Under the pieces are notes generated by a model that saw only the letters and a program-made list of their open reading frames with translations, had not been told where the DNA came from and made no database searches. Shown piece after piece: positions 1 to 64,000 of a DNA stretch of 64,000 nt. Location: assembly GCA_038503065.1 (NCBI GenBank), contig JBCAMK010000013.1, forward strand, positions 930,001 through 994,000. The letters run 5' to 3'. Origin of the DNA: Paragyromitra xinjiangensis (lineage: Eukaryota > Ascomycota > Pezizomycetes > Pezizales > Discinaceae). How positions within the stretch are numbered: the stretch's first letter is position 1; each line of letters opens with the position of its first letter. Both the position numbers and the translations under genes were made by a program.

Positions 1-620
1 AAACCCGAAGGTTAGGCGGTGGTTTCGAAGGCTCAACTATCGCTGAAGAAAGAGCAGCAGGGTGGAGCATTCGCGATGTATTTAAACACCTGCGTTCCGC
101 AGTCCTCGCTCTGCCGTGCTCTAGTGGGGGACTGGGTTTGACCCGGAGTCCCATTGCCAAATGGACTGGTGTTCTACTCCGGAAGACCTTCCGTACTTCC
201 GGGGGCTATGCTCCTAGAGCTGCCGCACCTCCATTAGCAATCTGACCACTCTAGACTTTATGAACCCCCGGCATAGTCCTGCACACTGCAGTCCTACATG
301 CACGGCGCAGTTCAGTCTAATCCGCATGTGTATTACTTGTAGATAGCGCTGCCAGTGCGTTGCCTATCAGCTTCCGCTGATGCATACTGCACAGGTTGAT
401 TCAGAACTCTACCACTTCCTCGGAGTGGTAGATGCAGCCGTCTATGTGCCGTCAGCTCGTCAGCTTACGCACATACGGTTCCTCTGTATCAACCAGATCA
501 GTGGGATGCGGTAGCTCTCTGCATGTGGGAGCAACCCCACCGATGCAGGCTCCTACAGTCCCATCAGTCCGGCCCTGGTCTACTACACATACTAGAGGCA
601 GTAACGGCGTACCCGTTACA
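1..620 (-). mobile_element. Gyp3: LTR of a Ty3/gypsy element, cut by the window edge
   Basis: The right edge ends in CCGTTACA, so on the minus strand the LTR starts TGTAACGG, the same terminus as the complete Gyp1 LTR at 31494-32226. The two also share scattered blocks in the same order, for example around the CCTATCAG and GCACAGGTTGATT-like motifs, but are otherwise diverged, so this is a different family member. Next to the terminus lies a short inverted repeat (GTAACGG...CCGTTAC, 602-619). The LTR interrupts ORF2 of nonLTR-A copy A1. It continues beyond base 1, so I cannot say whether it is a solo LTR or the end of a full element, nor confirm its target duplication. Confidence 0.75.
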
Positions 621-1884
621 CAGGAGGTAGGAAATTTGGAGGAAAATCAATTGGAATGGGCTGTGGGGGGAAAAAGGTGCGACGAAAGGCTTTACTGATC
701 TCTTCGTTGCTTTCCTGGTTCTGAATTGGGGGGATGTTAGGCTTATTGCGTGCAGTGCTCTTGTTCATGAGATTCCAGGCGGAGCTGGGGGTTATGTCCT
801 TGAGGGTGTGGTGCCAGTGATCCCATTTGGCTAGCATGATTTCGGTTTAATATTCTTTTCTTGTGGAATTGGCGAGGGTTCGCCAGTGAGGAGGGGCATT
901 GGGTTTCCGTGCTTGTGTTTCGGCCCATGAAAGTTTTCTTTTCAGGGATTTGAGGTTGGGTGTCCACCATGATTTGGAATATGGTCGGGGTTTGGACAGG
1001 GGTACTGTTGACTCTATGGCCAGGTTGATGGTGTTCGTGATGTTCGTGAGGGTGGAATTGGCTTTCTCTTTGTTGAGATAATTGAAGGGAATGGCCGCTT
1101 CCTGTATGATGCTGTGAAAGAGAGGCCAGTTCGTTTTGGAATATAATCGACGGCTGGAATATTCTGGAGGATGGATGTAGAGTGTGGTATGTAGGGAGAC
1201 GTGGTCGGAGTTGTGTGGGCAATTGGGGGGGGCTGACCAAGGTCCGCAGATGTCAGTCAGGCCTCTTGCCATTGTGAGGTCGACAATGCTGGGTCTTTGC
1301 CCATTTCTGGGGAAGTGGGTGAGGGTGCCTGGTTTGTTGAGTAGGCGAAAGTTGTTAGAATCCAGCCAGTTTGTGATTCGTTCTGTTAATGCTATGCGGT
1401 GCGAAAAAAGATGTTGGTAATTTTCGGCGATGGGGCCATACCACCAAGGGTGGTGTAGGTTAAAGTCCCCTGCTAGAATTGTGTTCTGATGAAAATGATG
1501 ATAGAAAAGCGGGAGGTGGTAGTCGTTAGCGCTGCTGCGAGGTTGAATATAGACATTGCAGATTTCAAATGTAAGATGAGGAATCTTTATGAGAATGGAA
1601 ATTATATTGGGGTTAGGTGAGAGTGTGGTGAATATTTTTGTGTTTTTTAGGTTTTTCTTGATATAAATAATGACTTTGGGTGACGGGGAAGGATAGTATG
1701 CATCCGCGGTTCTGGAATTAGGAGGAAGTGTGTTGTGGTCGAGCCATGGTTCCTGTAACATGAGAATGAGGGTGTGTTGAGAATGGTCGAAGTGTGAAAT
1801 GGCTGAGAGGGTAGAGGCTTGTCCTTTGGCGCAGTTCAGCTGCTGCACCGTGGCTATGCCTGTTGTGAGAGGTTGTGTCTCCAT
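621..1884 (-). pseudogene. nonLTR-A A1 ORF2, N-terminal fragment with nonsense codon
   Basis: Encodes the apurinic-type endonuclease half of ORF2. Visible are QEPW near the N terminus, the GDFNLHHPWW motif and the SDHVSL motif, which carry metal-binding and catalytic residues of the exonuclease-endonuclease-phosphatase fold and nick target DNA in target-primed reverse transcription. The frame opens with ATG overlapping the ORF1 stop (TAATG at 1884). Codon 346 is TAA where sister copies have AAA (stop at 847-849). The frame then stays open to about 625, where the Gyp3 LTR interrupts it. Reverse transcriptase and RNase H are missing from this window. Protein similarity to copies A2-A5 is very high. 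Confidence 0.9.
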
Positions 1885-3302
1885 TAAACGTTGGTGTTGA
1901 TGGTTCGGGAGGATTTAAGGCTCTCAGTGAGCTTAGTGTATGCGATGCGAACTTTCCGTTCGAAGGCTTTGTGTCCTTGATTGCAATTAGCGCAGCGGAT
2001 GGGTGGGTGGGTGCATTTGATTCCAGTTGGGCAGCCTGCTGTGGCACAGGGGTGCTTAATGGTTTCGTGGGATTCTGCACAGATTGCGCATTTGAAGTCG
2101 TTCTTGCAGGTTTGTTGGTGATGTCCAAATTCCTGACATTTTCGGCATTGGGTGGTGGGGGAGACAGCAATGTATTCCTGTATACGGCAGAACGAATTGA
2201 AAAGGGGTACCTGGTGGAGACCAAGGGTTTCCATGGTAAATTTTTGGGGGAGGGCAATGACGATGGCTGAATGAGTTTTATTGGCTCTTGCTTCTGGGGT
2301 GGTGAGCCATCTGGGAACTTGGGCGAGGGTGAATGTGGGGACCGAAATGGCCATCTGTTCTGCTACCTCAGTCATGGATGCTTTGGTAGGGATGCCATGG
2401 ATGATGAATTTGGACCATTTGGAATTGGGTCGGGCTTCGGAAAGAGGGATGCTCAGCAGGGTGCAGGCTGTTTCGATCTCCTTGGAGTAGGCTGAGCAGA
2501 TTTGTTCAGCAGACTCGTCGGGGCGTGTGGTGAGCACGAAGTTGTGTCTTGCAGTTTTGGTGCAGATGAGGATTGAAGTGTTGCGTGGGGCAAGTTCCTT
2601 GTTTATGGCGGCGAGTAAGGAATTGTTGGTGAGGGCTGGGGGAAGGTCGCCAGAGGTTTCCAGGATGATTTGACGGTTTATGGCCGTGAATTGGGGCTGG
2701 AAAAGTTTGGGGGGGAGAGGCTTCTTTTTCTTATTGCCCTTGTTGACTTTGGTAAAGGGGTCGGCGGGGGCGTTGGCTGCTTGGGCATAGGTCATGGGCT
2801 TGCCATTGTTTAGCAGTGGGACCTGGGGTTTTTGGGCTGTTTGGGGTGGTTTTTGCGGCTGGTTGTTGGCAGGAGCGGAAGTGCGGGTGGGTTGGCTGGT
2901 GTTCTTGTCAATTGTTTGAAGGGACCTGGCCATGTTATTGAGGGTGGTGGATAGTTTTCCAACCATCTCTTGTAGGATCTTAGTCTGGTCCGTAAGCCTG
3001 AGGATGTCATTTTCCTGCATGGCTACTTTAGCGAGTAGGTGGGTGTTATTCTCCTCGGTTTGCGTATTGAGGCGAGCAAAGCTGGATTTCAAAAGCCAGG
3101 CGGTGTATTGCTCGGTGTTGCCGTCATCTGGAATTTCAGGCATGTAGTCCTCCGTGATTGAGAACTCGCGGAGCCAATTGGGGGTGGAGTCGTCAGGGAG
3201 TTCATGCATCAGGGCTTCATCTTGATATTGTGAATCTGTAGTGAGGTCTTGAGGGCCAGTTTCGAAGAGGGATTGCGCAGTGGAGGGTCCAGGTTGTGCC
3301 AT
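1884..3302 (-). CDS. nonLTR-A A1 ORF1, gag-like nucleic-acid-binding protein
   Basis: ORF1 protein of a Tad1-like non-LTR element, expected to coat the element RNA and help strand transfer. I place the start at the ATG at 3302-3300 (MAQPG...). It is the first ATG of the transcript and sits in a good context (AAG ATG G). The frame is open and conserved further upstream, but without any ATG. The N-terminal third is hydrophilic, with a heptad-like stretch that may form a coiled coil. A Pro/Gln-rich linker follows, then a conserved central domain, then C-terminal knuckles CRKCQEFGHHQQTC, CAICAESHETIKHPC and a third starting CANCNQGH. In A1 the last Cys of the third knuckle is Arg (ERKVR rather than ERKVC), which probably weakens zinc binding. 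Confidence 0.88.
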   Translation of the reverse strand: MAQPGPSTAQSLFETGPQDLTTDSQYQDEALMHELPDDSTPNWLREFSITEDYMPEIPDDGNTEQYTAWLLKSSFARLNTQTEENNTHLLAKVAMQENDILRLTDQTKILQEMVGKLSTTLNNMARSLQTIDKNTSQPTRTSAPANNQPQKPPQTAQKPQVPLLNNGKPMTYAQAANAPADPFTKVNKGNKKKKPLPPKLFQPQFTAINRQIILETSGDLPPALTNNSLLAAINKELAPRNTSILICTKTARHNFVLTTRPDESAEQICSAYSKEIETACTLLSIPLSEARPNSKWSKFIIHGIPTKASMTEVAEQMAISVPTFTLAQVPRWLTTPEARANKTHSAIVIALPQKFTMETLGLHQVPLFNSFCRIQEYIAVSPTTQCRKCQEFGHHQQTCKNDFKCAICAESHETIKHPCATAGCPTGIKCTHPPIRCANCNQGHKAFERKVRIAYTKLTESLKSSRTINTNV

Positions 3303-3620
3303 CTTGGTGGGTGATCCTGAGCGAGCGGGGGCTGGTGAGGGGTTGGAAAGAGTTCTTTTCTTGCCGATGAGGGGGAGGGTGAAGTTGGTGCCAAAGGTCA
3401 CCAGCTTCACGGGAGATGGGGAGGGTGTGCGGGATCTCCTGGGAGGGGTTTGGGGCGGATCCAGGATGATTTGGGGCAGAGCGCCTGATGGAAAGGTGCG
3501 AGTGCGGGGAAGTGGTGAGAAATGAAGCCGAAGAGTTAAAGACTTTTTGCAGTGTGTAACGCCGTTGCAACGTAGAATTGGAGTTTTGCAGGGATCTTTT
3601 TGCTCGTGCAGGATGAGGTC

Positions 3621-3640
3621 CAATTTCCAATTTCCAATTT
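3621..3640 (-). repeat. A1/A2 junction: heptamer tail, three copies
   Basis: On the minus strand the 3' end of copy A2 runs ...AATG, then AAATTGG-type heptamers, then directly into ACCTCATCC, the 5' end of A1. Three heptamers are present. The same arrangement recurs at the other three internal junctions. Such short repeats resemble the 3' terminal microsatellites of I- and Tad-like elements. Confidence 0.85.
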
Positions 3641-3653
3641 CATTTAATTTTAG

Positions 3654-3680
3654 ACAGTCGCTAACCTAACTAGCTACTGA
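3654..3680 (-). other. 3' hairpin of nonLTR-A (A2, repeated in A3-A5)
   Basis: On the plus strand CAGTCGCTA and TAGCTACTG flank a 7-base loop: 8 of 9 positions pair. It lies about 15 bases before the heptamer tail in every unit and resembles the short 3' stem-loops used by some non-LTR elements for template recognition. Confidence 0.5.
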
Positions 3681-3879
3681 ATGACACGCGTATATGAAAT
3701 ACATGGTCTCATCCACCGCCAACCTCGACATCCCCGTGAATATACCATAACATAAAAGAAAATACAAAACATAACATATAACCGAACCAACTAACCACAT
3801 TATTCAAGGAAATTTTATAACCAAACTTAAACCAACCGGATACAAAAGAAAAACTTCCCCCGCCCGGATTGCCTTGTGT

Positions 3880-6800
3880 TCAATTTAAATTAAGCAAATT
3901 TGTATTCGATACGCCATAAAGATATTTGTTGGTAGAAATTGTGGCCAGATTGTTCTCGCGGATGAAGTGCAAGAGGTCAATGTGGTTGTTATTGAGAAGG
4001 ATGGCCGAATACCAATTGTGGCCCCAATTCGGTCGGGTAGTGCCATTGAGTGGGCAAGCGAGGGCTAAGTGTGGAGAAGAACTTATGGCTCCACATTGAC
4101 ATGCGAAGGGAGGGATGAGGGGATTTGGGTCCGCCTTGGTTTGTTGAGTGCGAAGAGTAGATATTGCTTTTGCCTGATTTCGGCGAAGGAATCGTACAAC
4201 TGGAGGGGGGTGGAGAGCAACGGGGGTCTCAGTCGACAGTTGCCATAGCTTGAGGAGGTTGAGTTTGGGTTGGAGGCGAAGCCAACCCAGTGAGGTGCAG
4301 GTATGTTTGCATGGAGGGAGGGAAAGGCCTTGTTTGGCCATTCGGTCAGCGATTTCATTGCCGGGAATGTTTGTATGGGATGGAGTCCATCGGCCGTAGA
4401 CTTCTGAATTTAAATTGTTTAGTGTGGATATGTGTGCCAATGTGTAGTTTAAATATTGGCGGTTGGAAGTGCTGTTGCCCGAAAGAGATAAAAGGGCGTT
4501 TTGATTATCAACGCAGAGGTAAATGGTGGAATTATCCGCAGGTAAGTTGTGGATTAGGAAATGTAAGGCTTCTTGAATGCCATGTATCTCCGCGTCCTTG
4601 TTTTCGCACTGATTTCCCAGGTTGCAATTACCCTGGTGAGAGGAGGTGGTGATCCCGTATTGGATGTGTTGAATGTTCCAGCCTGAGGCAGTAGTGCTGT
4701 CTTCGGCGCGGGAGCCGTCAGAATATAAGATCCAGGCATCCACTAAGCCGTGTAGCCAGTCCATGTGAGCTAGAGCGGCAGATTGTTTGGTGCCTTGAAT
4801 GTGTATGTGGGACGGATGTAAGAAAGGATGAATGGGTAGGGAAAGATCTTCGAGTGGGGCACCGGTTAACAATCTGGCGATCAAGGAACCAACCCGTTGA
4901 AGGCCGGTGCCTTTGAAGTGGGTGGGGTGGAGGTGTTGTAATAATGTGTGATGTAGGGGGTGTTTGGGATTGTGGAGAATGCGTAGTCCGTAATGTTGCG
5001 TGCGCATATCGAGTAGGAGATGGAGAGGAGCTAGCCCGGCTTCAGGTAACAGCTTGTGTATGGGAGTGAATTTAGGAAGGCCGGATATCAGCCTTGCAGC
5101 CCGGTGATATGCTGGCGAAAGTCTGTCCAAGATACTTTGCGACCCAGTCCACCATACCTCGGAGCCATATAAGGCTGCTGGGAGGATGATGGTGAGGGTG
5201 AGTTGATGTAGGAGGTTAGGAGTAGGTCCCTTGTCTTTAACTAGGTTATTTACCAGGTATAGGGAGGTGCGTAACCGCGAAGCAGCTTGTTGGCAGTGTG
5301 AGTGGAAATTAAGTCTTTGGTCCAGTACAATGCCTAAGACTTTAATGTGAGGCAATGGGAGGAATTCTTTGTTGTTTAGCGTTATGGCTTGGGTTGGTGT
5401 TTGGCTGGTAAAAGGGGTGATGAGGTGAATTAGCTCGGTTTTAGATTCAGAAAATTTGATATTGAGGTAAGAGGCCCGTTTTTCCTTTGCCTTGTGTCTT
5501 TCTGCTAAGCGTATGGTGGCAAAGGCGGGTTTCTTGCTCATTTGTAGAGCGGTGTCGTCGTCTATATAAATGGTGGAAATCTCGGAAGGATGTGGTGTCA
5601 GCGGGTCTAGCGCTGCGGCGTAGATAACGAAGGCGATGGATGAGAGCGGTGAGCCTTGTGGGAGTCCGACTGTGAGGGGTTGGGGTGATTCCAGTTCGTT
5701 ATTGATCCGGAAGGCGAGTGTGCGATTGGAAGTAAAACTTTGCATCCATTTGGTGCACCACATGGGAAAGGTGTAATGTTCCAAAATTTTTATTAGGTGC
5801 GGATGGGATACGCAGTTGAAAGCTCCGTCGATATCCGTTGCCAAAATAGAAGGGCGGGAGGGACGTTTTATTGCCCTTTTGTCGTTATGCGGGACAGGTA
5901 TCAACAATTGTCTTTGTGAGGGAGTAAGAATAAAATGAAGGGAATCCGTGGCAGAAACGCCTGTTCTGGCTCCTGTGTGGTGTGGTTGAATGGCACCATT
6001 CATCGTTGCGCATATTTCGAGTTTCCGGGCAACTATTTTCTCAAGTAGTTTGCCGAAGCAGGAAAGGAGTGAAACAGGGCGGTAGCTTTTGGGGGATGAA
6101 TAATCCGCCTTGTTTGATTTGGGAATAGGTACGCAATGGGTTACCTTCCAAGCTGTTGGCATGATGCCCAAACGAAGAAGATTATTAAAGAGAGAAGTAA
6201 GAATGGATGGACGAGCGTGATGCACTTCTCTGAGTGTGATGTAGTTGATTCCGTCTGGGCCAACTGCAGTGCGCATGTTCAATTTTTGAAGGAGGGAATC
6301 GATTTCCTCTTCCGTGACCAGGAAGGGAATAGATTTGGTGTCGGCGGAGGGGGGGGGTAAGAAATTTGGGGGGAAGTCTGGTGGAATAAGCTGTGGAGGG
6401 AAAAAAGTATGACGAAAGGCTTTGCCGATTTCCTCATTGGTTTCTTGTTTTTCAATAGGAGGGATGTTGGGCTTGTTTCGTGCGGTGCTTCTGTTCATGA
6501 GGTTCCAGGCAGAGCTGGGGGTGATATCTTTGAGGGTGCGGTGCCAATGATCCCATTTGGCTAGCATGATTTCAGTTTTATACTCTTTTCTTGTGGAATT
6601 GGCGAGGGTACACCAGTGGGGAGGGGCGTTGGATTTCCGGGCTTGTGATTCAGCCCATGAAAGTTTTCTTTTCAGAGCTCTGAGGTTGGGTGTCCACCAG
6701 GATTTGGAATGTGATCGAGGTTTGGAGAGAGGTACTGTTGAATTGACCGCTAGGTTAATCGTGTTCGTGATGTGTGTGAGGGTGAGGTTGGCAGTGTCCT

Positions 6801-7614
6801 CGTTGGAATAGTTGAAGGGGATGGCTGCTTCCTGGATGATTTTGTGGAATAGGGGCCAGTTTGTTTTGGAAAATAGACGTCGGCTGGAATATTCAGGGGG
6901 TTGAATGTAAAGTGTGATGTTTAAGGAAACATGATCAGAATTATGTGGGCAATTGGGGGGGGCTGACCAGGGTCCACATGTATCAGTGAGACCTCTTATC
7001 ATGGTGAGGTCGACGATGCTGGGTCTTTGTCCGTTCCTAGGGAAATGGGTTAAGATGCCTGGTTTATTGAGGAGGCGGAAGTTATTGGTTTCCAGCCAGT
7101 TTGTGATTTGTTCTGTCAACGCAATGCGGTGCGAGAAAAGATGTTGATAATTTTCAGCGATGGGGCCGTACCACCAAGGATGGTGAAGGTTGAAGTCCCC
7201 TGCAAGAATTGTGTTTTGATGAAAATGGTGTGAAAGAAGTGGGAGGTGGTGGTCATTGGAACTGCTGCGTGGTTGAATGTATATGTTGCAGATCTCAAGG
7301 GTGAGATGGGGGATTTTAATGAGGATTGAAATCATGTCGGGGTTGGGCGAAAGTGTCGTGATTATTTTTGTGTTTTTTAGATTTTTCTTAACATAGGTGA
7401 CAACTTTGGGTGATGAAGAGGAATAATATGCATCCGCGGTTCTGGAATTGGGTGGAAGTGAATTATGGTCGAGCCATGGTTCCTGTAGCATGAGGATGAG
7501 AGTGTGTTGAGAGTGATCGAAGGAGGAAATGACTGAAAGAGTAGAGGCCTGTCCTTTGGCACAGTTCAGCTGCTGTGCCATGGCTATGCCTGTTGTGGGA
7601 GGTTGTACCTCCAT
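3880..7614 (-). CDS. nonLTR-A A2 ORF2: endonuclease, reverse transcriptase, RNase H
   Basis: Open frame of 1244 residues. Endonuclease in about residues 1-230 (QEPW, GDFNLHHPWW, SDHVSL). Reverse transcriptase in about 440-720, with AVGPDGINY, SYRPVSLLSCFGKLLEK, the aspartate motif TDIDGAFN, GLPQGSPLS and the catalytic YIDDD near residue 682. RNase H in about 960-1095, with catalytic residues in YSDGS, DAEIHG, CVDNQ and EIADRMAKQG. A terminal CCHC-like cluster begins CQCG near 1171. This matches the full domain order of Tad1/I-type ORF2 proteins that perform target-primed reverse transcription. The start ATG overlaps the ORF1 stop (TAATG, 7614), so reinitiation is likely. All catalytic residues I can identify are present. 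Confidence 0.95.
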   Translation of the reverse strand: MEVQPPTTGIAMAQQLNCAKGQASTLSVISSFDHSQHTLILMLQEPWLDHNSLPPNSRTADAYYSSSSPKVVTYVKKNLKNTKIITTLSPNPDMISILIKIPHLTLEICNIYIQPRSSSNDHHLPLLSHHFHQNTILAGDFNLHHPWWYGPIAENYQHLFSHRIALTEQITNWLETNNFRLLNKPGILTHFPRNGQRPSIVDLTMIRGLTDTCGPWSAPPNCPHNSDHVSLNITLYIQPPEYSSRRLFSKTNWPLFHKIIQEAAIPFNYSNEDTANLTLTHITNTINLAVNSTVPLSKPRSHSKSWWTPNLRALKRKLSWAESQARKSNAPPHWCTLANSTRKEYKTEIMLAKWDHWHRTLKDITPSSAWNLMNRSTARNKPNIPPIEKQETNEEIGKAFRHTFFPPQLIPPDFPPNFLPPPSADTKSIPFLVTEEEIDSLLQKLNMRTAVGPDGINYITLREVHHARPSILTSLFNNLLRLGIMPTAWKVTHCVPIPKSNKADYSSPKSYRPVSLLSCFGKLLEKIVARKLEICATMNGAIQPHHTGARTGVSATDSLHFILTPSQRQLLIPVPHNDKRAIKRPSRPSILATDIDGAFNCVSHPHLIKILEHYTFPMWCTKWMQSFTSNRTLAFRINNELESPQPLTVGLPQGSPLSSIAFVIYAAALDPLTPHPSEISTIYIDDDTALQMSKKPAFATIRLAERHKAKEKRASYLNIKFSESKTELIHLITPFTSQTPTQAITLNNKEFLPLPHIKVLGIVLDQRLNFHSHCQQAASRLRTSLYLVNNLVKDKGPTPNLLHQLTLTIILPAALYGSEVWWTGSQSILDRLSPAYHRAARLISGLPKFTPIHKLLPEAGLAPLHLLLDMRTQHYGLRILHNPKHPLHHTLLQHLHPTHFKGTGLQRVGSLIARLLTGAPLEDLSLPIHPFLHPSHIHIQGTKQSAALAHMDWLHGLVDAWILYSDGSRAEDSTTASGWNIQHIQYGITTSSHQGNCNLGNQCENKDAEIHGIQEALHFLIHNLPADNSTIYLCVDNQNALLSLSGNSTSNRQYLNYTLAHISTLNNLNSEVYGRWTPSHTNIPGNEIADRMAKQGLSLPPCKHTCTSLGWLRLQPKLNLLKLWQLSTETPVALHPPPVVRFLRRNQAKAISTLRTQQTKADPNPLIPPFACQCGAISSSPHLALACPLNGTTRPNWGHNWYSAILLNNNHIDLLHFIRENNLATISTNKYLYGVSNTNLLNLN

Positions 7615-9032
7615 TAAGCGCTGGTGGTATTGATTCGAGAGGATTTAAGGCTCTCAGTGAGCTTGGTGTATGCGATGCAAACCTTGCGTTCGTAGGCTTT
7701 GGGTCCTTGATTGCAGTTGGCGCAGCGGATGGGTGGATGGATGCATTTAGTTCCAGCCGGGCATCCTGCTGAAGTGCAGGGGTGTTTGATGGTTTCGTGG
7801 GCTTCTGCACAGATCGCGCATTTGAAGTCCTTTTTGCAAGTTTGTTGATGGTGACCGAATTCTTGACACTTTCGGCATTTAGTGGTGGGGGATACAGCAA
7901 TGTATTCCTGAATGCGGCAGAATGAGTTGAAGAGGGGAATTTGGTGGAGACCTAGGGTTTCCATGGTGAATTTTTGGGGAAGGGCGATGACAATGGCTGA
8001 GTGAGTTTTGTTGGCTCTTGCTTCCGGTGTGGTGAGCCATCTGGGGACTTGGGCAAGGGTGAAGGTGGGAACTGAAATGGACATTTGTTCCGCTACTTCA
8101 GCCATGGTGTTCTTGGTGGGAATGCCGTGGATGATAAATTTGGACCATTTGGAGTTGGGTCGAGCTTCGGAGAGGGGGATCTTCAGCAAGGTGCAGGCCG
8201 TTTCAATTTCTTCGCAGTAGGCTGAGCAGATTTGTTCGGCAGATTCGTCGGGGCGAGTGGTGAGAACAAAATTATGTCTTGCGGTTTTGGTGCAAATAAG
8301 AATCGAGGTGTTTCGTGGGGCGAGTTCTTTATTGATGGCGGCGAGGAGGGAATTGTTGGTGAGAGCTGGGGGGAGGTCACCAGAGGTTTCCAGTATGATC
8401 TGGCGATTGATTGCTGTGAACTGGGGTTGGAAGAGTTTGGGGGGGAGGGCCTTCTTCTTCTTGTTGCCCTTGTTGACTTTGGTGAATGGGTTTGCAGGGG
8501 CGTTGGCAGCTTGGGCGTAAGTCATGGGCTTGCCATTGTTTAGCAGTGGAACCTGAGGTTTTTGTGCAGTTTGGGGTGGCTTTTGCTGTTGATTGCTGGC
8601 AGGTGCGGAGGGGCGGGTGGGTTGGCTGGTGTTCTTGTCAATCATTTGAAGTGACCTGGCCATGTTGTTGAGGGTGGTTGAAAGTTTTCCAACCCTTTCT
8701 TGAAGGATCTTGGTCTGATCCGTGAGCCTGAGGATGTCATTTTCCTGCATGGCTACTTTTGCGAGGAGGTGGGTGTTGTTTTCCTCAGTCTGAGTATTGA
8801 GGCGAGCAAAGCTGGATTTCAAGAGCCAGGCTGTGTATTGCTCGGTGTTGCCTTCGTCGGGGATTTCAGGCATATAATCCTCTGTAGCAGAGAAGTAACG
8901 GAGCCAGTTGGGAGTAGAATCATCAGGAAGCTCCTGCATCAGGGCTTCGTCGATGTATTGTGAGTCAGTGGTGAGGCCTTGAGGGCCAGTGTCAAAAAGG
9001 GATTGCGTGGTGGAAGGTCCAGGTTGTGCCAT
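7614..9032 (-). CDS. nonLTR-A A2 ORF1, gag-like protein
   Basis: 472 residues from the first ATG (9032-9030, MAQPG) to a TAA that overlaps the ORF2 ATG by one base. N-terminal hydrophilic region, Pro/Gln-rich linker with the conserved PLLNNGKPMTYAQAANAP, then a conserved domain and knuckles CRKCQEFGHHQQTC, CAICAEAHETIKHPC and CANCNQGP. In the third knuckle, Pro stands where A3-A5 have the zinc-ligand His, a substitution private to this copy. Role: RNA binding in the retrotransposition particle, by family analogy. Confidence 0.9.
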   Translation of the reverse strand: MAQPGPSTTQSLFDTGPQGLTTDSQYIDEALMQELPDDSTPNWLRYFSATEDYMPEIPDEGNTEQYTAWLLKSSFARLNTQTEENNTHLLAKVAMQENDILRLTDQTKILQERVGKLSTTLNNMARSLQMIDKNTSQPTRPSAPASNQQQKPPQTAQKPQVPLLNNGKPMTYAQAANAPANPFTKVNKGNKKKKALPPKLFQPQFTAINRQIILETSGDLPPALTNNSLLAAINKELAPRNTSILICTKTARHNFVLTTRPDESAEQICSAYCEEIETACTLLKIPLSEARPNSKWSKFIIHGIPTKNTMAEVAEQMSISVPTFTLAQVPRWLTTPEARANKTHSAIVIALPQKFTMETLGLHQIPLFNSFCRIQEYIAVSPTTKCRKCQEFGHHQQTCKKDFKCAICAEAHETIKHPCTSAGCPAGTKCIHPPIRCANCNQGPKAYERKVCIAYTKLTESLKSSRINTTSA

Positions 9033-9350
9033 TTTGGTGGGTGATCCTGAGCGGGCGGGGGCTGGTGATGGGTTGGAGAGGGTTCTTTTCTTGCCGATGA
9101 GGGGGAGGGTGAAGTTGGTGCCAAAGGTCACCAGCTTCACGGGAGATGGGGAGGGTGTGCGGGATCTCCTGGGAGGAGTTTGGGGCGGATCCAGGATGAT
9201 TTGGGGCAGAGCGCCCGATGAAAAGGTGCGAGTGCAGGGAAGTGGTGAGAAATGAAGCCGAAGAGTTAAAGACTTTTTGCAGTGTGTAACGCCGTTGCAA
9301 CGTAGAATTGGAGTTTTGCAGGGATCTTTTTGCTCGTGCAGGATGAGGTC

Positions 9351-9370
9351 CAATTTCCAATTTCCAATTT
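9351..9370 (-). repeat. A2/A3 junction: heptamer tail, three copies
   Basis: Same structure as the A1/A2 junction. The A3 3' end joins three AAATTGG-type heptamers, then the 5' end of A2. The absence of host or Gyp1 sequence between units makes the array strictly head to tail. Confidence 0.85.
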
Positions 9371-9608
9371 CATTTAATTTTAGACAGTCGCTAACCTAAC
9401 TAGCTACTGAATGACGCGTGTATAAAAAATACATGGTCTCATCCGCCGCCATCCTCAACATCCCCATAAATATAACATAACATAAAGAAAATACAAAACA
9501 TAAAAACATAAACGAACCGACTAAATCATAATTCAAAGAAATTTTATAACCAAACTCAAACCAACCGGATACAAAAGAAAAACTTCCCCCGCCCGGATTG
9601 CCTTGTGA

Positions 9609-12600
9609 TCAATTTATATCTAGCAAGTTCGTATTTGATACGCCGTAAAGATATTTGTTGGTTGAAATCGTGGCCAGATTGTTCTCGCGGATAAAATGCA
9701 GGAGGTCAATGTGGTTTTTGTTAAGGAGGATGGCAGAGTACCAATCTTGGCCCCAATTCGGTCGAGTGGTGCTGTTGAGTGGGCAAGCGAGGGCTAAATG
9801 TGGAGAAGAATTAATAGCTCCACATTGGCATGTGGTAGGAGGACTAAGGGGGTTCGGGTCCGCCTTGGTTTGCTGAGTGCGAAGTGTGGATATTGCTTTC
9901 GCCTGATTTCGGCGAAGGAATCGTACAACTGGAGGGGGATGGAGGGCCACAGGGGTTTCGGTTGTGAGCTGCCATAGTTTGAGGAGGTTAAGTTTGGGTT
10001 GAAGGCGAAGCCAGCCTAGTGTGGTGCAGGTGTGTTTACATGGCGGGAGGGAGAGGCCTTGTTTGGCCATTTGATCAGCGATTTCGTTACCAGGAATGTT
10101 TGTGTGGGATGGAGTCCATCGGCCAAAAACTTCCGAATTTAAGTTATTCAGTGTAGATATGTGTGCCAGTGTGTCTTTTAAATATTGGCGGTTGGAAGTG
10201 CTGCTGCCCAAAAGGGACGAGAGTGCGTTTTGATTGTCCACGCATAGATAAATGATTGAATTGTCCGCAGGTAAATTGTGAATTAGGAAGTATAAGGCTT
10301 CTTGGATGCCATGTATCTCCGCGTCCTCGTTTTCGCACTGATGTCCCAGGTTGCAAGTGCCCTGGTGAGAGGAGGTGGTGATCCCGTATTGGATGTGCTG
10401 AATGTTCCAGCCTGAGGCGGTAATACCACTTTCGGCTCGGGAACCGTCGGAATATAGGATCCAGGCGTCCACTAGGCTGTGTAGCCAGTCCATGTGGTTT
10501 AGGGAAGCGGATTGTTTGGAGCCTTGGATGTGTATGTGGGATGAATGTAGGAATGGATGGGTGGGTAGGGAAAGATCTTCGAGTGGGGCACCGGTTAGCA
10601 GCCTAGCAATTAGGGAGCCGACCCGTTGAAGACCAGTGCCTTTGAAATCGGTGGGATGAAGGTATTGTAGTAGTGTGTGATGTAGGGGGTTTTTGGGATT
10701 GCGGAGAATGCGAAGTCCATAATGTTGAGTGCGCATGTCAAGTAGGAGGTGAAGTGGAGCTAGCCCGGCTTCAGGTAGTAGCTTGTGTATGGGAGTAAAT
10801 TTAGAAAGGCCAGATATTAGCCTCGCGGCACGATGATATGCTGGCGAAAGTCTGTCTAGTATGCTTTGTGATCTGGTCCACCATACCTCGGAGCCATATA
10901 AGGCCGCTGGGAGAATGATGGTAAGGGTGAGTTGGTGGAGGAGATTGGGAGTAGGTCCCTTGTCCTTGACTTGGTTATTAACCAGGTAAAGGGAGGTGCG
11001 TAAACGAGAGGAAGCTTGTTGACAATGTGCATGAAAATTGAGTCTTTGGTCTAAAATAACACCTAAGACTTTGATGTGAGGCGAAGGGAGAAATTCTTTG
11101 TTGTTTAGCGTTACGGCCTGGGTTGGTGGTTGGCTGGTAAAAGGAGTAATGAGATGAATTAATTCCGTCTTGGGCTCGGAGAATTTAATGTTGAGGTAGG
11201 AGGCCCGTTTTTCCTTTGCCGTGTGTCTTTCTGCTAGACGTATTGTGGCGAAGGCGGGTTTCTTGCTCATTTGTAGGGCGGTGTCATCATCTATATAAAT
11301 GGTAGAAATTTCGGAGGGATGTGGGGTGGGTGGGTCAAGTGCTGCGGCATAAATAACAAATGCAATGCATGAAAGTGGTGAGCCTTGCGGTAGATCGACC
11401 GTGAGAGGTTGGGGTGCTTCCAGTTCGTTGTTGATTCTGAAGGCGAGTGTGCGGTTGGAAGTGAAGCTTTGCATCCATTTGATGCACCATGGGGGAAAGG
11501 TATAGTGTTCCAAAATTTTTATTAGGTGGGGGTGGGATACGCAGTTGAATGCTCCGTCGATATCCGTTGCCAATATGGATGGGCGGGAGGGGCGTTTTAT
11601 TGCCCTTTTATCATTGTGTGGGACGGGTATCAACAATTGTCTTTGTGCGGGAGTGAGGATGAGGTGAAGGGAATCAGTGGCAGAAATGCCTGTCCTGGCT
11701 CCTGTGTGGTGTGATTGGATGGCGCCATTTGCTGTTGCGCATGTTTCAAGTTTTCGGGCAACTATTTTCTCAAGTAGTTTGCCGAAGCAGGAGAGAAGTC
11801 AAACGGGGCGGTAGCTCTTGGGGGATGAGTAGTCCGCCTTGTTTGATTTGGGGATAGGGACACAGTGGGTTATTTTCCAGGCATCTGGCATAATGCCCAA
11901 TCGAAGGAGATTATTAAAAAGAGAGGTGAGAATGGAGGGGCGGGCGCGGTGAACTTCTCTGAGTGTGATGTAGTTGATTCCATCTGGGCCAACTGCAGTG
12001 CGCATATTTGATTTTTGGAGGAGGGAGTCAATTTCCTCCTCCGTGACCAGGAAGGAAATGGATTCGGTGTTGGTGGAAGGGGGGGGTAAAAAGTTTGGGG
12101 GGAAATCAGGTGGAGTGATCTGAGGAGGGAAGAAAGTATGGCGGAAGGCTTTACTGATTTCCTCGTTGGTTTCTTGTTTTTCAATAGGAGGGATGTTGGG
12201 TTTGTTGCGGGCGGTGTTTCTGTTCATGAGATTCCAGGCAGAGCTGGGGGTTATGTCTTTGAGGGTGCGGTGCCAATGATCCCATTTGGCTAGCATGATC
12301 TCAGTTTTGTATTCTTTTCTTGTGGAATTGGCGAGGATTCGCCAGTGAGGAAGGGCGTTGGGTTTCCGTGCTTGTGATTCTGCCCATGAGAGTTTCCTCT
12401 TTAGGGCTTTGAGGTTGGGTGTCCACCAGGATTTTGAATATGATCGAGGTTTTGAAAGGGGTACCGTTGAATCTATGGCTAGGTTGATTGTTTTCGTGAT
12501 GTGGGTGAGGGTGAGGTTAGCTCTCTCCTCGTTTGAATAATTGAAGGGGATGGCTGCTTCTTCGATGATGTTATGGAATAGGGGCCAGTTTGTCTTTGAA

Positions 12601-13343
12601 AATAAACGTCGGCTGGAGTATTCCGGAGGGTGGATGTAGAGTGTGGTATTTAGGGAAACATGATCAGAGTTGTGAGGGCAATTAGGAGGGGCTGACCAGG
12701 GTCCACAGATGTCAGTGAGACCTCTTATCATGGTGAGATCGACAATGGAGGGTCGTTGTCCATTTCTGGGGAAGTGGGTTAAAATGCCTGGTTTGTTGAG
12801 GAGGCGGAAGTTGTTAGTTTCCAGCCAGTTTGTGATTTGCTCTGTTAACGCAATGCGGTGCGAAAAGAGATGTTGGTAATTTTCAGTGATGGGGCCGTAC
12901 CACCATGGATGGTGGAGGTTGAAGTCCCCTGCGAGAATTGTATTCTGATGAAAATGATGTGAGTGGAGTGGGAGGTGATGGTCGTTGGAGCTGCTGCGTG
13001 GTTGAATGTATATGTTGCAGATCTCAAGGGTAAGATGGGGAATTTTTATGAGGATTGAAATTATATTAGGATTGGGCGAAAGTGTGGTAATTATTTTTGT
13101 GTTTTTTAGGTTTTTCTTGATATAAATAATAACTTTTGGTGAAGAAGAAGGATAATATGCGTCCGCCGTTTTGGAGTTAGGTGGAAGTAAATTATGGTCA
13201 AGCCATGGTTCCTGTAACATAAGGATAAGGATGTGTTGAGAATGATCGAAGGAGGAGATGACTGAAAGAATAGAGGCCTGTCCTTTGGCGCAGTTCAGCT
13301 GCTGTACCATGGCTATGCCTGTTGTGGAAGGTTGTGTCTCCAT
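9609..13343 (-). pseudogene. nonLTR-A A3 ORF2 with a single internal stop
   Basis: Endonuclease, reverse transcriptase and RNase H domains are as in A2. Codon 515 is TGA where the family has a serine codon in YRPVSLLS (stop at 11799-11801, a TCA to TGA change). The same frame is open on both sides, so this one change splits the protein between the endonuclease part and the catalytic reverse transcriptase motifs. Downstream, GLPQGSPLS reads DLPQGSPLS, while YIDDD and the RNase H residues are kept. The ORF starts with ATG overlapping the ORF1 stop. Confidence 0.93.
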
Positions 13344-14761
13344 TAAACGTGGGTAGTATTAATTCGGGAGGATTTGAGGCTCTCAGTGAGCTTAGTGTAT
13401 GCGATGCAAACCTTGCGTTCATAGGCTTTATGGCCTTGGTTGCAGTTGGCGCAGCGGATGGGTGGATGGGTGCATTTGGTTCCTGCTGGGCATCCTGTTG
13501 AAGTGCAGGGGTGTTTGATGGTTTCATGAGCTTCTGCGCAGATTGCACATCTGAAGTCCTTTTTGCAAGTTTGTTGGTGGTGGCCAAATTCTTGACACTT
13601 TCGGCATTGGGTAGTGGGAGAAACAGCGATGTATTCCTGAATGCGACAAAATGAATTAAAGAGGGGGATTTGATGGAGACCTAGGGTTTCCATGGTGAAT
13701 TTCTGGGGAAGGGCGATGACGATGGCTGAATGAGTTTTGTTGGCTCTTGCTTCCGGTGTGGTGAGCCATCTAGGGACTTGGGCAAGGGTGAAAGTAGGGG
13801 CTGAAATGGAGATTTGCTCTGCCACTTCGGCCATGGTGTTTTTAGTGGGGATACCATGAATGATAAACTTAGACCATTTGGAATTCGGGCGAGCTTCGGA
13901 AAGGGGGATGTTTAGTAGGGTGCAGGCTGTCTTGATTTCCTTGTTGTAGGCCGCGCAGATTTGTTCGGCAGATTCGTCAGGGCGGGTGGTGAGGACAAAG
14001 TTGTGTCTTGCGGTTTTGGTGCAGATGAGGATTGATGTGTTTCGTGGGGCGAGTTCCTTATTGATAGCGGCGAGGAGGGAGTTGTTGGTAAGGGCTGGGG
14101 GAAGGTCGCCGGAGGTTTCCAATATAATTTGGCGATTGATTGCCGTAAACTGGGGTTGGAAGAGCTTGGGGGGAAGGGCCTTCTTCTTCTTGTTGCCCTT
14201 GTTAACTTTGGTGAAAGGGTCTGCGGGGGCGTTGGCTGCCTGGGCATAGGTCATAGGTTTGCCATTGTTTAGCAGTGGGACCTGGGGTTTTAGGACTGTT
14301 TGGGGTGGCTTTTGCTGCTGGTTGCTAGCAGGTGCGGGAGTGCGTGCAGGTTGGGAGGTGTTCTTGTCGATGGTTTGCAGTGATCTGGCCATATTGTTGA
14401 GGGTGGTGGAAAGTTTTCCGACCATTTCTTGTAGGATCTTAGTCTGATCCGTGAGCCTGAGAATGTTGTTCTCTTGCATGGCTACCTTGGCGAGGAGGTG
14501 GGTATTGTTTTCCTCGGTTTGCGTGTTGATGCGAGCAAAGCTGGATTTCAAGAGCCAGGCGGTGTATTGTTCGGTGTTGCCGTCATCTGGAATTTCAGGC
14601 ATGTAGTCCTCCGTGGTCGAGAAGTCACGGAGCCAGTTGGGGGTGGAGTCGTCAGGGAGTTCATGCATCAGGGCTTCGTCCTGATATTGTGAGTCAGTGG
14701 TGAGGCCTTGGGGGCCCGTTTCGAAGAGGGATTGCGCGGTGGAGGGTCCAGGTTGTGCCAT
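13343..14761 (-). CDS. nonLTR-A A3 ORF1, gag-like protein
   Basis: 472 residues from the first ATG (14761-14759). Same layout as the sister copies: variable hydrophilic N terminus, Pro/Gln-rich linker, conserved central domain, and three intact C-terminal knuckles (CRKCQEFGHHQQTC, CAICAEAHETIKHPC, CANCNQGHKAYERKVC). Overlaps ORF2 by one base through TAATG. The frame is open, so this protein could still be made and might act in trans even though ORF2 of this copy is broken. Confidence 0.9.
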   Translation of the reverse strand: MAQPGPSTAQSLFETGPQGLTTDSQYQDEALMHELPDDSTPNWLRDFSTTEDYMPEIPDDGNTEQYTAWLLKSSFARINTQTEENNTHLLAKVAMQENNILRLTDQTKILQEMVGKLSTTLNNMARSLQTIDKNTSQPARTPAPASNQQQKPPQTVLKPQVPLLNNGKPMTYAQAANAPADPFTKVNKGNKKKKALPPKLFQPQFTAINRQIILETSGDLPPALTNNSLLAAINKELAPRNTSILICTKTARHNFVLTTRPDESAEQICAAYNKEIKTACTLLNIPLSEARPNSKWSKFIIHGIPTKNTMAEVAEQISISAPTFTLAQVPRWLTTPEARANKTHSAIVIALPQKFTMETLGLHQIPLFNSFCRIQEYIAVSPTTQCRKCQEFGHHQQTCKKDFRCAICAEAHETIKHPCTSTGCPAGTKCTHPPIRCANCNQGHKAYERKVCIAYTKLTESLKSSRINTTHV

Positions 14762-15079
14762 TTTGGTGGGTGATCCTGAGCGGGCGGGAGCTGGTGAGGG
14801 ATTGGAGAGGGTTCTTTTCTTGCCGATAAGGGGGAGGGTGAAGTTGGTTCCAAAGGTCACCAGCTTCACAGGGGATGGGGAGGGTGTGCGAGATCTCCTG
14901 GGGGGAGTTTGGGGCGAATCCAGGATGATTTGGGGCAGAGCGCCCGATGGAAAGGTGCGAGTGCGGGGAAGTGGTGAGAAATGAAGCCGAAGAGTTAAAG
15001 ACTTTTTGCAGTGTGTAACGCCGTTGCAACGTAGAATTGGAGTTTTGCAGGGATCTTTTTGCTCGTGCAGGATGAGGTC

Positions 15080-15092
15080 CAATTTCCAATTT
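15080..15092 (-). repeat. A3/A4 junction: heptamer tail, two copies
   Basis: As at the other array junctions, but with two heptamers instead of three. This shows that the tail length varies between copies, as for the 3' microsatellites of I-like elements. Confidence 0.85.
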
Positions 15093-15332
15093 CATTTAAT
15101 TTTAGACAGTCGCTAACCTAACTAGCTACTGAATGACACGCGTATATGAAATACATGGTCTCATCCACCGCCAACCTCAATATCCCCGTAAACATAACAT
15201 AACATAAAAGAAAATACAAAACATAAATCACAACCAAACCAACTAAATCATTTTTTAAGGAAAACTTTATAACTGAACTTGAAACCATCCGGATACAAAA
15301 GAAAAACTTCCCCCGCCCGGATTGCCTTATGA

Positions 15333-18300
15333 TCAATTTATATTTAGCAAGTTCGTATTTGATACGCCATAAAGATATTTATTCGTTGAAATCGTAGCCA
15401 GATTATTCTCGCAGATGAAGTGCAAGAGGTCAATGTGGTTGTTGTTGAGGAGGATGGCCGAGTACCAATCGTGGCCCCAGTTTGGTCGGGTGGTACAATT
15501 GAGTGGGCAGGCGAGAGCTAAATGTGGTGAAGAATTTATGGCTCCACATTGACATGTGGTAGGAGGGTTAAGGGGGTTTGGATCCACCTTAGTTTGTTGA
15601 GTACGGAGGGTGGATATCGCTTTCGCTTGGTTTCGGCGAAGAAATCGCACGACTGGAGGAGGGTGGAGAGCAACAGGGGTTTCGGTTGTGAGTTGCCATA
15701 ACTTGAGGAGGTTAAGCTTGGGTTGGAGACGAAGCCAACCCAGTGTGGAGCAAGTGTGTTTGCATGGTGGGAGGAGAAGGCCTTGTTTGGCCATTTGATC
15801 AGCGATTTCGTTGCCAGGAATATTTGTGTGGGATGGGGTCCATCGGCCAAAAACTTCTGAATTGAGGTTGTTGAATGTAAATATGTGTGCCAATGTGTCT
15901 TTTAAATATTGGCGGTTGGAAGTGCTGTTGCCCGAAAGGGATAGGAGTGCGTTCTGATTATCGACGCAGAGATATATGGTGGAGTTATCCGCAGGCAAGT
16001 TGTGAATTAAGAAATATAAAGCTTCTTGGATGCCATGTATTTCCGCGTCCTCGTTTTCGCAATGGTGTCCCAGGTTGCAATTACCCTGGTGGGAGGAAGT
16101 GGGAATCCCGTATTGGATGTGTTGAATGTTCCAGCCTGAGGCGGTAATACCGCTTTCAGCGCGGGAACCGTCGTAGTATAAGATCCAAGCATCCGTTAAA
16201 CCATGCAGCCAATCCATATGGGTTAAGGAGGCTGACTGTTTTGTGCCTTGGATGTGTATGTGAGATGAATGTAAAAAGGGGTGATTGGGTGGGGAAAGAT
16301 CTTCGAGTGGGGCACCAGTTAGAAGTCTGGCGATCAGAGAGCCGACCCGTTGGAGGCCAGTGCCTTTGAATTCAGTGGGGTGTAGGTGTTGTAGTAATGT
16401 GTGATGTAAGGGGTGTTTGGGATTGCGGAGAATGCGTAGTCCATAGTATTGGGTGCGCATGTCGAGTAGGAGGTGGAGCGGAGCTAACCCGGCTTCAGGT
16501 AATAGCTTGTGTATGGGAGTGAATTTAGAGAGGCCAGATATTAACCTTGCGGTACGGTGGTAAGCTGGTGAAAGTCGATCCAAAATACTTTGTGCTCCGG
16601 TCCACCATACCTCGGAGCCATATAAGGCCGCTGGGAGGATGATGGTGAGGGTGAGTTGATGGAGGAGGTTAGGAGTGGGTCCCTTGTCTTTGACTAAATT
16701 GTTCACCAGATATAGGGAAGTTCGTAGTCGAGATGCGGCTTGTTGGCAATGTGCGTGGAAGTTGAGTCTTTGATCCAGTACGATGCCTAGGACTTTGATG
16801 TGAGGAAGGGGGGGAAATGCCATGTTATTTAATATTATGGCTTGGGTTGGTGTGTGGCTGGTGAAAGGGGTGATGAGATGAATTAGTTCCGTTTTGTGTT
16901 CGGAAAATTTGATGTTGAGGTAGGAGGCCCGTTTTTCCTTTGCTTTGTGTCTTTCTGCTAAGCGTATGGTGGCGAAAGCGGGTTTCTTGCTTATTTGTAA
17001 AGCAGTGTCGTCATCTATATAAATAGTGGAAATTTTGGAAGGATGTGGAGTGGGCGGATCCAGTGCTGCGGCGTAAATAACAAATGCAATAGATGAAAGT
17101 GGTGAACCTTGTGGGAGTCCAACTGTGAGAGGTTGGGGTGCTTCCAGTTCGTTGTTAATTCGGAAGGCGAGGGTGCGATTGGAAGTAAAGCTTTGCATCC
17201 ATTTGATGCACCATGGGGGAAAGGTGTAGTGTTCCAAGATTTTTATCAAGTGAGGATGTGAAACGCAGTTGAAAGCTCCGTCAATGTCTGTTGCCAAGAT
17301 GGAGGGACGGGAGGGGCGCTTTATTGCCCTTTTGTCATTGTGTGGAACAGGTATCAGCAACTGTCTTTGTGCGGGGGTGAGAATGAGGTGAAGGGAATCA
17401 GTAGCAGAAAAGCCTGTCCTGGCTCCTGTATGATGTGGTTGTATGGCGCCGTTTTTTGTTGCGCATATTTCAAGTTTTCGGGCAACTATTTTTTCCAGTA
17501 GTTTGCCAAAGCAGGAGAGGAGTGAAACAGGGCGGTAACTCTTGGGGGATGAGTAGTCCGCCTTGTTTGACTTGGGGATGGGGACGCAGTGGGTTATTTT
17601 CCAGGAAGCTGGCATGATACCCAGGCGTAGGAGATTGTTGAAGAGGGAAGTAAGAATGGACGGGCGAGCGTGGTGGACTTCTCTGAGTGTGATGTAGTTG
17701 ATCCCATCTGGGCCAACTGCAGTGCGCATGTTCGATTTTTGTAGGAGGAGATCGATTTCTTCTTCCGTAACTAGGAAGGGGATGGATTCGGTGTTGGCGG
17801 AGGGAGGAGGTAAGAAATTTGGGGGAAAGTTGGGAGAAGTGGGCTGGGGGGGGAAGAAGGTGAGGCGGAAGGCTTTACCGATTTCCTCGTTGGTTTCTTG
17901 TTTATTTATGGGAGGGATGTTGGGCTTATTGCGTGCCGTGCTTCTGTTCATAAGATTCCAGGCGGAGCTGGGAGTGATATCTTTGAGAGTACGGTGCCAG
18001 TGGTCCCATTTGGCTAGCATTATTTCGGTTTTGTATTCCTTCCTTGTGGAGTTGGCTAGGGTGCGCCAGTGAGGGAGGGCATTGGGTTTCCGCGCTCGTG
18101 ATTCTGCCCATGATAGTTTTCTTTTTAGGGCTTTGAGGTTGGGTGTCCACCAGGACTTAGAGTATGAATGAGGTTTGGAGAGGGGTACTGTTGAATCTAT
18201 AGCTAGATTGATGGTGTTTGTGATGTGGGTGAGGGTGAGATTGGCCTTCTCTTCGTTAGAGTAGTTGAAGGGAATGGCTGCTTCTTGGATGATCTTGTGG

Positions 18301-19067
18301 AATGATGGCCAATTCGTTTTAGAAAATAAACGTCGGCTGGAGTATTCCGGAGGATGAATATAAAGTGTCGTGTTTAAAGAAATGTGATCAGAATTGTGTG
18401 GGCAATTAGGAGGAGCTGACCAGGGTCCACAGGTATCGGTGAGACCTCTTACCATGGTGAGATCGACGATGCTGGGTCTTTGTCCGTTTCTGGGAAAATG
18501 GGTTAAAATGCCTGGTTTATTGAGGAGGCGGAAGTTGTTGGTTTCCAGCCAGTTAGTGATTTGTTCCGTTAACGCAATTCGGTGCGAAAAAAGGTGTTGG
18601 TAATTCTCGGTGATGGGGCCGTACCACCAAGGGTGGTGAAGGTTGAAGTCCCCTGCGAGGAGTGTGTTCTGGTGGAAATGGTGTGAAAGAAGTGGAAGGT
18701 GGTGATCGTTGGAACTGCTGCGTGGTTGAATGTATATGTTGCAGATCTCAAGAGTGAGATGGGGGATTTTTAGGAGAACTGAAATTATATTAGGGTTGGG
18801 CGAAAGTGTGGTGACTATTTTTGTGTTTTTTAAATTTTTCTTAATATAAATAATAACTTTAGGTGATGAAGAAGGGTAATATGCATCCGCAGTTTTAGAA
18901 TTAGGAGGGAGTGAATTATGGTCGAGCCATGGTTCTTGTAACATGAGGATGAGGGTGTGTTGGGAATGATCGAAGGAGGAGATGACTGAAAGGGTGGAGG
19001 CCTGTCCTTTGGCGCAGTTCAGCTGCTGTGCCATGGCTATGCCTGTTGTGGGAGGTTGTACCTCCAT
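15333..19067 (-). CDS. nonLTR-A A4 ORF2: endonuclease, reverse transcriptase, RNase H
   Basis: 1244 residues. Endonuclease motifs (QEPW, GDFNLHHPWW, SDHISL), reverse transcriptase motifs (AVGPDGINY, TDIDGAFN, GLPQGSPLS, YIDDD) and RNase H (YYDGS with the catalytic Asp kept, DAEIHG, CVDNQ, EIADQMAKQG) are followed by the terminal CQCG cluster. The ATG overlaps the ORF1 stop (TAATG at 19067). Nothing in the frame looks broken. Amino-acid differences from A2 and A5 are scattered and mostly conservative. Confidence 0.95.
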   Translation of the reverse strand: MEVQPPTTGIAMAQQLNCAKGQASTLSVISSFDHSQHTLILMLQEPWLDHNSLPPNSKTADAYYPSSSPKVIIYIKKNLKNTKIVTTLSPNPNIISVLLKIPHLTLEICNIYIQPRSSSNDHHLPLLSHHFHQNTLLAGDFNLHHPWWYGPITENYQHLFSHRIALTEQITNWLETNNFRLLNKPGILTHFPRNGQRPSIVDLTMVRGLTDTCGPWSAPPNCPHNSDHISLNTTLYIHPPEYSSRRLFSKTNWPSFHKIIQEAAIPFNYSNEEKANLTLTHITNTINLAIDSTVPLSKPHSYSKSWWTPNLKALKRKLSWAESRARKPNALPHWRTLANSTRKEYKTEIMLAKWDHWHRTLKDITPSSAWNLMNRSTARNKPNIPPINKQETNEEIGKAFRLTFFPPQPTSPNFPPNFLPPPSANTESIPFLVTEEEIDLLLQKSNMRTAVGPDGINYITLREVHHARPSILTSLFNNLLRLGIMPASWKITHCVPIPKSNKADYSSPKSYRPVSLLSCFGKLLEKIVARKLEICATKNGAIQPHHTGARTGFSATDSLHLILTPAQRQLLIPVPHNDKRAIKRPSRPSILATDIDGAFNCVSHPHLIKILEHYTFPPWCIKWMQSFTSNRTLAFRINNELEAPQPLTVGLPQGSPLSSIAFVIYAAALDPPTPHPSKISTIYIDDDTALQISKKPAFATIRLAERHKAKEKRASYLNIKFSEHKTELIHLITPFTSHTPTQAIILNNMAFPPLPHIKVLGIVLDQRLNFHAHCQQAASRLRTSLYLVNNLVKDKGPTPNLLHQLTLTIILPAALYGSEVWWTGAQSILDRLSPAYHRTARLISGLSKFTPIHKLLPEAGLAPLHLLLDMRTQYYGLRILRNPKHPLHHTLLQHLHPTEFKGTGLQRVGSLIARLLTGAPLEDLSPPNHPFLHSSHIHIQGTKQSASLTHMDWLHGLTDAWILYYDGSRAESGITASGWNIQHIQYGIPTSSHQGNCNLGHHCENEDAEIHGIQEALYFLIHNLPADNSTIYLCVDNQNALLSLSGNSTSNRQYLKDTLAHIFTFNNLNSEVFGRWTPSHTNIPGNEIADQMAKQGLLLPPCKHTCSTLGWLRLQPKLNLLKLWQLTTETPVALHPPPVVRFLRRNQAKAISTLRTQQTKVDPNPLNPPTTCQCGAINSSPHLALACPLNCTTRPNWGHDWYSAILLNNNHIDLLHFICENNLATISTNKYLYGVSNTNLLNIN

Positions 19068-20485
19068 TAAGCGGTGGTAGTGTTGATTCGGGAGGATTTA
19101 AGGCTCTCTGTGAGCTTGGTGTATGCAATGCAGACTTTGCGTTCATAGGCTTTATGGCCTTGATTGCAGTTCGCGCAGCGGATGGGTGGATGGGTGCATT
19201 TGGTTCCAGCCGGGCATCCTGCTGAAGTGCAGGGGTGTTTAATGGTTTCGTGGGCTTCTGCGCAAATCGCACATTTGAAGTCCTTCTTGCAAGTTTGTTG
19301 GTGGTGGCCAAATTCTTGGCACTTTCGGCATTGAGTAGTGGGGGAAACAGCGATGTATTCCTGGATGCGGCAAAATGAATTGAAGAGGGGGATTTGGTGA
19401 AGACCCAGGGTCTCCATGGTGAATTTTTGAGGAAGGGCGATGACAATGGCTGAATGAGTTTTGTTGGCTCTTGCTTCCGGTGTGGTGAGCCATCTGGGAA
19501 CTTGGGTGAGGGTGAAAGTAGGGACTGAAATGGCCATTTGTTCTGCTACTTCAGCCATGGTGTTCTTGGTGGGGATGCCATGGATGATAAACTTGGACCA
19601 TTTAGAGTTGGGTCGAGCTTCGGAGAGGGGGATTTGGAGTAGGGTGCAGGCTGTTTCGATTTCCTTGTTGTATGCCGAACAGATTTGTTCAGCAGATTCA
19701 TCGGGGTGAGTGGTGAGTACAAAATTGTGTCTCGCAGTTTTGGTGCAGATGAGGATTGACGTGTTTCGTGGGGCGAGTTCTTTATTGATGGCGGCGAGGA
19801 GGGAATTGTTGGTGAGAGCTGGGGGGAGGTCACCGGAGGTTTCGAGAATGATTTGGCGGTTAATTGCCGTGAATTGGGGTTGAAAGAGCTTGGGAGGGAG
19901 AGCCTTCTTCTTCTTGTTGCCCTTGGTGACTTTGGTGAATGGGTCTGCGGGGGCATTGGCTGCTTGGGCATAGGTCATGGGCTTGCCATTGTTTAGCAGT
20001 GGGACCTGAGGTTTTTGTGCTGTCTGGGGTGGCTTTTGCTGTTGGTTGCTGGCAGGTGCGGAGGTGCGGGTGGGTTGGCTGGTGTTCTTGTCGATTGTTT
20101 GAAGTGACCTGGCCATGTTGTTGAGGGTGGTTGAAAGTTTTCCAACCATTTCTGGAAGGATCTTGGTCTGATCCGTGAGCCTGAGGATGTCATTTTCCTG
20201 CATGGCTACTTTTGCGAGGAGGTGGGTGTTGTTTTCCTCAGTCTGCGAATTGAGGCGAGCAAAGCTGGACTTTAAGAGCCAGGTAGTAAATTGCTCAGTA
20301 TTGCCGTCGTCAGGGATTTCAGGCATGTAGTCTTCTGTGACAGAAAAGTCACGAAGCCAGTTGGGGGTGGAATCGTCAGGGAGTTCATGCATCAGGGCTT
20401 CGTCCTGATATTGCGAGTCTGTGGTGAGGCCCTGGGGGCCAGTGTCGAAGAGGGATTGTGCGGTGGAGGGTCCAGGTTGAGCCAT
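19067..20485 (-). CDS. nonLTR-A A4 ORF1, gag-like protein
   Basis: 472 residues from the first ATG (20485-20483). Pro/Gln-rich linker, conserved central domain and three complete knuckles (CRKCQEFGHHQQTC, CAICAEAHETIKHPC, CANCNQGHKAYERKVC). The upstream frame is open and conserved in protein sequence across copies but has no ATG, so either it is untranslated or initiation is non-AUG. Confidence 0.9.
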   Translation of the reverse strand: MAQPGPSTAQSLFDTGPQGLTTDSQYQDEALMHELPDDSTPNWLRDFSVTEDYMPEIPDDGNTEQFTTWLLKSSFARLNSQTEENNTHLLAKVAMQENDILRLTDQTKILPEMVGKLSTTLNNMARSLQTIDKNTSQPTRTSAPASNQQQKPPQTAQKPQVPLLNNGKPMTYAQAANAPADPFTKVTKGNKKKKALPPKLFQPQFTAINRQIILETSGDLPPALTNNSLLAAINKELAPRNTSILICTKTARHNFVLTTHPDESAEQICSAYNKEIETACTLLQIPLSEARPNSKWSKFIIHGIPTKNTMAEVAEQMAISVPTFTLTQVPRWLTTPEARANKTHSAIVIALPQKFTMETLGLHQIPLFNSFCRIQEYIAVSPTTQCRKCQEFGHHQQTCKKDFKCAICAEAHETIKHPCTSAGCPAGTKCTHPPIRCANCNQGHKAYERKVCIAYTKLTESLKSSRINTTTA

Positions 20486-20803
20486 TTTAGTGGGTGATCC
20501 TGAGCGAGCGGGAGCTGGGGAAGGGTTTGAGAGGGTTCTTTTCTTGCCGATGAGGGGGAGGGTGAAGTTGGTGCCAAAGGTCACCAGCTTCACGGGAGAT
20601 GGGGAGGGTGTGCGGGATCTCCTGGGAGGAGTTTGGGGCGGATCCAGGATGATTTGGGGCAGAGCGCCCGATGAAAAGTTGCGAGTGCGGGGAAGTGGTG
20701 AGAAATGAAGCCGAAGAGTTAAAGACTTTTTGCAGTGTGTAACGCCGTTGCAACGTAGAATTGGAGTTTTGCAGGGATCTTTTTGCTCGTGCAGGATGAG
20801 GTC

Positions 20804-20823
20804 CAATTTCCAATTTCCAATTT
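20804..20823 (-). repeat. A4/A5 junction: heptamer tail, three copies
   Basis: Fourth internal junction of the array, with three AAATTGG-type heptamers between the 3' end of A5 and the 5' end of A4. Confidence 0.85.
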
Positions 20824-21060
20824 CATTTAATTTTAGACAGTCGCTAACCTAACTAGCTACTGAATGACACGCGTATATGAAATACATGGTCTCATCCGCC
20901 GCCAACCTCAACATCCCCGTAAACAAAACATAACATAAAAGAAAATACAAAACATAAAACATCAAACTAAAACAACATGATATACCAAAGAAATTTTATA
21001 ATTAAACTTAAACCATCCGGATACAAAAGAAAAACTTCCCCCACCCGGATTGCCTTATGA

Positions 21061-24000
21061 TCAATTTATATTTAGCAGGTTTGTATTGGATACGCCGTAA
21101 AGATACTTGTTAGTTGAAATTGTGGCCAAATTGTTCTCGTGGATAAAGTGCAAGAGGTCCATGTGGTTGTTATTGAGGAGTATGGCTGAGTGCCAGTCGT
21201 GGCCCCAGTTTGGTCGGGTAGTGCCATTAAGTGGGCAGGTGAGGGCTAAATGTGGAGAAGAATTGATGGCTCCGCATTGACAAGCGGAGGGGGGGTTAAG
21301 AGGATTTGGATCCGCCTTGGTTTGTTGAGTGCGGAGGGTGGATATTGCTTTCGCCTGGTTCCGGCGGAGGAATCGTATGACTGAAGGAGGATGGAGGGCA
21401 ACTGGAGTCTCGGTTGTGAGTTGCCACAACTTGAGGAGGTTGAGTTTGGGTTGGAGGCGAAGCCAACCCAGTGTGGTGCATGTGTGTTTGCATGGCGGAA
21501 GAGAAAGGCCTTGTTTGGCCATTTGATCAGCGATGTCGTTACCGGGGATGTTTGTGTGAGATGGAGTCCATCGGCCAAAAACTTCTGAATTGAGGTTGTT
21601 TATTGTGGATATGTGTGCCAGTGTGTCCTTTAGATATTGGCGATTAGAAGTACTGTTGCCGGAAAGGGATAGAAGGGCATTTTGATTATCAATGCAAAGA
21701 TAAACAGTAGAATTGTCCGCAGGCAGATTGTGAATTAGAAAATCTAGGGCTTCTTGAATGCCATGTATTTCTGCGTCTTCGTTTTCACATTGATGTCCCA
21801 GGTTGCAGTTGCCCTGGTAGGAGGAAGTAGTGATTCCGTATTGAATGTGTTGGATGTTCCAGCCTGAGGCAGTAATTCCACTCTCAGCGCGGGAGCCATC
21901 AGAATATAGGATCCAGGCATTCACCAGGCCATGTAGCCAGTCCATATGGGATAGGGAGGCAGATTGTTTGGTGCCTTGGATGTGTATGTGGGATGGGTGT
22001 AAAAAGGGATGAATGGGTAAGGAAAGATCTTCGATTGGGGCGCCGGTTAGCAGCCTGGCAAGCAGAGAACCGACACGTTGTAGGCCAGTGCCTTTGAAGT
22101 CGGTAGGGTGGAGATATTGTAATAGTGTGTGGTGTAGGGGGTGTTTGGGATTGCGGAGGATGCGTAGCCCGTAATGTTGGGTGCGCATGTCGAGTAGTAG
22201 GTTGAGCGGGGCTAACCCGGCTTCGGGTAACAGCTTGTGTATAGGAGTAAATTTGGAAAGGCCAGATATTAGCCTTGCGGCACGGTGATATGCTGGTGAA
22301 AGTCTATCCAAGATGCTTTGTGATCCGGTCCACCATACCTCGGAGCCATATAAGGCTGCTGGGAGAATAATGGTGAGGGTGAGTTGGTGAAGAAGGTTGG
22401 GAGTGGGTCCCTTGTCTTTAACTAGGTTGTTTACCAGGTATAGGGAAGTTCTTAGTCGAGAAGCAGCTTGTTGACAGTGTGAATGAAAGTTGAGTCTTTG
22501 ATCCAGTACGATGCCTAGGACTTTGATGTGAGGTGAGGGGGGAAATAATTTGTTGTTTAACATTATAGTTTGGGTTGGTGGTTGGCTGGTGAAGGGGGTG
22601 ATGAGGTGAATTAACTCTGTTTTGGATTCGGAAAATTTAATGTTGAGGTGGGAGGCCCGTTTCTCCTTTGCCTTATGTCTTTCCGCTAAGCGTATGGTGG
22701 CAAAGGCGGGTTTCTTACTCATTTGTAGCGCAGTGTCATCATCTATATAGATGGTAGAAATTTCGGAGGGATGTGGGGTGGGCGGATCAAGTGCTGCGGC
22801 GTAAATAACAAAGGCAATGGATGAAAGTGGGGAGCCTTGTGGGAGTCCGACAGTGAGTGGTTGGGGTGCTTCCAGTTCGTTATTGATTCGGAAGGCAAGT
22901 GTGCGGTTGGAAGTGAAACTTTGCATCCATTTGATGCACCATGAGGGGAAGGTGTAATGTTCCAAAATTTTTATTAAGTGGGGATGAGATACGCAATTGA
23001 ATGCGCCGTCGATGTCCGTTGCCAAAATGGAGGGGCGGGAGGGACGTTTTATTGCCCTCTTGTCATTGTGTGGGACAGGTATCAGCAGTTGTCTTTGCGC
23101 AGGGGTGAGAATGAGATGGAGTGAATCAGTGGCAGAAATGCCTGTTCTGGCTCCTGTATGGTGTGGTTGAATTGCGCCATTCAATGTTGCACATGTTTCA
23201 AGTTTTCGGGCGACTATTTTTTCCAGCAGTTTGCCAAAGCAAGAAAGGAGAGAGACAGGGCGATAACTTTTGGGGGATGAATAATCCGCCTTGTTTGATT
23301 TGGGGATGGGGACGCAATGGGTTATCTTCCAGGAAGTTGGCATGATACCCAGGCGTAGGAGGTTATTGAAGAGGGAAGTGAAAATAGAGGGGCGGGCACG
23401 GTGGACTTCTCTAAGTGTGATGTAATTGAACCCATCTGGGCCGACTGCGGTGCGCATGTTCGATTTCTGGAGGAGGGAATCAATTTCTTCTTCCGTGACC
23501 AGAAAGGGGATGTGGTCAGTGTTGGCGGAGGGGGGGGGTAGGAAGTTTAGAGGGAAATCAGGTGGGGTAAGCTGTGGGGGAAAGAAAGTACGACGGAAGG
23601 CTTTGCCAATTTCCTCGTTGGTTTCTTGTTTTTCGATGGGGGGGATGTTTGGCTTGTTGCGTGCGGTGCTTTTATTTAGAAGGTTCCAGGCAGAGCTGGG
23701 GGTGATGTCTTTGAGTGTGCGGTGCCAGTGGTCCCATTTGGCTATCATTATTTCAGTTTTGTATTCCTTTCTTGTAGAATTGGCGAGGTGTCGCCAATGA
23801 GGGGGGGCGTTGGGTTTCCGTGCTCGTGATTCTGCCCATGAAAGTTTTCTTTTCAGGGCTTTGAGGTTGGGTGTCCACCAAGATTTGGAATGTGTTCGAG
23901 GTTTGGAGAGAGGTACTGTTGCATCAATAGCTAGGTTGATTGCGTTCATAATGTGGGTGAGAGTGGAGTTGGCTTGCTCCTCATTGGAGAAGTTGAAAGG

Positions 24001-24795
24001 AATGGCTGCTTCTTGAATTATGTTGTGGAATAAGGGCCAGTTTGTTTTAGAAAATAAACGTCGGCTGGAATATTCCGGAGGATGAATGTAAAGTGTGGTT
24101 TTTAATGAAACATGATCGGAATTGTGTGGGCAATTGGGGGGGGCTGACCAGGGTCCGCAGATGTCGGTTAGGCCTCTTACCATGGTGAGGTCCACTATGC
24201 TGGGTCTTTGTCCGTTTCTTGGGAAATGGGTGAGGATGCCTGGTTTGTTGAGGAGGCGGAAGTTGTTAGTTTCCAGCCAGTTCGTGATTTGTTCTGTTAA
24301 CGCGATACGGTGCGAAAAGAGGTGGTGATAATTTTCAGAAATGGGGCCGTACCACCAGGGATGGTGGAGGTTAAAATCCCCTGCGAGGATTGTGTTCTGA
24401 TGAAAATGATGTGAGAGAAGAGGAAGGTGATGATCGTTGGAGCTGCTGCGAGGTTGGATGTAAATGTTGCAGATCTCGAAGGTAAGATGAGGGATTTTAA
24501 TGAGGATTGAAATTATGTTGGGATTGGGCGAAAGTGTGGTGATTATTTTTGTGTTTTTTAAATTTTTCTTGATATAAATAATGACTTTAGGTGAAGAAGA
24601 AGGGTAATATGCGTCCCCCGTTTTGGAATTTGGAGGAAGTGAATTATGGTCAAGCCATGGTTCCTGTAACATAAGGGCAAGAGTGTGTTGAGAATGATCA
24701 AAGGAGGAAATGACTGAAAGAGTAGAGGCCTGTCCTTTGGCGCAGTTCAGCTGCTGTGCCATGGCTATGCCTGTTATGGGAGGTTGTATCTCCAT
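21061..24795 (-). CDS. nonLTR-A A5 ORF2: endonuclease, reverse transcriptase, RNase H
   Basis: 1244 residues with all domains: endonuclease (QEPW, GDFNLHHPWW, SDHVSL), reverse transcriptase (AVGPDGFNY, TDIDGAFN, GLPQGSPLS, YIDDD), RNase H (YSDGS, DAEIHG, CIDNQ, DIADQMAKQG) and the terminal CQCG cluster. The initiating ATG overlaps the ORF1 stop at 24795 (TAATG). No broken residue is visible. Length is identical to A2 and A4, which speaks for recent constraint. Confidence 0.95.
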   Translation of the reverse strand: MEIQPPITGIAMAQQLNCAKGQASTLSVISSFDHSQHTLALMLQEPWLDHNSLPPNSKTGDAYYPSSSPKVIIYIKKNLKNTKIITTLSPNPNIISILIKIPHLTFEICNIYIQPRSSSNDHHLPLLSHHFHQNTILAGDFNLHHPWWYGPISENYHHLFSHRIALTEQITNWLETNNFRLLNKPGILTHFPRNGQRPSIVDLTMVRGLTDICGPWSAPPNCPHNSDHVSLKTTLYIHPPEYSSRRLFSKTNWPLFHNIIQEAAIPFNFSNEEQANSTLTHIMNAINLAIDATVPLSKPRTHSKSWWTPNLKALKRKLSWAESRARKPNAPPHWRHLANSTRKEYKTEIMIAKWDHWHRTLKDITPSSAWNLLNKSTARNKPNIPPIEKQETNEEIGKAFRRTFFPPQLTPPDFPLNFLPPPSANTDHIPFLVTEEEIDSLLQKSNMRTAVGPDGFNYITLREVHRARPSIFTSLFNNLLRLGIMPTSWKITHCVPIPKSNKADYSSPKSYRPVSLLSCFGKLLEKIVARKLETCATLNGAIQPHHTGARTGISATDSLHLILTPAQRQLLIPVPHNDKRAIKRPSRPSILATDIDGAFNCVSHPHLIKILEHYTFPSWCIKWMQSFTSNRTLAFRINNELEAPQPLTVGLPQGSPLSSIAFVIYAAALDPPTPHPSEISTIYIDDDTALQMSKKPAFATIRLAERHKAKEKRASHLNIKFSESKTELIHLITPFTSQPPTQTIMLNNKLFPPSPHIKVLGIVLDQRLNFHSHCQQAASRLRTSLYLVNNLVKDKGPTPNLLHQLTLTIILPAALYGSEVWWTGSQSILDRLSPAYHRAARLISGLSKFTPIHKLLPEAGLAPLNLLLDMRTQHYGLRILRNPKHPLHHTLLQYLHPTDFKGTGLQRVGSLLARLLTGAPIEDLSLPIHPFLHPSHIHIQGTKQSASLSHMDWLHGLVNAWILYSDGSRAESGITASGWNIQHIQYGITTSSYQGNCNLGHQCENEDAEIHGIQEALDFLIHNLPADNSTVYLCIDNQNALLSLSGNSTSNRQYLKDTLAHISTINNLNSEVFGRWTPSHTNIPGNDIADQMAKQGLSLPPCKHTCTTLGWLRLQPKLNLLKLWQLTTETPVALHPPSVIRFLRRNQAKAISTLRTQQTKADPNPLNPPSACQCGAINSSPHLALTCPLNGTTRPNWGHDWHSAILLNNNHMDLLHFIHENNLATISTNKYLYGVSNTNLLNIN

Positions 24796-26207
24796 TAAGC
24801 ATTGGTGGTGTTAATTCGGGAGGATTTAAGGCTCTCAGTGAGCTTGGTGTATGCGATACAAACCTTGCGTTCGTAGGCTTTGTGGCCTTGATTGCAGTTA
24901 GCGCAGCGAATGGGAGGGTGGGTGCATTTGGTTCCAGCTGGACATCCTGCTGAAGTGCAGGGGTGTTTTATGGTTTCATGGGCTTCTGCGCAAATTGCGC
25001 ATTTGAAGTCCTTTTTGCAGGTTTGTTGGTGGTGGCCAAATTCTTGGCACTTTCGGCATTGGGTAGTGGGGGAAACCGCAATGTATTCCTGGATGCGGCA
25101 GAACGAATTGAAGAGGGGGATTTGGTGGAGGCCTAGGGTCTCCATGGTGAATTTTTGTGGGAGGGCAATGACAATGGCTGAGTGGGTTTTGTTGGCCCTT
25201 GCTTCCGGGGTGGTGAGCCATCTGGGGACTTGGGCGAGGGTAAAAGTGGGGACTGAAATGGACATTTGTTCCGCTACTTCCGCCATGGTGTTCTTGGTAG
25301 GAATGCCATGGATGATGAATTTAGACCATTTGGAGTTGGGTCGGGCTTCAGAGAGGGGGATGTTGAGTAGGGTGCAAGCTGTTTCAATTTCCTTGTTGTA
25401 TGCTGAGCAGATTTGTTCAGCAGATTCGTCAGGGCGGGTGGTGAGAACGAAGTTGTGTCTCGCAGTTTTGGTACAGATGAGGATGGATGTATTTCGTGGG
25501 GCGAGTTCCTTGTTGATGGCGGCGAGGAGGGAGTTGTTGGTGAGAGCTGGGGGTAGGTCGCCAGAGGTTTCCAATATAATTTGACGGTTAATTGCCGTGA
25601 ATTGGGGTTGGAATAACTTGGGGGGAAGGGGCTTCTTCTTCTTGTTGCCCTTGTTGACTTTGGTGAAGGGGTCGGCAGGGGCGTTGGCTGCTTGAGCATA
25701 GGTCTTGGGCTTGCCATTATTTAGCAGTGGGACCTGAGGTTTTTGGGTTGTTTGGGGTGGTTTTTGCTGCGCGTTGGGAGCGGGAGTGCGGGTGGGTTGG
25801 TTGGTATTTTTGTCGATTGTCTGAAGGGATCTGGCCATGTTATTGAGGGTGGTGGAAAGTTTTCCAACCATTTCTTGCAGGATCTTAGTCTGATCCGTGA
25901 GCCTCAGGATGTCATTCTCCTGCATGGCTACTTTGGCGAGGAGGTGGGTGTTGTTTTCCTCGGTTTGCGCGTTGAGGCGAGCAAAGCTGGATTTCAAGAG
26001 CCAGGCAGTGTATTGTTCGGTGTTGCCATCATCTGGAATTTCAGGCATATAATCCTCCGTGGTTGAAAAGTCACGAAGCCAATTGGGGGTAGAGTCATCG
26101 GGGAGTTCGTTCATCAGAGCTTCGTCTTGATACTGTGAATCGGTAGTGAGGCCCTGGGGGCCAGTGTCGAAGAGGGACTGTGCGGTGGAGGGTCCAGGTT
26201 GAGCCAT
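24795..26207 (-). CDS. nonLTR-A A5 ORF1, gag-like protein
   Basis: 470 residues from the first ATG (26207-26205, MAQPG). Two residues shorter than in A2-A4 because of a small in-frame change in the Pro/Gln-rich linker. Three complete knuckles at the C terminus. The leader (26208-26525) contains no ATG on the coding strand, so scanning would select this start. Overlaps ORF2 by one base. Confidence 0.9.
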   Translation of the reverse strand: MAQPGPSTAQSLFDTGPQGLTTDSQYQDEALMNELPDDSTPNWLRDFSTTEDYMPEIPDDGNTEQYTAWLLKSSFARLNAQTEENNTHLLAKVAMQENDILRLTDQTKILQEMVGKLSTTLNNMARSLQTIDKNTNQPTRTPAPNAQQKPPQTTQKPQVPLLNNGKPKTYAQAANAPADPFTKVNKGNKKKKPLPPKLFQPQFTAINRQIILETSGDLPPALTNNSLLAAINKELAPRNTSILICTKTARHNFVLTTRPDESAEQICSAYNKEIETACTLLNIPLSEARPNSKWSKFIIHGIPTKNTMAEVAEQMSISVPTFTLAQVPRWLTTPEARANKTHSAIVIALPQKFTMETLGLHQIPLFNSFCRIQEYIAVSPTTQCRKCQEFGHHQQTCKKDFKCAICAEAHETIKHPCTSAGCPAGTKCTHPPIRCANCNQGHKAYERKVCIAYTKLTESLKSSRINTTNA

Positions 26208-26525
26208 CTTGGTGGGTGATCCTGAGCGAGCGGGAGCTGGTGAGGGGTTGGAGAGGGTTCTTTTCTTGCCGATGAGGGGGAGGGTGAAGTTGGTGCCAAA
26301 GGTCACCAGCTTCACGGGAGATGGGGAGGGTGTGCGGGATCTCCTGGGAGGAGTTTGGGGTGGATCCAGGATGATTTGGGGCAGAGCGCCCGATGAAAAG
26401 TTGCGAGTGCGGGGAAGTGGTGAGAAATGAAGCCGAAGAGTTAAAGACTTTTTGCAGTGTGTAACGCCGTTGCAACGTAGAACTGGTGTTTTGCAGGGAT
26501 CTTTTTGCTCGTGCAGGATGAGGTC

Positions 26526-29071
26526 CAGGGACGGTAGGGCACCTCCAGAGGTAATAACTTGCCGTACTTCTTATGGCGGGCGGTTTTGTTTCTCTGGCAG
26601 CTATCACAGCTCCGGACATACTCTTCAATGTCCTTATCCATGTTGGGCCAGTAGAAGTTGGACTTGATTTTCTCAACTGTCTTGAACTGCCCGAAGTGAC
26701 CGGCCATCTTGCTATCATGGCACTCAGTGAAGATTTCCTGGCGGAGGTCTCTGCCTTCCGGGACATACCATTGGTTCTTATAGAACACTAAACCATCCTT
26801 GAGGGACAGTGACAGGTCTAATCCTTCTTTCCTCTCCTGTAGTGCCTGGCGGATGCCTTGCCACTGGATATCTTGAGCTGCCGCAGCTTCAAGCCTCTGC
26901 AAGAATGTAGACTGGAGTTGGTGAACTCTGATGGCCGCTAGCCTAGCAGGGTTCAACACCAATTGCCCAGGACAGAAAAACAACTGCGGTTCTGCAACTG
27001 CAGGTTCACCTCCCTCTCCTAGGCGGTGATCCCACCGTCTGGATAGGACATCTGGCTTCCCATTCTTGTCACCGGATCTGTAGGCCACCTTAAAGTTATA
27101 ACCCGCCAGGTCTTCAGACCATCAGGCCTGCCGGCGGGTTAAGACCTTGGTACTGTTGAAGTACTCGAGGTTCTTATGGTCCGTGAACACAGTGACTTCT
27201 CCCTCTACTGACTTCAAAAGGTGCTCCCATTCTCGGAAAGCAGCCACTATGGCGCCCATTTCCTTGTCATGGATGTCATAGTTTATCTTGGCGGGGGAAA
27301 ACTTCTTGGAGTAGAAGGCCACAGGGTGTAGCTTCCCATCCTCGCCATACTGAGATAACACTGCACCTTTCGCAAAGTCACTTGCATCAGTTTCTACAAC
27401 TGTGCGCCTACTGGGGTGAAAATGAACTAGGACCGGCTCACTTGTGAACAGCTGCTTGAGTTCCTCGAAAGCTCTGTCACAAGCGGCAGTCCAGAACCAC
27501 TTCTTGTCTTTCATCAGCAGATCCGTCAAGGGCTTGCAAACCCGACTGAAACCTGCTATGAATCTCCTGTAGAAGTTGGCGAAGCCTAAAAAGGCCTGCA
27601 CATCCTTCACAGTTCTAGGTACCGGCCACTCCCTGACAGCATTGACTTTCTCTTTGGACATAGAGATGCCATGCTCGGAGATGTTGTACCCCAAATATTC
27701 CACTTCTTTCAAATGAAAGAAGGACTTGTCAATGTGGGCATGGAGGTTGGCTTCTCTCAACCTTCCTAACACCTTCTTGACGAGGAACTGGTGTCCTTCC
27801 ATGTTCTCGGAGTATATAAGTATATCATCTAAGTATACTATAACTCCGAGATCTAGGAGGTCATGTAGAACCTCATTGATCATAGCCTGGAATGAGGAGG
27901 GTGCATTGCACAGACCAAATGGCATGACATTGTACTCATACAAGCCATATCTGGTCCGGAAAGCTGTCTTCCACTCATCCCCTTTGGCGATCCTTAGCAG
28001 GTTGAACCCATCCTTCAGGTCTATCTTGGTAAAGACCCTGGCGGTGGTCAACCTGTCTCTCAGTTCTGACATCAGCGGAAGTGGGTACTTGTCCTTGATT
28101 GTGATCTTGTTCAAGCCCCGGTAATCCACACAAATGCGGAGGGTACCATTAGGCTTGGGCACAAACAGGATAGGAGCGGCGGCGGGGGAATTGGACCTGG
28201 AGATCTTTCCGGAGGGTAGTGCTTTGTTCAGAAACTCCCGGAGGGCCTTCAGCTCACTCTCAGAGCATGGATAGAGAGGCCCAAAAGGTGGTTTCGTTCC
28301 GGGCTGCAATCTGATATGGTGGTCAAATGCACTATGCTCCGGTAGCTTTGAGCTCTTCTCATTGCTGAACACATCTGCCCATTCCCGGTACTCCGGCGGT
28401 AACCTCAATCCCACATCTACGCCCTGCTCATCATGCCACACTGCTGATCCAATCTGATGTACATTGGCCCTATCTTCGGCCAACATCTCCCAGTCTTCAC
28501 ATACTTCAATCATGACATCGGCGGGAATGCAATGCTTCTTGCAATAGTCACTCCTCCACCTGACGCGGCCAGTATGCCAATCAAAGTCTGGGTTGTGCTT
28601 CTGAGCCCATGAGATGGGAAGATATCCGGAGATGCCTTCTTCTAAAGGTCCCACCTCCCACCGGATCAACTCCTCATGTTTGCCCATGACCATGTCGAGG
28701 GTGGCAGTAAAATACTCGCCAGCTCCCATCATGAGGTCACCTTGGGCATCAAACATCTGAATAGGAGAATCTCGGCGCTCCACAGGTATCTTCTCCTTCT
28801 TCACAAACTCTTCGCTGAGGATAGGCCCGGTGCATCCAGTGTTAAACAGGAACCTTCCATGGCACCTGCTGATGTGGTTCCACACCTTCCAGTTCAACTC
28901 AGCCTTCAGGATGGGTCTCTGCCCATGGACGGGTTCTGGCGGGGGTTCTTCCATTCTTCTCTTCGTTGGTGGGTGGTCTTCATGACTGGGACTTCTCTGG
29001 CGCTTTGCCACTGACCTCTCGGGTCTGGTCTTACTTATGCCGCCTTGAAATGGAGTGTAGCCTGTAGACAT
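26526..29071 (-). pseudogene. Gyp1 pol: protease, reverse transcriptase, RNase H, integrase N-terminal part
   Basis: Starts at the ATG at 29071. The protease motif near 28845 reads FNTGCTG where retroviral-type proteases have DTG, so the catalytic Asp is Asn. Reverse transcriptase: CVDYRGLNKITIKDKYPLP and catalytic YLDDILIY near 27830. RNase H: VETDASDFAKGAVLSQY and FTDHKNLEYF. A TGA at 27122-27124 stands where related elements have Arg (CGA to TGA) in RRQARW. The frame continues through the linker and the integrase zinc domain (His and His in HDSKMAGHFG, Cys pair in CDSCQ) and is cut at an Arg-Pro-Trp by the nonLTR-A array. It is broken by three independent lesions. Confidence 0.92.
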
Positions 29072-29259
29072 AGTGGTTGAGGTTTTCTTTTCGATCGCAG
29101 GGTATCAATGATCGCTAGCGATGGCTATATCTGTATCTGGGTATAGCTTGGGAGAACTGGCATATTTGACCAGCAAATTTCGGGATATTATCCCTCCTCA
29201 GTACCAGTAGGAGCAATAGGGTCCTGCCCAACAAAATATATTTCTAAAGAATGACTAGG
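29072..29259 (-). other. Gyp1 gag-pol spacer
   Basis: About 190 bp between the gag stop (TAG, 29260-29262) and the pol ATG. I see no zinc knuckle, clear slippery heptamer or conserved frame here. How pol was expressed in this element is unclear from the sequence. Confidence 0.5.
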
Positions 29260-31453
29260 CTAGATGATTTCAGGTCCACTGTCATCATCTACTGCCGTAA
29301 ATACACCAGTCTCCTGTTTGAGACTGCCGGAACTCTGTCCTGATCTAGATACAGTGGCAACTTTTCCCTTCTTAGATTCCGGAGGATCACTGGCCTCTAG
29401 CTCAGTTCCTCTCTTCCTCTTTCTTACTGCCGCAACTCTAACAGTTACCGGATCAGCAGTCCAACACTTAAACCATGCATGTCCACCCTTTCCGCATTTC
29501 AGGCACTTATCTGCCTTTTTTCTATCGGAAAGGATACCCTCGGGTATTCCTATCAAGGGGTGGTTAGCATGTGGTGTCTTATCAAGGGAGGTTGGACTCT
29601 GCCATACCTTTTAGCTCCACAGCTTTATCTTTCTTCTCCTGCGGTGGGTTACTACCCCCGGGAGTGGACTTGTTTTCAGGGGAGGCGGCGGTACTCTGAC
29701 CTTTGCCTCTACCTCTGGATCTCTTCTTCTTCTCACCTCCTTCTCCTGTTGCCCTGGACTCCGGGGCTCTAACCTTCCTATGTCTTTCCAGGACATGCCC
29801 CATGTGGCGGATCATCTGTATCCTCTCATGGAGGGACTGAGGTTTGACTGCAACCTTAGCCCAGTCCAGAGCCAGTTCAGCAGTGAGGCCTTGGGATATT
29901 TTATCATCCACAACCTCACCAGCATAACCGGTTTTCCACATGAGTTGGACTATCTGGTCCAGGAAAGCATCGATTCCGGCGGTCTGGGAGAGTTTATCCC
30001 ACTTAGCTACCGCCTCTTCTCTGGTGACTCTGTCACCAAAAGATGATCGGAAGGAATTGGAAAAGGTGACCCAATGGTTCCAGTGAGGGTCAAGCTGTAC
30101 AGGTCGTCCTGCAGCTCTATCGGCAGCACCTTGGTCTATGAGGTTATGGTAGGCCTCATACCAGTTGACTGCTGCATGTCCTTCGAGAAGGTTGCCAGTG
30201 TAGCGGATCTTGATTGATTCCTGCTGGAAACTGGAAGCTTCAATGGTGAAGACATTTTCGCATTGCCGGAGGAATCGGTCCACATCAGTAGCTTCTCCCT
30301 TGAACTTGCTGGGTTGAGGTGCCTTGGGTTCTCGTCCCCTGAGGCTCCTAGTAGAGGTGGGACCGGTGCCACTGCTGAAAACTGTAGCCATCATCTCCAA
30401 CATCTTCTTCTCTGCTTTCCGCTGCTTCTTGCGGAAATACTTCTTCCACTCCTTCGGATCCCTCTCTGCCCCTCCTTCACTACTGCTGCTGCTACTATCA
30501 CTGGGGTCTCCTCCTCCTCCCACTCCTATATTTCCATCACCTCCTCCTGCTCCTCCTCCCTGGTTCTCGTTTCCCTGCCCTTGCTGTTCACTAGTTTCTC
30601 TTCCTGTTCTTCCTCCACTACTTTCTCCTTCTTCCTTCCTTTCTTCCGAGGGCCTTGGGTATGTTCCTCTTGGTAGCCATGAGCTACCACTATCGAGGGG
30701 TGGTGGTGTATAACCACTGCCGCCTGCAAGGGACCAAGGTCCATAAGAAAAGGGACCTCTAGGTGTCTGCGGAGGTATTGGAGTAGAGGATGAGCCTGAG
30801 GGCGCAAAACTAACTGCTGGTTTTTGAACTGCGGGAGGTAACGATGGGGGGTCTGCTTTATTGGTAGGTGTGGTAGGTAGGGTGATTGGGAAGGTATCTG
30901 AGAGAAAGACACTACTTGATCTTTCTCTTCCTGCCGCTGGTTTGGGGGGTGCGGTGATGTGTAGGCGGCCTTCTGTAATGGCTTGCTGTAGTGCTCCGAT
31001 GTAGTCAGGAATTCCAACTGCTTCGGGGGGGTCTATATCCATGGGATCAGTTGCGAGGTCATCTTTGTCCGTCAGCAACTGTTGTAGATGCTGCTGGAGA
31101 TTGAGGACTTTCCGGTCCAAATACTCGGCAGCCTCCCGCAACAAGGTATTCTCCACTTCTTGCCGTTCCTGTAGCATTCTCATGGTCTGTGTGGTATCCC
31201 CAACTGATAGGTTGATCTGGGACATGAGATGGTCTTGAAATGCGTCGAAGAAATCGGCTATGGTGACTTTTGATGTGTCTGTCCATGGAGTGGAGATGCC
31301 TGGGATATGTCTTTGGATGGTGGATTTCGGGCGGTGGACTAGTTGGGTCATGTCTGTCTCTCCTACTGCTAGTTCCTTCTTCTCCCATGTAATCTGAAGG
31401 GGAAGCACCGGGGCATTGATCGCCGGGGTTTCGGATCTGCGGGAGGATCTCAT
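29260..31453 (-). pseudogene. Gyp1 gag with C-terminal zinc knuckle, frameshifted
   Basis: The ATG at 31453-31451 (MRSSRRSETP) is the first in frame outside the LTR. The N-terminal part is hydrophilic with Gln/Leu-rich helices. A long low-complexity Ser/Gly/Glu-rich region follows, then a capsid-like core (FLRQCENVFTIE onward), a basic stretch and, in another frame, the CCHC knuckle CLKCGKGGHAWFKC. A one-base frameshift near 29597 ends the upstream frame at 29582, while the knuckle frame is open from before that point to 29260. Gag packages the element RNA, and the frameshift separates capsid from nucleocapsid in this copy. Confidence 0.85.
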
Positions 31454-31479
31454 GATGGGTGATCTCAAGGTGACTGAGT

Positions 31480-31493
31480 CCTTAAGATTATAC
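31480..31493 (-). promoter_or_regulatory. Gyp1 putative primer-binding site (self-priming)
   Basis: Two bases after the LTR the minus strand reads ATAATCTTAAGG (31491-31480). Its perfect 12-nt complement CCTTAAGATTAT lies in the same LTR at 31614-31603. In the Ty3-like element Tf1 the 5' end of the mRNA folds back on the site next to the LTR and primes minus-strand synthesis. The same geometry is seen here. No tRNA 3'-end complement was obvious at this position. Confidence 0.6.
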
Positions 31494-32226
31494 TGTAACG
31501 GGGGTGGTCCTCTAGACAACTACTAAGGCTAGGTAGGAAAACGGCCGTTGCTTATACTAAAGTCAGGCTGAGATCTTAAAGTATTTTCGTGCAGTATACT
31601 CAATAATCTTAAGGGCGGAACTCGGTAATTCTCGTCACTAGGTCTCTGGTTGAAGATGGAGAAGAGCAACTGGTGGCGGGGCTTGCCAGTACTTGTAGTA
31701 CTGCATGCTCGCTGCCTCTACTCAGTTCTACTCAGCTGGGGGATCCGGTTAACCCTGAATCCTGTCAGTGATCATGGGCGGTTCCCTTCGGAAGTGTTCT
31801 CTCACATTCCGCTGGGGTTCTGCACCTCATGTGCAACCGCTCCTTATGCACTGCTCTACCAGTCAGGACTCTATGATCCACCAGCCTAGTCCTGCAGGAC
31901 TACTTGCATGGCGCTGATCAGTCCATAGTTGCGTCAGGTGTCCGCTAGAATAGTTCTCCCAGTTGCGCCGCCTATCAGCCATAGCTGGTGGGGCATGCAC
32001 AGGTGGATTAGGAACTCAACCGCATTTCTATGTGCTTGATGTCATCGGAGATCTGCTACAGGCCCGTCAGCCTTAGCACCTCCGGATGTTCCTAACCACC
32101 AGGTCAGCGGGGTACTGGTGTTCCCTAGCATGTGGTAGCTACTCCACTCATGCTGGTCCTTGTACCTCTCTGTCTGCCCGGGTGTATTCTACCTTTCGCA
32201 TGTAACAGCCTTGTGGGTCCGTTACA
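31494..32226 (-). mobile_element. Gyp1 5' LTR
   Basis: 733 bp, bounded on the plus strand by TGTAACGG and CCGTTACA, an 8-bp perfect terminal inverted repeat. It lies between the B1 ORF2 remnant (which ends in the codons for GLQRIGSL) and the Gyp1 gag leader. The probable start of the R region is the motif at 31614-31603. I see no convincing TATA box upstream of it. The 5' end also has an internal inverted repeat (TGTAAC...GTTACA within about 26 bp), as in the Gyp3 LTR. Confidence 0.9.
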
Positions 32227-34288
32227 GGGAGCCGATGCGTTGTAGGCCTGTTCCTTGTGTACTGGGGTTATATAAATGTGCGATTAGGGATTGGTGTAGA
32301 GGATTCGATGAATTTTTTAGGAGTCGGATTGCATAACGTTGGGACAGCATGTCGAGCATAAGATTGAGTGGAGGTAGGCCTGCTTCTGGGAGGAGTTTGC
32401 TTATTGGGGTCCATCCGGGGAGGCCGGTGATCAGGCGAGCCAGTTTATGGTATGCGGGGTTTAGGCGGTCAAGAATTGTTTGACTTCCTGTCCACCAAAT
32501 TTCAGATCCATATAGGGCACCAGAGAGGGCGATGGAATTTGCCAGTTGGTGAAGGAGGTTGGGAGTTGGGCCTTTGTTGCGAACTAACTTGCGAATTAAT
32601 TCGGTGGTGAAACGGAGGGAGGTTGCTGCTTTATCGGCATGTTTGTGGAAGAGTAACTGTTGGTCGACAAAGATTCCTAAGGTTTTGATGTGTGTTGAAG
32701 GGGATATGACGTTCCCCTGGATTTTGATGTGAGTGTTCATTCCTGCTTGTTGAAGCTTGGCTTGGGTGGGGATGATGTGCATGAGTTCCGTCTTTGGGGG
32801 GGAAAAGCTGATGTTGAGGTAGGCGGCTTGGTTGAGTTTGGAGTTGAATCTTTCCTCTAGCCTTTTGACAGCGAAGGGATGGGTGCGCGCATTCTGAAGC
32901 ATGGTGTCATCATCAATATAGATGGTGGAAAGTTCTGTGTTTGTTTGTGGAAAGGCTGGGGAATCTAATGCCCCTGCGTATATTGTAAAAGCAATGGATG
33001 ATATTGGGGAGCCCTGGAGAAGACCTGTTGATAGGTTATTGTTGGGGCCAATTTCTCCATTTATACGAAAAGCGATTGTGCGATCTGAAGTGAAGCTGGT
33101 GAGCCACTGAATACACCATGAAGGAAAGGTATAATGTTTTAAAATGTCTAGGAATCTAGGATAGGAGGCGCAGTTGAAGGCGCCTTCTATGTCGGTTGCG
33201 AGCAGGGTGGGACGTAGGGGTTGTCCATGTTTGACCTGGAATTGTTGTGGGATCGAGATTTGTTTCCTTGTGTTGGTAAGGAGCAGGAGGAGGGAGTTGG
33301 AGGCAGAAATGCCTTTTCTTGCGCCTGTGTGATGTGGTTGGAGCGCACCATTTTGGGAAGCTATGGATTCTAGTCTTCTGGCCATGAGTTTCTCCATGAC
33401 TTTCCCTAGGCAGGAGAGTAGAGAAACGGGGCGGTGGCTTTTGGCTTGTGTGTAATCAGGTTTATTGGCTTTCGGTATGGGAACGCAATGTGCCATTTTC
33501 CATTCTTTTGGCATAATGCCATGAGTGAAGAGTGCTGTGAAGAGTAGGGTGAGGAGTTGTGGTCTTGCCCGGTGGAATTCTCTGAGTGATAAATAATTAA
33601 TGCCATCTGGTCCTACTGCTGTGGAGAGATTGGCTTTTTGGAGAAGTTTTTCTATTTCCAGAGCGGAAATGTTGAGGGGTGTCTGAGAGGTGTCCTTGTT
33701 TGGAGGAGGGAGGAATTTTTGAGGAAAGGGGGGGGGTCATTTAAATGCGGGGGAAAGAAGGCAGCATGAAAAGCTTGTGCTATGTCATGAGTGGATGTGT
33801 GTCCTTCGATGTTATGTATTGAAGGTTTGTTGCGGGCTTGAGAGCCTTTGATGATGTTGTAGGCAGAAGATGTTGTTGCTTCCTTGAGGGTGGTGTGCCA
33901 GTGGTTCCATTGTGCGAGTTTGATTTCTTGTTTCCAAACAGAGCGGAGGGAATTCGCTCTTTCTCTCCAGTGGGGGGGAGAATTGGGCTTTTGTGATTGC
34001 CTTAGGAGCCATGCGAGTTTGTGTTTAATGTTTGTGAGGGTGGGTGTCCACCAGTTTTTAGTGTTGGTTGCTGGTTTGGACATTGGTACTGCGGTTTGGA
34101 TTGCTACCTGGAGACAATTCGTAATCGATTTGAGGGAGGATAGCGTGTTTTCTGGGGTGGAAAAAGAGAGGGAGATGTCGGCGTCGCGGACAACTTGGTG
34201 GAAAAGAGGCCAGTTTGTTTTAGAGAAGAGTGGCCATGATATGTAAGCAGGAGGTTGAAGATTTAGAATGGTTTGAGTTAAAACATCG
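32227..34288 (-). pseudogene. nonLTR-B B1 ORF2, central segment (endonuclease end to reverse transcriptase)
   Basis: Continuation of the ORF2 that starts at 52747, displaced by the Gyp2 insertion. With one copy of the 5-bp duplication removed, the SDHV endonuclease motif continues in frame into this segment. It holds the linker with the WWTP motif and the reverse transcriptase: AVGPDGINY, KSHRPVSLLSCLGKVMEK, TDIEGAFNC, GLLQGSPIS and catalytic YIDDD. A one-base change in a run of nine G (33728-33736) shifts the frame between linker and reverse transcriptase. The segment ends at the Gyp1 LTR (32226), so thumb end, RNase H and the C terminus are displaced out of the window. Confidence 0.9.
34284..34288. 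repeat. Target duplication of Gyp2, left
   Basis: CATCG here against CATGG at 52066-52070: a 5-bp duplication with one substitution, the size made by Ty3/gypsy integrases. Removing one copy plus Gyp2 restores the B1 ORF2 frame. Confidence 0.7.
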
Positions 34289-34490
34289 TTTCATGGATAG
34301 GGTCAGGCACATGTGCGGCGTTAAGGATTAGTTATTGTATTATTTCGTTGTGTTTCTTTGTGATTCGGTTGGGTTGTTTCGAATGGTTGAGTCATGAATG
34401 AGTCATAGAGAGGGGGAGATTGGGTATATAAGCGATGGATTTCCGCGGTTGTGATTGTTCTTTTCTTTCCTTCCTTAAGCAACGTTTCTT
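34289..34490 (+). mobile_element. Gyp2 5' LTR, upstream part (U3 and start of R)
   Basis: 202 bp, identical to 46507-46708. It begins TTTCATGG (possibly a changed TGTCATGG), contains a TATA box and ends in AAGCAACGTTTCTT, the target of nonLTR-C. The remaining 213 bp of this LTR follow only after C1 and C2, at 38848-39060. Confidence 0.9.
34425..34432 (+). promoter_or_regulatory. TATA box of Gyp2 5' LTR
   Basis: TATATAAG, 52 bp upstream of the motif AAGCAACGT (34477-34485) that I take as the start of the transcript because its complement follows the LTR. A transcript starting there would run directly into nonLTR-C copy C1. Confidence 0.65.
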
Positions 34491-34742
34491 CTTCTCCTCG
34501 CTACGCGAACTCCCCCATTAGGAAATAGCAACGCCAATATTTCTCCACTTTCTCACGATAGTTCTTTAACTTTGGCTTCAACGCCTACCCCGCACAACGA
34601 CACGTTGGACCTTGCTTCCCCAACGCAACTTCGTTTCGCCCAAAGGGTACTCACACAGAGCCCTCGTTCTCCTCTACCCACTATTTAATTATTGATACGG
34701 TCGGCGTCAAAACTGGCTCATCAATACACTCTCGACGAAATC

Positions 34743-36473
34743 ATGCCTCGCGGTAAGCGAGCATCATCAAGCCAGTCAGGGAGGGCGGAGACGCCTTCCC
34801 AACACCATATTCAAACCACCATTCCCTTTCACGGAACCCCCTCTCGCTCCAGCACCCCATCTGGAAGACCCTACTATCTTTCCCCACCTGCTGGGGTCAC
34901 GTCCGAAGTCAAAATCCCAGGGGCCATCATAGTCAGAAAACCCAAATTAATTGACCAACTCCTCGGCCGTTGGTTCGCAACCAACGATCCAGATTGGATT
35001 TCCGCCTGCCAGACTTGTCCTGCTAACCCAGGACACCCGGATCATAAGGGAGTTCTTTTCCCTTCCTGCCCATCCTCACCAGTTCAGGTACAGGACACAG
35101 AGATGAGTACAGGAGTCGAGGAAACTCAACTCAGCCAACTCAACCCTCTCCCCCTCCCATCCCTTTCCTTCACGCAACACTCTGGCAACATCCCATGGAG
35201 CCAGACCCCTCTCCAGGAGTCCCAGGACACCAACCTACCCCCCCGCCCGCCAGTTGACGCCGATTTTGAAACAGGTTTCAACAACAGCGTCGATTACACC
35301 GGCTGCAAAGCCTCCTTCCCTAGCCATGACCTTTGGCTCATGGCCAGTTTTCAAGCCTGGTCTTCGCACCATGCCACCTTCCCCCTTTTGAAATCCATCA
35401 AGCAATTACAAGGAGAGGTCGCTCGTCTCCATACCGAGTCTCGTGACCTTCGCTCACAAGTTCTTAAACTTGCCAGCCGACCCCCTCCTCCACCTCCACC
35501 ACCAGTTGTCCCCGCTCCTCTTGCTGCCTTGGCTACTACAGTCAACGCTCCCCCACCTCCACCAGTTAACTGGGCTGCAGTAGCTGCGGCTCCAGCCCCA
35601 GCTTCCAAACCTGCCCCCAAACCCAAGCCCGCCCCCCTCATTAAACCGGATTACACCAGGGTCAATCGTGAGCTGGTAGTTCAGGTTGAGGGCCCCATTC
35701 CCAACCCCCCAACAGACGACAGGATTAAATCGGTTGTCAACAAAGTTCTGGACAGCACCGGTGCCAGTGTCATCATGGCACGCCGTACTCCCCGTAACAA
35801 CATTATTCTCGAAACCCCGCTTGACACTCCAGCCTCCGTTGTAGATGTCTACTCCAAGGAAATTGGAGAAGCACTCCAGGAAGAAGGGATCTCGGTCACT
35901 TCAATCCACATCAATCAAGTTTGGTCTAAGTTCATCGTCCATGGCATTCCCACCTCCGTTGGCGACGGCTCCGATGCAGGCAACCTTGTGGCCTCTGAGC
36001 TCAAGGTAGCTTACCCCTTTCTCACTCTCGCACAACTCCCACGCTGGCTCTCCTCTCCCCAGTCCCGTGAAGGAAAAGCACATTCCTCCATGGTCTTATC
36101 TTTTAACGGCTCTTACAACATGTCCACCCTTGGTGTCAAAAGCTTCATCATGTTCAACAGGAACTGCAAGGTTCAGCCCTACGTCTCATTCCAACCCGAC
36201 ACTCAATGCAGGAAATGCTTCGCTTATGGTCATGCCACCACAATGTGCAAGCACGATACCGGTCGTTGCGCAGTTTGCGCAGAACCCCATCTCACTCGCA
36301 ATCACTAGTGTTCCTCTTGTAAAGGAGGTTCATCATGCATTCACCCACCCATCCGATGTGCCAACTGCCCCGGCAGACCTGGTCACAAAGCCGACGACCC
36401 AAATTGTCCATCAAGGGTCAAATACGCTATTAGCAACAAAGGTAAAGGGAAGGAAGTCACGATGGAAGTTTAG
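34743..36473 (+). pseudogene. nonLTR-C C1 ORF1 with a nonsense codon before the second knuckle end
   Basis: Gag-like ORF1. ATG at 34743 (MPRGKRASSS). Variable Pro/Ser-rich N terminus, then a conserved part: the CKASFPSHDLWLM region, a possible coiled coil (LQGEVARLHTESRDLRSQ), Pro-rich linker and central domain. The knuckles begin CRKCFAYGHATTMC and CAVCAEPHLTRNH, after which TAG (36306-36308) replaces the AAG of copy C2. The frame stays open beyond it to the family stop at 36471-36473, with the remaining knuckles readable. One substitution therefore truncates an otherwise complete ORF1. Confidence 0.88.
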
Positions 36474-36623
36474 TTTTTCCTTTCGCTTAAGTTTCAGTTA
36501 AGGTTTTATTTATGATATTTTTCCTTTATTTTTCGCTTGATATTTTTGTTTGATTTACTCATGTTGCGTGGGTTGAATAAGTAACCCGTTTATGTATTTA
36601 TCTTTTTGGCGGTTTGGTTGGCG

Positions 36624-36652
36624 CGCGATAAGCATTTAGTTGCTTCTATGCG
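36624..36652 (+). other. Conserved 3' hairpin of nonLTR-C (C1)
   Basis: CGC-GAT-AAGCA-TTTAGT-TGCTT-CTAT-GCG, a short stem-loop about 18 bases before the tail. The same structure occurs at 38794-38823 (C2) and 51798-51825 (C3). In C3 the inner stem is AAGTA/TACTT, a compensatory C-G to T-A change, which supports a real RNA structure. It is the likely recognition site for the ORF2 protein. Confidence 0.7.
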
Positions 36653-36670
36653 AAATAAAATATATTATTA

Positions 36671-36676
36671 TTTCTT
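36671..36676. repeat. TTTCTT at the C1/C2 junction
   Basis: The same hexamer flanks C1, C2 and C3 (34485-34490, 36671-36676, 38842-38847, 46703-46708, 51847-51852). It is best read as the duplicated target. C1 and C2 share one copy, so the second insertion used the duplication made by the first. Confidence 0.75.
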
Positions 36677-38841
36677 CTTCTCCTCGCTACGCGACCTTCC
36701 CCATTAGGAAATAGCAACGCCAACATTTCTCCACTTTCTCACGATAGTTCTTTAACTTTGGCTTCAACGCCTACCCCGCACAACGACACGTTGGACCTCG
36801 CTTCCCCAACGCAACTTCGTTTCGCCTAAAGGGTACCTGCACAGAGCCCTCGTTCTCGTTTTTCCTCCTGTTAGTTTTTGACTTGGTCGGCATCAAAACT
36901 GGCTGATCAAACCCCCCGCCAAAACATGCCTCGCAATAAGCGAGCCCCCTCCTCACAGTCTGGGAGGTCCCAGACCCCCAACCCCAACCAGCCCCAAGTC
37001 CAAACCACCCTCAGCTATGCCTACGGTGGTCCTCCCCAAAAACCAAGAGGAATGTTCGACACTCCTCCCCCCCCTCCCAAAATCCCGCAGCATCCACCCA
37101 GTCTCATCCCAGAGATCCCCCAGCCAGCGGGCAGATTCGTTCCCCGACCCTTGCACTGGGAGAAGCTCTTAGGACACTTCTCCGCAACCAACAACTATGA
37201 CTGGATCCAAGCGGGCATTGACTGCCCCGCTCACCCACACCACCCCGACTTTAGCGGGGTAATCTTCCCTACTTTCTCCCGTTCTAACACCCCAGCCCCC
37301 GACGACACCCAGATGGAATCAGGGGTCCCTGAAACCCTCCTCCCCCCGTCTGATCCTCTACCATGGAGCCCGACTCCACTCCTAGAGTCCCAGGACACCA
37401 GTCTTCCCCCCCGTCCCCCAGTTGACTCCGACTTTGAAGTTGGTTTCAACATCAATGTCGATTTCACAGGCTGTAAGGCCTCTTTCCCCAACCATGACCT
37501 TTGGCTTATGGCCAACTTTCAGGCCTGGTCCTCGCACCACACCACCTTCCCCCTCCTGAAAACCATCCAGCAGTTGCAAGGAGAGGTCGCTCGTCTCCAC
37601 ACGGAGTCCCGTGATCTGCGATCGCAAGTCCTTAAACTTGCCAACCGTCCTCTCCCACCTCCTCTTCCACCAGTTGTTCCCGCTCCACTTGCAGCCTTGG
37701 CGACCACAGTCAATGCTCCACCACCACCACCAGTCAACTGGGCCGCAGTAGCCTCTGCTCCAGCTCCAGTCTCCAAACCTGCTCCCAAACCCAAGCCCGC
37801 ACCCCTCATCAAACCAGACTACACCAGAGTCAATCGTGAACTGGTAGTTCAGGTTGAGGGCCCCATCCCTAACCCCCCAACAGACGACAGGATTAAATCG
37901 GTTGTCAACAAAGTCCTAGACAGCACCGGCACCAGTGTTATCATGGCACGTCGCACACCACGTAACAATATTATTCTCGAAACCCCTCTCGACACTCCAG
38001 CCTCTGCAGTAGATGTCTACTCCAGGGAAATTGGAGAAGCACTGCAGGAAGAAGGGATCTTGGTCACTTCTATCCATATCAACCAGGTTTGGTCGAAGTT
38101 CATCGTCCATGGTATCCCAACCACTGTCGGCGATGGATCCGATGCAGGCAACCTTGTGGCCTCAGAGCTCAAGGTAGCTTACCCTTTTCTTACCCTTGCA
38201 CAACTCCCACGCTGGCTTTCCTCTCCCCAGTCCCGTGAAGGAAAAGCCCATTCCTCCATGGTTCTTTCATTCAATGGCTCCTACAACATGTCCACCCTTG
38301 GTGTTAAGAGCTTTATCATGTTCAACCGGAACTGCAAAGTCCAACCTTACGTTTCATTTCAACCCGACACCCAATGCAGGAAATGTTTTGCCTTTGGTCA
38401 CGCTACCACAATGTGCAAGCACGATACCGGTCGCTGCGCTGTTTGCGCCGAACCCCACCTCACCCGCAACCACAAGTGTTCCTCTTGCAAAGGAGGTTCA
38501 TCATGTATTCACCCACCCATCCGCTGTGCCAACTGCCCTGGCAGACCTGGTCACAAAGCTGACGACCCAAATTGTCCATCAAGGGTCAAACACGCTATCG
38601 CTAATAAAGGTAAAGAGAAGGAAGTCCCGATGGAGGTTTAAGTTTTTCCTTTTTGCTTAAAGTATTGTTTAAGGTTTTTATTTTTGATATTTTTCCTTAT
38701 CTTTCGCTTGATATTTACGTTTGAATTTCTCATGTCGCGTGGGTTGAATAAGTAACCCGTTTATGTATCTATCTTTTTGGCGGATTGGTTGGCGTGCGAT
38801 AAGCATTTAGTTGCTTCTATGCGAAATAAAATATATTATTA
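36677..38841 (+). mobile_element. nonLTR-C copy C2, second ORF1-only element in tandem
   Basis: 2165 bp, head to tail with C1, same structure: full 5' leader, ORF1 complete to its own stop, about 200 bp of 3' region with the hairpin, and the TTA-repeat tail. Coding differences from C1 in the central and C-terminal regions are mostly at third positions. Together with the same ORF2-less architecture, this suggests a lineage that spreads as ORF1-only units using another copy's ORF2 protein. Confidence 0.88.
36926..38641 (+). CDS. nonLTR-C C2 ORF1, gag-like protein
   Basis: 571 residues, ATG at 36926 (MPRNKRAPSS). N terminus (about 150 residues) Pro-rich and very different from C1. The rest is nearly the same protein as C1: CKASFPNHDLWLM region, likely coiled coil, Pro-rich linker ending VNWAAVA, central domain with FIVHGIP and LPRWLSSPQSREGKAHSS, and complete C-terminal knuckles CRKCFAFGHATTMC, CAVCAEPHLTRNHKC and CANCPGRPGHKADDPNC. 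Ends PMEV, matching PMDL at the end of C3 ORF1, so the protein is full length. No ORF2 follows. Confidence 0.92.
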   Translation: MPRNKRAPSSQSGRSQTPNPNQPQVQTTLSYAYGGPPQKPRGMFDTPPPPPKIPQHPPSLIPEIPQPAGRFVPRPLHWEKLLGHFSATNNYDWIQAGIDCPAHPHHPDFSGVIFPTFSRSNTPAPDDTQMESGVPETLLPPSDPLPWSPTPLLESQDTSLPPRPPVDSDFEVGFNINVDFTGCKASFPNHDLWLMANFQAWSSHHTTFPLLKTIQQLQGEVARLHTESRDLRSQVLKLANRPLPPPLPPVVPAPLAALATTVNAPPPPPVNWAAVASAPAPVSKPAPKPKPAPLIKPDYTRVNRELVVQVEGPIPNPPTDDRIKSVVNKVLDSTGTSVIMARRTPRNNIILETPLDTPASAVDVYSREIGEALQEEGILVTSIHINQVWSKFIVHGIPTTVGDGSDAGNLVASELKVAYPFLTLAQLPRWLSSPQSREGKAHSSMVLSFNGSYNMSTLGVKSFIMFNRNCKVQPYVSFQPDTQCRKCFAFGHATTMCKHDTGRCAVCAEPHLTRNHKCSSCKGGSSCIHPPIRCANCPGRPGHKADDPNCPSRVKHAIANKGKEKEVPMEV

Positions 38842-38847
38842 TTTCTT

Positions 38848-39060
38848 ACTTTACTTCTACGGTTATAGAAATATCATCTCTGTTTCTACCTCAGAAACAT
38901 CATCGTCGCTGTCGCTGTCACCCCCCCAGAATCACCTCGATTCTTACCCTACGTGAGGCTTGGGGAAAACATTGTACTAACATTGAGCGAAGTCTCTTTC
39001 AAGTAGCACTGCTCACCTTTGGGGATACCAAAGGGCTTGACGAAACCTCGCTCCCTGAGA
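38848..39060 (+). mobile_element. Gyp2 5' LTR, downstream part (R/U5)
   Basis: 213 bp, matching 51853-52065 except at two positions. Ends CTCCCTGAGA. Its first bases ACTTTACTTC follow TTTCTT directly in the reconstructed uninterrupted LTR. Confidence 0.9.
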
Positions 39061-39071
39061 TTACGTTGCTT
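39061..39071 (+). promoter_or_regulatory. Gyp2 putative primer-binding site (self-priming)
   Basis: Two bases after the LTR, ACGTTGCTT (39063-39071) is the perfect complement of AAGCAACGT in the LTR (34477-34485 and 46695-46703). The position and two-base offset match those of Gyp1. By analogy with Tf1, the 5' end of the RNA would fold back and prime reverse transcription. Confidence 0.55.
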
Positions 39072-39530
39072 CCTCATCCACACCCCTCACCATAAGAACA
39101 CACACTCTATGGGCATCGCATCGCGGATTTACCAATCCATCCTACACCTTTTCCCTTGCACAACTGCCCGAAGAACCCCTGAACCAACGCTAGTTGTACC
39201 CGATTGGTTGGACCACAATTACCTAAGGACCAACTCAACACACTCCACCATTTCCAAAATCACCAAAGGAAATATCTTTACCATGTCGGCTGTACCTAAC
39301 CCCGCGCCCTCTGATGCCCAAACATCCGCAACGTGGGATTTCCCAACCCAAGACCGTTTCGCTGAACTGGCTGGAACGGATATCGCTAGACTTTACCAAG
39401 ATACCCGCGCCTACATCCATAGGCTTGAATTACAAATCGAAGCAAGCGATGAAGCCCGAGAACACGCGGAACAAACGCTAGGCACGACCCAAATACAGCT
39501 CACCAACGCCAACGCAACCCTCCAACAAGC

Positions 39531-39543
39531 CAATCAAACCACT
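39531..39543. repeat. 13-bp target duplication of D1, left copy
   Basis: CAATCAAACCACT, repeated perfectly at 41778-41790. Its length is typical of target-primed non-LTR insertion. Confidence 0.92.
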
Positions 39544-39576
39544 ACCGACAACAACAACCACGAAACGACTTTTTGG

Positions 39577-39884
39577 TCATAACTCCACCAGTTTTACTCC
39601 GATTAACGAGATTTTTGGTTATTCGGACTCGCCTCACTGCCCCCGTTCGATCCTGCTATTGTACGTCGAGGTCGCTCTCGATTTGCAAAAGTTGTTGTCG
39701 AATTCGCTATTTTACCCCTCTTTTCCCCCCTACACCTCAAATCTTGAGATCTTGCAAGACCTCATAACTCCACGAGTTTTCGTCCGATTAGCTCGACCCC
39801 GGGCTTTTTGGACTCCCCACACCGAGCCCGTTCGATCGCCCTCTCGTTCGTCCGGATCGGAGCAGATTTGCAGAAGTTGTTGAC
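39577..39884 (+). repeat. Two direct repeats in the D1 leader, period 185 bp
   Basis: Both begin TCATAACTCCAC (39577 and 39762), continue through CCGATTA, a TTTTTGG-type stretch and CCCGTTCGATC, and end GATTTGCA(A/G)AAGTTGTTG (about 39698 and 39884). Tandem 5' monomers in non-LTR elements often carry the promoter. I see no TATA box here. Confidence 0.7.
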
Positions 39885-39988
39885 ACTTCCTGCTCCCACC
39901 CTCCCCCACCCGCCAGGGACCCCCCCAGGGCCCCACAACAACCCCCCCATACACCCCACCTCCTCCTGTCGGTTCAGGACCCTCCTCC

Positions 39989-41473
39989 ATGTCTTCCTCT
40001 TCGTCCAGAGGCAGAGGGAGAGGCAGGGGCTTTCAGTCTCCCTCTCCTGGCGCAATTTCGCCCTTCACCACCCCCACAACACCCACAGCACCCACCACAC
40101 CCCCCAATTCACGACTTTCTGCCCTCCACCATGGAGACCCAGAGCAGACCCCTACTCAGACCCTCCCACTGCGTCCTGCTGTTGCCCTTCAGGACTATGA
40201 GTCACTCCCACTCCCTCCAGATTCTCAAGACCATGAGATGACAGAGTCAGAGTCAGAGCATGAGAGCATGGATGACTTCGTGGCTCCCACCCTCAACACC
40301 ACTATCAAGATTGCAGATGCTGTGATCCAAATTGCCAGAGACCTCCACCAGTATCGCCTCTATGTGAAGCAACTGGAGAGGGAAATCAGACGCCTCCAGA
40401 AGGCAGCCAGGAACCCCCCACCTCCCCCTACCGTTCACAATGACCCAGCTCTTGTGGAGAAGGTAGCAACCCTCACAACCAAGGTGGCAGACTTGGAGCA
40501 GAAATGCGCCTTAACTAGCATTCTGGCCACTGCCAACCTCCCCCCACCACCAGCAGCTGCCCCAGCACCTGCACCTCACTCATGGGCTCAGGTTGCCTCC
40601 AAAAAGGCCTCCAGACCCGCCCCCAAGGCCTCCAAGGCCCCCAAACCACCCACCAACCCTCCCAAGCGCGACCGCACCCTTATCATCACCAGGAATGGTC
40701 TACCCATTCCTGAGGATGTCACCCCACTCACCATTCGCAATGCAGTCAATGCAGCCTTAGAAAGCCCCTTGATTGCAGAGGTGCGATTTACACCTGCTCA
40801 CCATGTGCAGCTCATTGCTGTCACCACCACCACCTCCGACACACTCCTCAAGCAGAGATCAAAGCTTGAGGAGATTGTGAGATCCACCATCCCCAATGCC
40901 AACAGCCTGGAGAAAGAGGTCACTCTCTTTCAGGTTGTCCTGCACAACGTACCCACCTCTATTCCTTCTGGTGAAGAAGGATTTCAACACATCAGGTCAG
41001 AGGTTGAACAGTTCAACCCTGGCACCACCCTCATGCGCGACCCTCGCTGGCTCACCAGACCAGAGCAGAGAGAGGGCAAGCAGGCTTCTTCTATGGTTCT
41101 TACCATCCAGGGGAAACAACCTGCCACCACTGCCCGTGAGAGAGGGCTCTCCCTTTTCGGACGCCGCCTCAAGGTTTCCAAATACCTTCGCTTTGGACAG
41201 GACACCCAATGCACCCACTGCCTGGCCTTTGGCCACCACCAACAGCGCTGTACCAGCAAGACCCCTATCTGTACCATCTGTGCTGGGCCTCATACAGTGT
41301 CAACACACACCTGCGGCAAACCTTCCTGCCATGTCAAAGGATCTCCCTGCCTCCACACCATCCTCCGCTGCGCTAACTGTGGCGAACAACATCGTGGTAA
41401 CTCCCCTGAGTGCCTCAAACTCACAGCAGCAAGACTAGCTGCAAGCGAAAGACAGAATCGCATGCAAATCTAA
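39989..41473 (+). CDS. nonLTR-D D1 ORF1, gag-like protein
   Basis: 494 residues from ATG at 39989. Arg/Gly/Ser-rich N terminus (RGRGRGRG), Pro/Thr-rich stretch, acidic region, helix likely to form a coiled coil (IQIARDLHQYRLYVKQLEREIRRLQ), Pro/Ala/Lys-rich basic linker, a central domain related to the other ORF1 proteins (VVLHNVPTS, DPRWLTRPEQREGKQASSM) and three knuckles: CTHCLAFGHHQQRC, CTICAGPHTVSTHTC, CANCGEQHRGNSPEC. The frame is intact. It probably binds element RNA. No ORF2 follows within the element. Confidence 0.92.
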   Translation: MSSSSSRGRGRGRGFQSPSPGAISPFTTPTTPTAPTTPPNSRLSALHHGDPEQTPTQTLPLRPAVALQDYESLPLPPDSQDHEMTESESEHESMDDFVAPTLNTTIKIADAVIQIARDLHQYRLYVKQLEREIRRLQKAARNPPPPPTVHNDPALVEKVATLTTKVADLEQKCALTSILATANLPPPPAAAPAPAPHSWAQVASKKASRPAPKASKAPKPPTNPPKRDRTLIITRNGLPIPEDVTPLTIRNAVNAALESPLIAEVRFTPAHHVQLIAVTTTTSDTLLKQRSKLEEIVRSTIPNANSLEKEVTLFQVVLHNVPTSIPSGEEGFQHIRSEVEQFNPGTTLMRDPRWLTRPEQREGKQASSMVLTIQGKQPATTARERGLSLFGRRLKVSKYLRFGQDTQCTHCLAFGHHQQRCTSKTPICTICAGPHTVSTHTCGKPSCHVKGSPCLHTILRCANCGEQHRGNSPECLKLTAARLAASERQNRMQI

Positions 41474-41777
41474 GTCTCCCCCCACCCTTACGACTTCATC
41501 TCCCTTGACAGTGCTCGGATTGTTGGAGGGACGTGCTATAGGCACAAAGCATGTGCTGGTGAAAGAAGAATGCCCAGGGTAGTCTTGTCCTGTGGGAGAG
41601 GGCACTAGATCGGGGTATTAACACATAAACTGAAGAATAGCCGTAGAGGGCTGAGTTGGACCCAGTGGGAGGAATCGGGTAGTTAGTTGCGTTTTGTTTT
41701 TGTTTTCTGTTTGGTTTTCTCTATATGTATGCCATATCCGTTTCGGATTTATGCAGTATGAAATATAAATAAATAAA
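41474..41777 (+). other. D1 3' untranslated region
   Basis: Non-coding. I see no remnant of endonuclease or reverse transcriptase. Near the end lies the inverted repeat ATCCG-TTT-CGGAT with a partly paired extension, shared with D2 (ATCCG-TTA-CGGAT), then the AAAT-repeat tail. The hairpin may be the recognition site for the reverse transcriptase. Confidence 0.7.
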
Positions 41778-41790
41778 CAATCAAACCACT
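41778..41790. repeat. 13-bp target duplication of D1, right copy
   Basis: Identical to 39531-39543. Confidence 0.92.
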
Positions 41791-42806
41791 GACCGCTTAC
41801 GAAGGGAAAGAGATCAAGCTCGCTTGGGAGCACAAAGAGAGTCACGTCCTCACTCCCCAGCACCACCTCCACCCCCCCCATTGGTAAGTCAACACCGGTC
41901 AGAAAAAATGCCCGACCCAGAGAAGTTTGATGGGTCTCGCGATAAACTCCCCAGCTTTGTTCTCCAGCTCCGTTCCAAGCTATCGGTCAACAACGACCGC
42001 TTCACCAACGAGAATAATAAGATTCTCTATACCATCAATCGTTTGGAGGGGGCTGCTCTTGAACAAGTCCGTCATACTGTCCTCCCTAATGGAACAACCA
42101 CTTGGACCAACGCCGCCAAACTCATTACTGCCATGGAAACCGCCTTTGGCGACCCCGACCCAACCGGAACAGCGAGGAGGGAACTCCACCAACTGAAACA
42201 AGGAAAGAGGGAGTTCTCCGCCTACCTAGCAGATTTCCAACGCATCATGGGACACCTTCAGTATGGGGAAACCGTGAAAATGGACGCCTTGGAATATGGG
42301 ATCTCAGAGGAATTGAAGGAAGCAATGGTTGTTATAGTAGATCCTCCTACCACCTTCAACGCCTTCACTTCGCTCCTCCTTCGGTTAGATAATCGTATCA
42401 GGGCCCGCAAGGAGGAGAAGAAAAGTACCAACCGAAACAACATAGGACAATTTGTCGCCCCCGCTCCTGCTTCCTTTATCCCCCATCCTTCCCACACCCC
42501 GGGAGGGCTGGCCCCCATGGACCTTTCCTTTGGAAGAACCAGTAATATGGATCGCCCCGCACCAGATCAACGGTTCACTATGATTAACGGACGAAAAAAG
42601 CTTTCGGATCTCGAGAAACAGTGGTGTCGGTCCACTGGCAAATGTATGTTTTGCGCGGGTGAAAACCATTCCTACGCCAACTGCCCCTCAGCGCCAAAAA
42701 AACCCGCAATGAGGGGAGCCCTGGTTAATACGGCCCCCGCAGCGTCTTCTTCGTCGGGATCTGTTGATCCATTACCTTCTTTCACGGCTGCAGATATTTC
42801 CCAGTC

Positions 42807-42852
42807 TTTAAACTTGTAAAACCAGAGTTGCTATGTGACCCTGCTCTGGTTT
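42807..42852 (+). promoter_or_regulatory. Gyp2 gag-pol -1 ribosomal frameshift signal
   Basis: TTTAAAC (42807-42813) lies in the gag frame as T TTA AAC, followed by TTG and the gag stop TAA. Pol is open in the -1 frame. After a 5-nt spacer, AAACCAGAG (42819-42827) can pair perfectly over 9 bp with CTCTGGTTT (42844-42852), enclosing a 16-nt loop. Slippery site, spacing and stem are the three classical parts of a -1 frameshift signal. Whether the loop forms a pseudoknot with downstream sequence is not clear. Confidence 0.85.
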
Positions 42853-45800
42853 CTTTTTCTTCTTCTCTGTCTGTTTTTTCTATCTCGGGATTTTCGGTAT
42901 CTGATGTGTGCGTGGAGGATAAATTGGAAGGGGAACATTTTGTTATCTCTTGTAATCTTTCAAGTAACAATAAAACCATACAAACTCACGCACTATTGGA
43001 CACTGGAGCCTCAGGATTTGCATTCATGGATGAAGAATTTGCGCGTCACCATAATTTCCCCCTTATCCCCCTCAAAACTCCTCGCCAACTCGAGGTTATT
43101 GATGGTAGGCCCATTTCTTCGGGTGCCATCACTCATCTTGTACATTGCGGGCTTTCCATTCAAAATCATCAGGAAAAAGCCCCCTTCTTCGTGACACAAC
43201 TTGGTCACTATCCGCTGGTCCTAGGAATCCCTTGGATGAAGCATCATGACGTTTCCCTACAATTCGCAGCCAATAAAGTTACTTTCGGATCCGAACACTG
43301 CTGCACTCATTGCGCCCCCACCAAAATCCCGGTCACAACTCACGGCATCCAACCTCCAAAAGAACTCAAAGTCTATTTTATCGGAGCTGCAGCTTTTAGC
43401 CGGCTAGCTAAGAAACGGATATCCCAGATTTACGCCATTTCCCTGTGTGAAATCAATAAAATATTAGATAAACAAGCCACAAAGGAAGAATGGAAACAAC
43501 GGATCCCTCTGGAATACCATGAGTTCCTGGATATGTTTGATGAATCCAAAGCCAATGGACTCCCCCCACGCCGTCCTTATGATCACAAGATACCCCTTCT
43601 CGCCGGGAAAGAACCACCCTTCGGGCCTCTCTATGGGATGTCAAGAGAAGAACTCTTGGTATTAAAAGAGTATATCGAAGATAACCTTGGAAAAGGGTTT
43701 ATCCAAGCCAGCTCGTCACCAGCCGGAGCCCCAGTTCTCTTTGTGAAGAAAGCTGATGGATCCCTCCGTTTGTGCGTGGATTACCGGGGATTAAACAGTA
43801 TCACCATTAAAGATCGCTATACTTCCCCCCTCATCCGCGAAACCCTGGACCGCCTGGCCAAAGCTAAATGGTATACCAAGCTAGACCTTCGCATGGGTTA
43901 CAATCAAATACGAATGGGAGAAGGGGAAGAGTGGAAAACGGCCTTCCGTACCCGTTATGGCCTCTACGAGTACAAAGTTATGCTCTTTGGACTCACCAAT
44001 GCACCTGGCACCTTCCAACGTTTCGTTAACGATTGCCTCACTGAATACTTGGATATTTTCTGTACTGCTTACCTCGATGATATCTTAATTTACAGTGATA
44101 ACCTGGAGGAACATAAGGAACACGTTAATAAGGTACTTCAAGCTCTGAAACAGCAGGGAATTCTCCTCAAACCTGAGAAATGTGAATTTCATACCCAATC
44201 AACGAAATATTTGGGATTGATCCTCTCCCCAGATGGCATCAGCATGGATGAGGAAAAGCTAAAGGCTGTAAGAGAGTGGGGTGTACCAAAATCGGTTAAA
44301 GATGTCCAGGCTTTCTTGGGGTTTGCGAATTTTTACCGACGGTTTATATTCGGATTTTCACGACTTTCCTCCCCCCTTTCGGCATTAACAAAAAAGGACA
44401 CTCCATTTGAATGGTCCCCTAAGGCACAGCAAGCTTTCGATGCATTAAAATTCGCTTTCACTACCGCCCCAATCCTCATGCACTTCGACCCCGATAAGAA
44501 AATCTTTGTGGAAACCGACGCTTCCGATTATGTATCCGCTGGTATTCTATCTCAATATGACGATAATGGAGTTTTACACCCGGTAGCCTTCTTTTCAAAG
44601 AAACATTCCCCCACAGAATGCAACTATGAAATATACGACAAGGAACTACTAGCCATTATTCGTACATTCGAGGAATGGAGACCGGAATTGGAAGGGGCAG
44701 CACATCCCATCTCAGTTATTTCCGACCATAAGAATTTGGAATATCTCATGACCACCAAACAACTAAATCATCAACAAGCAAGATGGGCCGAGTACCTCTC
44801 ACGTTTCAATTTCGTTATCACCTATCGACCAGGAAAACAAGGGGGAAAACCGGACGCATTGACAAGGAGATCAGGAGACCTCCCTGAAGAAGGGGATGAA
44901 AGACTCGCACACCAGAGTCAAGTGGTATTAAAAAAGGAAAATCTGGATCCTAAGCTAAGTTTGTTGGCGGGTTCTTTATCAAACGAACCCGCTAAAATAG
45001 ACACCACCTTATTCTTATTATTTAAAGAAGGATATAAAGCTGACCCATTCCCGGAGAAAATCCTCACAGCATTAGAAAAAGGAGATAGACAATCAAAGGA
45101 AATCTCACTGGCCGAATGCACTAACAGCAACGGACTCCTCAAGTACCGCCAATGTTTCTTCGTCCCCGATTTCGATTCATTACGCCTTGAAATCCTGAAA
45201 CAATATCACGACACACCGGCAGCAGGGCACTCAGGACGAGAAAAAACTTTCGAGCTGGTATCCAGGGATTTCTATTGGCCAAAGATGAGGGAATATATCG
45301 GCCGCTACATCAGGAATTGCCACGTTTGTCAACGAGCAAAGCCAACAACGCAAGGCACGCAAGGAATTTTACGCCCCCTACCTATTCCAAATAGACCTTG
45401 GGAAGAATTATCAATGGATTTTGTGACAGGGTTACCGGAATCGGAAGGCTATGACGCAATAATGGTCGTTGTTGACCGATTGTCGAAAATGAGACACCTA
45501 ATTCCTTGTAACACCACTGTGAATGCTCGACAAGTGGCTGATTTGTACCTCCTGAATGTCTGGAAAATCCACGGCTTACCCTCTCATATCACTTCCGACC
45601 GTGGTACACAGTTCACCGCCAAGTTTTGGAAAGAGTTATGCCAACGGCTACAAATCAAGGCCAGGATGTCAACCTCCTTCCACCCAGAAACGGACGGACA
45701 AACCGAAAGACTCAATGCAGTAATGGAACAGTATCTCCGGTGCTATGTGTCTTATCAGCAAGAAGACTGGGTTAAGTGGTTACCAATCGCGGAGTTCGCA

Positions 45801-46471
45801 GCAAACAATCAAGAATCGGCAAGTACAAAGGTGACACCTTTCTTTGCCAACTATGGTTACCACCCTCGCTTTAACACCTTGATAATGCCGACATCCGGGA
45901 TCCACAAGCCCGTGACGCCAAAGACTTCGCCCAACACATGGAAGAACTTCGAAACTTCCTACGAACACAGATCCGGATGGCCCAAGATGTTTACGAAACA
46001 AGCACCAACAGGCATCGAACCCCAGCCCCAGCATATCGAGTTGGAGATCAAGTTTTTGTATCTACCAAAAACATACGCACTTGCCGGGCTTCAAAGAAAC
46101 TGGACTGGAAATGGATGGGCCCATACCCGGTTAAAAGAATCGTGTCACCCTACGCTTATGAGATCGACCTCCCCTTTTCAGTCAAATACCATTCCGTCTT
46201 TCACGTATCCTTGTTAAAGCCAACCGCGACAGACCCCTTACCAGGGCAGATCATTCCACCACCACCTCCGGTACAAGTCAATGATCATGAGGAATATTAT
46301 ATTGACGAAATCCTGGATTCGAGGGTACAATATGGTAACCTGGAATATTTAGTCAAATGGACGGGCTATGCTCAACCTACCTGGGAGTCGGCAAGGGATC
46401 ATCAAGAAACACAAGCTGTGGAGATTTTTCACCAACGGTATCCCGATAAACTTAATGATATGGTACCTTAG
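42814..46471 (+). pseudogene. Gyp2 pol: protease, reverse transcriptase, RNase H, integrase, chromodomain; one frameshift
   Basis: Read by -1 frameshift from gag. Protease LLDTGASG near 42995. Reverse transcriptase CVDYRGLNSITIKDRY and catalytic YLDDILIY near 44075. RNase H VETDASDYVSAGILSQY and ISDHKNLEYL. Integrase zinc domain (HDTPAAGHSG...CHVCQ) and the D,D35E core: Asp in SMDFVTG, Asp in TSDRGTQF, Glu in TDGQTERLN. A one-base deletion near 45889 shifts the frame, and the integrase C terminus and chromodomain (EEYYIDEILDSR...YLVKWTGY...TWESA) continue in the other frame to 46471. This copy therefore lacks an intact integrase tail. Everything else is open. Confidence 0.92.
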
Positions 46472-46491
46472 GTTCGCAGGAGCTCACGCTT

Positions 46492-46506
46492 GAAGGAGGG
46501 GGCTAC
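46492..46506 (+). promoter_or_regulatory. Gyp2 polypurine tract
   Basis: GAAGGAGGGGGCTAC directly precedes the 3' LTR. Purine-rich and in the position expected for the plus-strand primer. Confidence 0.75.
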
Positions 46507-46708
46507 TTTCATGGATAGGGTCAGGCACATGTGCGGCGTTAAGGATTAGTTATTGTATTATTTCGTTGTGTTTCTTTGTGATTCGGTTGGGTTGTTTCGA
46601 ATGGTTGAGTCATGAATGAGTCATAGAGAGGGGGAGATTGGGTATATAAGCGATGGATTTCCGCGGTTGTGATTGTTCTTTTCTTTCCTTCCTTAAGCAA
46701 CGTTTCTT
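46507..46708 (+). mobile_element. Gyp2 3' LTR, upstream part
   Basis: 202 bp, identical to 34289-34490, with TATATAAG at 46643-46650 and AAGCAACGT at 46695-46703, ending in the target TTTCTT (46703-46708). The LTR resumes at 51853 after C3. Confidence 0.92.
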
Positions 46709-46932
46709 CTCTCTACCTGAGCGCATACCTTCCCGATTTGGAAACCTCAACGCCAACGCAACACTCAAATCTCGCGATAAGTCTGTAACTTCGGCTTCAC
46801 CCCCAACCCCACGATACTTTTGTGTGCCTGCTTAACACAACCACGTATCGCTTCGCCCCTTGGGCTTCTTTATAGAAACCAAGCTTCCCCCTTCCACCCC
46901 ATATTCTTTGCGCACGGTCGGCTAGCCTGATC

Positions 46933-48573
46933 ATGTCGCAACTTCCCATCAACGACCCCCTTACCTGGAAGCAGACCCCTAAGCGAGGGCAGTCTTCTCA
47001 AGGCCAAAGACAAGGCTCACCCGCCCCAATCACGGGAATCCAAACCACCCTCCCATACATCCCCTCGCGACAATCCACCCCGGCGCCAGGACTAGGACCC
47101 AGCACCATCCAGGACTCACAGGACCTTGAGATGTCAGGTCAATCACACACCATGGGGGAATCGCAATATTCCCACTCCAACCCACACAACCTTCCCCCAC
47201 CCACAGACCCCCACAGTTCCGACATGAGACTAGCAACAAACGAGGACTATGACCTCCCATTTTCTCCTAATGTCGACTACACAGGAGACAGGGACAGACT
47301 CATCGCCCTAGGCATTGACTGGGCAACCTCAAACTTTACCACCTATGTGGTCAGGAACTCCAGTGCCGTCCTCTTCCAAAAGATCTCCGCCCTTGACACT
47401 CGAGTAAACGATAACATGGTCTCAACGGCCCAACTCACTTCCAGAACCCTGGGCCTAGAAAGGGCATCCAACTCTATAGCAGATAGAATCAACAGCATCG
47501 CCAACAAAACCTTCGCGAATTTTCAACCTCCCCCTCCCGCGGCTGATTCACGAGGAAGAAGCAGGAACCCCAGAAAGAACACCAACCAAGCCCCCCAACA
47601 ACCCCCACCCCAAACTACACCCCTCCCAGCACCACCAATTTCTTGGGCTGAAGCAGCAGGATCTGAGCCCTTCGAAACAGTCACTAAAAAGAAATCAAAG
47701 AAAAAGATGGAACCCCTCATCAAGCCTGACTTCACAAGAGTCAACAGAGAATTGATCCTCGAGGTCGAAGGCCCCCTCCCAGAATCACCGTCTCCGGATG
47801 ACATCAGGAAAGCCATAAACATGGTACTTGAACCCACCAGCACCTCCATCCTCCTTGCCCGCAAAACCCTAAAGAACAACATTGTATGCGAAACCCCACT
47901 GGACACTCCCGCATCAGAAGTTTTTAAATACGCACCCATTATTGAAGGAAAATTGAAGGAAATGGGTCTCAAAATCACCCTCACCAGAATCAACCAGCCT
48001 TGGGCCAAATTCATCGTTCACGGAATCCCGACCGCTATTGGAGAAGGCAGGGAAGCCGGAGAGTTCATTGCAACAGAACTCAACGTTGCCTACCCCAAGC
48101 TAGAACTAGCACAACTCCCGCGCTGGCTCCCAAAGCCGGAGAACCGACAAGGCAAAATGCACTCGTCAATGGTTTTTTCATTCAAGTGCGATGACGCAGC
48201 TAGGAACGCCAACCCCAAAACCTTCCTTGGAATCACTCACTTCAATCTCTGCAACAGACAATGTCGAATTCAGTCCTTCGTCCCGCTCAGCATTGATGAA
48301 ATTTGCACCAAGTGCTGCGGCATTGGACACAACATCAGACTCTGCAAAGCCGATACTCCAAAATGTGCAGTATGTGCAGGAGCCCATCCCTCAACGGAGC
48401 ATAAATGCGACAAGTGCAAAGGAGGAATCAGATGCACTCACCACCCAATCATGTGCGCCAACTGTCCAGGATCAGCAGGCCACAAAGCCACCGAACCAAG
48501 CTGCCCAGCCCGTGCAAAAGCCAGGCTCCAGAAAACTGAACACCGCCCCGAATCCGCCCCCATGGATCTATGA
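46933..48573 (+). CDS. nonLTR-C C3 ORF1, gag-like protein
   Basis: 546 residues from ATG at 46933. Gln/Pro/Ser-rich N terminus, helical region with possible coiled coil (about residues 145-195), Pro-rich basic linker, central domain shared with C1/C2 (DFTRVNRELILEVEGP, FIVHGIPTAIGEGREAG, LPRWLPKPENRQGKMHSS) and C-terminal knuckles CTKCCGIGHNIRLC, CAVCAGAHPSTEHKC and CANCPGSAGHKATEPSC from about residue 457. The stop overlaps the ORF2 ATG (ATGA). Role by analogy: RNA-binding particle protein. Confidence 0.93.
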   Translation: MSQLPINDPLTWKQTPKRGQSSQGQRQGSPAPITGIQTTLPYIPSRQSTPAPGLGPSTIQDSQDLEMSGQSHTMGESQYSHSNPHNLPPPTDPHSSDMRLATNEDYDLPFSPNVDYTGDRDRLIALGIDWATSNFTTYVVRNSSAVLFQKISALDTRVNDNMVSTAQLTSRTLGLERASNSIADRINSIANKTFANFQPPPPAADSRGRSRNPRKNTNQAPQQPPPQTTPLPAPPISWAEAAGSEPFETVTKKKSKKKMEPLIKPDFTRVNRELILEVEGPLPESPSPDDIRKAINMVLEPTSTSILLARKTLKNNIVCETPLDTPASEVFKYAPIIEGKLKEMGLKITLTRINQPWAKFIVHGIPTAIGEGREAGEFIATELNVAYPKLELAQLPRWLPKPENRQGKMHSSMVFSFKCDDAARNANPKTFLGITHFNLCNRQCRIQSFVPLSIDEICTKCCGIGHNIRLCKADTPKCAVCAGAHPSTEHKCDKCKGGIRCTHHPIMCANCPGSAGHKATEPSCPARAKARLQKTEHRPESAPMDL

Positions 48574-51500
48574 ATCCACAACCAAAAGACACCTTCCTGG
48601 TGCGTTTATTGAATTGCGCCAGAAACGAAGCCACGACCAGGTCATTTGTGGAGGATTGTGAAATGGATGTAAATGTTTCTTTTGTTATTTTACAAGAATT
48701 ATGGACGGATAGTGCTGGAAAATTTCCTTATTTGTTAAATTTTGATTATTTTTCCCCTTCTTTATTTCCACGTTGCGTGATTTTAGCCAGGAAAGGCGTG
48801 TCTTACCTGCCTAAAGTTATTTTTTCCTTACAAGATTATGCTATTGGAATCAGATTCGGTATGGGAGGAAATTTCTTTAATCTTATTTCCTTTTATTCCC
48901 CGGGACGACCCCTAGAATTAGCCAACAACCTCAATCATCTACCCGCCGACAAAAATACCCTCCTGCTGGGTGACTTCAACTGTCACTCCCCTCTCTGGTA
49001 CGGAAAGCTGAGCTCAGATTATTCGGAGAACATCAAGAACAACATTCGCTCAGCCAACAAAATCACCGATTATGTCGAAGAGCAAGGATTCACATTACTC
49101 AAACCGCCTGCCACTTTCACTCACTTCCCCAAAAATCATACCCGACCCACCATTATCGACCTCTCCTTTGCGAAGGGAAGATGGCTGAGACACTTCCAGA
49201 CATGGTCCATCCTTCCAGATGGATATGCATCAGATCATGGAGCAATCACCCTCAGCTTCGACTTTCAACCCCCCGCAGCGGTTCCCATCAGAGATTGGAA
49301 AAGGACCAACTGGTCAGTCGTCCATGAAATCTTTAACCAAGTGCCCTCGCTGGAATGGGACACGGAAGAAAATACCGCACTCAGCGCATCGTATGTAATT
49401 TCTCTGGTTCACAATGCCATGGACGCTGCCACCCCATGGAGGTACCCCCACCAAAAATCCAAGCCCTGGTGGTCGCAGGATCTAGGCAGACAAAGAAAGG
49501 AACTCAAGCATCACGAAAGGTATACCAAAAACCACCCGACAGAAGACAATCAACGTCGCCTGAAAACCCTTTCTAGGAAATGGGTGCGAAATGTCAGGAA
49601 AGCCAAGGCAACTTTCGACGAAAGATCATTGGAAACCACGCCTAAGGACCTACTCTGGAAAACAATCTTTCCAAAATGCAAAGGAAAAGGCATCCCCACC
49701 CTAAATGGGGCTGATCACTTTGAGGAAAAAGCCACGCTTTTGCAGGAACAGTTCTTCCCTTCGCGAAGAAAGGAGCCTCCCCCCTTGGAAATTACTTCCC
49801 TCCCCACGCCCACCATGGACCTCAGGAACTCCTTTGATGAAGTCAGTGAAGACGAAATCATCAAGGCCTTCCAATCATGCTCTGCCAACAAAGCCACTGG
49901 ACATGATCTCATCCGATACCCGATGCTTCTTTCAGCCTTTAATGCTAACCGCTTACTTTTCACCGACATGTTTACCGGTCTCCTCAAAAATGGTGTACAC
50001 CCTAAAGAGTGGAAACATGCCCTCTGCGTCCCAGTTCCGAAACAAAACAAACCTGACTACTCCCTGCCCAAGGCCTACCGACCAATCAGCTTGCTCTCAT
50101 GTTTTGACAAGCTATTAGGAAAAATAGTAGCCAAAAGGCTTGCTAACTACGGCAAGCTCAACGGAGCCCTTTCAGCAAACCAGTTCGGAGCACGGGAGGG
50201 AATCAGTTCAGTGGATGCTCTACTGCGTACCCTCACCCCAGCAAATACCTGGCTTTCGGTAAAAAAATCTACCGGACAAAACCCCCTACGACCGGCTCTC
50301 TTCACCAGTGATGTCAGAGGAGCCTTCGATTCGGTCATCCATCAGTACGCTCCAATCATTATGGAAAGATTAGCCTTCCCCACTTATATCACAAAGTGGA
50401 TCCAAAACTTCCTTCAAAACCGAACCATTAGTCTACAATTCGATCGCAGAACAGGCAGTCCATTCCCCTTTTTCATAGGTACTCCGCAAGGTTCACCTAT
50501 TTCCCCAGTTCTATATATGATATACGCGGGCACTATTGTCCCAAAACCTAATCCAAAAATACCAACCGAAATCGATACCATTTATGTGGACGACGATGCC
50601 ATGCTACAAGGAGCTCAACAAGAAACATACACAGTCGGCCGGTTACAACGAAGACTCAGGGACAGATCAGAAAAAGCCTCTATAATTGGTATAGAGTTTG
50701 AGTACGAGAAATCCGAACTCCTCGTTATGAAACCATCCTCCTCGCACTTCCAGTCGAAAATCAAGTCAGTTCGCTTCGGAACATCAGAAATTCCCCCTTC
50801 TCCCCTTCTGAAATACGTTGGAGTCTACCTGGACGAAAGGCTGTCCTTCCGCCCTCATCTGGACCACAAACTCAGCAAATGTGCCAAAATTCTCGGCAGA
50901 ATCCGCAGCCTATGGTACAAGTTCAATCATCGATCATTGCACCACACGATGACGCAGCTAGTACTGCCAGTTCTCCTTTTCGGATCAGAAGCTTGGTGGA
51001 ACGGTTCACCTTACCTCCTGGACGCTATCCATTCAACTTACATGCGCATGGCCAGAACCATTACCCGACTTCCCCCCTGGACCAACACCACCTCGCTTCT
51101 TAAAGAGGCAGGCCTGCCGCCCCTAAAATTGCTCCTGGATTATTACTCAAGGAAGTATGGTTCCAGGATCATTTGCTCTCCCCAAGATCACCCGTGCCGC
51201 ACCATCCTTGTCAATCATCCCGTTCTTCCGCCGACCAGACAGCATTGCGGTCTAGGGAGAATAAAACAGTTACTTCTTGACTTTCAGGTTGAAGGAAACA
51301 GACGTGATTACTTCAACCAACTGTCGCTACTACAGCAACACCTACTGAAAGAATGGGCATCTTCCGTCACCCGCGCCGATCACCCCTTAAAAATACAGTG
51401 GGACCTTCCCAAGTCTACCAAAAAACTCACCCGTTCGCAAGCACACCGCATAGCCGTTATCCGATGTCAAGTATCCAACTTGGATCGATTCCCAGGCCAA

Positions 51501-51704
51501 CCACCCCCGATTTGCGATTGTGGAATGGAGCGTTCCTCGAATCACCTATTCATGATCTGCGGCCGATGGTCGTCTTTACGACAAAAATTGATTGATAAGA
51601 TTGAAGGACCTCCCAGCTGGGAAAACTGGTTCTTTTCAGATCGTTTAAATATTTTCTTGTTACTTGATTTCGCTAAACAAGTTGGTTATCGTTTTATGTT
51701 TTGA
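48570..51704 (+). CDS. nonLTR-C C3 ORF2: endonuclease and reverse transcriptase, no RNase H
   Basis: 1044 residues. Endonuclease in about residues 1-230 with QELW, LLGDFNCHSPLW and ASDHGAI. Reverse transcriptase in about 430-720 with KATGHDLIRYP, AYRPISLLSCFDKLLGK, SDVRGAFDS, GTPQGSPIS and catalytic YVDDD. After the thumb region there is no RNase H: the expected YSDGS, DNQ and ADxxAK motifs are absent and the protein is about 200 residues shorter than family A ORF2. It ends in a CCHC-like cluster (CDCGMERSSNHLFMIC). It starts by ATGA overlap with ORF1. The endonuclease is the candidate for the LTR target specificity. Confidence 0.94.
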   Translation: MNPQPKDTFLVRLLNCARNEATTRSFVEDCEMDVNVSFVILQELWTDSAGKFPYLLNFDYFSPSLFPRCVILARKGVSYLPKVIFSLQDYAIGIRFGMGGNFFNLISFYSPGRPLELANNLNHLPADKNTLLLGDFNCHSPLWYGKLSSDYSENIKNNIRSANKITDYVEEQGFTLLKPPATFTHFPKNHTRPTIIDLSFAKGRWLRHFQTWSILPDGYASDHGAITLSFDFQPPAAVPIRDWKRTNWSVVHEIFNQVPSLEWDTEENTALSASYVISLVHNAMDAATPWRYPHQKSKPWWSQDLGRQRKELKHHERYTKNHPTEDNQRRLKTLSRKWVRNVRKAKATFDERSLETTPKDLLWKTIFPKCKGKGIPTLNGADHFEEKATLLQEQFFPSRRKEPPPLEITSLPTPTMDLRNSFDEVSEDEIIKAFQSCSANKATGHDLIRYPMLLSAFNANRLLFTDMFTGLLKNGVHPKEWKHALCVPVPKQNKPDYSLPKAYRPISLLSCFDKLLGKIVAKRLANYGKLNGALSANQFGAREGISSVDALLRTLTPANTWLSVKKSTGQNPLRPALFTSDVRGAFDSVIHQYAPIIMERLAFPTYITKWIQNFLQNRTISLQFDRRTGSPFPFFIGTPQGSPISPVLYMIYAGTIVPKPNPKIPTEIDTIYVDDDAMLQGAQQETYTVGRLQRRLRDRSEKASIIGIEFEYEKSELLVMKPSSSHFQSKIKSVRFGTSEIPPSPLLKYVGVYLDERLSFRPHLDHKLSKCAKILGRIRSLWYKFNHRSLHHTMTQLVLPVLLFGSEAWWNGSPYLLDAIHSTYMRMARTITRLPPWTNTTSLLKEAGLPPLKLLLDYYSRKYGSRIICSPQDHPCRTILVNHPVLPPTRQHCGLGRIKQLLLDFQVEGNRRDYFNQLSLLQQHLLKEWASSVTRADHPLKIQWDLPKSTKKLTRSQAHRIAVIRCQVSNLDRFPGQPPPICDCGMERSSNHLFMICGRWSSLRQKLIDKIEGPPSWENWFFSDRLNIFLLLDFAKQVGYRFMF

Positions 51705-51852
51705 TGATTGTGATTTCCTATTTGTTTTGTTATATTATTTGGTTTTTTGTTTGAGATTTTGTTTGTTTGTTTGTTTTTGGTGGTTTGGGTTTGGTGCGCG
51801 ATAAGTATTTAGTTACTTCTATGCGAAATAAAATTTATTATTATTATTTCTT

Positions 51853-52065
51853 ACTTTACTTCTACGGTTATAGAAATATCATCTCTGTTTCTACCTCAGA
51901 AACATCATCGTCGCTGTCGCTGTCACCCCCCCAGAATCACCTCGATTCTTACCCTACGTGAGGCTTGTGGAAAACATTGTACTATCATTGAGCGAAGTCT
52001 CTTTCAAGTAGCACTGCTCACCTTTGGGGATACCAAAGGGCTTGACGAAACCTCGCTCCCTGAGA
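51853..52065 (+). mobile_element. Gyp2 3' LTR, downstream part
   Basis: 213 bp, two differences from 38848-39060. Ends CTCCCTGAGA, followed by the CATGG target duplication (52066-52070). Confidence 0.92.
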
Positions 52066-52747
52066 CATGGTCAGAATTGTGTTGGTTGTGTGCTATGGTG
52101 GCCCATTGGCCTAGATGAGCATCAAGACCTCTTGTGAAAGTGAGATCAATGGCTGTGGGGGAGGAACCATTTCTGGGAAAGTGCGTCAGGGTGCCTGGTT
52201 TGTTGAGGAGGGTGAAGTGACTATCTTCGAGGTAGTCAATTAACTTTTGGGTGATACTACCATATTTTGAAAAGAGGTGTTGGTGGGCTTCAGAATCAGG
52301 TCCATACCACCAAGGGTGGTGAAGGTTGAAATCGCCAGTGAGGAGAGTGTTTTGATGAAAATGATGGGTGAAGATGGGATCATGAAGGTTTTTCGTGGGC
52401 TGTAGGTAAAGGTTGCAAAGGTCCATTGTGGTGAGGCTGAGGGTGCAACGGATGGTGATGAGGTTTGGGTTCGGTTGCAGGGTTACTGAAGTTTTGATGC
52501 CTCGATTTTTGTGAACGTAGGTTACTACTTTGGGGGGTAGATTTGCATGTATTGGAAAGAAGACATCAAATTGACGGGCAAGCGGGGGAAGATTGTTGTG
52601 GTCAAGCCAGGGTTCTTGCAATAAAAGAAAAATAACTGAGGAACTATTATCTGCATCGATGATTGCTGAGAGAGTGGAGGCCTGCCCTTTGGCACAGTTC
52701 AGCTGCTGTACCAGGGTGTTGCCGTTTATGTTCGGTTGTGTAATCAT
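52066..52747 (-). pseudogene. nonLTR-B B1 ORF2, N-terminal segment (endonuclease)
   Basis: Starts with ATG overlapping the ORF1 stop (TAATG at 52747). Contains QLNCAKGQAS, QEPWLDHN, TGDFNLHHPWW and the start of the SDH motif, where Gyp2 interrupts it. The protein is clearly related to family A ORF2 but diverged throughout, so B is a separate family. It continues at 34283. Confidence 0.92.
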
Positions 52748-54168
52748 TAAATGGCGGGGGTGTCCTTATTGGTAGAGCGAAGGTTTGCAATGATTTTTGT
52801 GTAATTGGTGCAAGAATTGCGCTCAAAGGCTTTGTGGGATTGGTTGCAGTTGATGCAACGGATTGGGGGGTGCGAGCATTTAGTTCCAGTGGGGCAGTTG
52901 GGGGTGTTGTATGGGTGTTTGGAGGTTTCATGGGGTTCAGCGCAAATTGTGCGAACAGCGTCCTTCTTGCAGGTTTGTTGATGATGTCCATATGATTGAC
53001 ATTTGCGGCATTGGGTGGTGGGGGTGACAGAAAAGTATTCCTGGATGCGGCACATGGAGTTGAAGAGGGGGAGTTGGGAGAATCCAAGTGTTTCAGTGGT
53101 GAATTTTTGAGGAAGAGCGATGACAATTGCTGAGTGGGTTTTGTTTGCCCTTGCCTCCGGGGTGGTTAGCCACCTTGGGGTTTGTGCGAGGATGATGGTC
53201 GGGATGGCTATGGTGAGTGCGCTGACAATGTCTGGCATGGTGACTTTGGTGGGGACGTTGTGGATTATGAACTTGGACCAGCGAGAATTGGGGCAGGCTT
53301 CAGTGATGGGGACTTTGAGGAGAGTACAAGCTGCTTCGATTTCCTTGGAGTACGCGGCGCAGATTTGTTCTGCAGATTCGTCGGGTCTGGTGGTGAGTAC
53401 TAGGTTTTGGCGAGCCGTTTTAGTGCAGATGAGGAGGGAGGTGTTGCGAGGGTGAAGTTCCTTATTGATAGCGGTGAGGATGGCGCCGTTGGAGAGTGCC
53501 TCGGGGATATCGCCAGAGGTTTCATTGATGATTTGACGGTTGACGGTGGTGAACTGGGGTTGGAAAAGTTTTGGGGCTAGGACTTTCTTCTTGCATCCAT
53601 TGCTCTTATTTTGTGGGGCGGCGGGTTTTTGGGCTGCTTGGGTGTATGTGATGGGTTTGCCATTATTGACGAGGGGGACGTTGCGTGGAGGGGGAGGGGT
53701 GGTGTTGTTGTTGTTGTTGTTGTTGTTAGTGTTGTGAGGGACAGAGGGGGCGGAGAGCTTTTTGTCCATTTTGTGGAGGAGGGCGGACATGTTGTTCATC
53801 GCGGTGGAGAAAGAAGCAACCATATGTTGCAAGTGTTGGGTTTCTTTCTTTAGGGAGTCGATGTTGTCTCTTTGTTCCGAGACTTTGTTGAGGAGGAATT
53901 GATTATCCTCGACCATTTTGGCGTCAATGCGAGCGAAACTGCTCTTCATGAGCCAGGATTGATATTGGCTGCAATCCTCGCCAGATGGAAGTTCAGGCAT
54001 GTAATCTTCAGTGGAACTGAAGTCCTTGAGCCAATTGGGGGTGGAATCATCTGGGATTTCTCCCATGTGTTCCTCATCGATGTATTGGGAATCAGTGATG
54101 AGTTTGGCTGGTCCTGCAGCGGAGGGGTTGGCAAACATTGAGAGGCCAGTGGATCCTGGGAGAGACAT
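52747..54168 (-). CDS. nonLTR-B B1 ORF1, gag-like protein
   Basis: 473 residues from the first ATG (54168-54166, MSLPGSTG). Same plan as family A ORF1: acidic N-terminal region (DDSTPNWLKDFSSTEDYMPELP), helical segment, Asn-rich run in the linker, central domain with FIIHNVPTK and TPRWLTTPEARANKTHSA, and knuckles CRKCQSYGHHQQTC, a second one in which the first Cys is lost (TICAEPHETSKHPY, with flanking change), and CINCNQSHKAFERNSC. The frame is open. Two altered cysteine positions in the second knuckle suggest decay or relaxed function. Confidence 0.9.
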   Translation of the reverse strand: MSLPGSTGLSMFANPSAAGPAKLITDSQYIDEEHMGEIPDDSTPNWLKDFSSTEDYMPELPSGEDCSQYQSWLMKSSFARIDAKMVEDNQFLLNKVSEQRDNIDSLKKETQHLQHMVASFSTAMNNMSALLHKMDKKLSAPSVPHNTNNNNNNNNTTPPPPRNVPLVNNGKPITYTQAAQKPAAPQNKSNGCKKKVLAPKLFQPQFTTVNRQIINETSGDIPEALSNGAILTAINKELHPRNTSLLICTKTARQNLVLTTRPDESAEQICAAYSKEIEAACTLLKVPITEACPNSRWSKFIIHNVPTKVTMPDIVSALTIAIPTIILAQTPRWLTTPEARANKTHSAIVIALPQKFTTETLGFSQLPLFNSMCRIQEYFSVTPTTQCRKCQSYGHHQQTCKKDAVRTICAEPHETSKHPYNTPNCPTGTKCSHPPIRCINCNQSHKAFERNSCTNYTKIIANLRSTNKDTPAI

Positions 54169-54489
54169 TTTGGTGGGTGATCCGGAGCAAATTGGGGCAG
54201 GTGAAGGATTTGAAAGTTCTCTTTTGCGACCAATGATGGGGAGGGTGAAGCTGGGGCCAAGGCCTACAAGTTTCACAGGAGATGGAGATGGGGATGGGGT
54301 TCTGGAATGCCTCGGTGGAGTTTGAGGGGAATCCAGTGTGTTTTGGGGCAATGCGCCCGTGCTTTATGAAAGCGGGGTAAGGGTGGTGAGAAATGAAGCG
54401 CGAGAGTTAAAGACTTTTGGGTGTGTGTAACGCCGTTGCAACGTAGATTTTGGAGTTTTGCAGGGATTATTTTAGTCGCAGGGACGGTG
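54169..54489 (-). other. B1 leader, open frame without ATG
   Basis: No ATG occurs on the coding strand in this leader. The ORF1 frame is open upstream to about 54351, with a protein sequence (LDSPQTPP, SRTPSPSP, FTLPIIGRKR, LSNPSPAP) that matches the equivalent leader of family A. From about 54480 the sequence reads CACCGTCCCTG on the minus strand, next to the tail of copy B2. Confidence 0.65.
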
Positions 54490-56966
54490 TTTTTTTTTTT
54501 TTTTTTTTTGAATCGATTTAGATTGACTACCTACTAGCTATTCAAAATGGCACGGTATACAAAAATACATGGCCTCATCCACCACCAACCTCAAAAATAA
54601 AAAATCCCCGAATAACATGAAGAAAGGAAAAATACAAAACAATACGCACGCGAACATAACAAAAATAAAAGAAATTTTTAATAACTGAAAAAATTTCCGG
54701 AAACAAAGTTAGAAACTTCCCCCGCCCGGATGATCAGTTACATATAATCAAGCAAATTTAAATCAGAAACACGATTGTAATAATTATTAGAAGAAAGATT
54801 TGCCAAATTGTTGTCTCGAATGAAAGCTAGCAATGCAGTGACATCGGAGTTGTATAAGATGGATTGAGTCCAACTTTGAGAAAAGTTAGGACGGGTTAAA
54901 GCATTGAGAGGACATTGCAAAGCTAAGTGCCTGGAAGATGATAATGCGCCGCAATTGCATGTGGACGCAGGACGTAGAGGATTCGAGTCTGCGTTGGTAA
55001 GCTCAGTGCGCAAGAGAGAGATGGCTCTGGCTTGAGAGCGTCTTAAAAAGCGGGTGATTTGTGGAGGGTGTAAAGATACTGTTGAAGCGCTTTGTAGTTG
55101 CCATTTGCGTATAAGATGAAGTTTGGGTTGAAGTGTGAGCCAACCCAAAGTGGTGACTGCGTGTAAGCAGGGGGGGGAGTTAGCTCCCATTTTCGCATGC
55201 ATGTCCGCTTTTTCATTGCCTGGAATGCCCATGTGTGATGGGGTCCAGATTGCGTTGACGTCGCATTTTAAATTGTGGAGGGTTTGAATATGATTCAAGG
55301 CAGCAGAAAGGAACTGTCTGTTGGAAGTGGGGTGACCCGTTAGGGCCAGAAGGGCATTTTGATTATCGATGCAGAGGTAAACTGGGATGGGTAAGGTGAT
55401 GAGCTTGCTGAGGAGGTGTGCGAGAGCTTCTTGTATGCCATGGATTTCGGCATCTTCATTTTCGCAGTGGGGGCCGAGACAGCAGGAATTTGTGTGGGAG
55501 GAGATTGGGACTCCATTTTGATAACGGAGGATGTTCCAGCCTGCAGAGGTTGTGCCATTTTCTTGTTTAGAGCCGTCGGAATATAACACCCATGCTTGAT
55601 GCAGGGTTTGCAGCCAGTCAAGATGTGTAAGAGAGGCAGATTGTTTTGTACCTGATATGTGGATGTTTGTGCGTGCTAGGTAAGGGGAGTTGGGGGGTGC
55701 AAGAATCTCCAATGGAGGGCCGGTGAGCAGTTTGGAAATGAGGGAGCCAATTCGTTGTAGGCCTGTTCCCTGTGAATCGGAATTGTGTAGATGTGATTAG
55801 TGTTTGGTGTAGAGGATTTGATGAATTTTTTAAAAGTCGAATTGCATAGCTTTGAGATAGCATGTCGAGCATGAGGTTAAGTGGTGGTAGGCCTGCTTCT
55901 GGGAGAAACTTGCTGATTGGGGTCCATCGGGGGAGGCCAGTGATCAGGCGGGCCAATTTGTGATATGCAGGATTGAGGTGGTCCAGAATTGTTTGACTTC
56001 CTGTCCACCAAATTTCCGATCCATATAAGGCGCCAGAAAGGGCAATGGAGTTTGCCAGTTGATGGAGGAGGTTGGGAGTTGGGCCTTTGTTGCGAACTAG
56101 CTTGCAGATTAGTTTGGTAGTGAATCGGAGGGAAGTTGCTGCTTTGTCGGCATGTTTATGAAAGAGTAGCCGTTGATAAACGATGATTCCTAAGGTTTTG
56201 ATGTGTGTAGAGGGGGATATGACGTTTCCCTGAATGTTGATGTGGGTGTTCATTCCCGCCTGTTGAAGCTTGGCTTGGGTGGGGATGATGTGCATGAGTT
56301 CAGTCTTTGGGGGGGAGAAGCTGATGTTGAGGTAGGCAACTCGGTTGAGTTTGGAGTTGAATCTTTCCTCTAGCCTTTTGACAGCGAAGGGACAGGTGCG
56401 CACATTCTGAAGCATGGTGTCATCATCAATATAGATGGTGGAAAGTTCTGTGTTTGTTTGTGGGAAGGCTGGGGAATCAAGTGCCCCTGCGTATATTGTA
56501 AAGGCAATGGATGATATTGGGGAGCCCTGGGGGAGGCCTGTTGATAGGTTGTTATTGGGGCCAATTTCTCCATTTATGCGAAAGGCAATTGTGCGGTCGG
56601 AGGTGAAGCTAGTGAGCCACTGGATGCACCATGTGGGAAAGGTGTAATGGTTTAGAATGTCTAAAAACCTGGGATAAGAGACACAATTGAAAGCGCTTTC
56701 AATGTCGGCTGCGAGAAGGGTGGGGTGTAAGGGTTGCCCATGTTTGACCTGAAATTGTTGAGGGATTGAAATCTGTTTCCCTGCGTTGGTGAGGAGCAGG
56801 AGGAGGGAGTCGGAGGCAGAAATGCCTTTTCTTGCACCTGTATGATGTGGTTGAAGCGCACCGTTTTGGGAAGCTATGGATTCCAGTCTTCTGGCCATGA
56901 GTTTCTCCATGACTTTCCCTAAGCAGGAGAGTAGAGAGACGGGTCGGTGGCTTTTGGCTTGGGTAT
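54490..56966 (-). mobile_element. nonLTR-B copy B2, 5'-truncated, head to tail with B1
   Basis: Carries the reverse transcriptase (from YTQAKSHRPVSLL), RNase H, C terminus and 3' region, ending in a run of 20 A (minus strand, 54509-54490) directly before the 5' end of B1. Truncated at 56966 within the reverse transcriptase domain. A 5' truncation plus a poly(A)-like tail is typical of aborted target-primed reverse transcription. Confidence 0.88.
54738..56966 (-). pseudogene. nonLTR-B B2 ORF2 fragment: reverse transcriptase, RNase H, C terminus
   Basis: Reverse transcriptase with KSHRPVSLLSCLGKVMEK, GLPQGSPIS and YIDDD, then a one-base frameshift near 55797 (after NPLHQTL). The shifted frame continues through GTGLQRIGSL to RNase H (YSDGSKQENG, DAEIHGIQEA, CIDNQNALLAL, GNEKADMHAKMG) and the terminal cluster CNCGALSSSRHLALQC, ending at 54738. 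It shows the part of ORF2 that copy B1 lost to Gyp1. The N-terminal half is missing by 5' truncation. Confidence 0.9.
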
Positions 56967-57451
56967 AGTATATAACAGCTCCGACGCTAGGACGAATTTT
57001 CGAAAATAACTCTACAACCAACAGAGATATCATCAAACCGACTTCATATTCGGAATCAGCGCCCCCTTTTACCCCCTTCATTTCCCCTCTTTGGGGCTCA
57101 CCCCACCAAAAAACCCGCCGAGCCCCCCCTCAAAATCGTCGCCAGTCAACCAGTTCTTGTCCGATTAACTTGAAACTTGCACATCCACGCCGCCTACATA
57201 CTACGGCCCAGGAATTTTAGTTTCAGCCAAATCGGCCGACAGGCGCCCGAGTAGTACTCATTTTATCGCCCAAAATCGCCAGAAATCTCGGAATATTGCA
57301 ATTCTGACTGACAGCACATCACCTGCTACCTTCTGGAACATTCCATCGGTGGAACCCAATCAGCCTCCAGTCTTCAACGACCAATCAACTTTTGTCTCGG
57401 CAATTTATTTTAGTATCCGTTACATGAAAATTTCCGAAAATTTCCGGAACC
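56967..57451 (+). other. Probable leader of nonLTR-E
   Basis: About 485 bp without a convincing ORF. The motif CCAGTT followed shortly by CCGATTAAC (near 57146-57168) also occurs in the D1 leader repeats, which suggests that this is the 5' region of a related element. Its exact 5' boundary is lost at the junction with B2. Confidence 0.45.
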
Positions 57452-57706
57452 ATGTCAGCCCACGGGAATGAAATGCAAGACGATACGGAACTTCCCGTTG
57501 TGCCTCCATCTTCACCTCCCTCCAGCCCTACCATGACGGCCACCAACCGATTCCTGAACGTCAGTCAGCATGCTCCTGACATCATGAGCAGCGACCCTAT
57601 TTCCTCCACCACCAAACCTCTCCCGGCACCATTTGCTCGCAAGATTACACTCCCACCACCATTCTTCTCCTCAGCAGGCAACTCCCTGTCACGGATCTTG
57701 ATTTAG
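57452..57706 (+). pseudogene. Putative nonLTR-E ORF1 N-terminal fragment
   Basis: 84 codons from ATG at 57452, Pro/Ser/Thr-rich (VVPPSSPPSSPT) as in the N termini of the other ORF1 proteins. Ends at TAG just before the LTR-like insertion. The frame after the insertion does not match in phase, so either the boundary is not where I place it or there is a further lesion. The link with the downstream ORF1 is inferred from position and composition. Confidence 0.5.
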
Positions 57707-57709
57707 TAC

Positions 57710-58225
57710 TCTTGTTTTGTCTATTATGTCATGGAAGAAACTAATGGAGGGAGAAACTACCTAACGGAGGGAGAAACTAGGTCATGTATTGCGTCATGAA
57801 GATCATGACGAGGGGACGCGCAATGTATTACGCAGTTGGATTTCTTATGACATCATGTACTGAGTCATGACTACGCAAGAGCTTGCGTAGGCATAGAGTC
57901 ATAGCTAAATGAACGCGTCAGAGACTACGCAATGGTATTGCGTAGAAGGGATACAAAGGTCGTGTATCGACCTCTATATAAGAGAGGTCGAGTAGATAGA
58001 TAGTTTAGTTCTGTACGCAATCTTCTAAGTTATAAATCGAAGCCTCTTCTCAACTATAACAACACTTGTATAATGTCTACACTAAAGACAACGACGAAGT
58101 GAGTTGAAACACGAGTTCGATTGACGCTTGAGTAACAAATACCATGTTACGGAACTGTCATATTCTTGACTTAATGTCGTGCAACAATCGTGAGTGGCAC
58201 GGTCGTTACACTCCCCCACACATCC
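57710..58225 (+). mobile_element. LTR-X: promoter-bearing LTR-like insertion, limits uncertain
   Basis: About 0.5 kb of non-coding sequence inside the E ORF1 region. It starts close to TGTCATGGAAG (57727), similar to the Gyp2 LTR start, has a TATA box at 57975-57982 and is rich in perfect dyads. A solo LTR would fit. I could not find a clean target duplication: TCTATTA before 57727 and TCTATCA near 58226-58232 are the best pair. Confidence 0.45.
57793..57991 (+). promoter_or_regulatory. Cluster of perfect dyads upstream of and around a TATA box
   Basis: GTCATGA-AGA-TCATGAC (57793-57809), CTACGCAA-GAGC-TTGCGTAG (57871-57890), CTACGCAAT-GGT-ATTGCGTAG (57925-57945) and TCGACCTCT-ATATAAG-AGAGGTCGA (57967-57991), the last with most of the TATA box (57975-57982) in its loop. 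The half-site TACGCAA or its complement recurs further, for example near 57788 and 58015. This looks like an array of binding sites for a dimeric regulator. Confidence 0.6.
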
Positions 58226-58280
58226 TCTATCATTTAGGAACACTTTGGGAGGAATTGACCTCACCTACGAGCCAGAACCA

Positions 58281-59584
58281 ATGACCAGGACCAGATCCGC
58301 AGCTGGCCCGTCAAAGAGAACCTTTGGCAACCAACAGCAATCTGCTCCCCCTCCCAAATGCACTTCCAGCTACTTTGCACTCCCAATGAGTCAAAATGAC
58401 GTCAACCAACACCTTATGGCACAGAATGAACACCTGAACAAGGAAATTGCTGAGCTCAAGATGATAGTTAGCAACCTCACCACCCAAATCTCAACCTCCC
58501 TGGGCTCCATGAGCCACACTGTGATTGGGAAAGTGGATTCAATCCACCGCACCCTGAAAGCAACTCCAGCAGTACCAGCAATCACAGCAACAACAATCCC
58601 CACCACTCCCCAACAACCCAAGAAGAACAAGGGAAAGGGAAAGGCAACTGAAAACGCGCCAGCACCTCCTCCCCCACCTCCACCTCCTGCACGAAAGACT
58701 TGGGCCACTGTGGCGAAAGATGGAAAGCCTGTGAAGGCCAACACCGACACCCCCACAACCCCAACCCCAGAACTCACCAAGAACATGATTGTCCAACGTA
58801 GCGGTGATCAGAAAGAAGAAAGCCTCAATCTCCTTGTCCTGTGCAACACCATCAACAAAGAACTCCTGACTGCCAAAGCACCAGAAAGCCTCCAGATCTC
58901 AGGAATCTCCTGGAACCTGAAAGCAAATCTCCTGCTCTACACTCGCAATGGATTCACCAGCACTGACTTTGACCTGCACAAGGCCACCATTGAGAAAGTT
59001 GTGAAGGAAAGCGATGAGAAAGCTCTCTTTCTCTCCAAACAGGAATCCTGGCACAAGGTTGCCATTCACGGAGTCCCAATCATGGAATACCCCGACAATC
59101 GTACTCGCATGAGCGACCTGCAAAATGAACTGGAATACCAAAACAGTGATCTCAAACTGGCAGCACCTCCTCGCTACATGACCCACCCTGACAAGAGAAA
59201 TGGAAAGTCCCACAGCTCGGTGATGATTGCCATCACCAGCAAAAGCTGTACAACAAACTGATCAAAAACGGAATCCTCATCTTCGGCCAAAGACACAGGA
59301 CCGGAGCCTACTTGACTGCGCACCCTGGTGACCAATGTTCTAACTGTCAAAAGTTTGGACACAAGTTCCAGAGATGCCCCTCCACCAAGCCAGCCTGTGC
59401 CTACTGTGGACACGACCATGCCACCAACAAGCACTTCTGTGGGACTTGCAGAGCCACTGACTCCTGCGCCCACATGCCTCCCAAATGCATCAACTGTGGT
59501 GGCACACATAAAGCCACTGACAGATCCTGTGTTGCACGCCCAGACCTCTCCCGAACTGAAAAAGACATCATGGTGGAACAATGA
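58281..59584 (+). pseudogene. nonLTR-E ORF1, gag-like protein, frameshifted
   Basis: From the first ATG after LTR-X (58281, MTRTRSAAGP). Helical segment likely to form a coiled coil (NEHLNKEIAELKMIVSNL), Pro-rich linker (APAPPPPPPPP then TWATVAKDG), central domain (VAIHGVPIMEY, APPRYMTHPDKRNGKSHSS), then a one-base loss in the A run at 59241-59244 that ends the frame at 59261. In the shifted frame the knuckles follow: CSNCQKFGHKFQRC, CAYCGHDHATNKHFC and CINCGGTHKATDRSC, to the stop at 59582-59584, which overlaps the ORF2 ATG. Confidence 0.85.
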
Positions 59585-60193
59585 TTGTGCAACCAAACCC
59601 ACACAAGATCTGCCTGATGCAACACAACTGCCGAAGAAACCAAAATTTTATGTTATCCCTCCTCGACTCAGCCTCAGAAACGGCTGATATAGTTATTATT
59701 CAAGAACCCTTTGTTATGCCCGATACTTCCCCTGACGCACCACCAAACTCCTGGACATCAATATCTCATGGGTCATTTGCAAGAATGATTCCGAGCTGTA
59801 TTAACCGCCCTCGAACCATGACCTTTATATCAAAATCCAACCTCTACCAGAAATATCAGCCAAGGCCTGACATCATCAATAACGAAGATGTAGAGGCCAT
59901 AGAGCTGTCAACCCCCTCCATTCCTTCCTTTACCCTCCTCAACATCTACAATGAACAACCTGCAGCATCACAACGATCTCCTGACAGCCACCCGCAATAC
60001 ATAGTTGAAAGTGTACTTGTGGGACTAAAGCTACCAGAACGCTGTATCATGGCAGGTGACTTCAATGCCCACCATCCTCTCTGGGACTCACGAGTCCGTT
60101 CACCAAAATGACATGAAGCTCTTCTAGCTATACTAGAAGAATTCAATTACACCCTCATTAACGAGCCTGACATTTATACCTACAACTACCCAA
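59581..60193 (+). pseudogene. nonLTR-E ORF2, N-terminal part (endonuclease)
   Basis: Starts by ATGA overlap with ORF1. Endonuclease motifs QEPFV and MAGDFNAHHPLW are present. TGA at 60109-60111 interrupts the frame, probably a changed Trp codon (TGG to TGA). The frame continues through LINEPDIYTYN to the D2 insertion. Removing D2 and one 13-bp duplication joins it in frame with 62405 onward. Confidence 0.88.
60181..60193. repeat. 13-bp target duplication of D2, left copy
   Basis: TACAACTACCCAA, repeated perfectly at 62392-62404. Confidence 0.92.
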
Positions 60194-60628
60194 TTATTTA
60201 TTTATTTATTTATTGCTCATATTGCATAAATCCGTAACGGATATGGCATACAGTGAAAGGAAACCCCATGACCGCACAATAACTAACAAAGGAAAATCCT
60301 CCGCGAACATGAACCAACTAATTAGTAGATATCCACATCAGATATCCCTTTGCGAAAAAAACAAAAAAAAAAAACATAAATCAAAACAAAATAACAAAAG
60401 GAAAATAACAAAAGAGGAAATAACAATTTTTATCTCAAAGTTCTACCGAACAGTAGAAACGAACGGAATATCAATCGACAGGGTAAAATCATAGGGAAAT
60501 ACTCAAACAGTTTTTATAATCAGAAATCCTCCACACGGTCATGTTCCATCTCACCCCACTTTCAGGGTATTCATCAGTTTTATATCGTCCTTCACCATCA
60601 CATGCTTTGGGCCTATAGCCCGTTCTTA
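60194..60628 (-). other. D2 3' untranslated region
   Basis: 435 bp of AT-rich non-coding sequence with the terminal palindrome (ATCCGTTACGGAT near 60229-60241) and the AAAT-repeat tail. I see no coding sequence in it. Confidence 0.7.
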
Positions 60629-62391
60629 CTAGCCGTTCTCTCTTTCTCCTTCACTCTCTTCCTCTTCGTTGTTGTAGAGGTATATTCCTTGGTGGGAGTA
60701 CCTGTTGTCTTCTTGTCGTTCCAGGGTCCAATTTCTGGTAGCGATTTGGGTAGGTGTGAGGAATGTTTCAATGGTGGCAGCCAGGCCAGCATTGGTATGC
60801 ATCGCAGTTCTCCATGTGAGTGGCATTGGTTTAAGGGCTGCTTTGAGTGCTTTGCGATGGGTAGGAAGTGGTTCCTGGCCACACTCTAGCAGTAGGTGTT
60901 GTGGTGTTTGGTTATTGAAGCCACATTTGCATTTGGTGTCTTCAATGTTGTTGGTAGGGATTCTGGCGAGGTAGGATTTGGTGTATCCATGTCCGGTTCT
61001 CATTTGAGTGATGGTGGAGGCTGTTCTTCTGGGGATGTTTCCCCTCAGCGGGGCACTTGGTTTCAGTGCTGGTTGTCCGTAGTAGCTGCGGCCTTTCTTT
61101 GCCTGCTTCCATTTGGCTTTCCATGTCGTCAGGGAGTGTTCCTTGATGTTTCTCTTGAGGTATGTGATGGAGGTGAGGACATCTGATTCTATCCTGGTTC
61201 CTTGGGCTCCTATCTTGGCGAGCTTATCAGCTAGCTCGTTGCTGGCAACGTTGACATGTCCTGGTACCCAATAAACATGGGTTTTGATGCCACTGTCTTC
61301 GAGTTGAAGCAAGTTGTTGCGGGCTTCAATGACCAGGTGTTGGCCTGGCATAGGGAGGGGTGTTGTCATTCGTTGTACTGCTGCTTGGTTGTCACAGTAG
61401 ATGTAGACATCGTTTGTCAGGTGAGGTGATCGCTGTACTTGTAGGATTGCATGCTTAGTGGCTTTTGCAATACCATAAAGTTCTGCGTCAAAGACTTCAT
61501 TTTCTTTGCCAAGGTGGTAGGATTTGTTGACCACAGCGTGACCTCTGCGGAAACCAGCAACTCCAGCTCCTGTTTTGCCTTCCAGGAGGGAGCCATCAGT
61601 GTAGAATACTAGGCGATCAGTCCTAGTACTGTCTCCAGCTGTCTGGTTCCGATGGTTTTCTGCTGCTGCGTCTTTGTCTGCAGGGTCAATGTAGATGTCT
61701 ATGGTGTTTTGGTGCCATGGTGGACATGCCAGATTGTCTACGCATTCAATCTCTGATTGTGGCTGGACCCATTTGTTGGTAGATGCCAATATCCTATGTA
61801 GTCTTGTTTCGTATTTGGGGGAGGTGGTGGTTTGGTGCCATGGAGTGTTGTTGGAGCTATCTGGGTTGTCGTTTTCCTGGGTTGAAGGCCAGGAGTCAGG
61901 GCAGAGGGAGGTGATGGGATGGGTGTTGGGTAGGGAAAGGACTCGGAGTGCATATTTCCTTTGCAACTCATCCAATCTGATTGGGGTAGGGAGGAGTCCT
62001 GTCTCTGCTTCCAGGGCATGGACAGGTGAGGTTCTGAAGGCTCCAGCAATCTTGCGCATTGCTTGATTTTGGACTTTCTGGATGGTGTTGCTGAGTCCAA
62101 TCTGCCCGTTCCACCATACTTCAGCTCCGAAGTCACTGATGGTGGCTACACAGGTTTGGTAGAGTTGGCGGAGTGCTTTGTAACTCAGTCCTTTTTCTGT
62201 GCTTGCGAGACGGGAGATAGCCATGAAGGCTCGAAGTGCGGAGGCAGCTTTGGTCTTCACATGATGCTTGAATGTGAGTTTGCGGTCAAACCAGACACCC
62301 AGCCATCGCTGGACATCTGCAGCCTCAATCACGTTGCCATCAGGCATTGTGACTTTGGCTTCATCAGAGGTGTCAGTTGTTCGTCTGGAGT
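60629..62391 (-). pseudogene. nonLTR-D D2 ORF2 fragment: end of reverse transcriptase, RNase H, C terminus
   Basis: Frame open from the truncation point (RRTTDTSDEAKVTM) to the stop at 60629. Includes the end of the reverse transcriptase and thumb (WLGVWFDRKLTFKHHV, LYQTCVATISDFGAEVWW), RNase H with its catalytic residues (FYTDGS, FDAELYG, IYCDNQAAV, NELADKLAKIG) and a terminal cluster CKCGFNNQTPQHLLLEC. The catalytic YxDD part is missing. This fragment shows that family D has an RNase H-bearing ORF2 even though copy D1 lacks it. Confidence 0.9.
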
Positions 62392-62404
62392 TACAACTAC
62401 CCAA
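62392..62404. repeat. 13-bp target duplication of D2, right copy
   Basis: Identical to 60181-60193. Confidence 0.92.
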
Positions 62405-64000
62405 CAGGCACTGGCAGATCCGTTTTGGATCTTGCCTTCTCTTCCTCACCGATGACAGACTTGATTATGAACTGGGCAGTCATGGAAGACCTTGCAACAG
62501 GATCCGACCATGAAGTTGTTCAGTTTGAAATTGCTTCCAACTCGTTGGAATGTGCCCCCCCACCATCAACGGAACAATTTAATTGGGCCAAGGCGGACTG
62601 GGACGGCTTCCAACAAACTTTCACCCTTTCCTCCATCACCACTAAAGACACCTGGGAGTTCCTACACTCCCACCCAACCCATTCAAACCTAGACGAGGCA
62701 GCTCAACACCTACAAGATTCAATCATAGCAGCTGCCAACATCCATGTACCCAAACGAAAACCATCGCCCTTCGCCAAACCTTGGTGGAATGAAGACATCA
62801 GAGAAGGACGCAGACATATGAAGACAGCCCTCAGGGACTGGAGAACAGATCAGACTCCAACCATGTGGCGAAGATTCAAAAACCTGCGAACATCCTACTT
62901 CAGGCGAATCAGAACAGCAAAAAGTGAACACTGGAATACATTCCTAGAAGAAGCTCACGGAAAAGATGTCTTCACAGCAATGAGGTACACAAAGCCTCGC
63001 AGATGTGAACGCACCCCCACCCTACACAATCCCACCACCCTCCAAGAGTCCAAAACCTTTGAAGAGAAAGCCAATCTCTTCCGAGCAACTCTATTCCCTC
63101 CCCCTCCCTCAGTGGAACTTGATGAACCCATTCCAGCAGGAAAACACAAGATCCCATGGAAAGACCTCACCAATGACGAGATTCGGAAAGCAATCATGAC
63201 CTCAGCACCAAAGAAAGCCCCTGGACCTGATGGAATTGGCTTCCTATGCATTCAAAAAGCATACCAAGTCGACCCAACGCAGTTCAATTCCTTCTACAAA
63301 GCCACCATGAAAGCAGGATACCACCCAACCATATGGCGTGAAGCTACAATTGCAATCATTAGAAAGGCCAATAAACTTGACTATACGATAGCAAAAGCCT
63401 ACCGACCAGTATCACTCCTCAACTGCCTTGGCAAAGTCTCAGAAAAGATCATAGCAACCCGATTAGCATTTATGGCAGAAAGATATCACCTTCTCCATAG
63501 ATGGCAAATTGGAGGTCGACCAAAAAGATCAGCTGTGGATGCTTGCATGCTTATCAGCACGCTTGCCGATGCAGCCAAAAAGAAAGGCCTAACACTCTCT
63601 GCACTTTGCATGGACGTGAAAGGTGCATATGATTTTGTATTCAAACGACGACTGATCAAGACCATAATAGAACTGGACCTCCCACTTCCCATCTGTCGAT
63701 GGGTGGACTCCTTCCTCAGCAATCGAACAGCCTGCATGGCATTCAACGGTGAAATTGAAGCCATGGCACCCATTCAAACTGGCATCCCACAAGGATCCCC
63801 CACCTCCCCTATCCTCTTCCTCCTTTACCTGGCTCTGTTGTTCAACAAGCTAGAAGAAAAATATCCTGATTCCACCTGCCCCAGCTATGTTGATGATGTG
63901 GGCCTTCTGGTTACAGGAAAGTCTGAAGCAGAAAACTCTCAAACACTGGAAGCAATGGCACTCACCTCCAAATGGGGTGAAAAAAATGCCTTGTACTTTG
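62405..64000 (+). CDS. nonLTR-E ORF2, continuation: endonuclease end and reverse transcriptase (partial)
   Basis: Resumes in frame after D2. Contains the end of the endonuclease (GSDHEVVQFEI), the linker with AKPWWNED, and the reverse transcriptase with KKAPGPDGIGF, AYRPVSLLNCLGKVSEK, CMDVKGAYD, GIPQGSPTSP and catalytic YVDDVG near 63890. The frame is open to the window edge. Sequence style (APGPDGIG, YVDDVG) differs from families A-C, so E is a more distant family, closer to D. Downstream domains are outside the window. Confidence 0.9.

Follow-up and report, generated by a model that had tools for sequence, protein, structure and literature searches.

Gyp2 and the inserts in its LTRs

The window analysed here is a stretch of 64,000 nucleotides (contig C13:930001-994000), and the searches covered the 48.2 Mb, 22-contig assembly of one genome only. 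A Ty3/gypsy element, Gyp2, extends from 34289 to about 52065 in the window. The gag and pol ORFs of Gyp2 (41773..46217, + strand) contain gag, protease, RT, RNase H, and integrase domains. The left LTR begins with a 202 bp part that ends in AAGCAACGTTTCTT (34289..34490, + strand), and the right LTR begins with a 202 bp part that is cut after the same sequence (46507..46708, + strand). The rest of each LTR, 213 bp in both, is found at 38848..39060 and 51853..52065 (+ strand). The left and right LTRs are therefore alike in length (202 + 213 = 415 bp). Their first parts are identical over 204 positions and their second parts are 99% identical, which agrees with the first-pass annotation of two 415-bp LTRs with two differences.

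The left LTR is interrupted by two LINEs that carry ORF1 only. C1 (34491..36670, + strand, 2.18 kb) is followed in tandem by C2 (36677..38841, + strand), which is ~88% identical to C1 where the two can be aligned. The ORF1 of C1 (34743..36305, + strand, 521 aa) stops earlier than that of C2 (36926..38638, + strand, 571 aa), and neither has a Pfam match. Knuckle-like Cys motifs can be seen by eye in the C1 ORF1. The right LTR is interrupted by C3 (46709..51846, + strand, 5.14 kb), a full-length LINE of a diverged subfamily. Its ORF1 (46933..48570, + strand, 546 aa) has no Pfam match either, and the stop of ORF1 overlaps the start of ORF2 (ATGA). The C3 ORF2 (48570..51704, + strand) is open over 1044 aa and encodes an APE-type endonuclease (Exo_endo_phos_2, 7.5e-13) and a reverse transcriptase (RVT_1, 2.6e-22). 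C3 carries both domains in a single ORF, has no LTRs of its own, and is a non-LTR retrotransposon. Close to its 3′ end, 5′ of an (ATT)n tail, is a stem-loop that is common to the C and D families (51795..51825, + strand).

Copies of the target site TTTCTT are located 5′ of C1 (34485..34490), between C1 and C2 (36671..36676), 3′ of C2 (38842..38847), and 3′ of C3 (51847..51852), all on the + strand. The first-pass annotation had placed C1 and C2 in the left LTR and C3 in the right, cutting both after AAGCAACGTTTCTT at the same nucleotide, with C1 and C2 restricted to ORF1 and C3 full length. All of this held, C3 alone having ORF1 and ORF2. The TTTCTT boundaries that it proposed are also correct, because empty LTRs elsewhere in the genome read AAGCAACGTTTCTTACTTTACTTC.

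Junctions of the C family across the genome

Genome-wide, the C1 5′ end matched 24 places and the C3 5′ end matched 10, eight of them close copies (83-100%) and two belonging to family D. The upstream flank was inspected at all 34 places. Among the close copies, 20/32 begin directly 3′ of AAGCAACGTTTCTT in the LTR, or of a form of it with one or two changed bases, and the other 12 directly abut the 3′ end of a preceding C-type element. All 32 of the 5′ ends read lie at the LTR site or in a tandem array on that site. The 3′ ends agree: in the best 40 of 43 candidates, 24 run into the LTR and 16 into a further C-type element at its 5′ end, and none of these 40 lies outside an LTR or another C member. 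C thus keeps to one exact nucleotide in 32/32 5′ ends and in 40/40 3′ ends among the best 40 of 43. Four shortened or interrupted copies (L175-L178) were excluded from the 5′ counts; three contain internal C sequence and L176 another repeat. Two of the 24 LTR-side 3′ ends (C18:969894 and C16:831613) depart from LTR-like sequence after about 17-30 bases.

The arrays mix types: C1 can be followed by C3, a short element by C3, and C1 by a short element. Tail lengths also vary between inserts. The first-pass annotation had regarded the LTR as the home of C and had asked for the flanks of all C copies; unrelated flanks were found at 0/32 5′ ends and 0/40 3′ ends, and the 20 LTR junctions are at the same base of Gyp2-type LTRs, with 12 in tandem. 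Its site specificity for C stands, and the extent that it foresaw was too low, since there are at least four further related families and the site is re-used in mixed arrays. C copies outside these sites could exist, because the matches inspected are the best part of longer lists (best 40 of 102 LTR candidates; best 44 of 660, best 40 of 163, and best 40 of 170 in the other lists).

Empty and filled sites

The LTR pattern AAGCAACGTYTCTTHHHH is found at 90 places genome-wide, and its reversed control at none; the exact-site insertion pattern of C is not due to chance. The H in this pattern bars G from the last four places, by which 0/62 exact AAGCAACGTTTCTT sites are lost. At 66 of the 90 places the site is empty and the LTR goes on as ACTT or ACCT. 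The other 24 are filled, with CTTC or CTCT next, and insert sequence was read at 24/24. Both members of an LTR pair can be empty, as in the pair 5.6 kb apart at C4:1416970 and C4:1422603.

TTTCTT sites are filled more often (23/62) than TCTCTT sites (1/28; Fisher p = 0.0006, with LTR subfamily and age as confounders). With these two confounders, we read the difference as a possible fine sequence preference. A further TCTCTT site, which has another change and is outside the 90, is filled at contig C2:2842962, so TCTCTT sites are usable. In this insert TCTCTT is found on both sides (3′ end at C2:2840789), and the repeat is therefore a true target duplication. The duplication in C is constant and follows the variants of the target (TTTCTT in general, TCTCTT at C2:2842962/2840789), with one counter-case. 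The sole filled TCTCTT site among the 90, at contig C2:2836828, is paired with a 3′ end (C2:2839729) that is followed by TTTCTT. One of the two copies may have changed later, or the pairing of the 5′ and 3′ ends may be wrong.

Passengers and the 3′ stem-loop

An ORF2 match lies downstream of 8/8 C3-type 5′ ends; in the copy on contig C8 it is 6 kb on, with an insertion of another element, F (see below), in between. Among the best 44 of 660 ORF2 matches, none could be assigned to any of the 24 C1-type copies. A third C type of 1.25 kb is ORF-less: neither of the two copies read has an open stretch of more than 113 aa. It has its insertion site and 3′ stem-loop in common with C, as a SINE-like passenger would.

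In 18 C and D sequences, 98.9% of the cells in the stem-loop are paired and 4/10 pairs are changed on both sides. The covariation score was matched by 0/500 shuffles; the 18 sequences were picked by motif and by eye, and the statistics therefore lean towards structure.

Related families and their sites

The sister family D is 51-52% identical in amino acids to the C3 ORF2 and has a different target, an LTR (LTR-D) that starts with TGTAACGG and ends with CCGTTACA. Four of five D 5′ ends are directly 3′ of GCGATAGTTGAGCC in LTR-D and one is in tandem. All five 3′ ends run into LTR-D, four via TTGAGCC and one via TTAAGCC. An LTR-D with an empty D site (L181) reads GCGATAATTGAGCCCTTAAG.

Families E1, E2, and E3 are about 32-37% identical in amino acids to the C3 ORF2 where well aligned. 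Of 28 E-type matches among the best 44 of 660, 20 regions were read, and these contain 17 E-type 5′ ends (eight E1, eight E2, one E3); the remaining three (L133, L134, L143) hold other inserts. The E2 site is in the upstream part (U3) of LTR-D, 3′ of TACACATGC or a near variant. Among the best 40 of 163 matches, 17/25 E2 5′ ends (all at ≥96% identity) adjoin LTR-D and 8/25 another E2, and after the 3′ target copy LTR-D resumes (one copy, L186).

E1 is inserted in a gypsy integrase gene, in codons read by eye as YRP/YRPW. In the window it forms a tandem array with a 5.73-kb period (621..26518, − strand), the first unit of which is within the integrase gene. The target there, CTGGACCTCA (26519..26528, − strand), comes directly after the codons read by eye as YRP. 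E1 encodes an ORF1 of 593 aa and an ORF2 of about 1245 aa. Nine of the 24 E1 5′ ends in the copies read are in the integrase gene, including the first member of the window array, and 15 are in tandem; after the 3′ target copy the integrase sequence resumes (one copy, L183). The nine may represent fewer independent E1 events, because 8/9 integrase insertions have near-identical flanks in one gypsy family.

E3 is inserted antisense in a gypsy chromodomain-like gene (domain named by eye) whose frame reads VLWEGYDQEEATWEP. The best 40 of 170 matches include at least 30 E3 matches at ≥90%. Of these, 22, with L139 and the window copy among them, give clear junctions, eight in the chromodomain gene and 14 in tandem; a copy with an F element about 13 bp upstream (L210) was left out of the count. 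In the window, the 5′ part of an E3 LINE lies at 52066..54474 (− strand), with a further part at 32226-34288 beyond the Gyp2 insertion, and the 3′ part of the upstream copy lies at 54490..56967 (− strand), with the next E3 copy in tandem after it. There are thus at least five related families (C, D, E1, E2, and E3), each at its own exact site in LTR retrotransposons.

Ancestry and classification

A quick RT tree of 54 rows, drawn from its midpoint and made up without labelled clade references, groups C with D (SH-aLRT 100) and E1 with E2 and E3 (window 32225-33670; SH-aLRT 99). The E2 row was flagged for its letter make-up. Both groups are inside one clade of 30 rows (SH-aLRT 100) that includes Morchella proteins, which adjoin C and D (94). 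The reverse transcriptases of the C, D, and E families are of common ancestry.

The named nearest relatives of the E1 ORF2 are fungal (Morchella and Sclerotinia), so the genome is probably that of a fungus. The best-scoring database relative of the C3 ORF2 is 27% identical, too distant for naming a clade from close homologues, and a PDB search with it brought up several RTs, among them those of L1 and R2. An APE endonuclease, an RT, and a C-terminal RNase H, with nearest kin in fungi, mark the fungal LINEs of the I/Tad1 type. The RNase H match of E1 stays below threshold (22.9 bits, cut-off 25.8), and C3 has no RNase H match at E 0.01. C3 is not a CRE-type telomere LINE, which has a restriction-like endonuclease and lacks APE, as its APE domain rules this out. 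A scan for an R2-like self-cleaving ribozyme at the 5′ end gave no Rfam family at the gathering score in the window, L078, or L129.

How the arrays may have formed

The exact sites, target duplications, tandem re-use, empty sites, and stem-loop covariation described above are present in this genome. Very probably, C is a target-specific non-LTR retrotransposon whose home is one LTR nucleotide of a Ty3/gypsy family, and the re-use of this site by target-primed reverse transcription has given rise to the mixed arrays. As judged from the junctions, the APE-type endonuclease of C would nick the LTR at AAGCAACG/TTTCTT. The nicked strand would then prime reverse transcription of C RNA at the (ATT)n tail, 3′ of the conserved stem-loop, which the RT may recognize. 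A second nick a few bases off, followed by repair of the staggered cut, would leave a 6-bp TTTCTT copy on each side. The duplication is 6 bp in C, 7 bp in D, and about 10 bp in E1 and E2. A few bases at the beginning of the duplicated target are also found in the tails of the families, (ATT)n, (AATTG)-like, (AAATTGG)n, and (AAATA)n, which would fit pairing of the tail with the nicked strand. The site is rebuilt after insertion and is therefore re-usable, which leads to head-to-tail arrays. These arrays would be made up of the autonomous C3, the ORF1-only C1 and C2, and the ORF-less 1.25-kb passenger, with the 3′ end common to all.

The filled LTRs could instead descend from one insertion, multiplied by LTR retrotransposition, gene conversion, or segmental duplication. 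The filled LTRs are all related, a few source loci are conceivable with 66/90 sites empty, and the near-identical flanks of 8/9 E1 integrase insertions are in keeping with copying. The first-pass annotation had argued that differing inserts exclude a single copied insertion, and the wider survey bears this out. Three insert types are found at the same site, the order of the arrays varies, tail lengths differ, and a site variant is repeated at both ends of an insert. Among 15 filled-LTR loci, the outer flanks differ by eye at 10, and at three the LTR borders gypsy-internal sequence as a 3′ LTR does; in the remaining two, the LTR start was not recognized (L024) or the sequence starts within the LTR (L075). 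One copied insertion fails as an account, and we consider it highly improbable, because different types share the site, arrays mix, and outer flanks differ. It is scarcely credible that the LINE is resident cargo of a compound LTR element. Insert and LTR do have the same sense, but most sites are empty, LTR pairs can both be empty, a single Gyp2 carries different inserts in its left and right LTRs, and inserts also lie in tandem behind one another.

LINEs might also land without site preference in TE-rich, centromere-like clusters and T-rich tracts, as reported for the poplar LINE Celine. Celine is centromere-rich and often inserted in LTR retrotransposons, about 65% of copies in P. simonii (PMC11288735). 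On each contig the C copies are indeed concentrated in a few regions, and tails and targets have short words in common. However, every C copy read is at the same nucleotide, whereas Celine copies each have a unique duplication and no fixed site (PMC11288735). The element F provides a control from among the same elements. F is a gag-only element inserted in the Gyp2 gag (about 39544-41778) with a 12-bp duplication, AATCAAACCACT. Twelve F copies were read (from 41 matches or at other loci). No common site was found: the 3′ flanks of the window copy, L077, L134, and eight further copies all differ, and the ninth further read is all tail. F may have some site preference, since one copy (L214) is followed by sequence resembling the F start, perhaps a tandem copy. 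The F copies read show no common site in the same kind of DNA, and therefore clusters and nesting alone do not give fixed sites like those of C. Landing without preference has next to no probability.

Placement within the LTR

The preferred reading, a C element homing to one LTR nucleotide, also bears on how the inserts may be transcribed. The distance from the first base of the TATA-like TATATAAG to the insert is 62-67 bp in 21 filled Gyp2-type LTRs. In four LTR-D copies, the D insert starts 57-58 bp past the first base of TTAAATAC, which is also TATA-like. The C and D inserts are in sense, about 57-67 bp past these boxes, so transcription from the LTR promoter would run through the insert. 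On this spacing, C and D inserts would lie within the transcribed part of the LTR and may borrow its promoter. This placement does not apply to E1, E2, or E3. A broader scenario, to which we give slightly less than an even chance, is a LINE lineage specialized on LTR retrotransposons with at least four target switches. In two LTR families insertion would occur just past the transcription start, where the promoter would drive the parasite, and the TCTCTT lineage of LTRs would largely escape in an arms race.

Comparison with known systems

Target-specific APE-type LINEs such as those of the R1 and Tx1 clades, TRAS, and SART insert at an exact site with a constant duplication, and related families occupy several sites. 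C3 resembles them in having an APE endonuclease and an RT, a likeness of features and not of placement among clade references. The C, D, and E families differ from them in their targets, which are LTRs and the pol or chromodomain codons of gypsy elements. Tx1L uses a frog DNA transposon, Tx1D, as its exact site. There, as here, another transposon is the exact site of a LINE; unlike in the frog, the targets here are LTR retrotransposons, and the families, like their sites, number at least five. HeT-A and TART at Drosophila telomeres show that gag-only elements can be amplified beside RT-bearing relatives in head-to-tail arrays. The C arrays resemble these, but HeT-A and TART are at telomere ends and C is at a duplicated site inside an LTR.

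An LTR retrotransposon can act as the 'rDNA' of a LINE, a target that is multicopy, conserved in sequence, self-renewing, and self-moving. The LINE and its host element would make up a two-level parasite system, to which the ORF1-only and ORF-less passengers would add a third level. Related enzymes that apparently use five different sites are useful for studying how APE endonucleases choose sequences. Re-use of the site would also explain in a simple way how mixed LINE arrays arise in fungal DNA that is rich in repeats and possibly centromeric.

The LINE targets named in two accounts are rRNA, tRNA, snRNA, and spliced-leader genes, telomeres, microsatellites, and transposons (PMC4640811, PMC5035012). 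No LINE that targets a fixed position in an LTR or in pol codons was found in titles, abstract openings, and selected passages of the open-licence PMC literature, a body that does not take in Repbase Reports. Within that scope, LINE families that home to LTR and pol sites appear to be new; target-specific LINEs, including those with transposon targets, are already known. MoTeR, Cnl1, and FoTeR are described as fungal telomere LINEs with a restriction-like endonuclease (PMC12857005). Like C they are target-specific fungal LINEs, and C3 differs from them, as there described, by its APE-type endonuclease and non-telomeric site.

The C Insertion Site

Among the Gyp2-type LTR sites found by pattern in the Paragyromitra xinjiangensis genome, those that carry TCTCTT in place of the TTTCTT of the C LINE site are nearly all empty (27/28). 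The TCTCTT lineage of LTRs looks as if it has escaped the LINE. The C site is also occupied by a 1.25-kb passenger that has no ORF and ends in a C-type 3′ end, found at L075 (contig C12:809992-813375) and at L050 and L024 on contig C2. In C3, the full-length C copy, the start of ORF2 overlaps the stop of ORF1 in an ATGA (window 48570-48573). In the reverse-transcriptase tree, the named proteins that stand nearest to C and D come from Morchella (P0099, P0108, P0111). An additional LINE reverse-transcriptase match, 28% to C3 ORF2, lies on the plus strand at 62395-63951.

Nested and Tandem Elements

LINEs of the related E1 family form a tandem array on the minus strand (621-26518) with a period of 5.73 kb. 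The array starts within the integrase gene of the gypsy element Gyp1, and its left end is interrupted by insertion of a copy of LTR-D (about 30-620), the LTR that holds the D and E2 sites. At the D site of this copy begins a D-like insert (1-29, minus strand), which extends past the window edge. Tandem copies of E3, also on the minus strand (52066-56967 and 32226-34288), are split by Gyp1 and Gyp2; elsewhere in the genome this family sits antisense within a gypsy chromodomain gene. The gag of Gyp2 is itself interrupted by F, a gag-only element (39544-41778). F has 198 first-look candidates genome-wide, and no common insertion site was found among the copies read.

On several contigs these elements cluster in a restricted stretch (e.g., C2:2.80-3.08 Mb, C16:0.63-0.86 Mb, and C13:0.85-1.0 Mb). 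These stretches are possibly centromeres.
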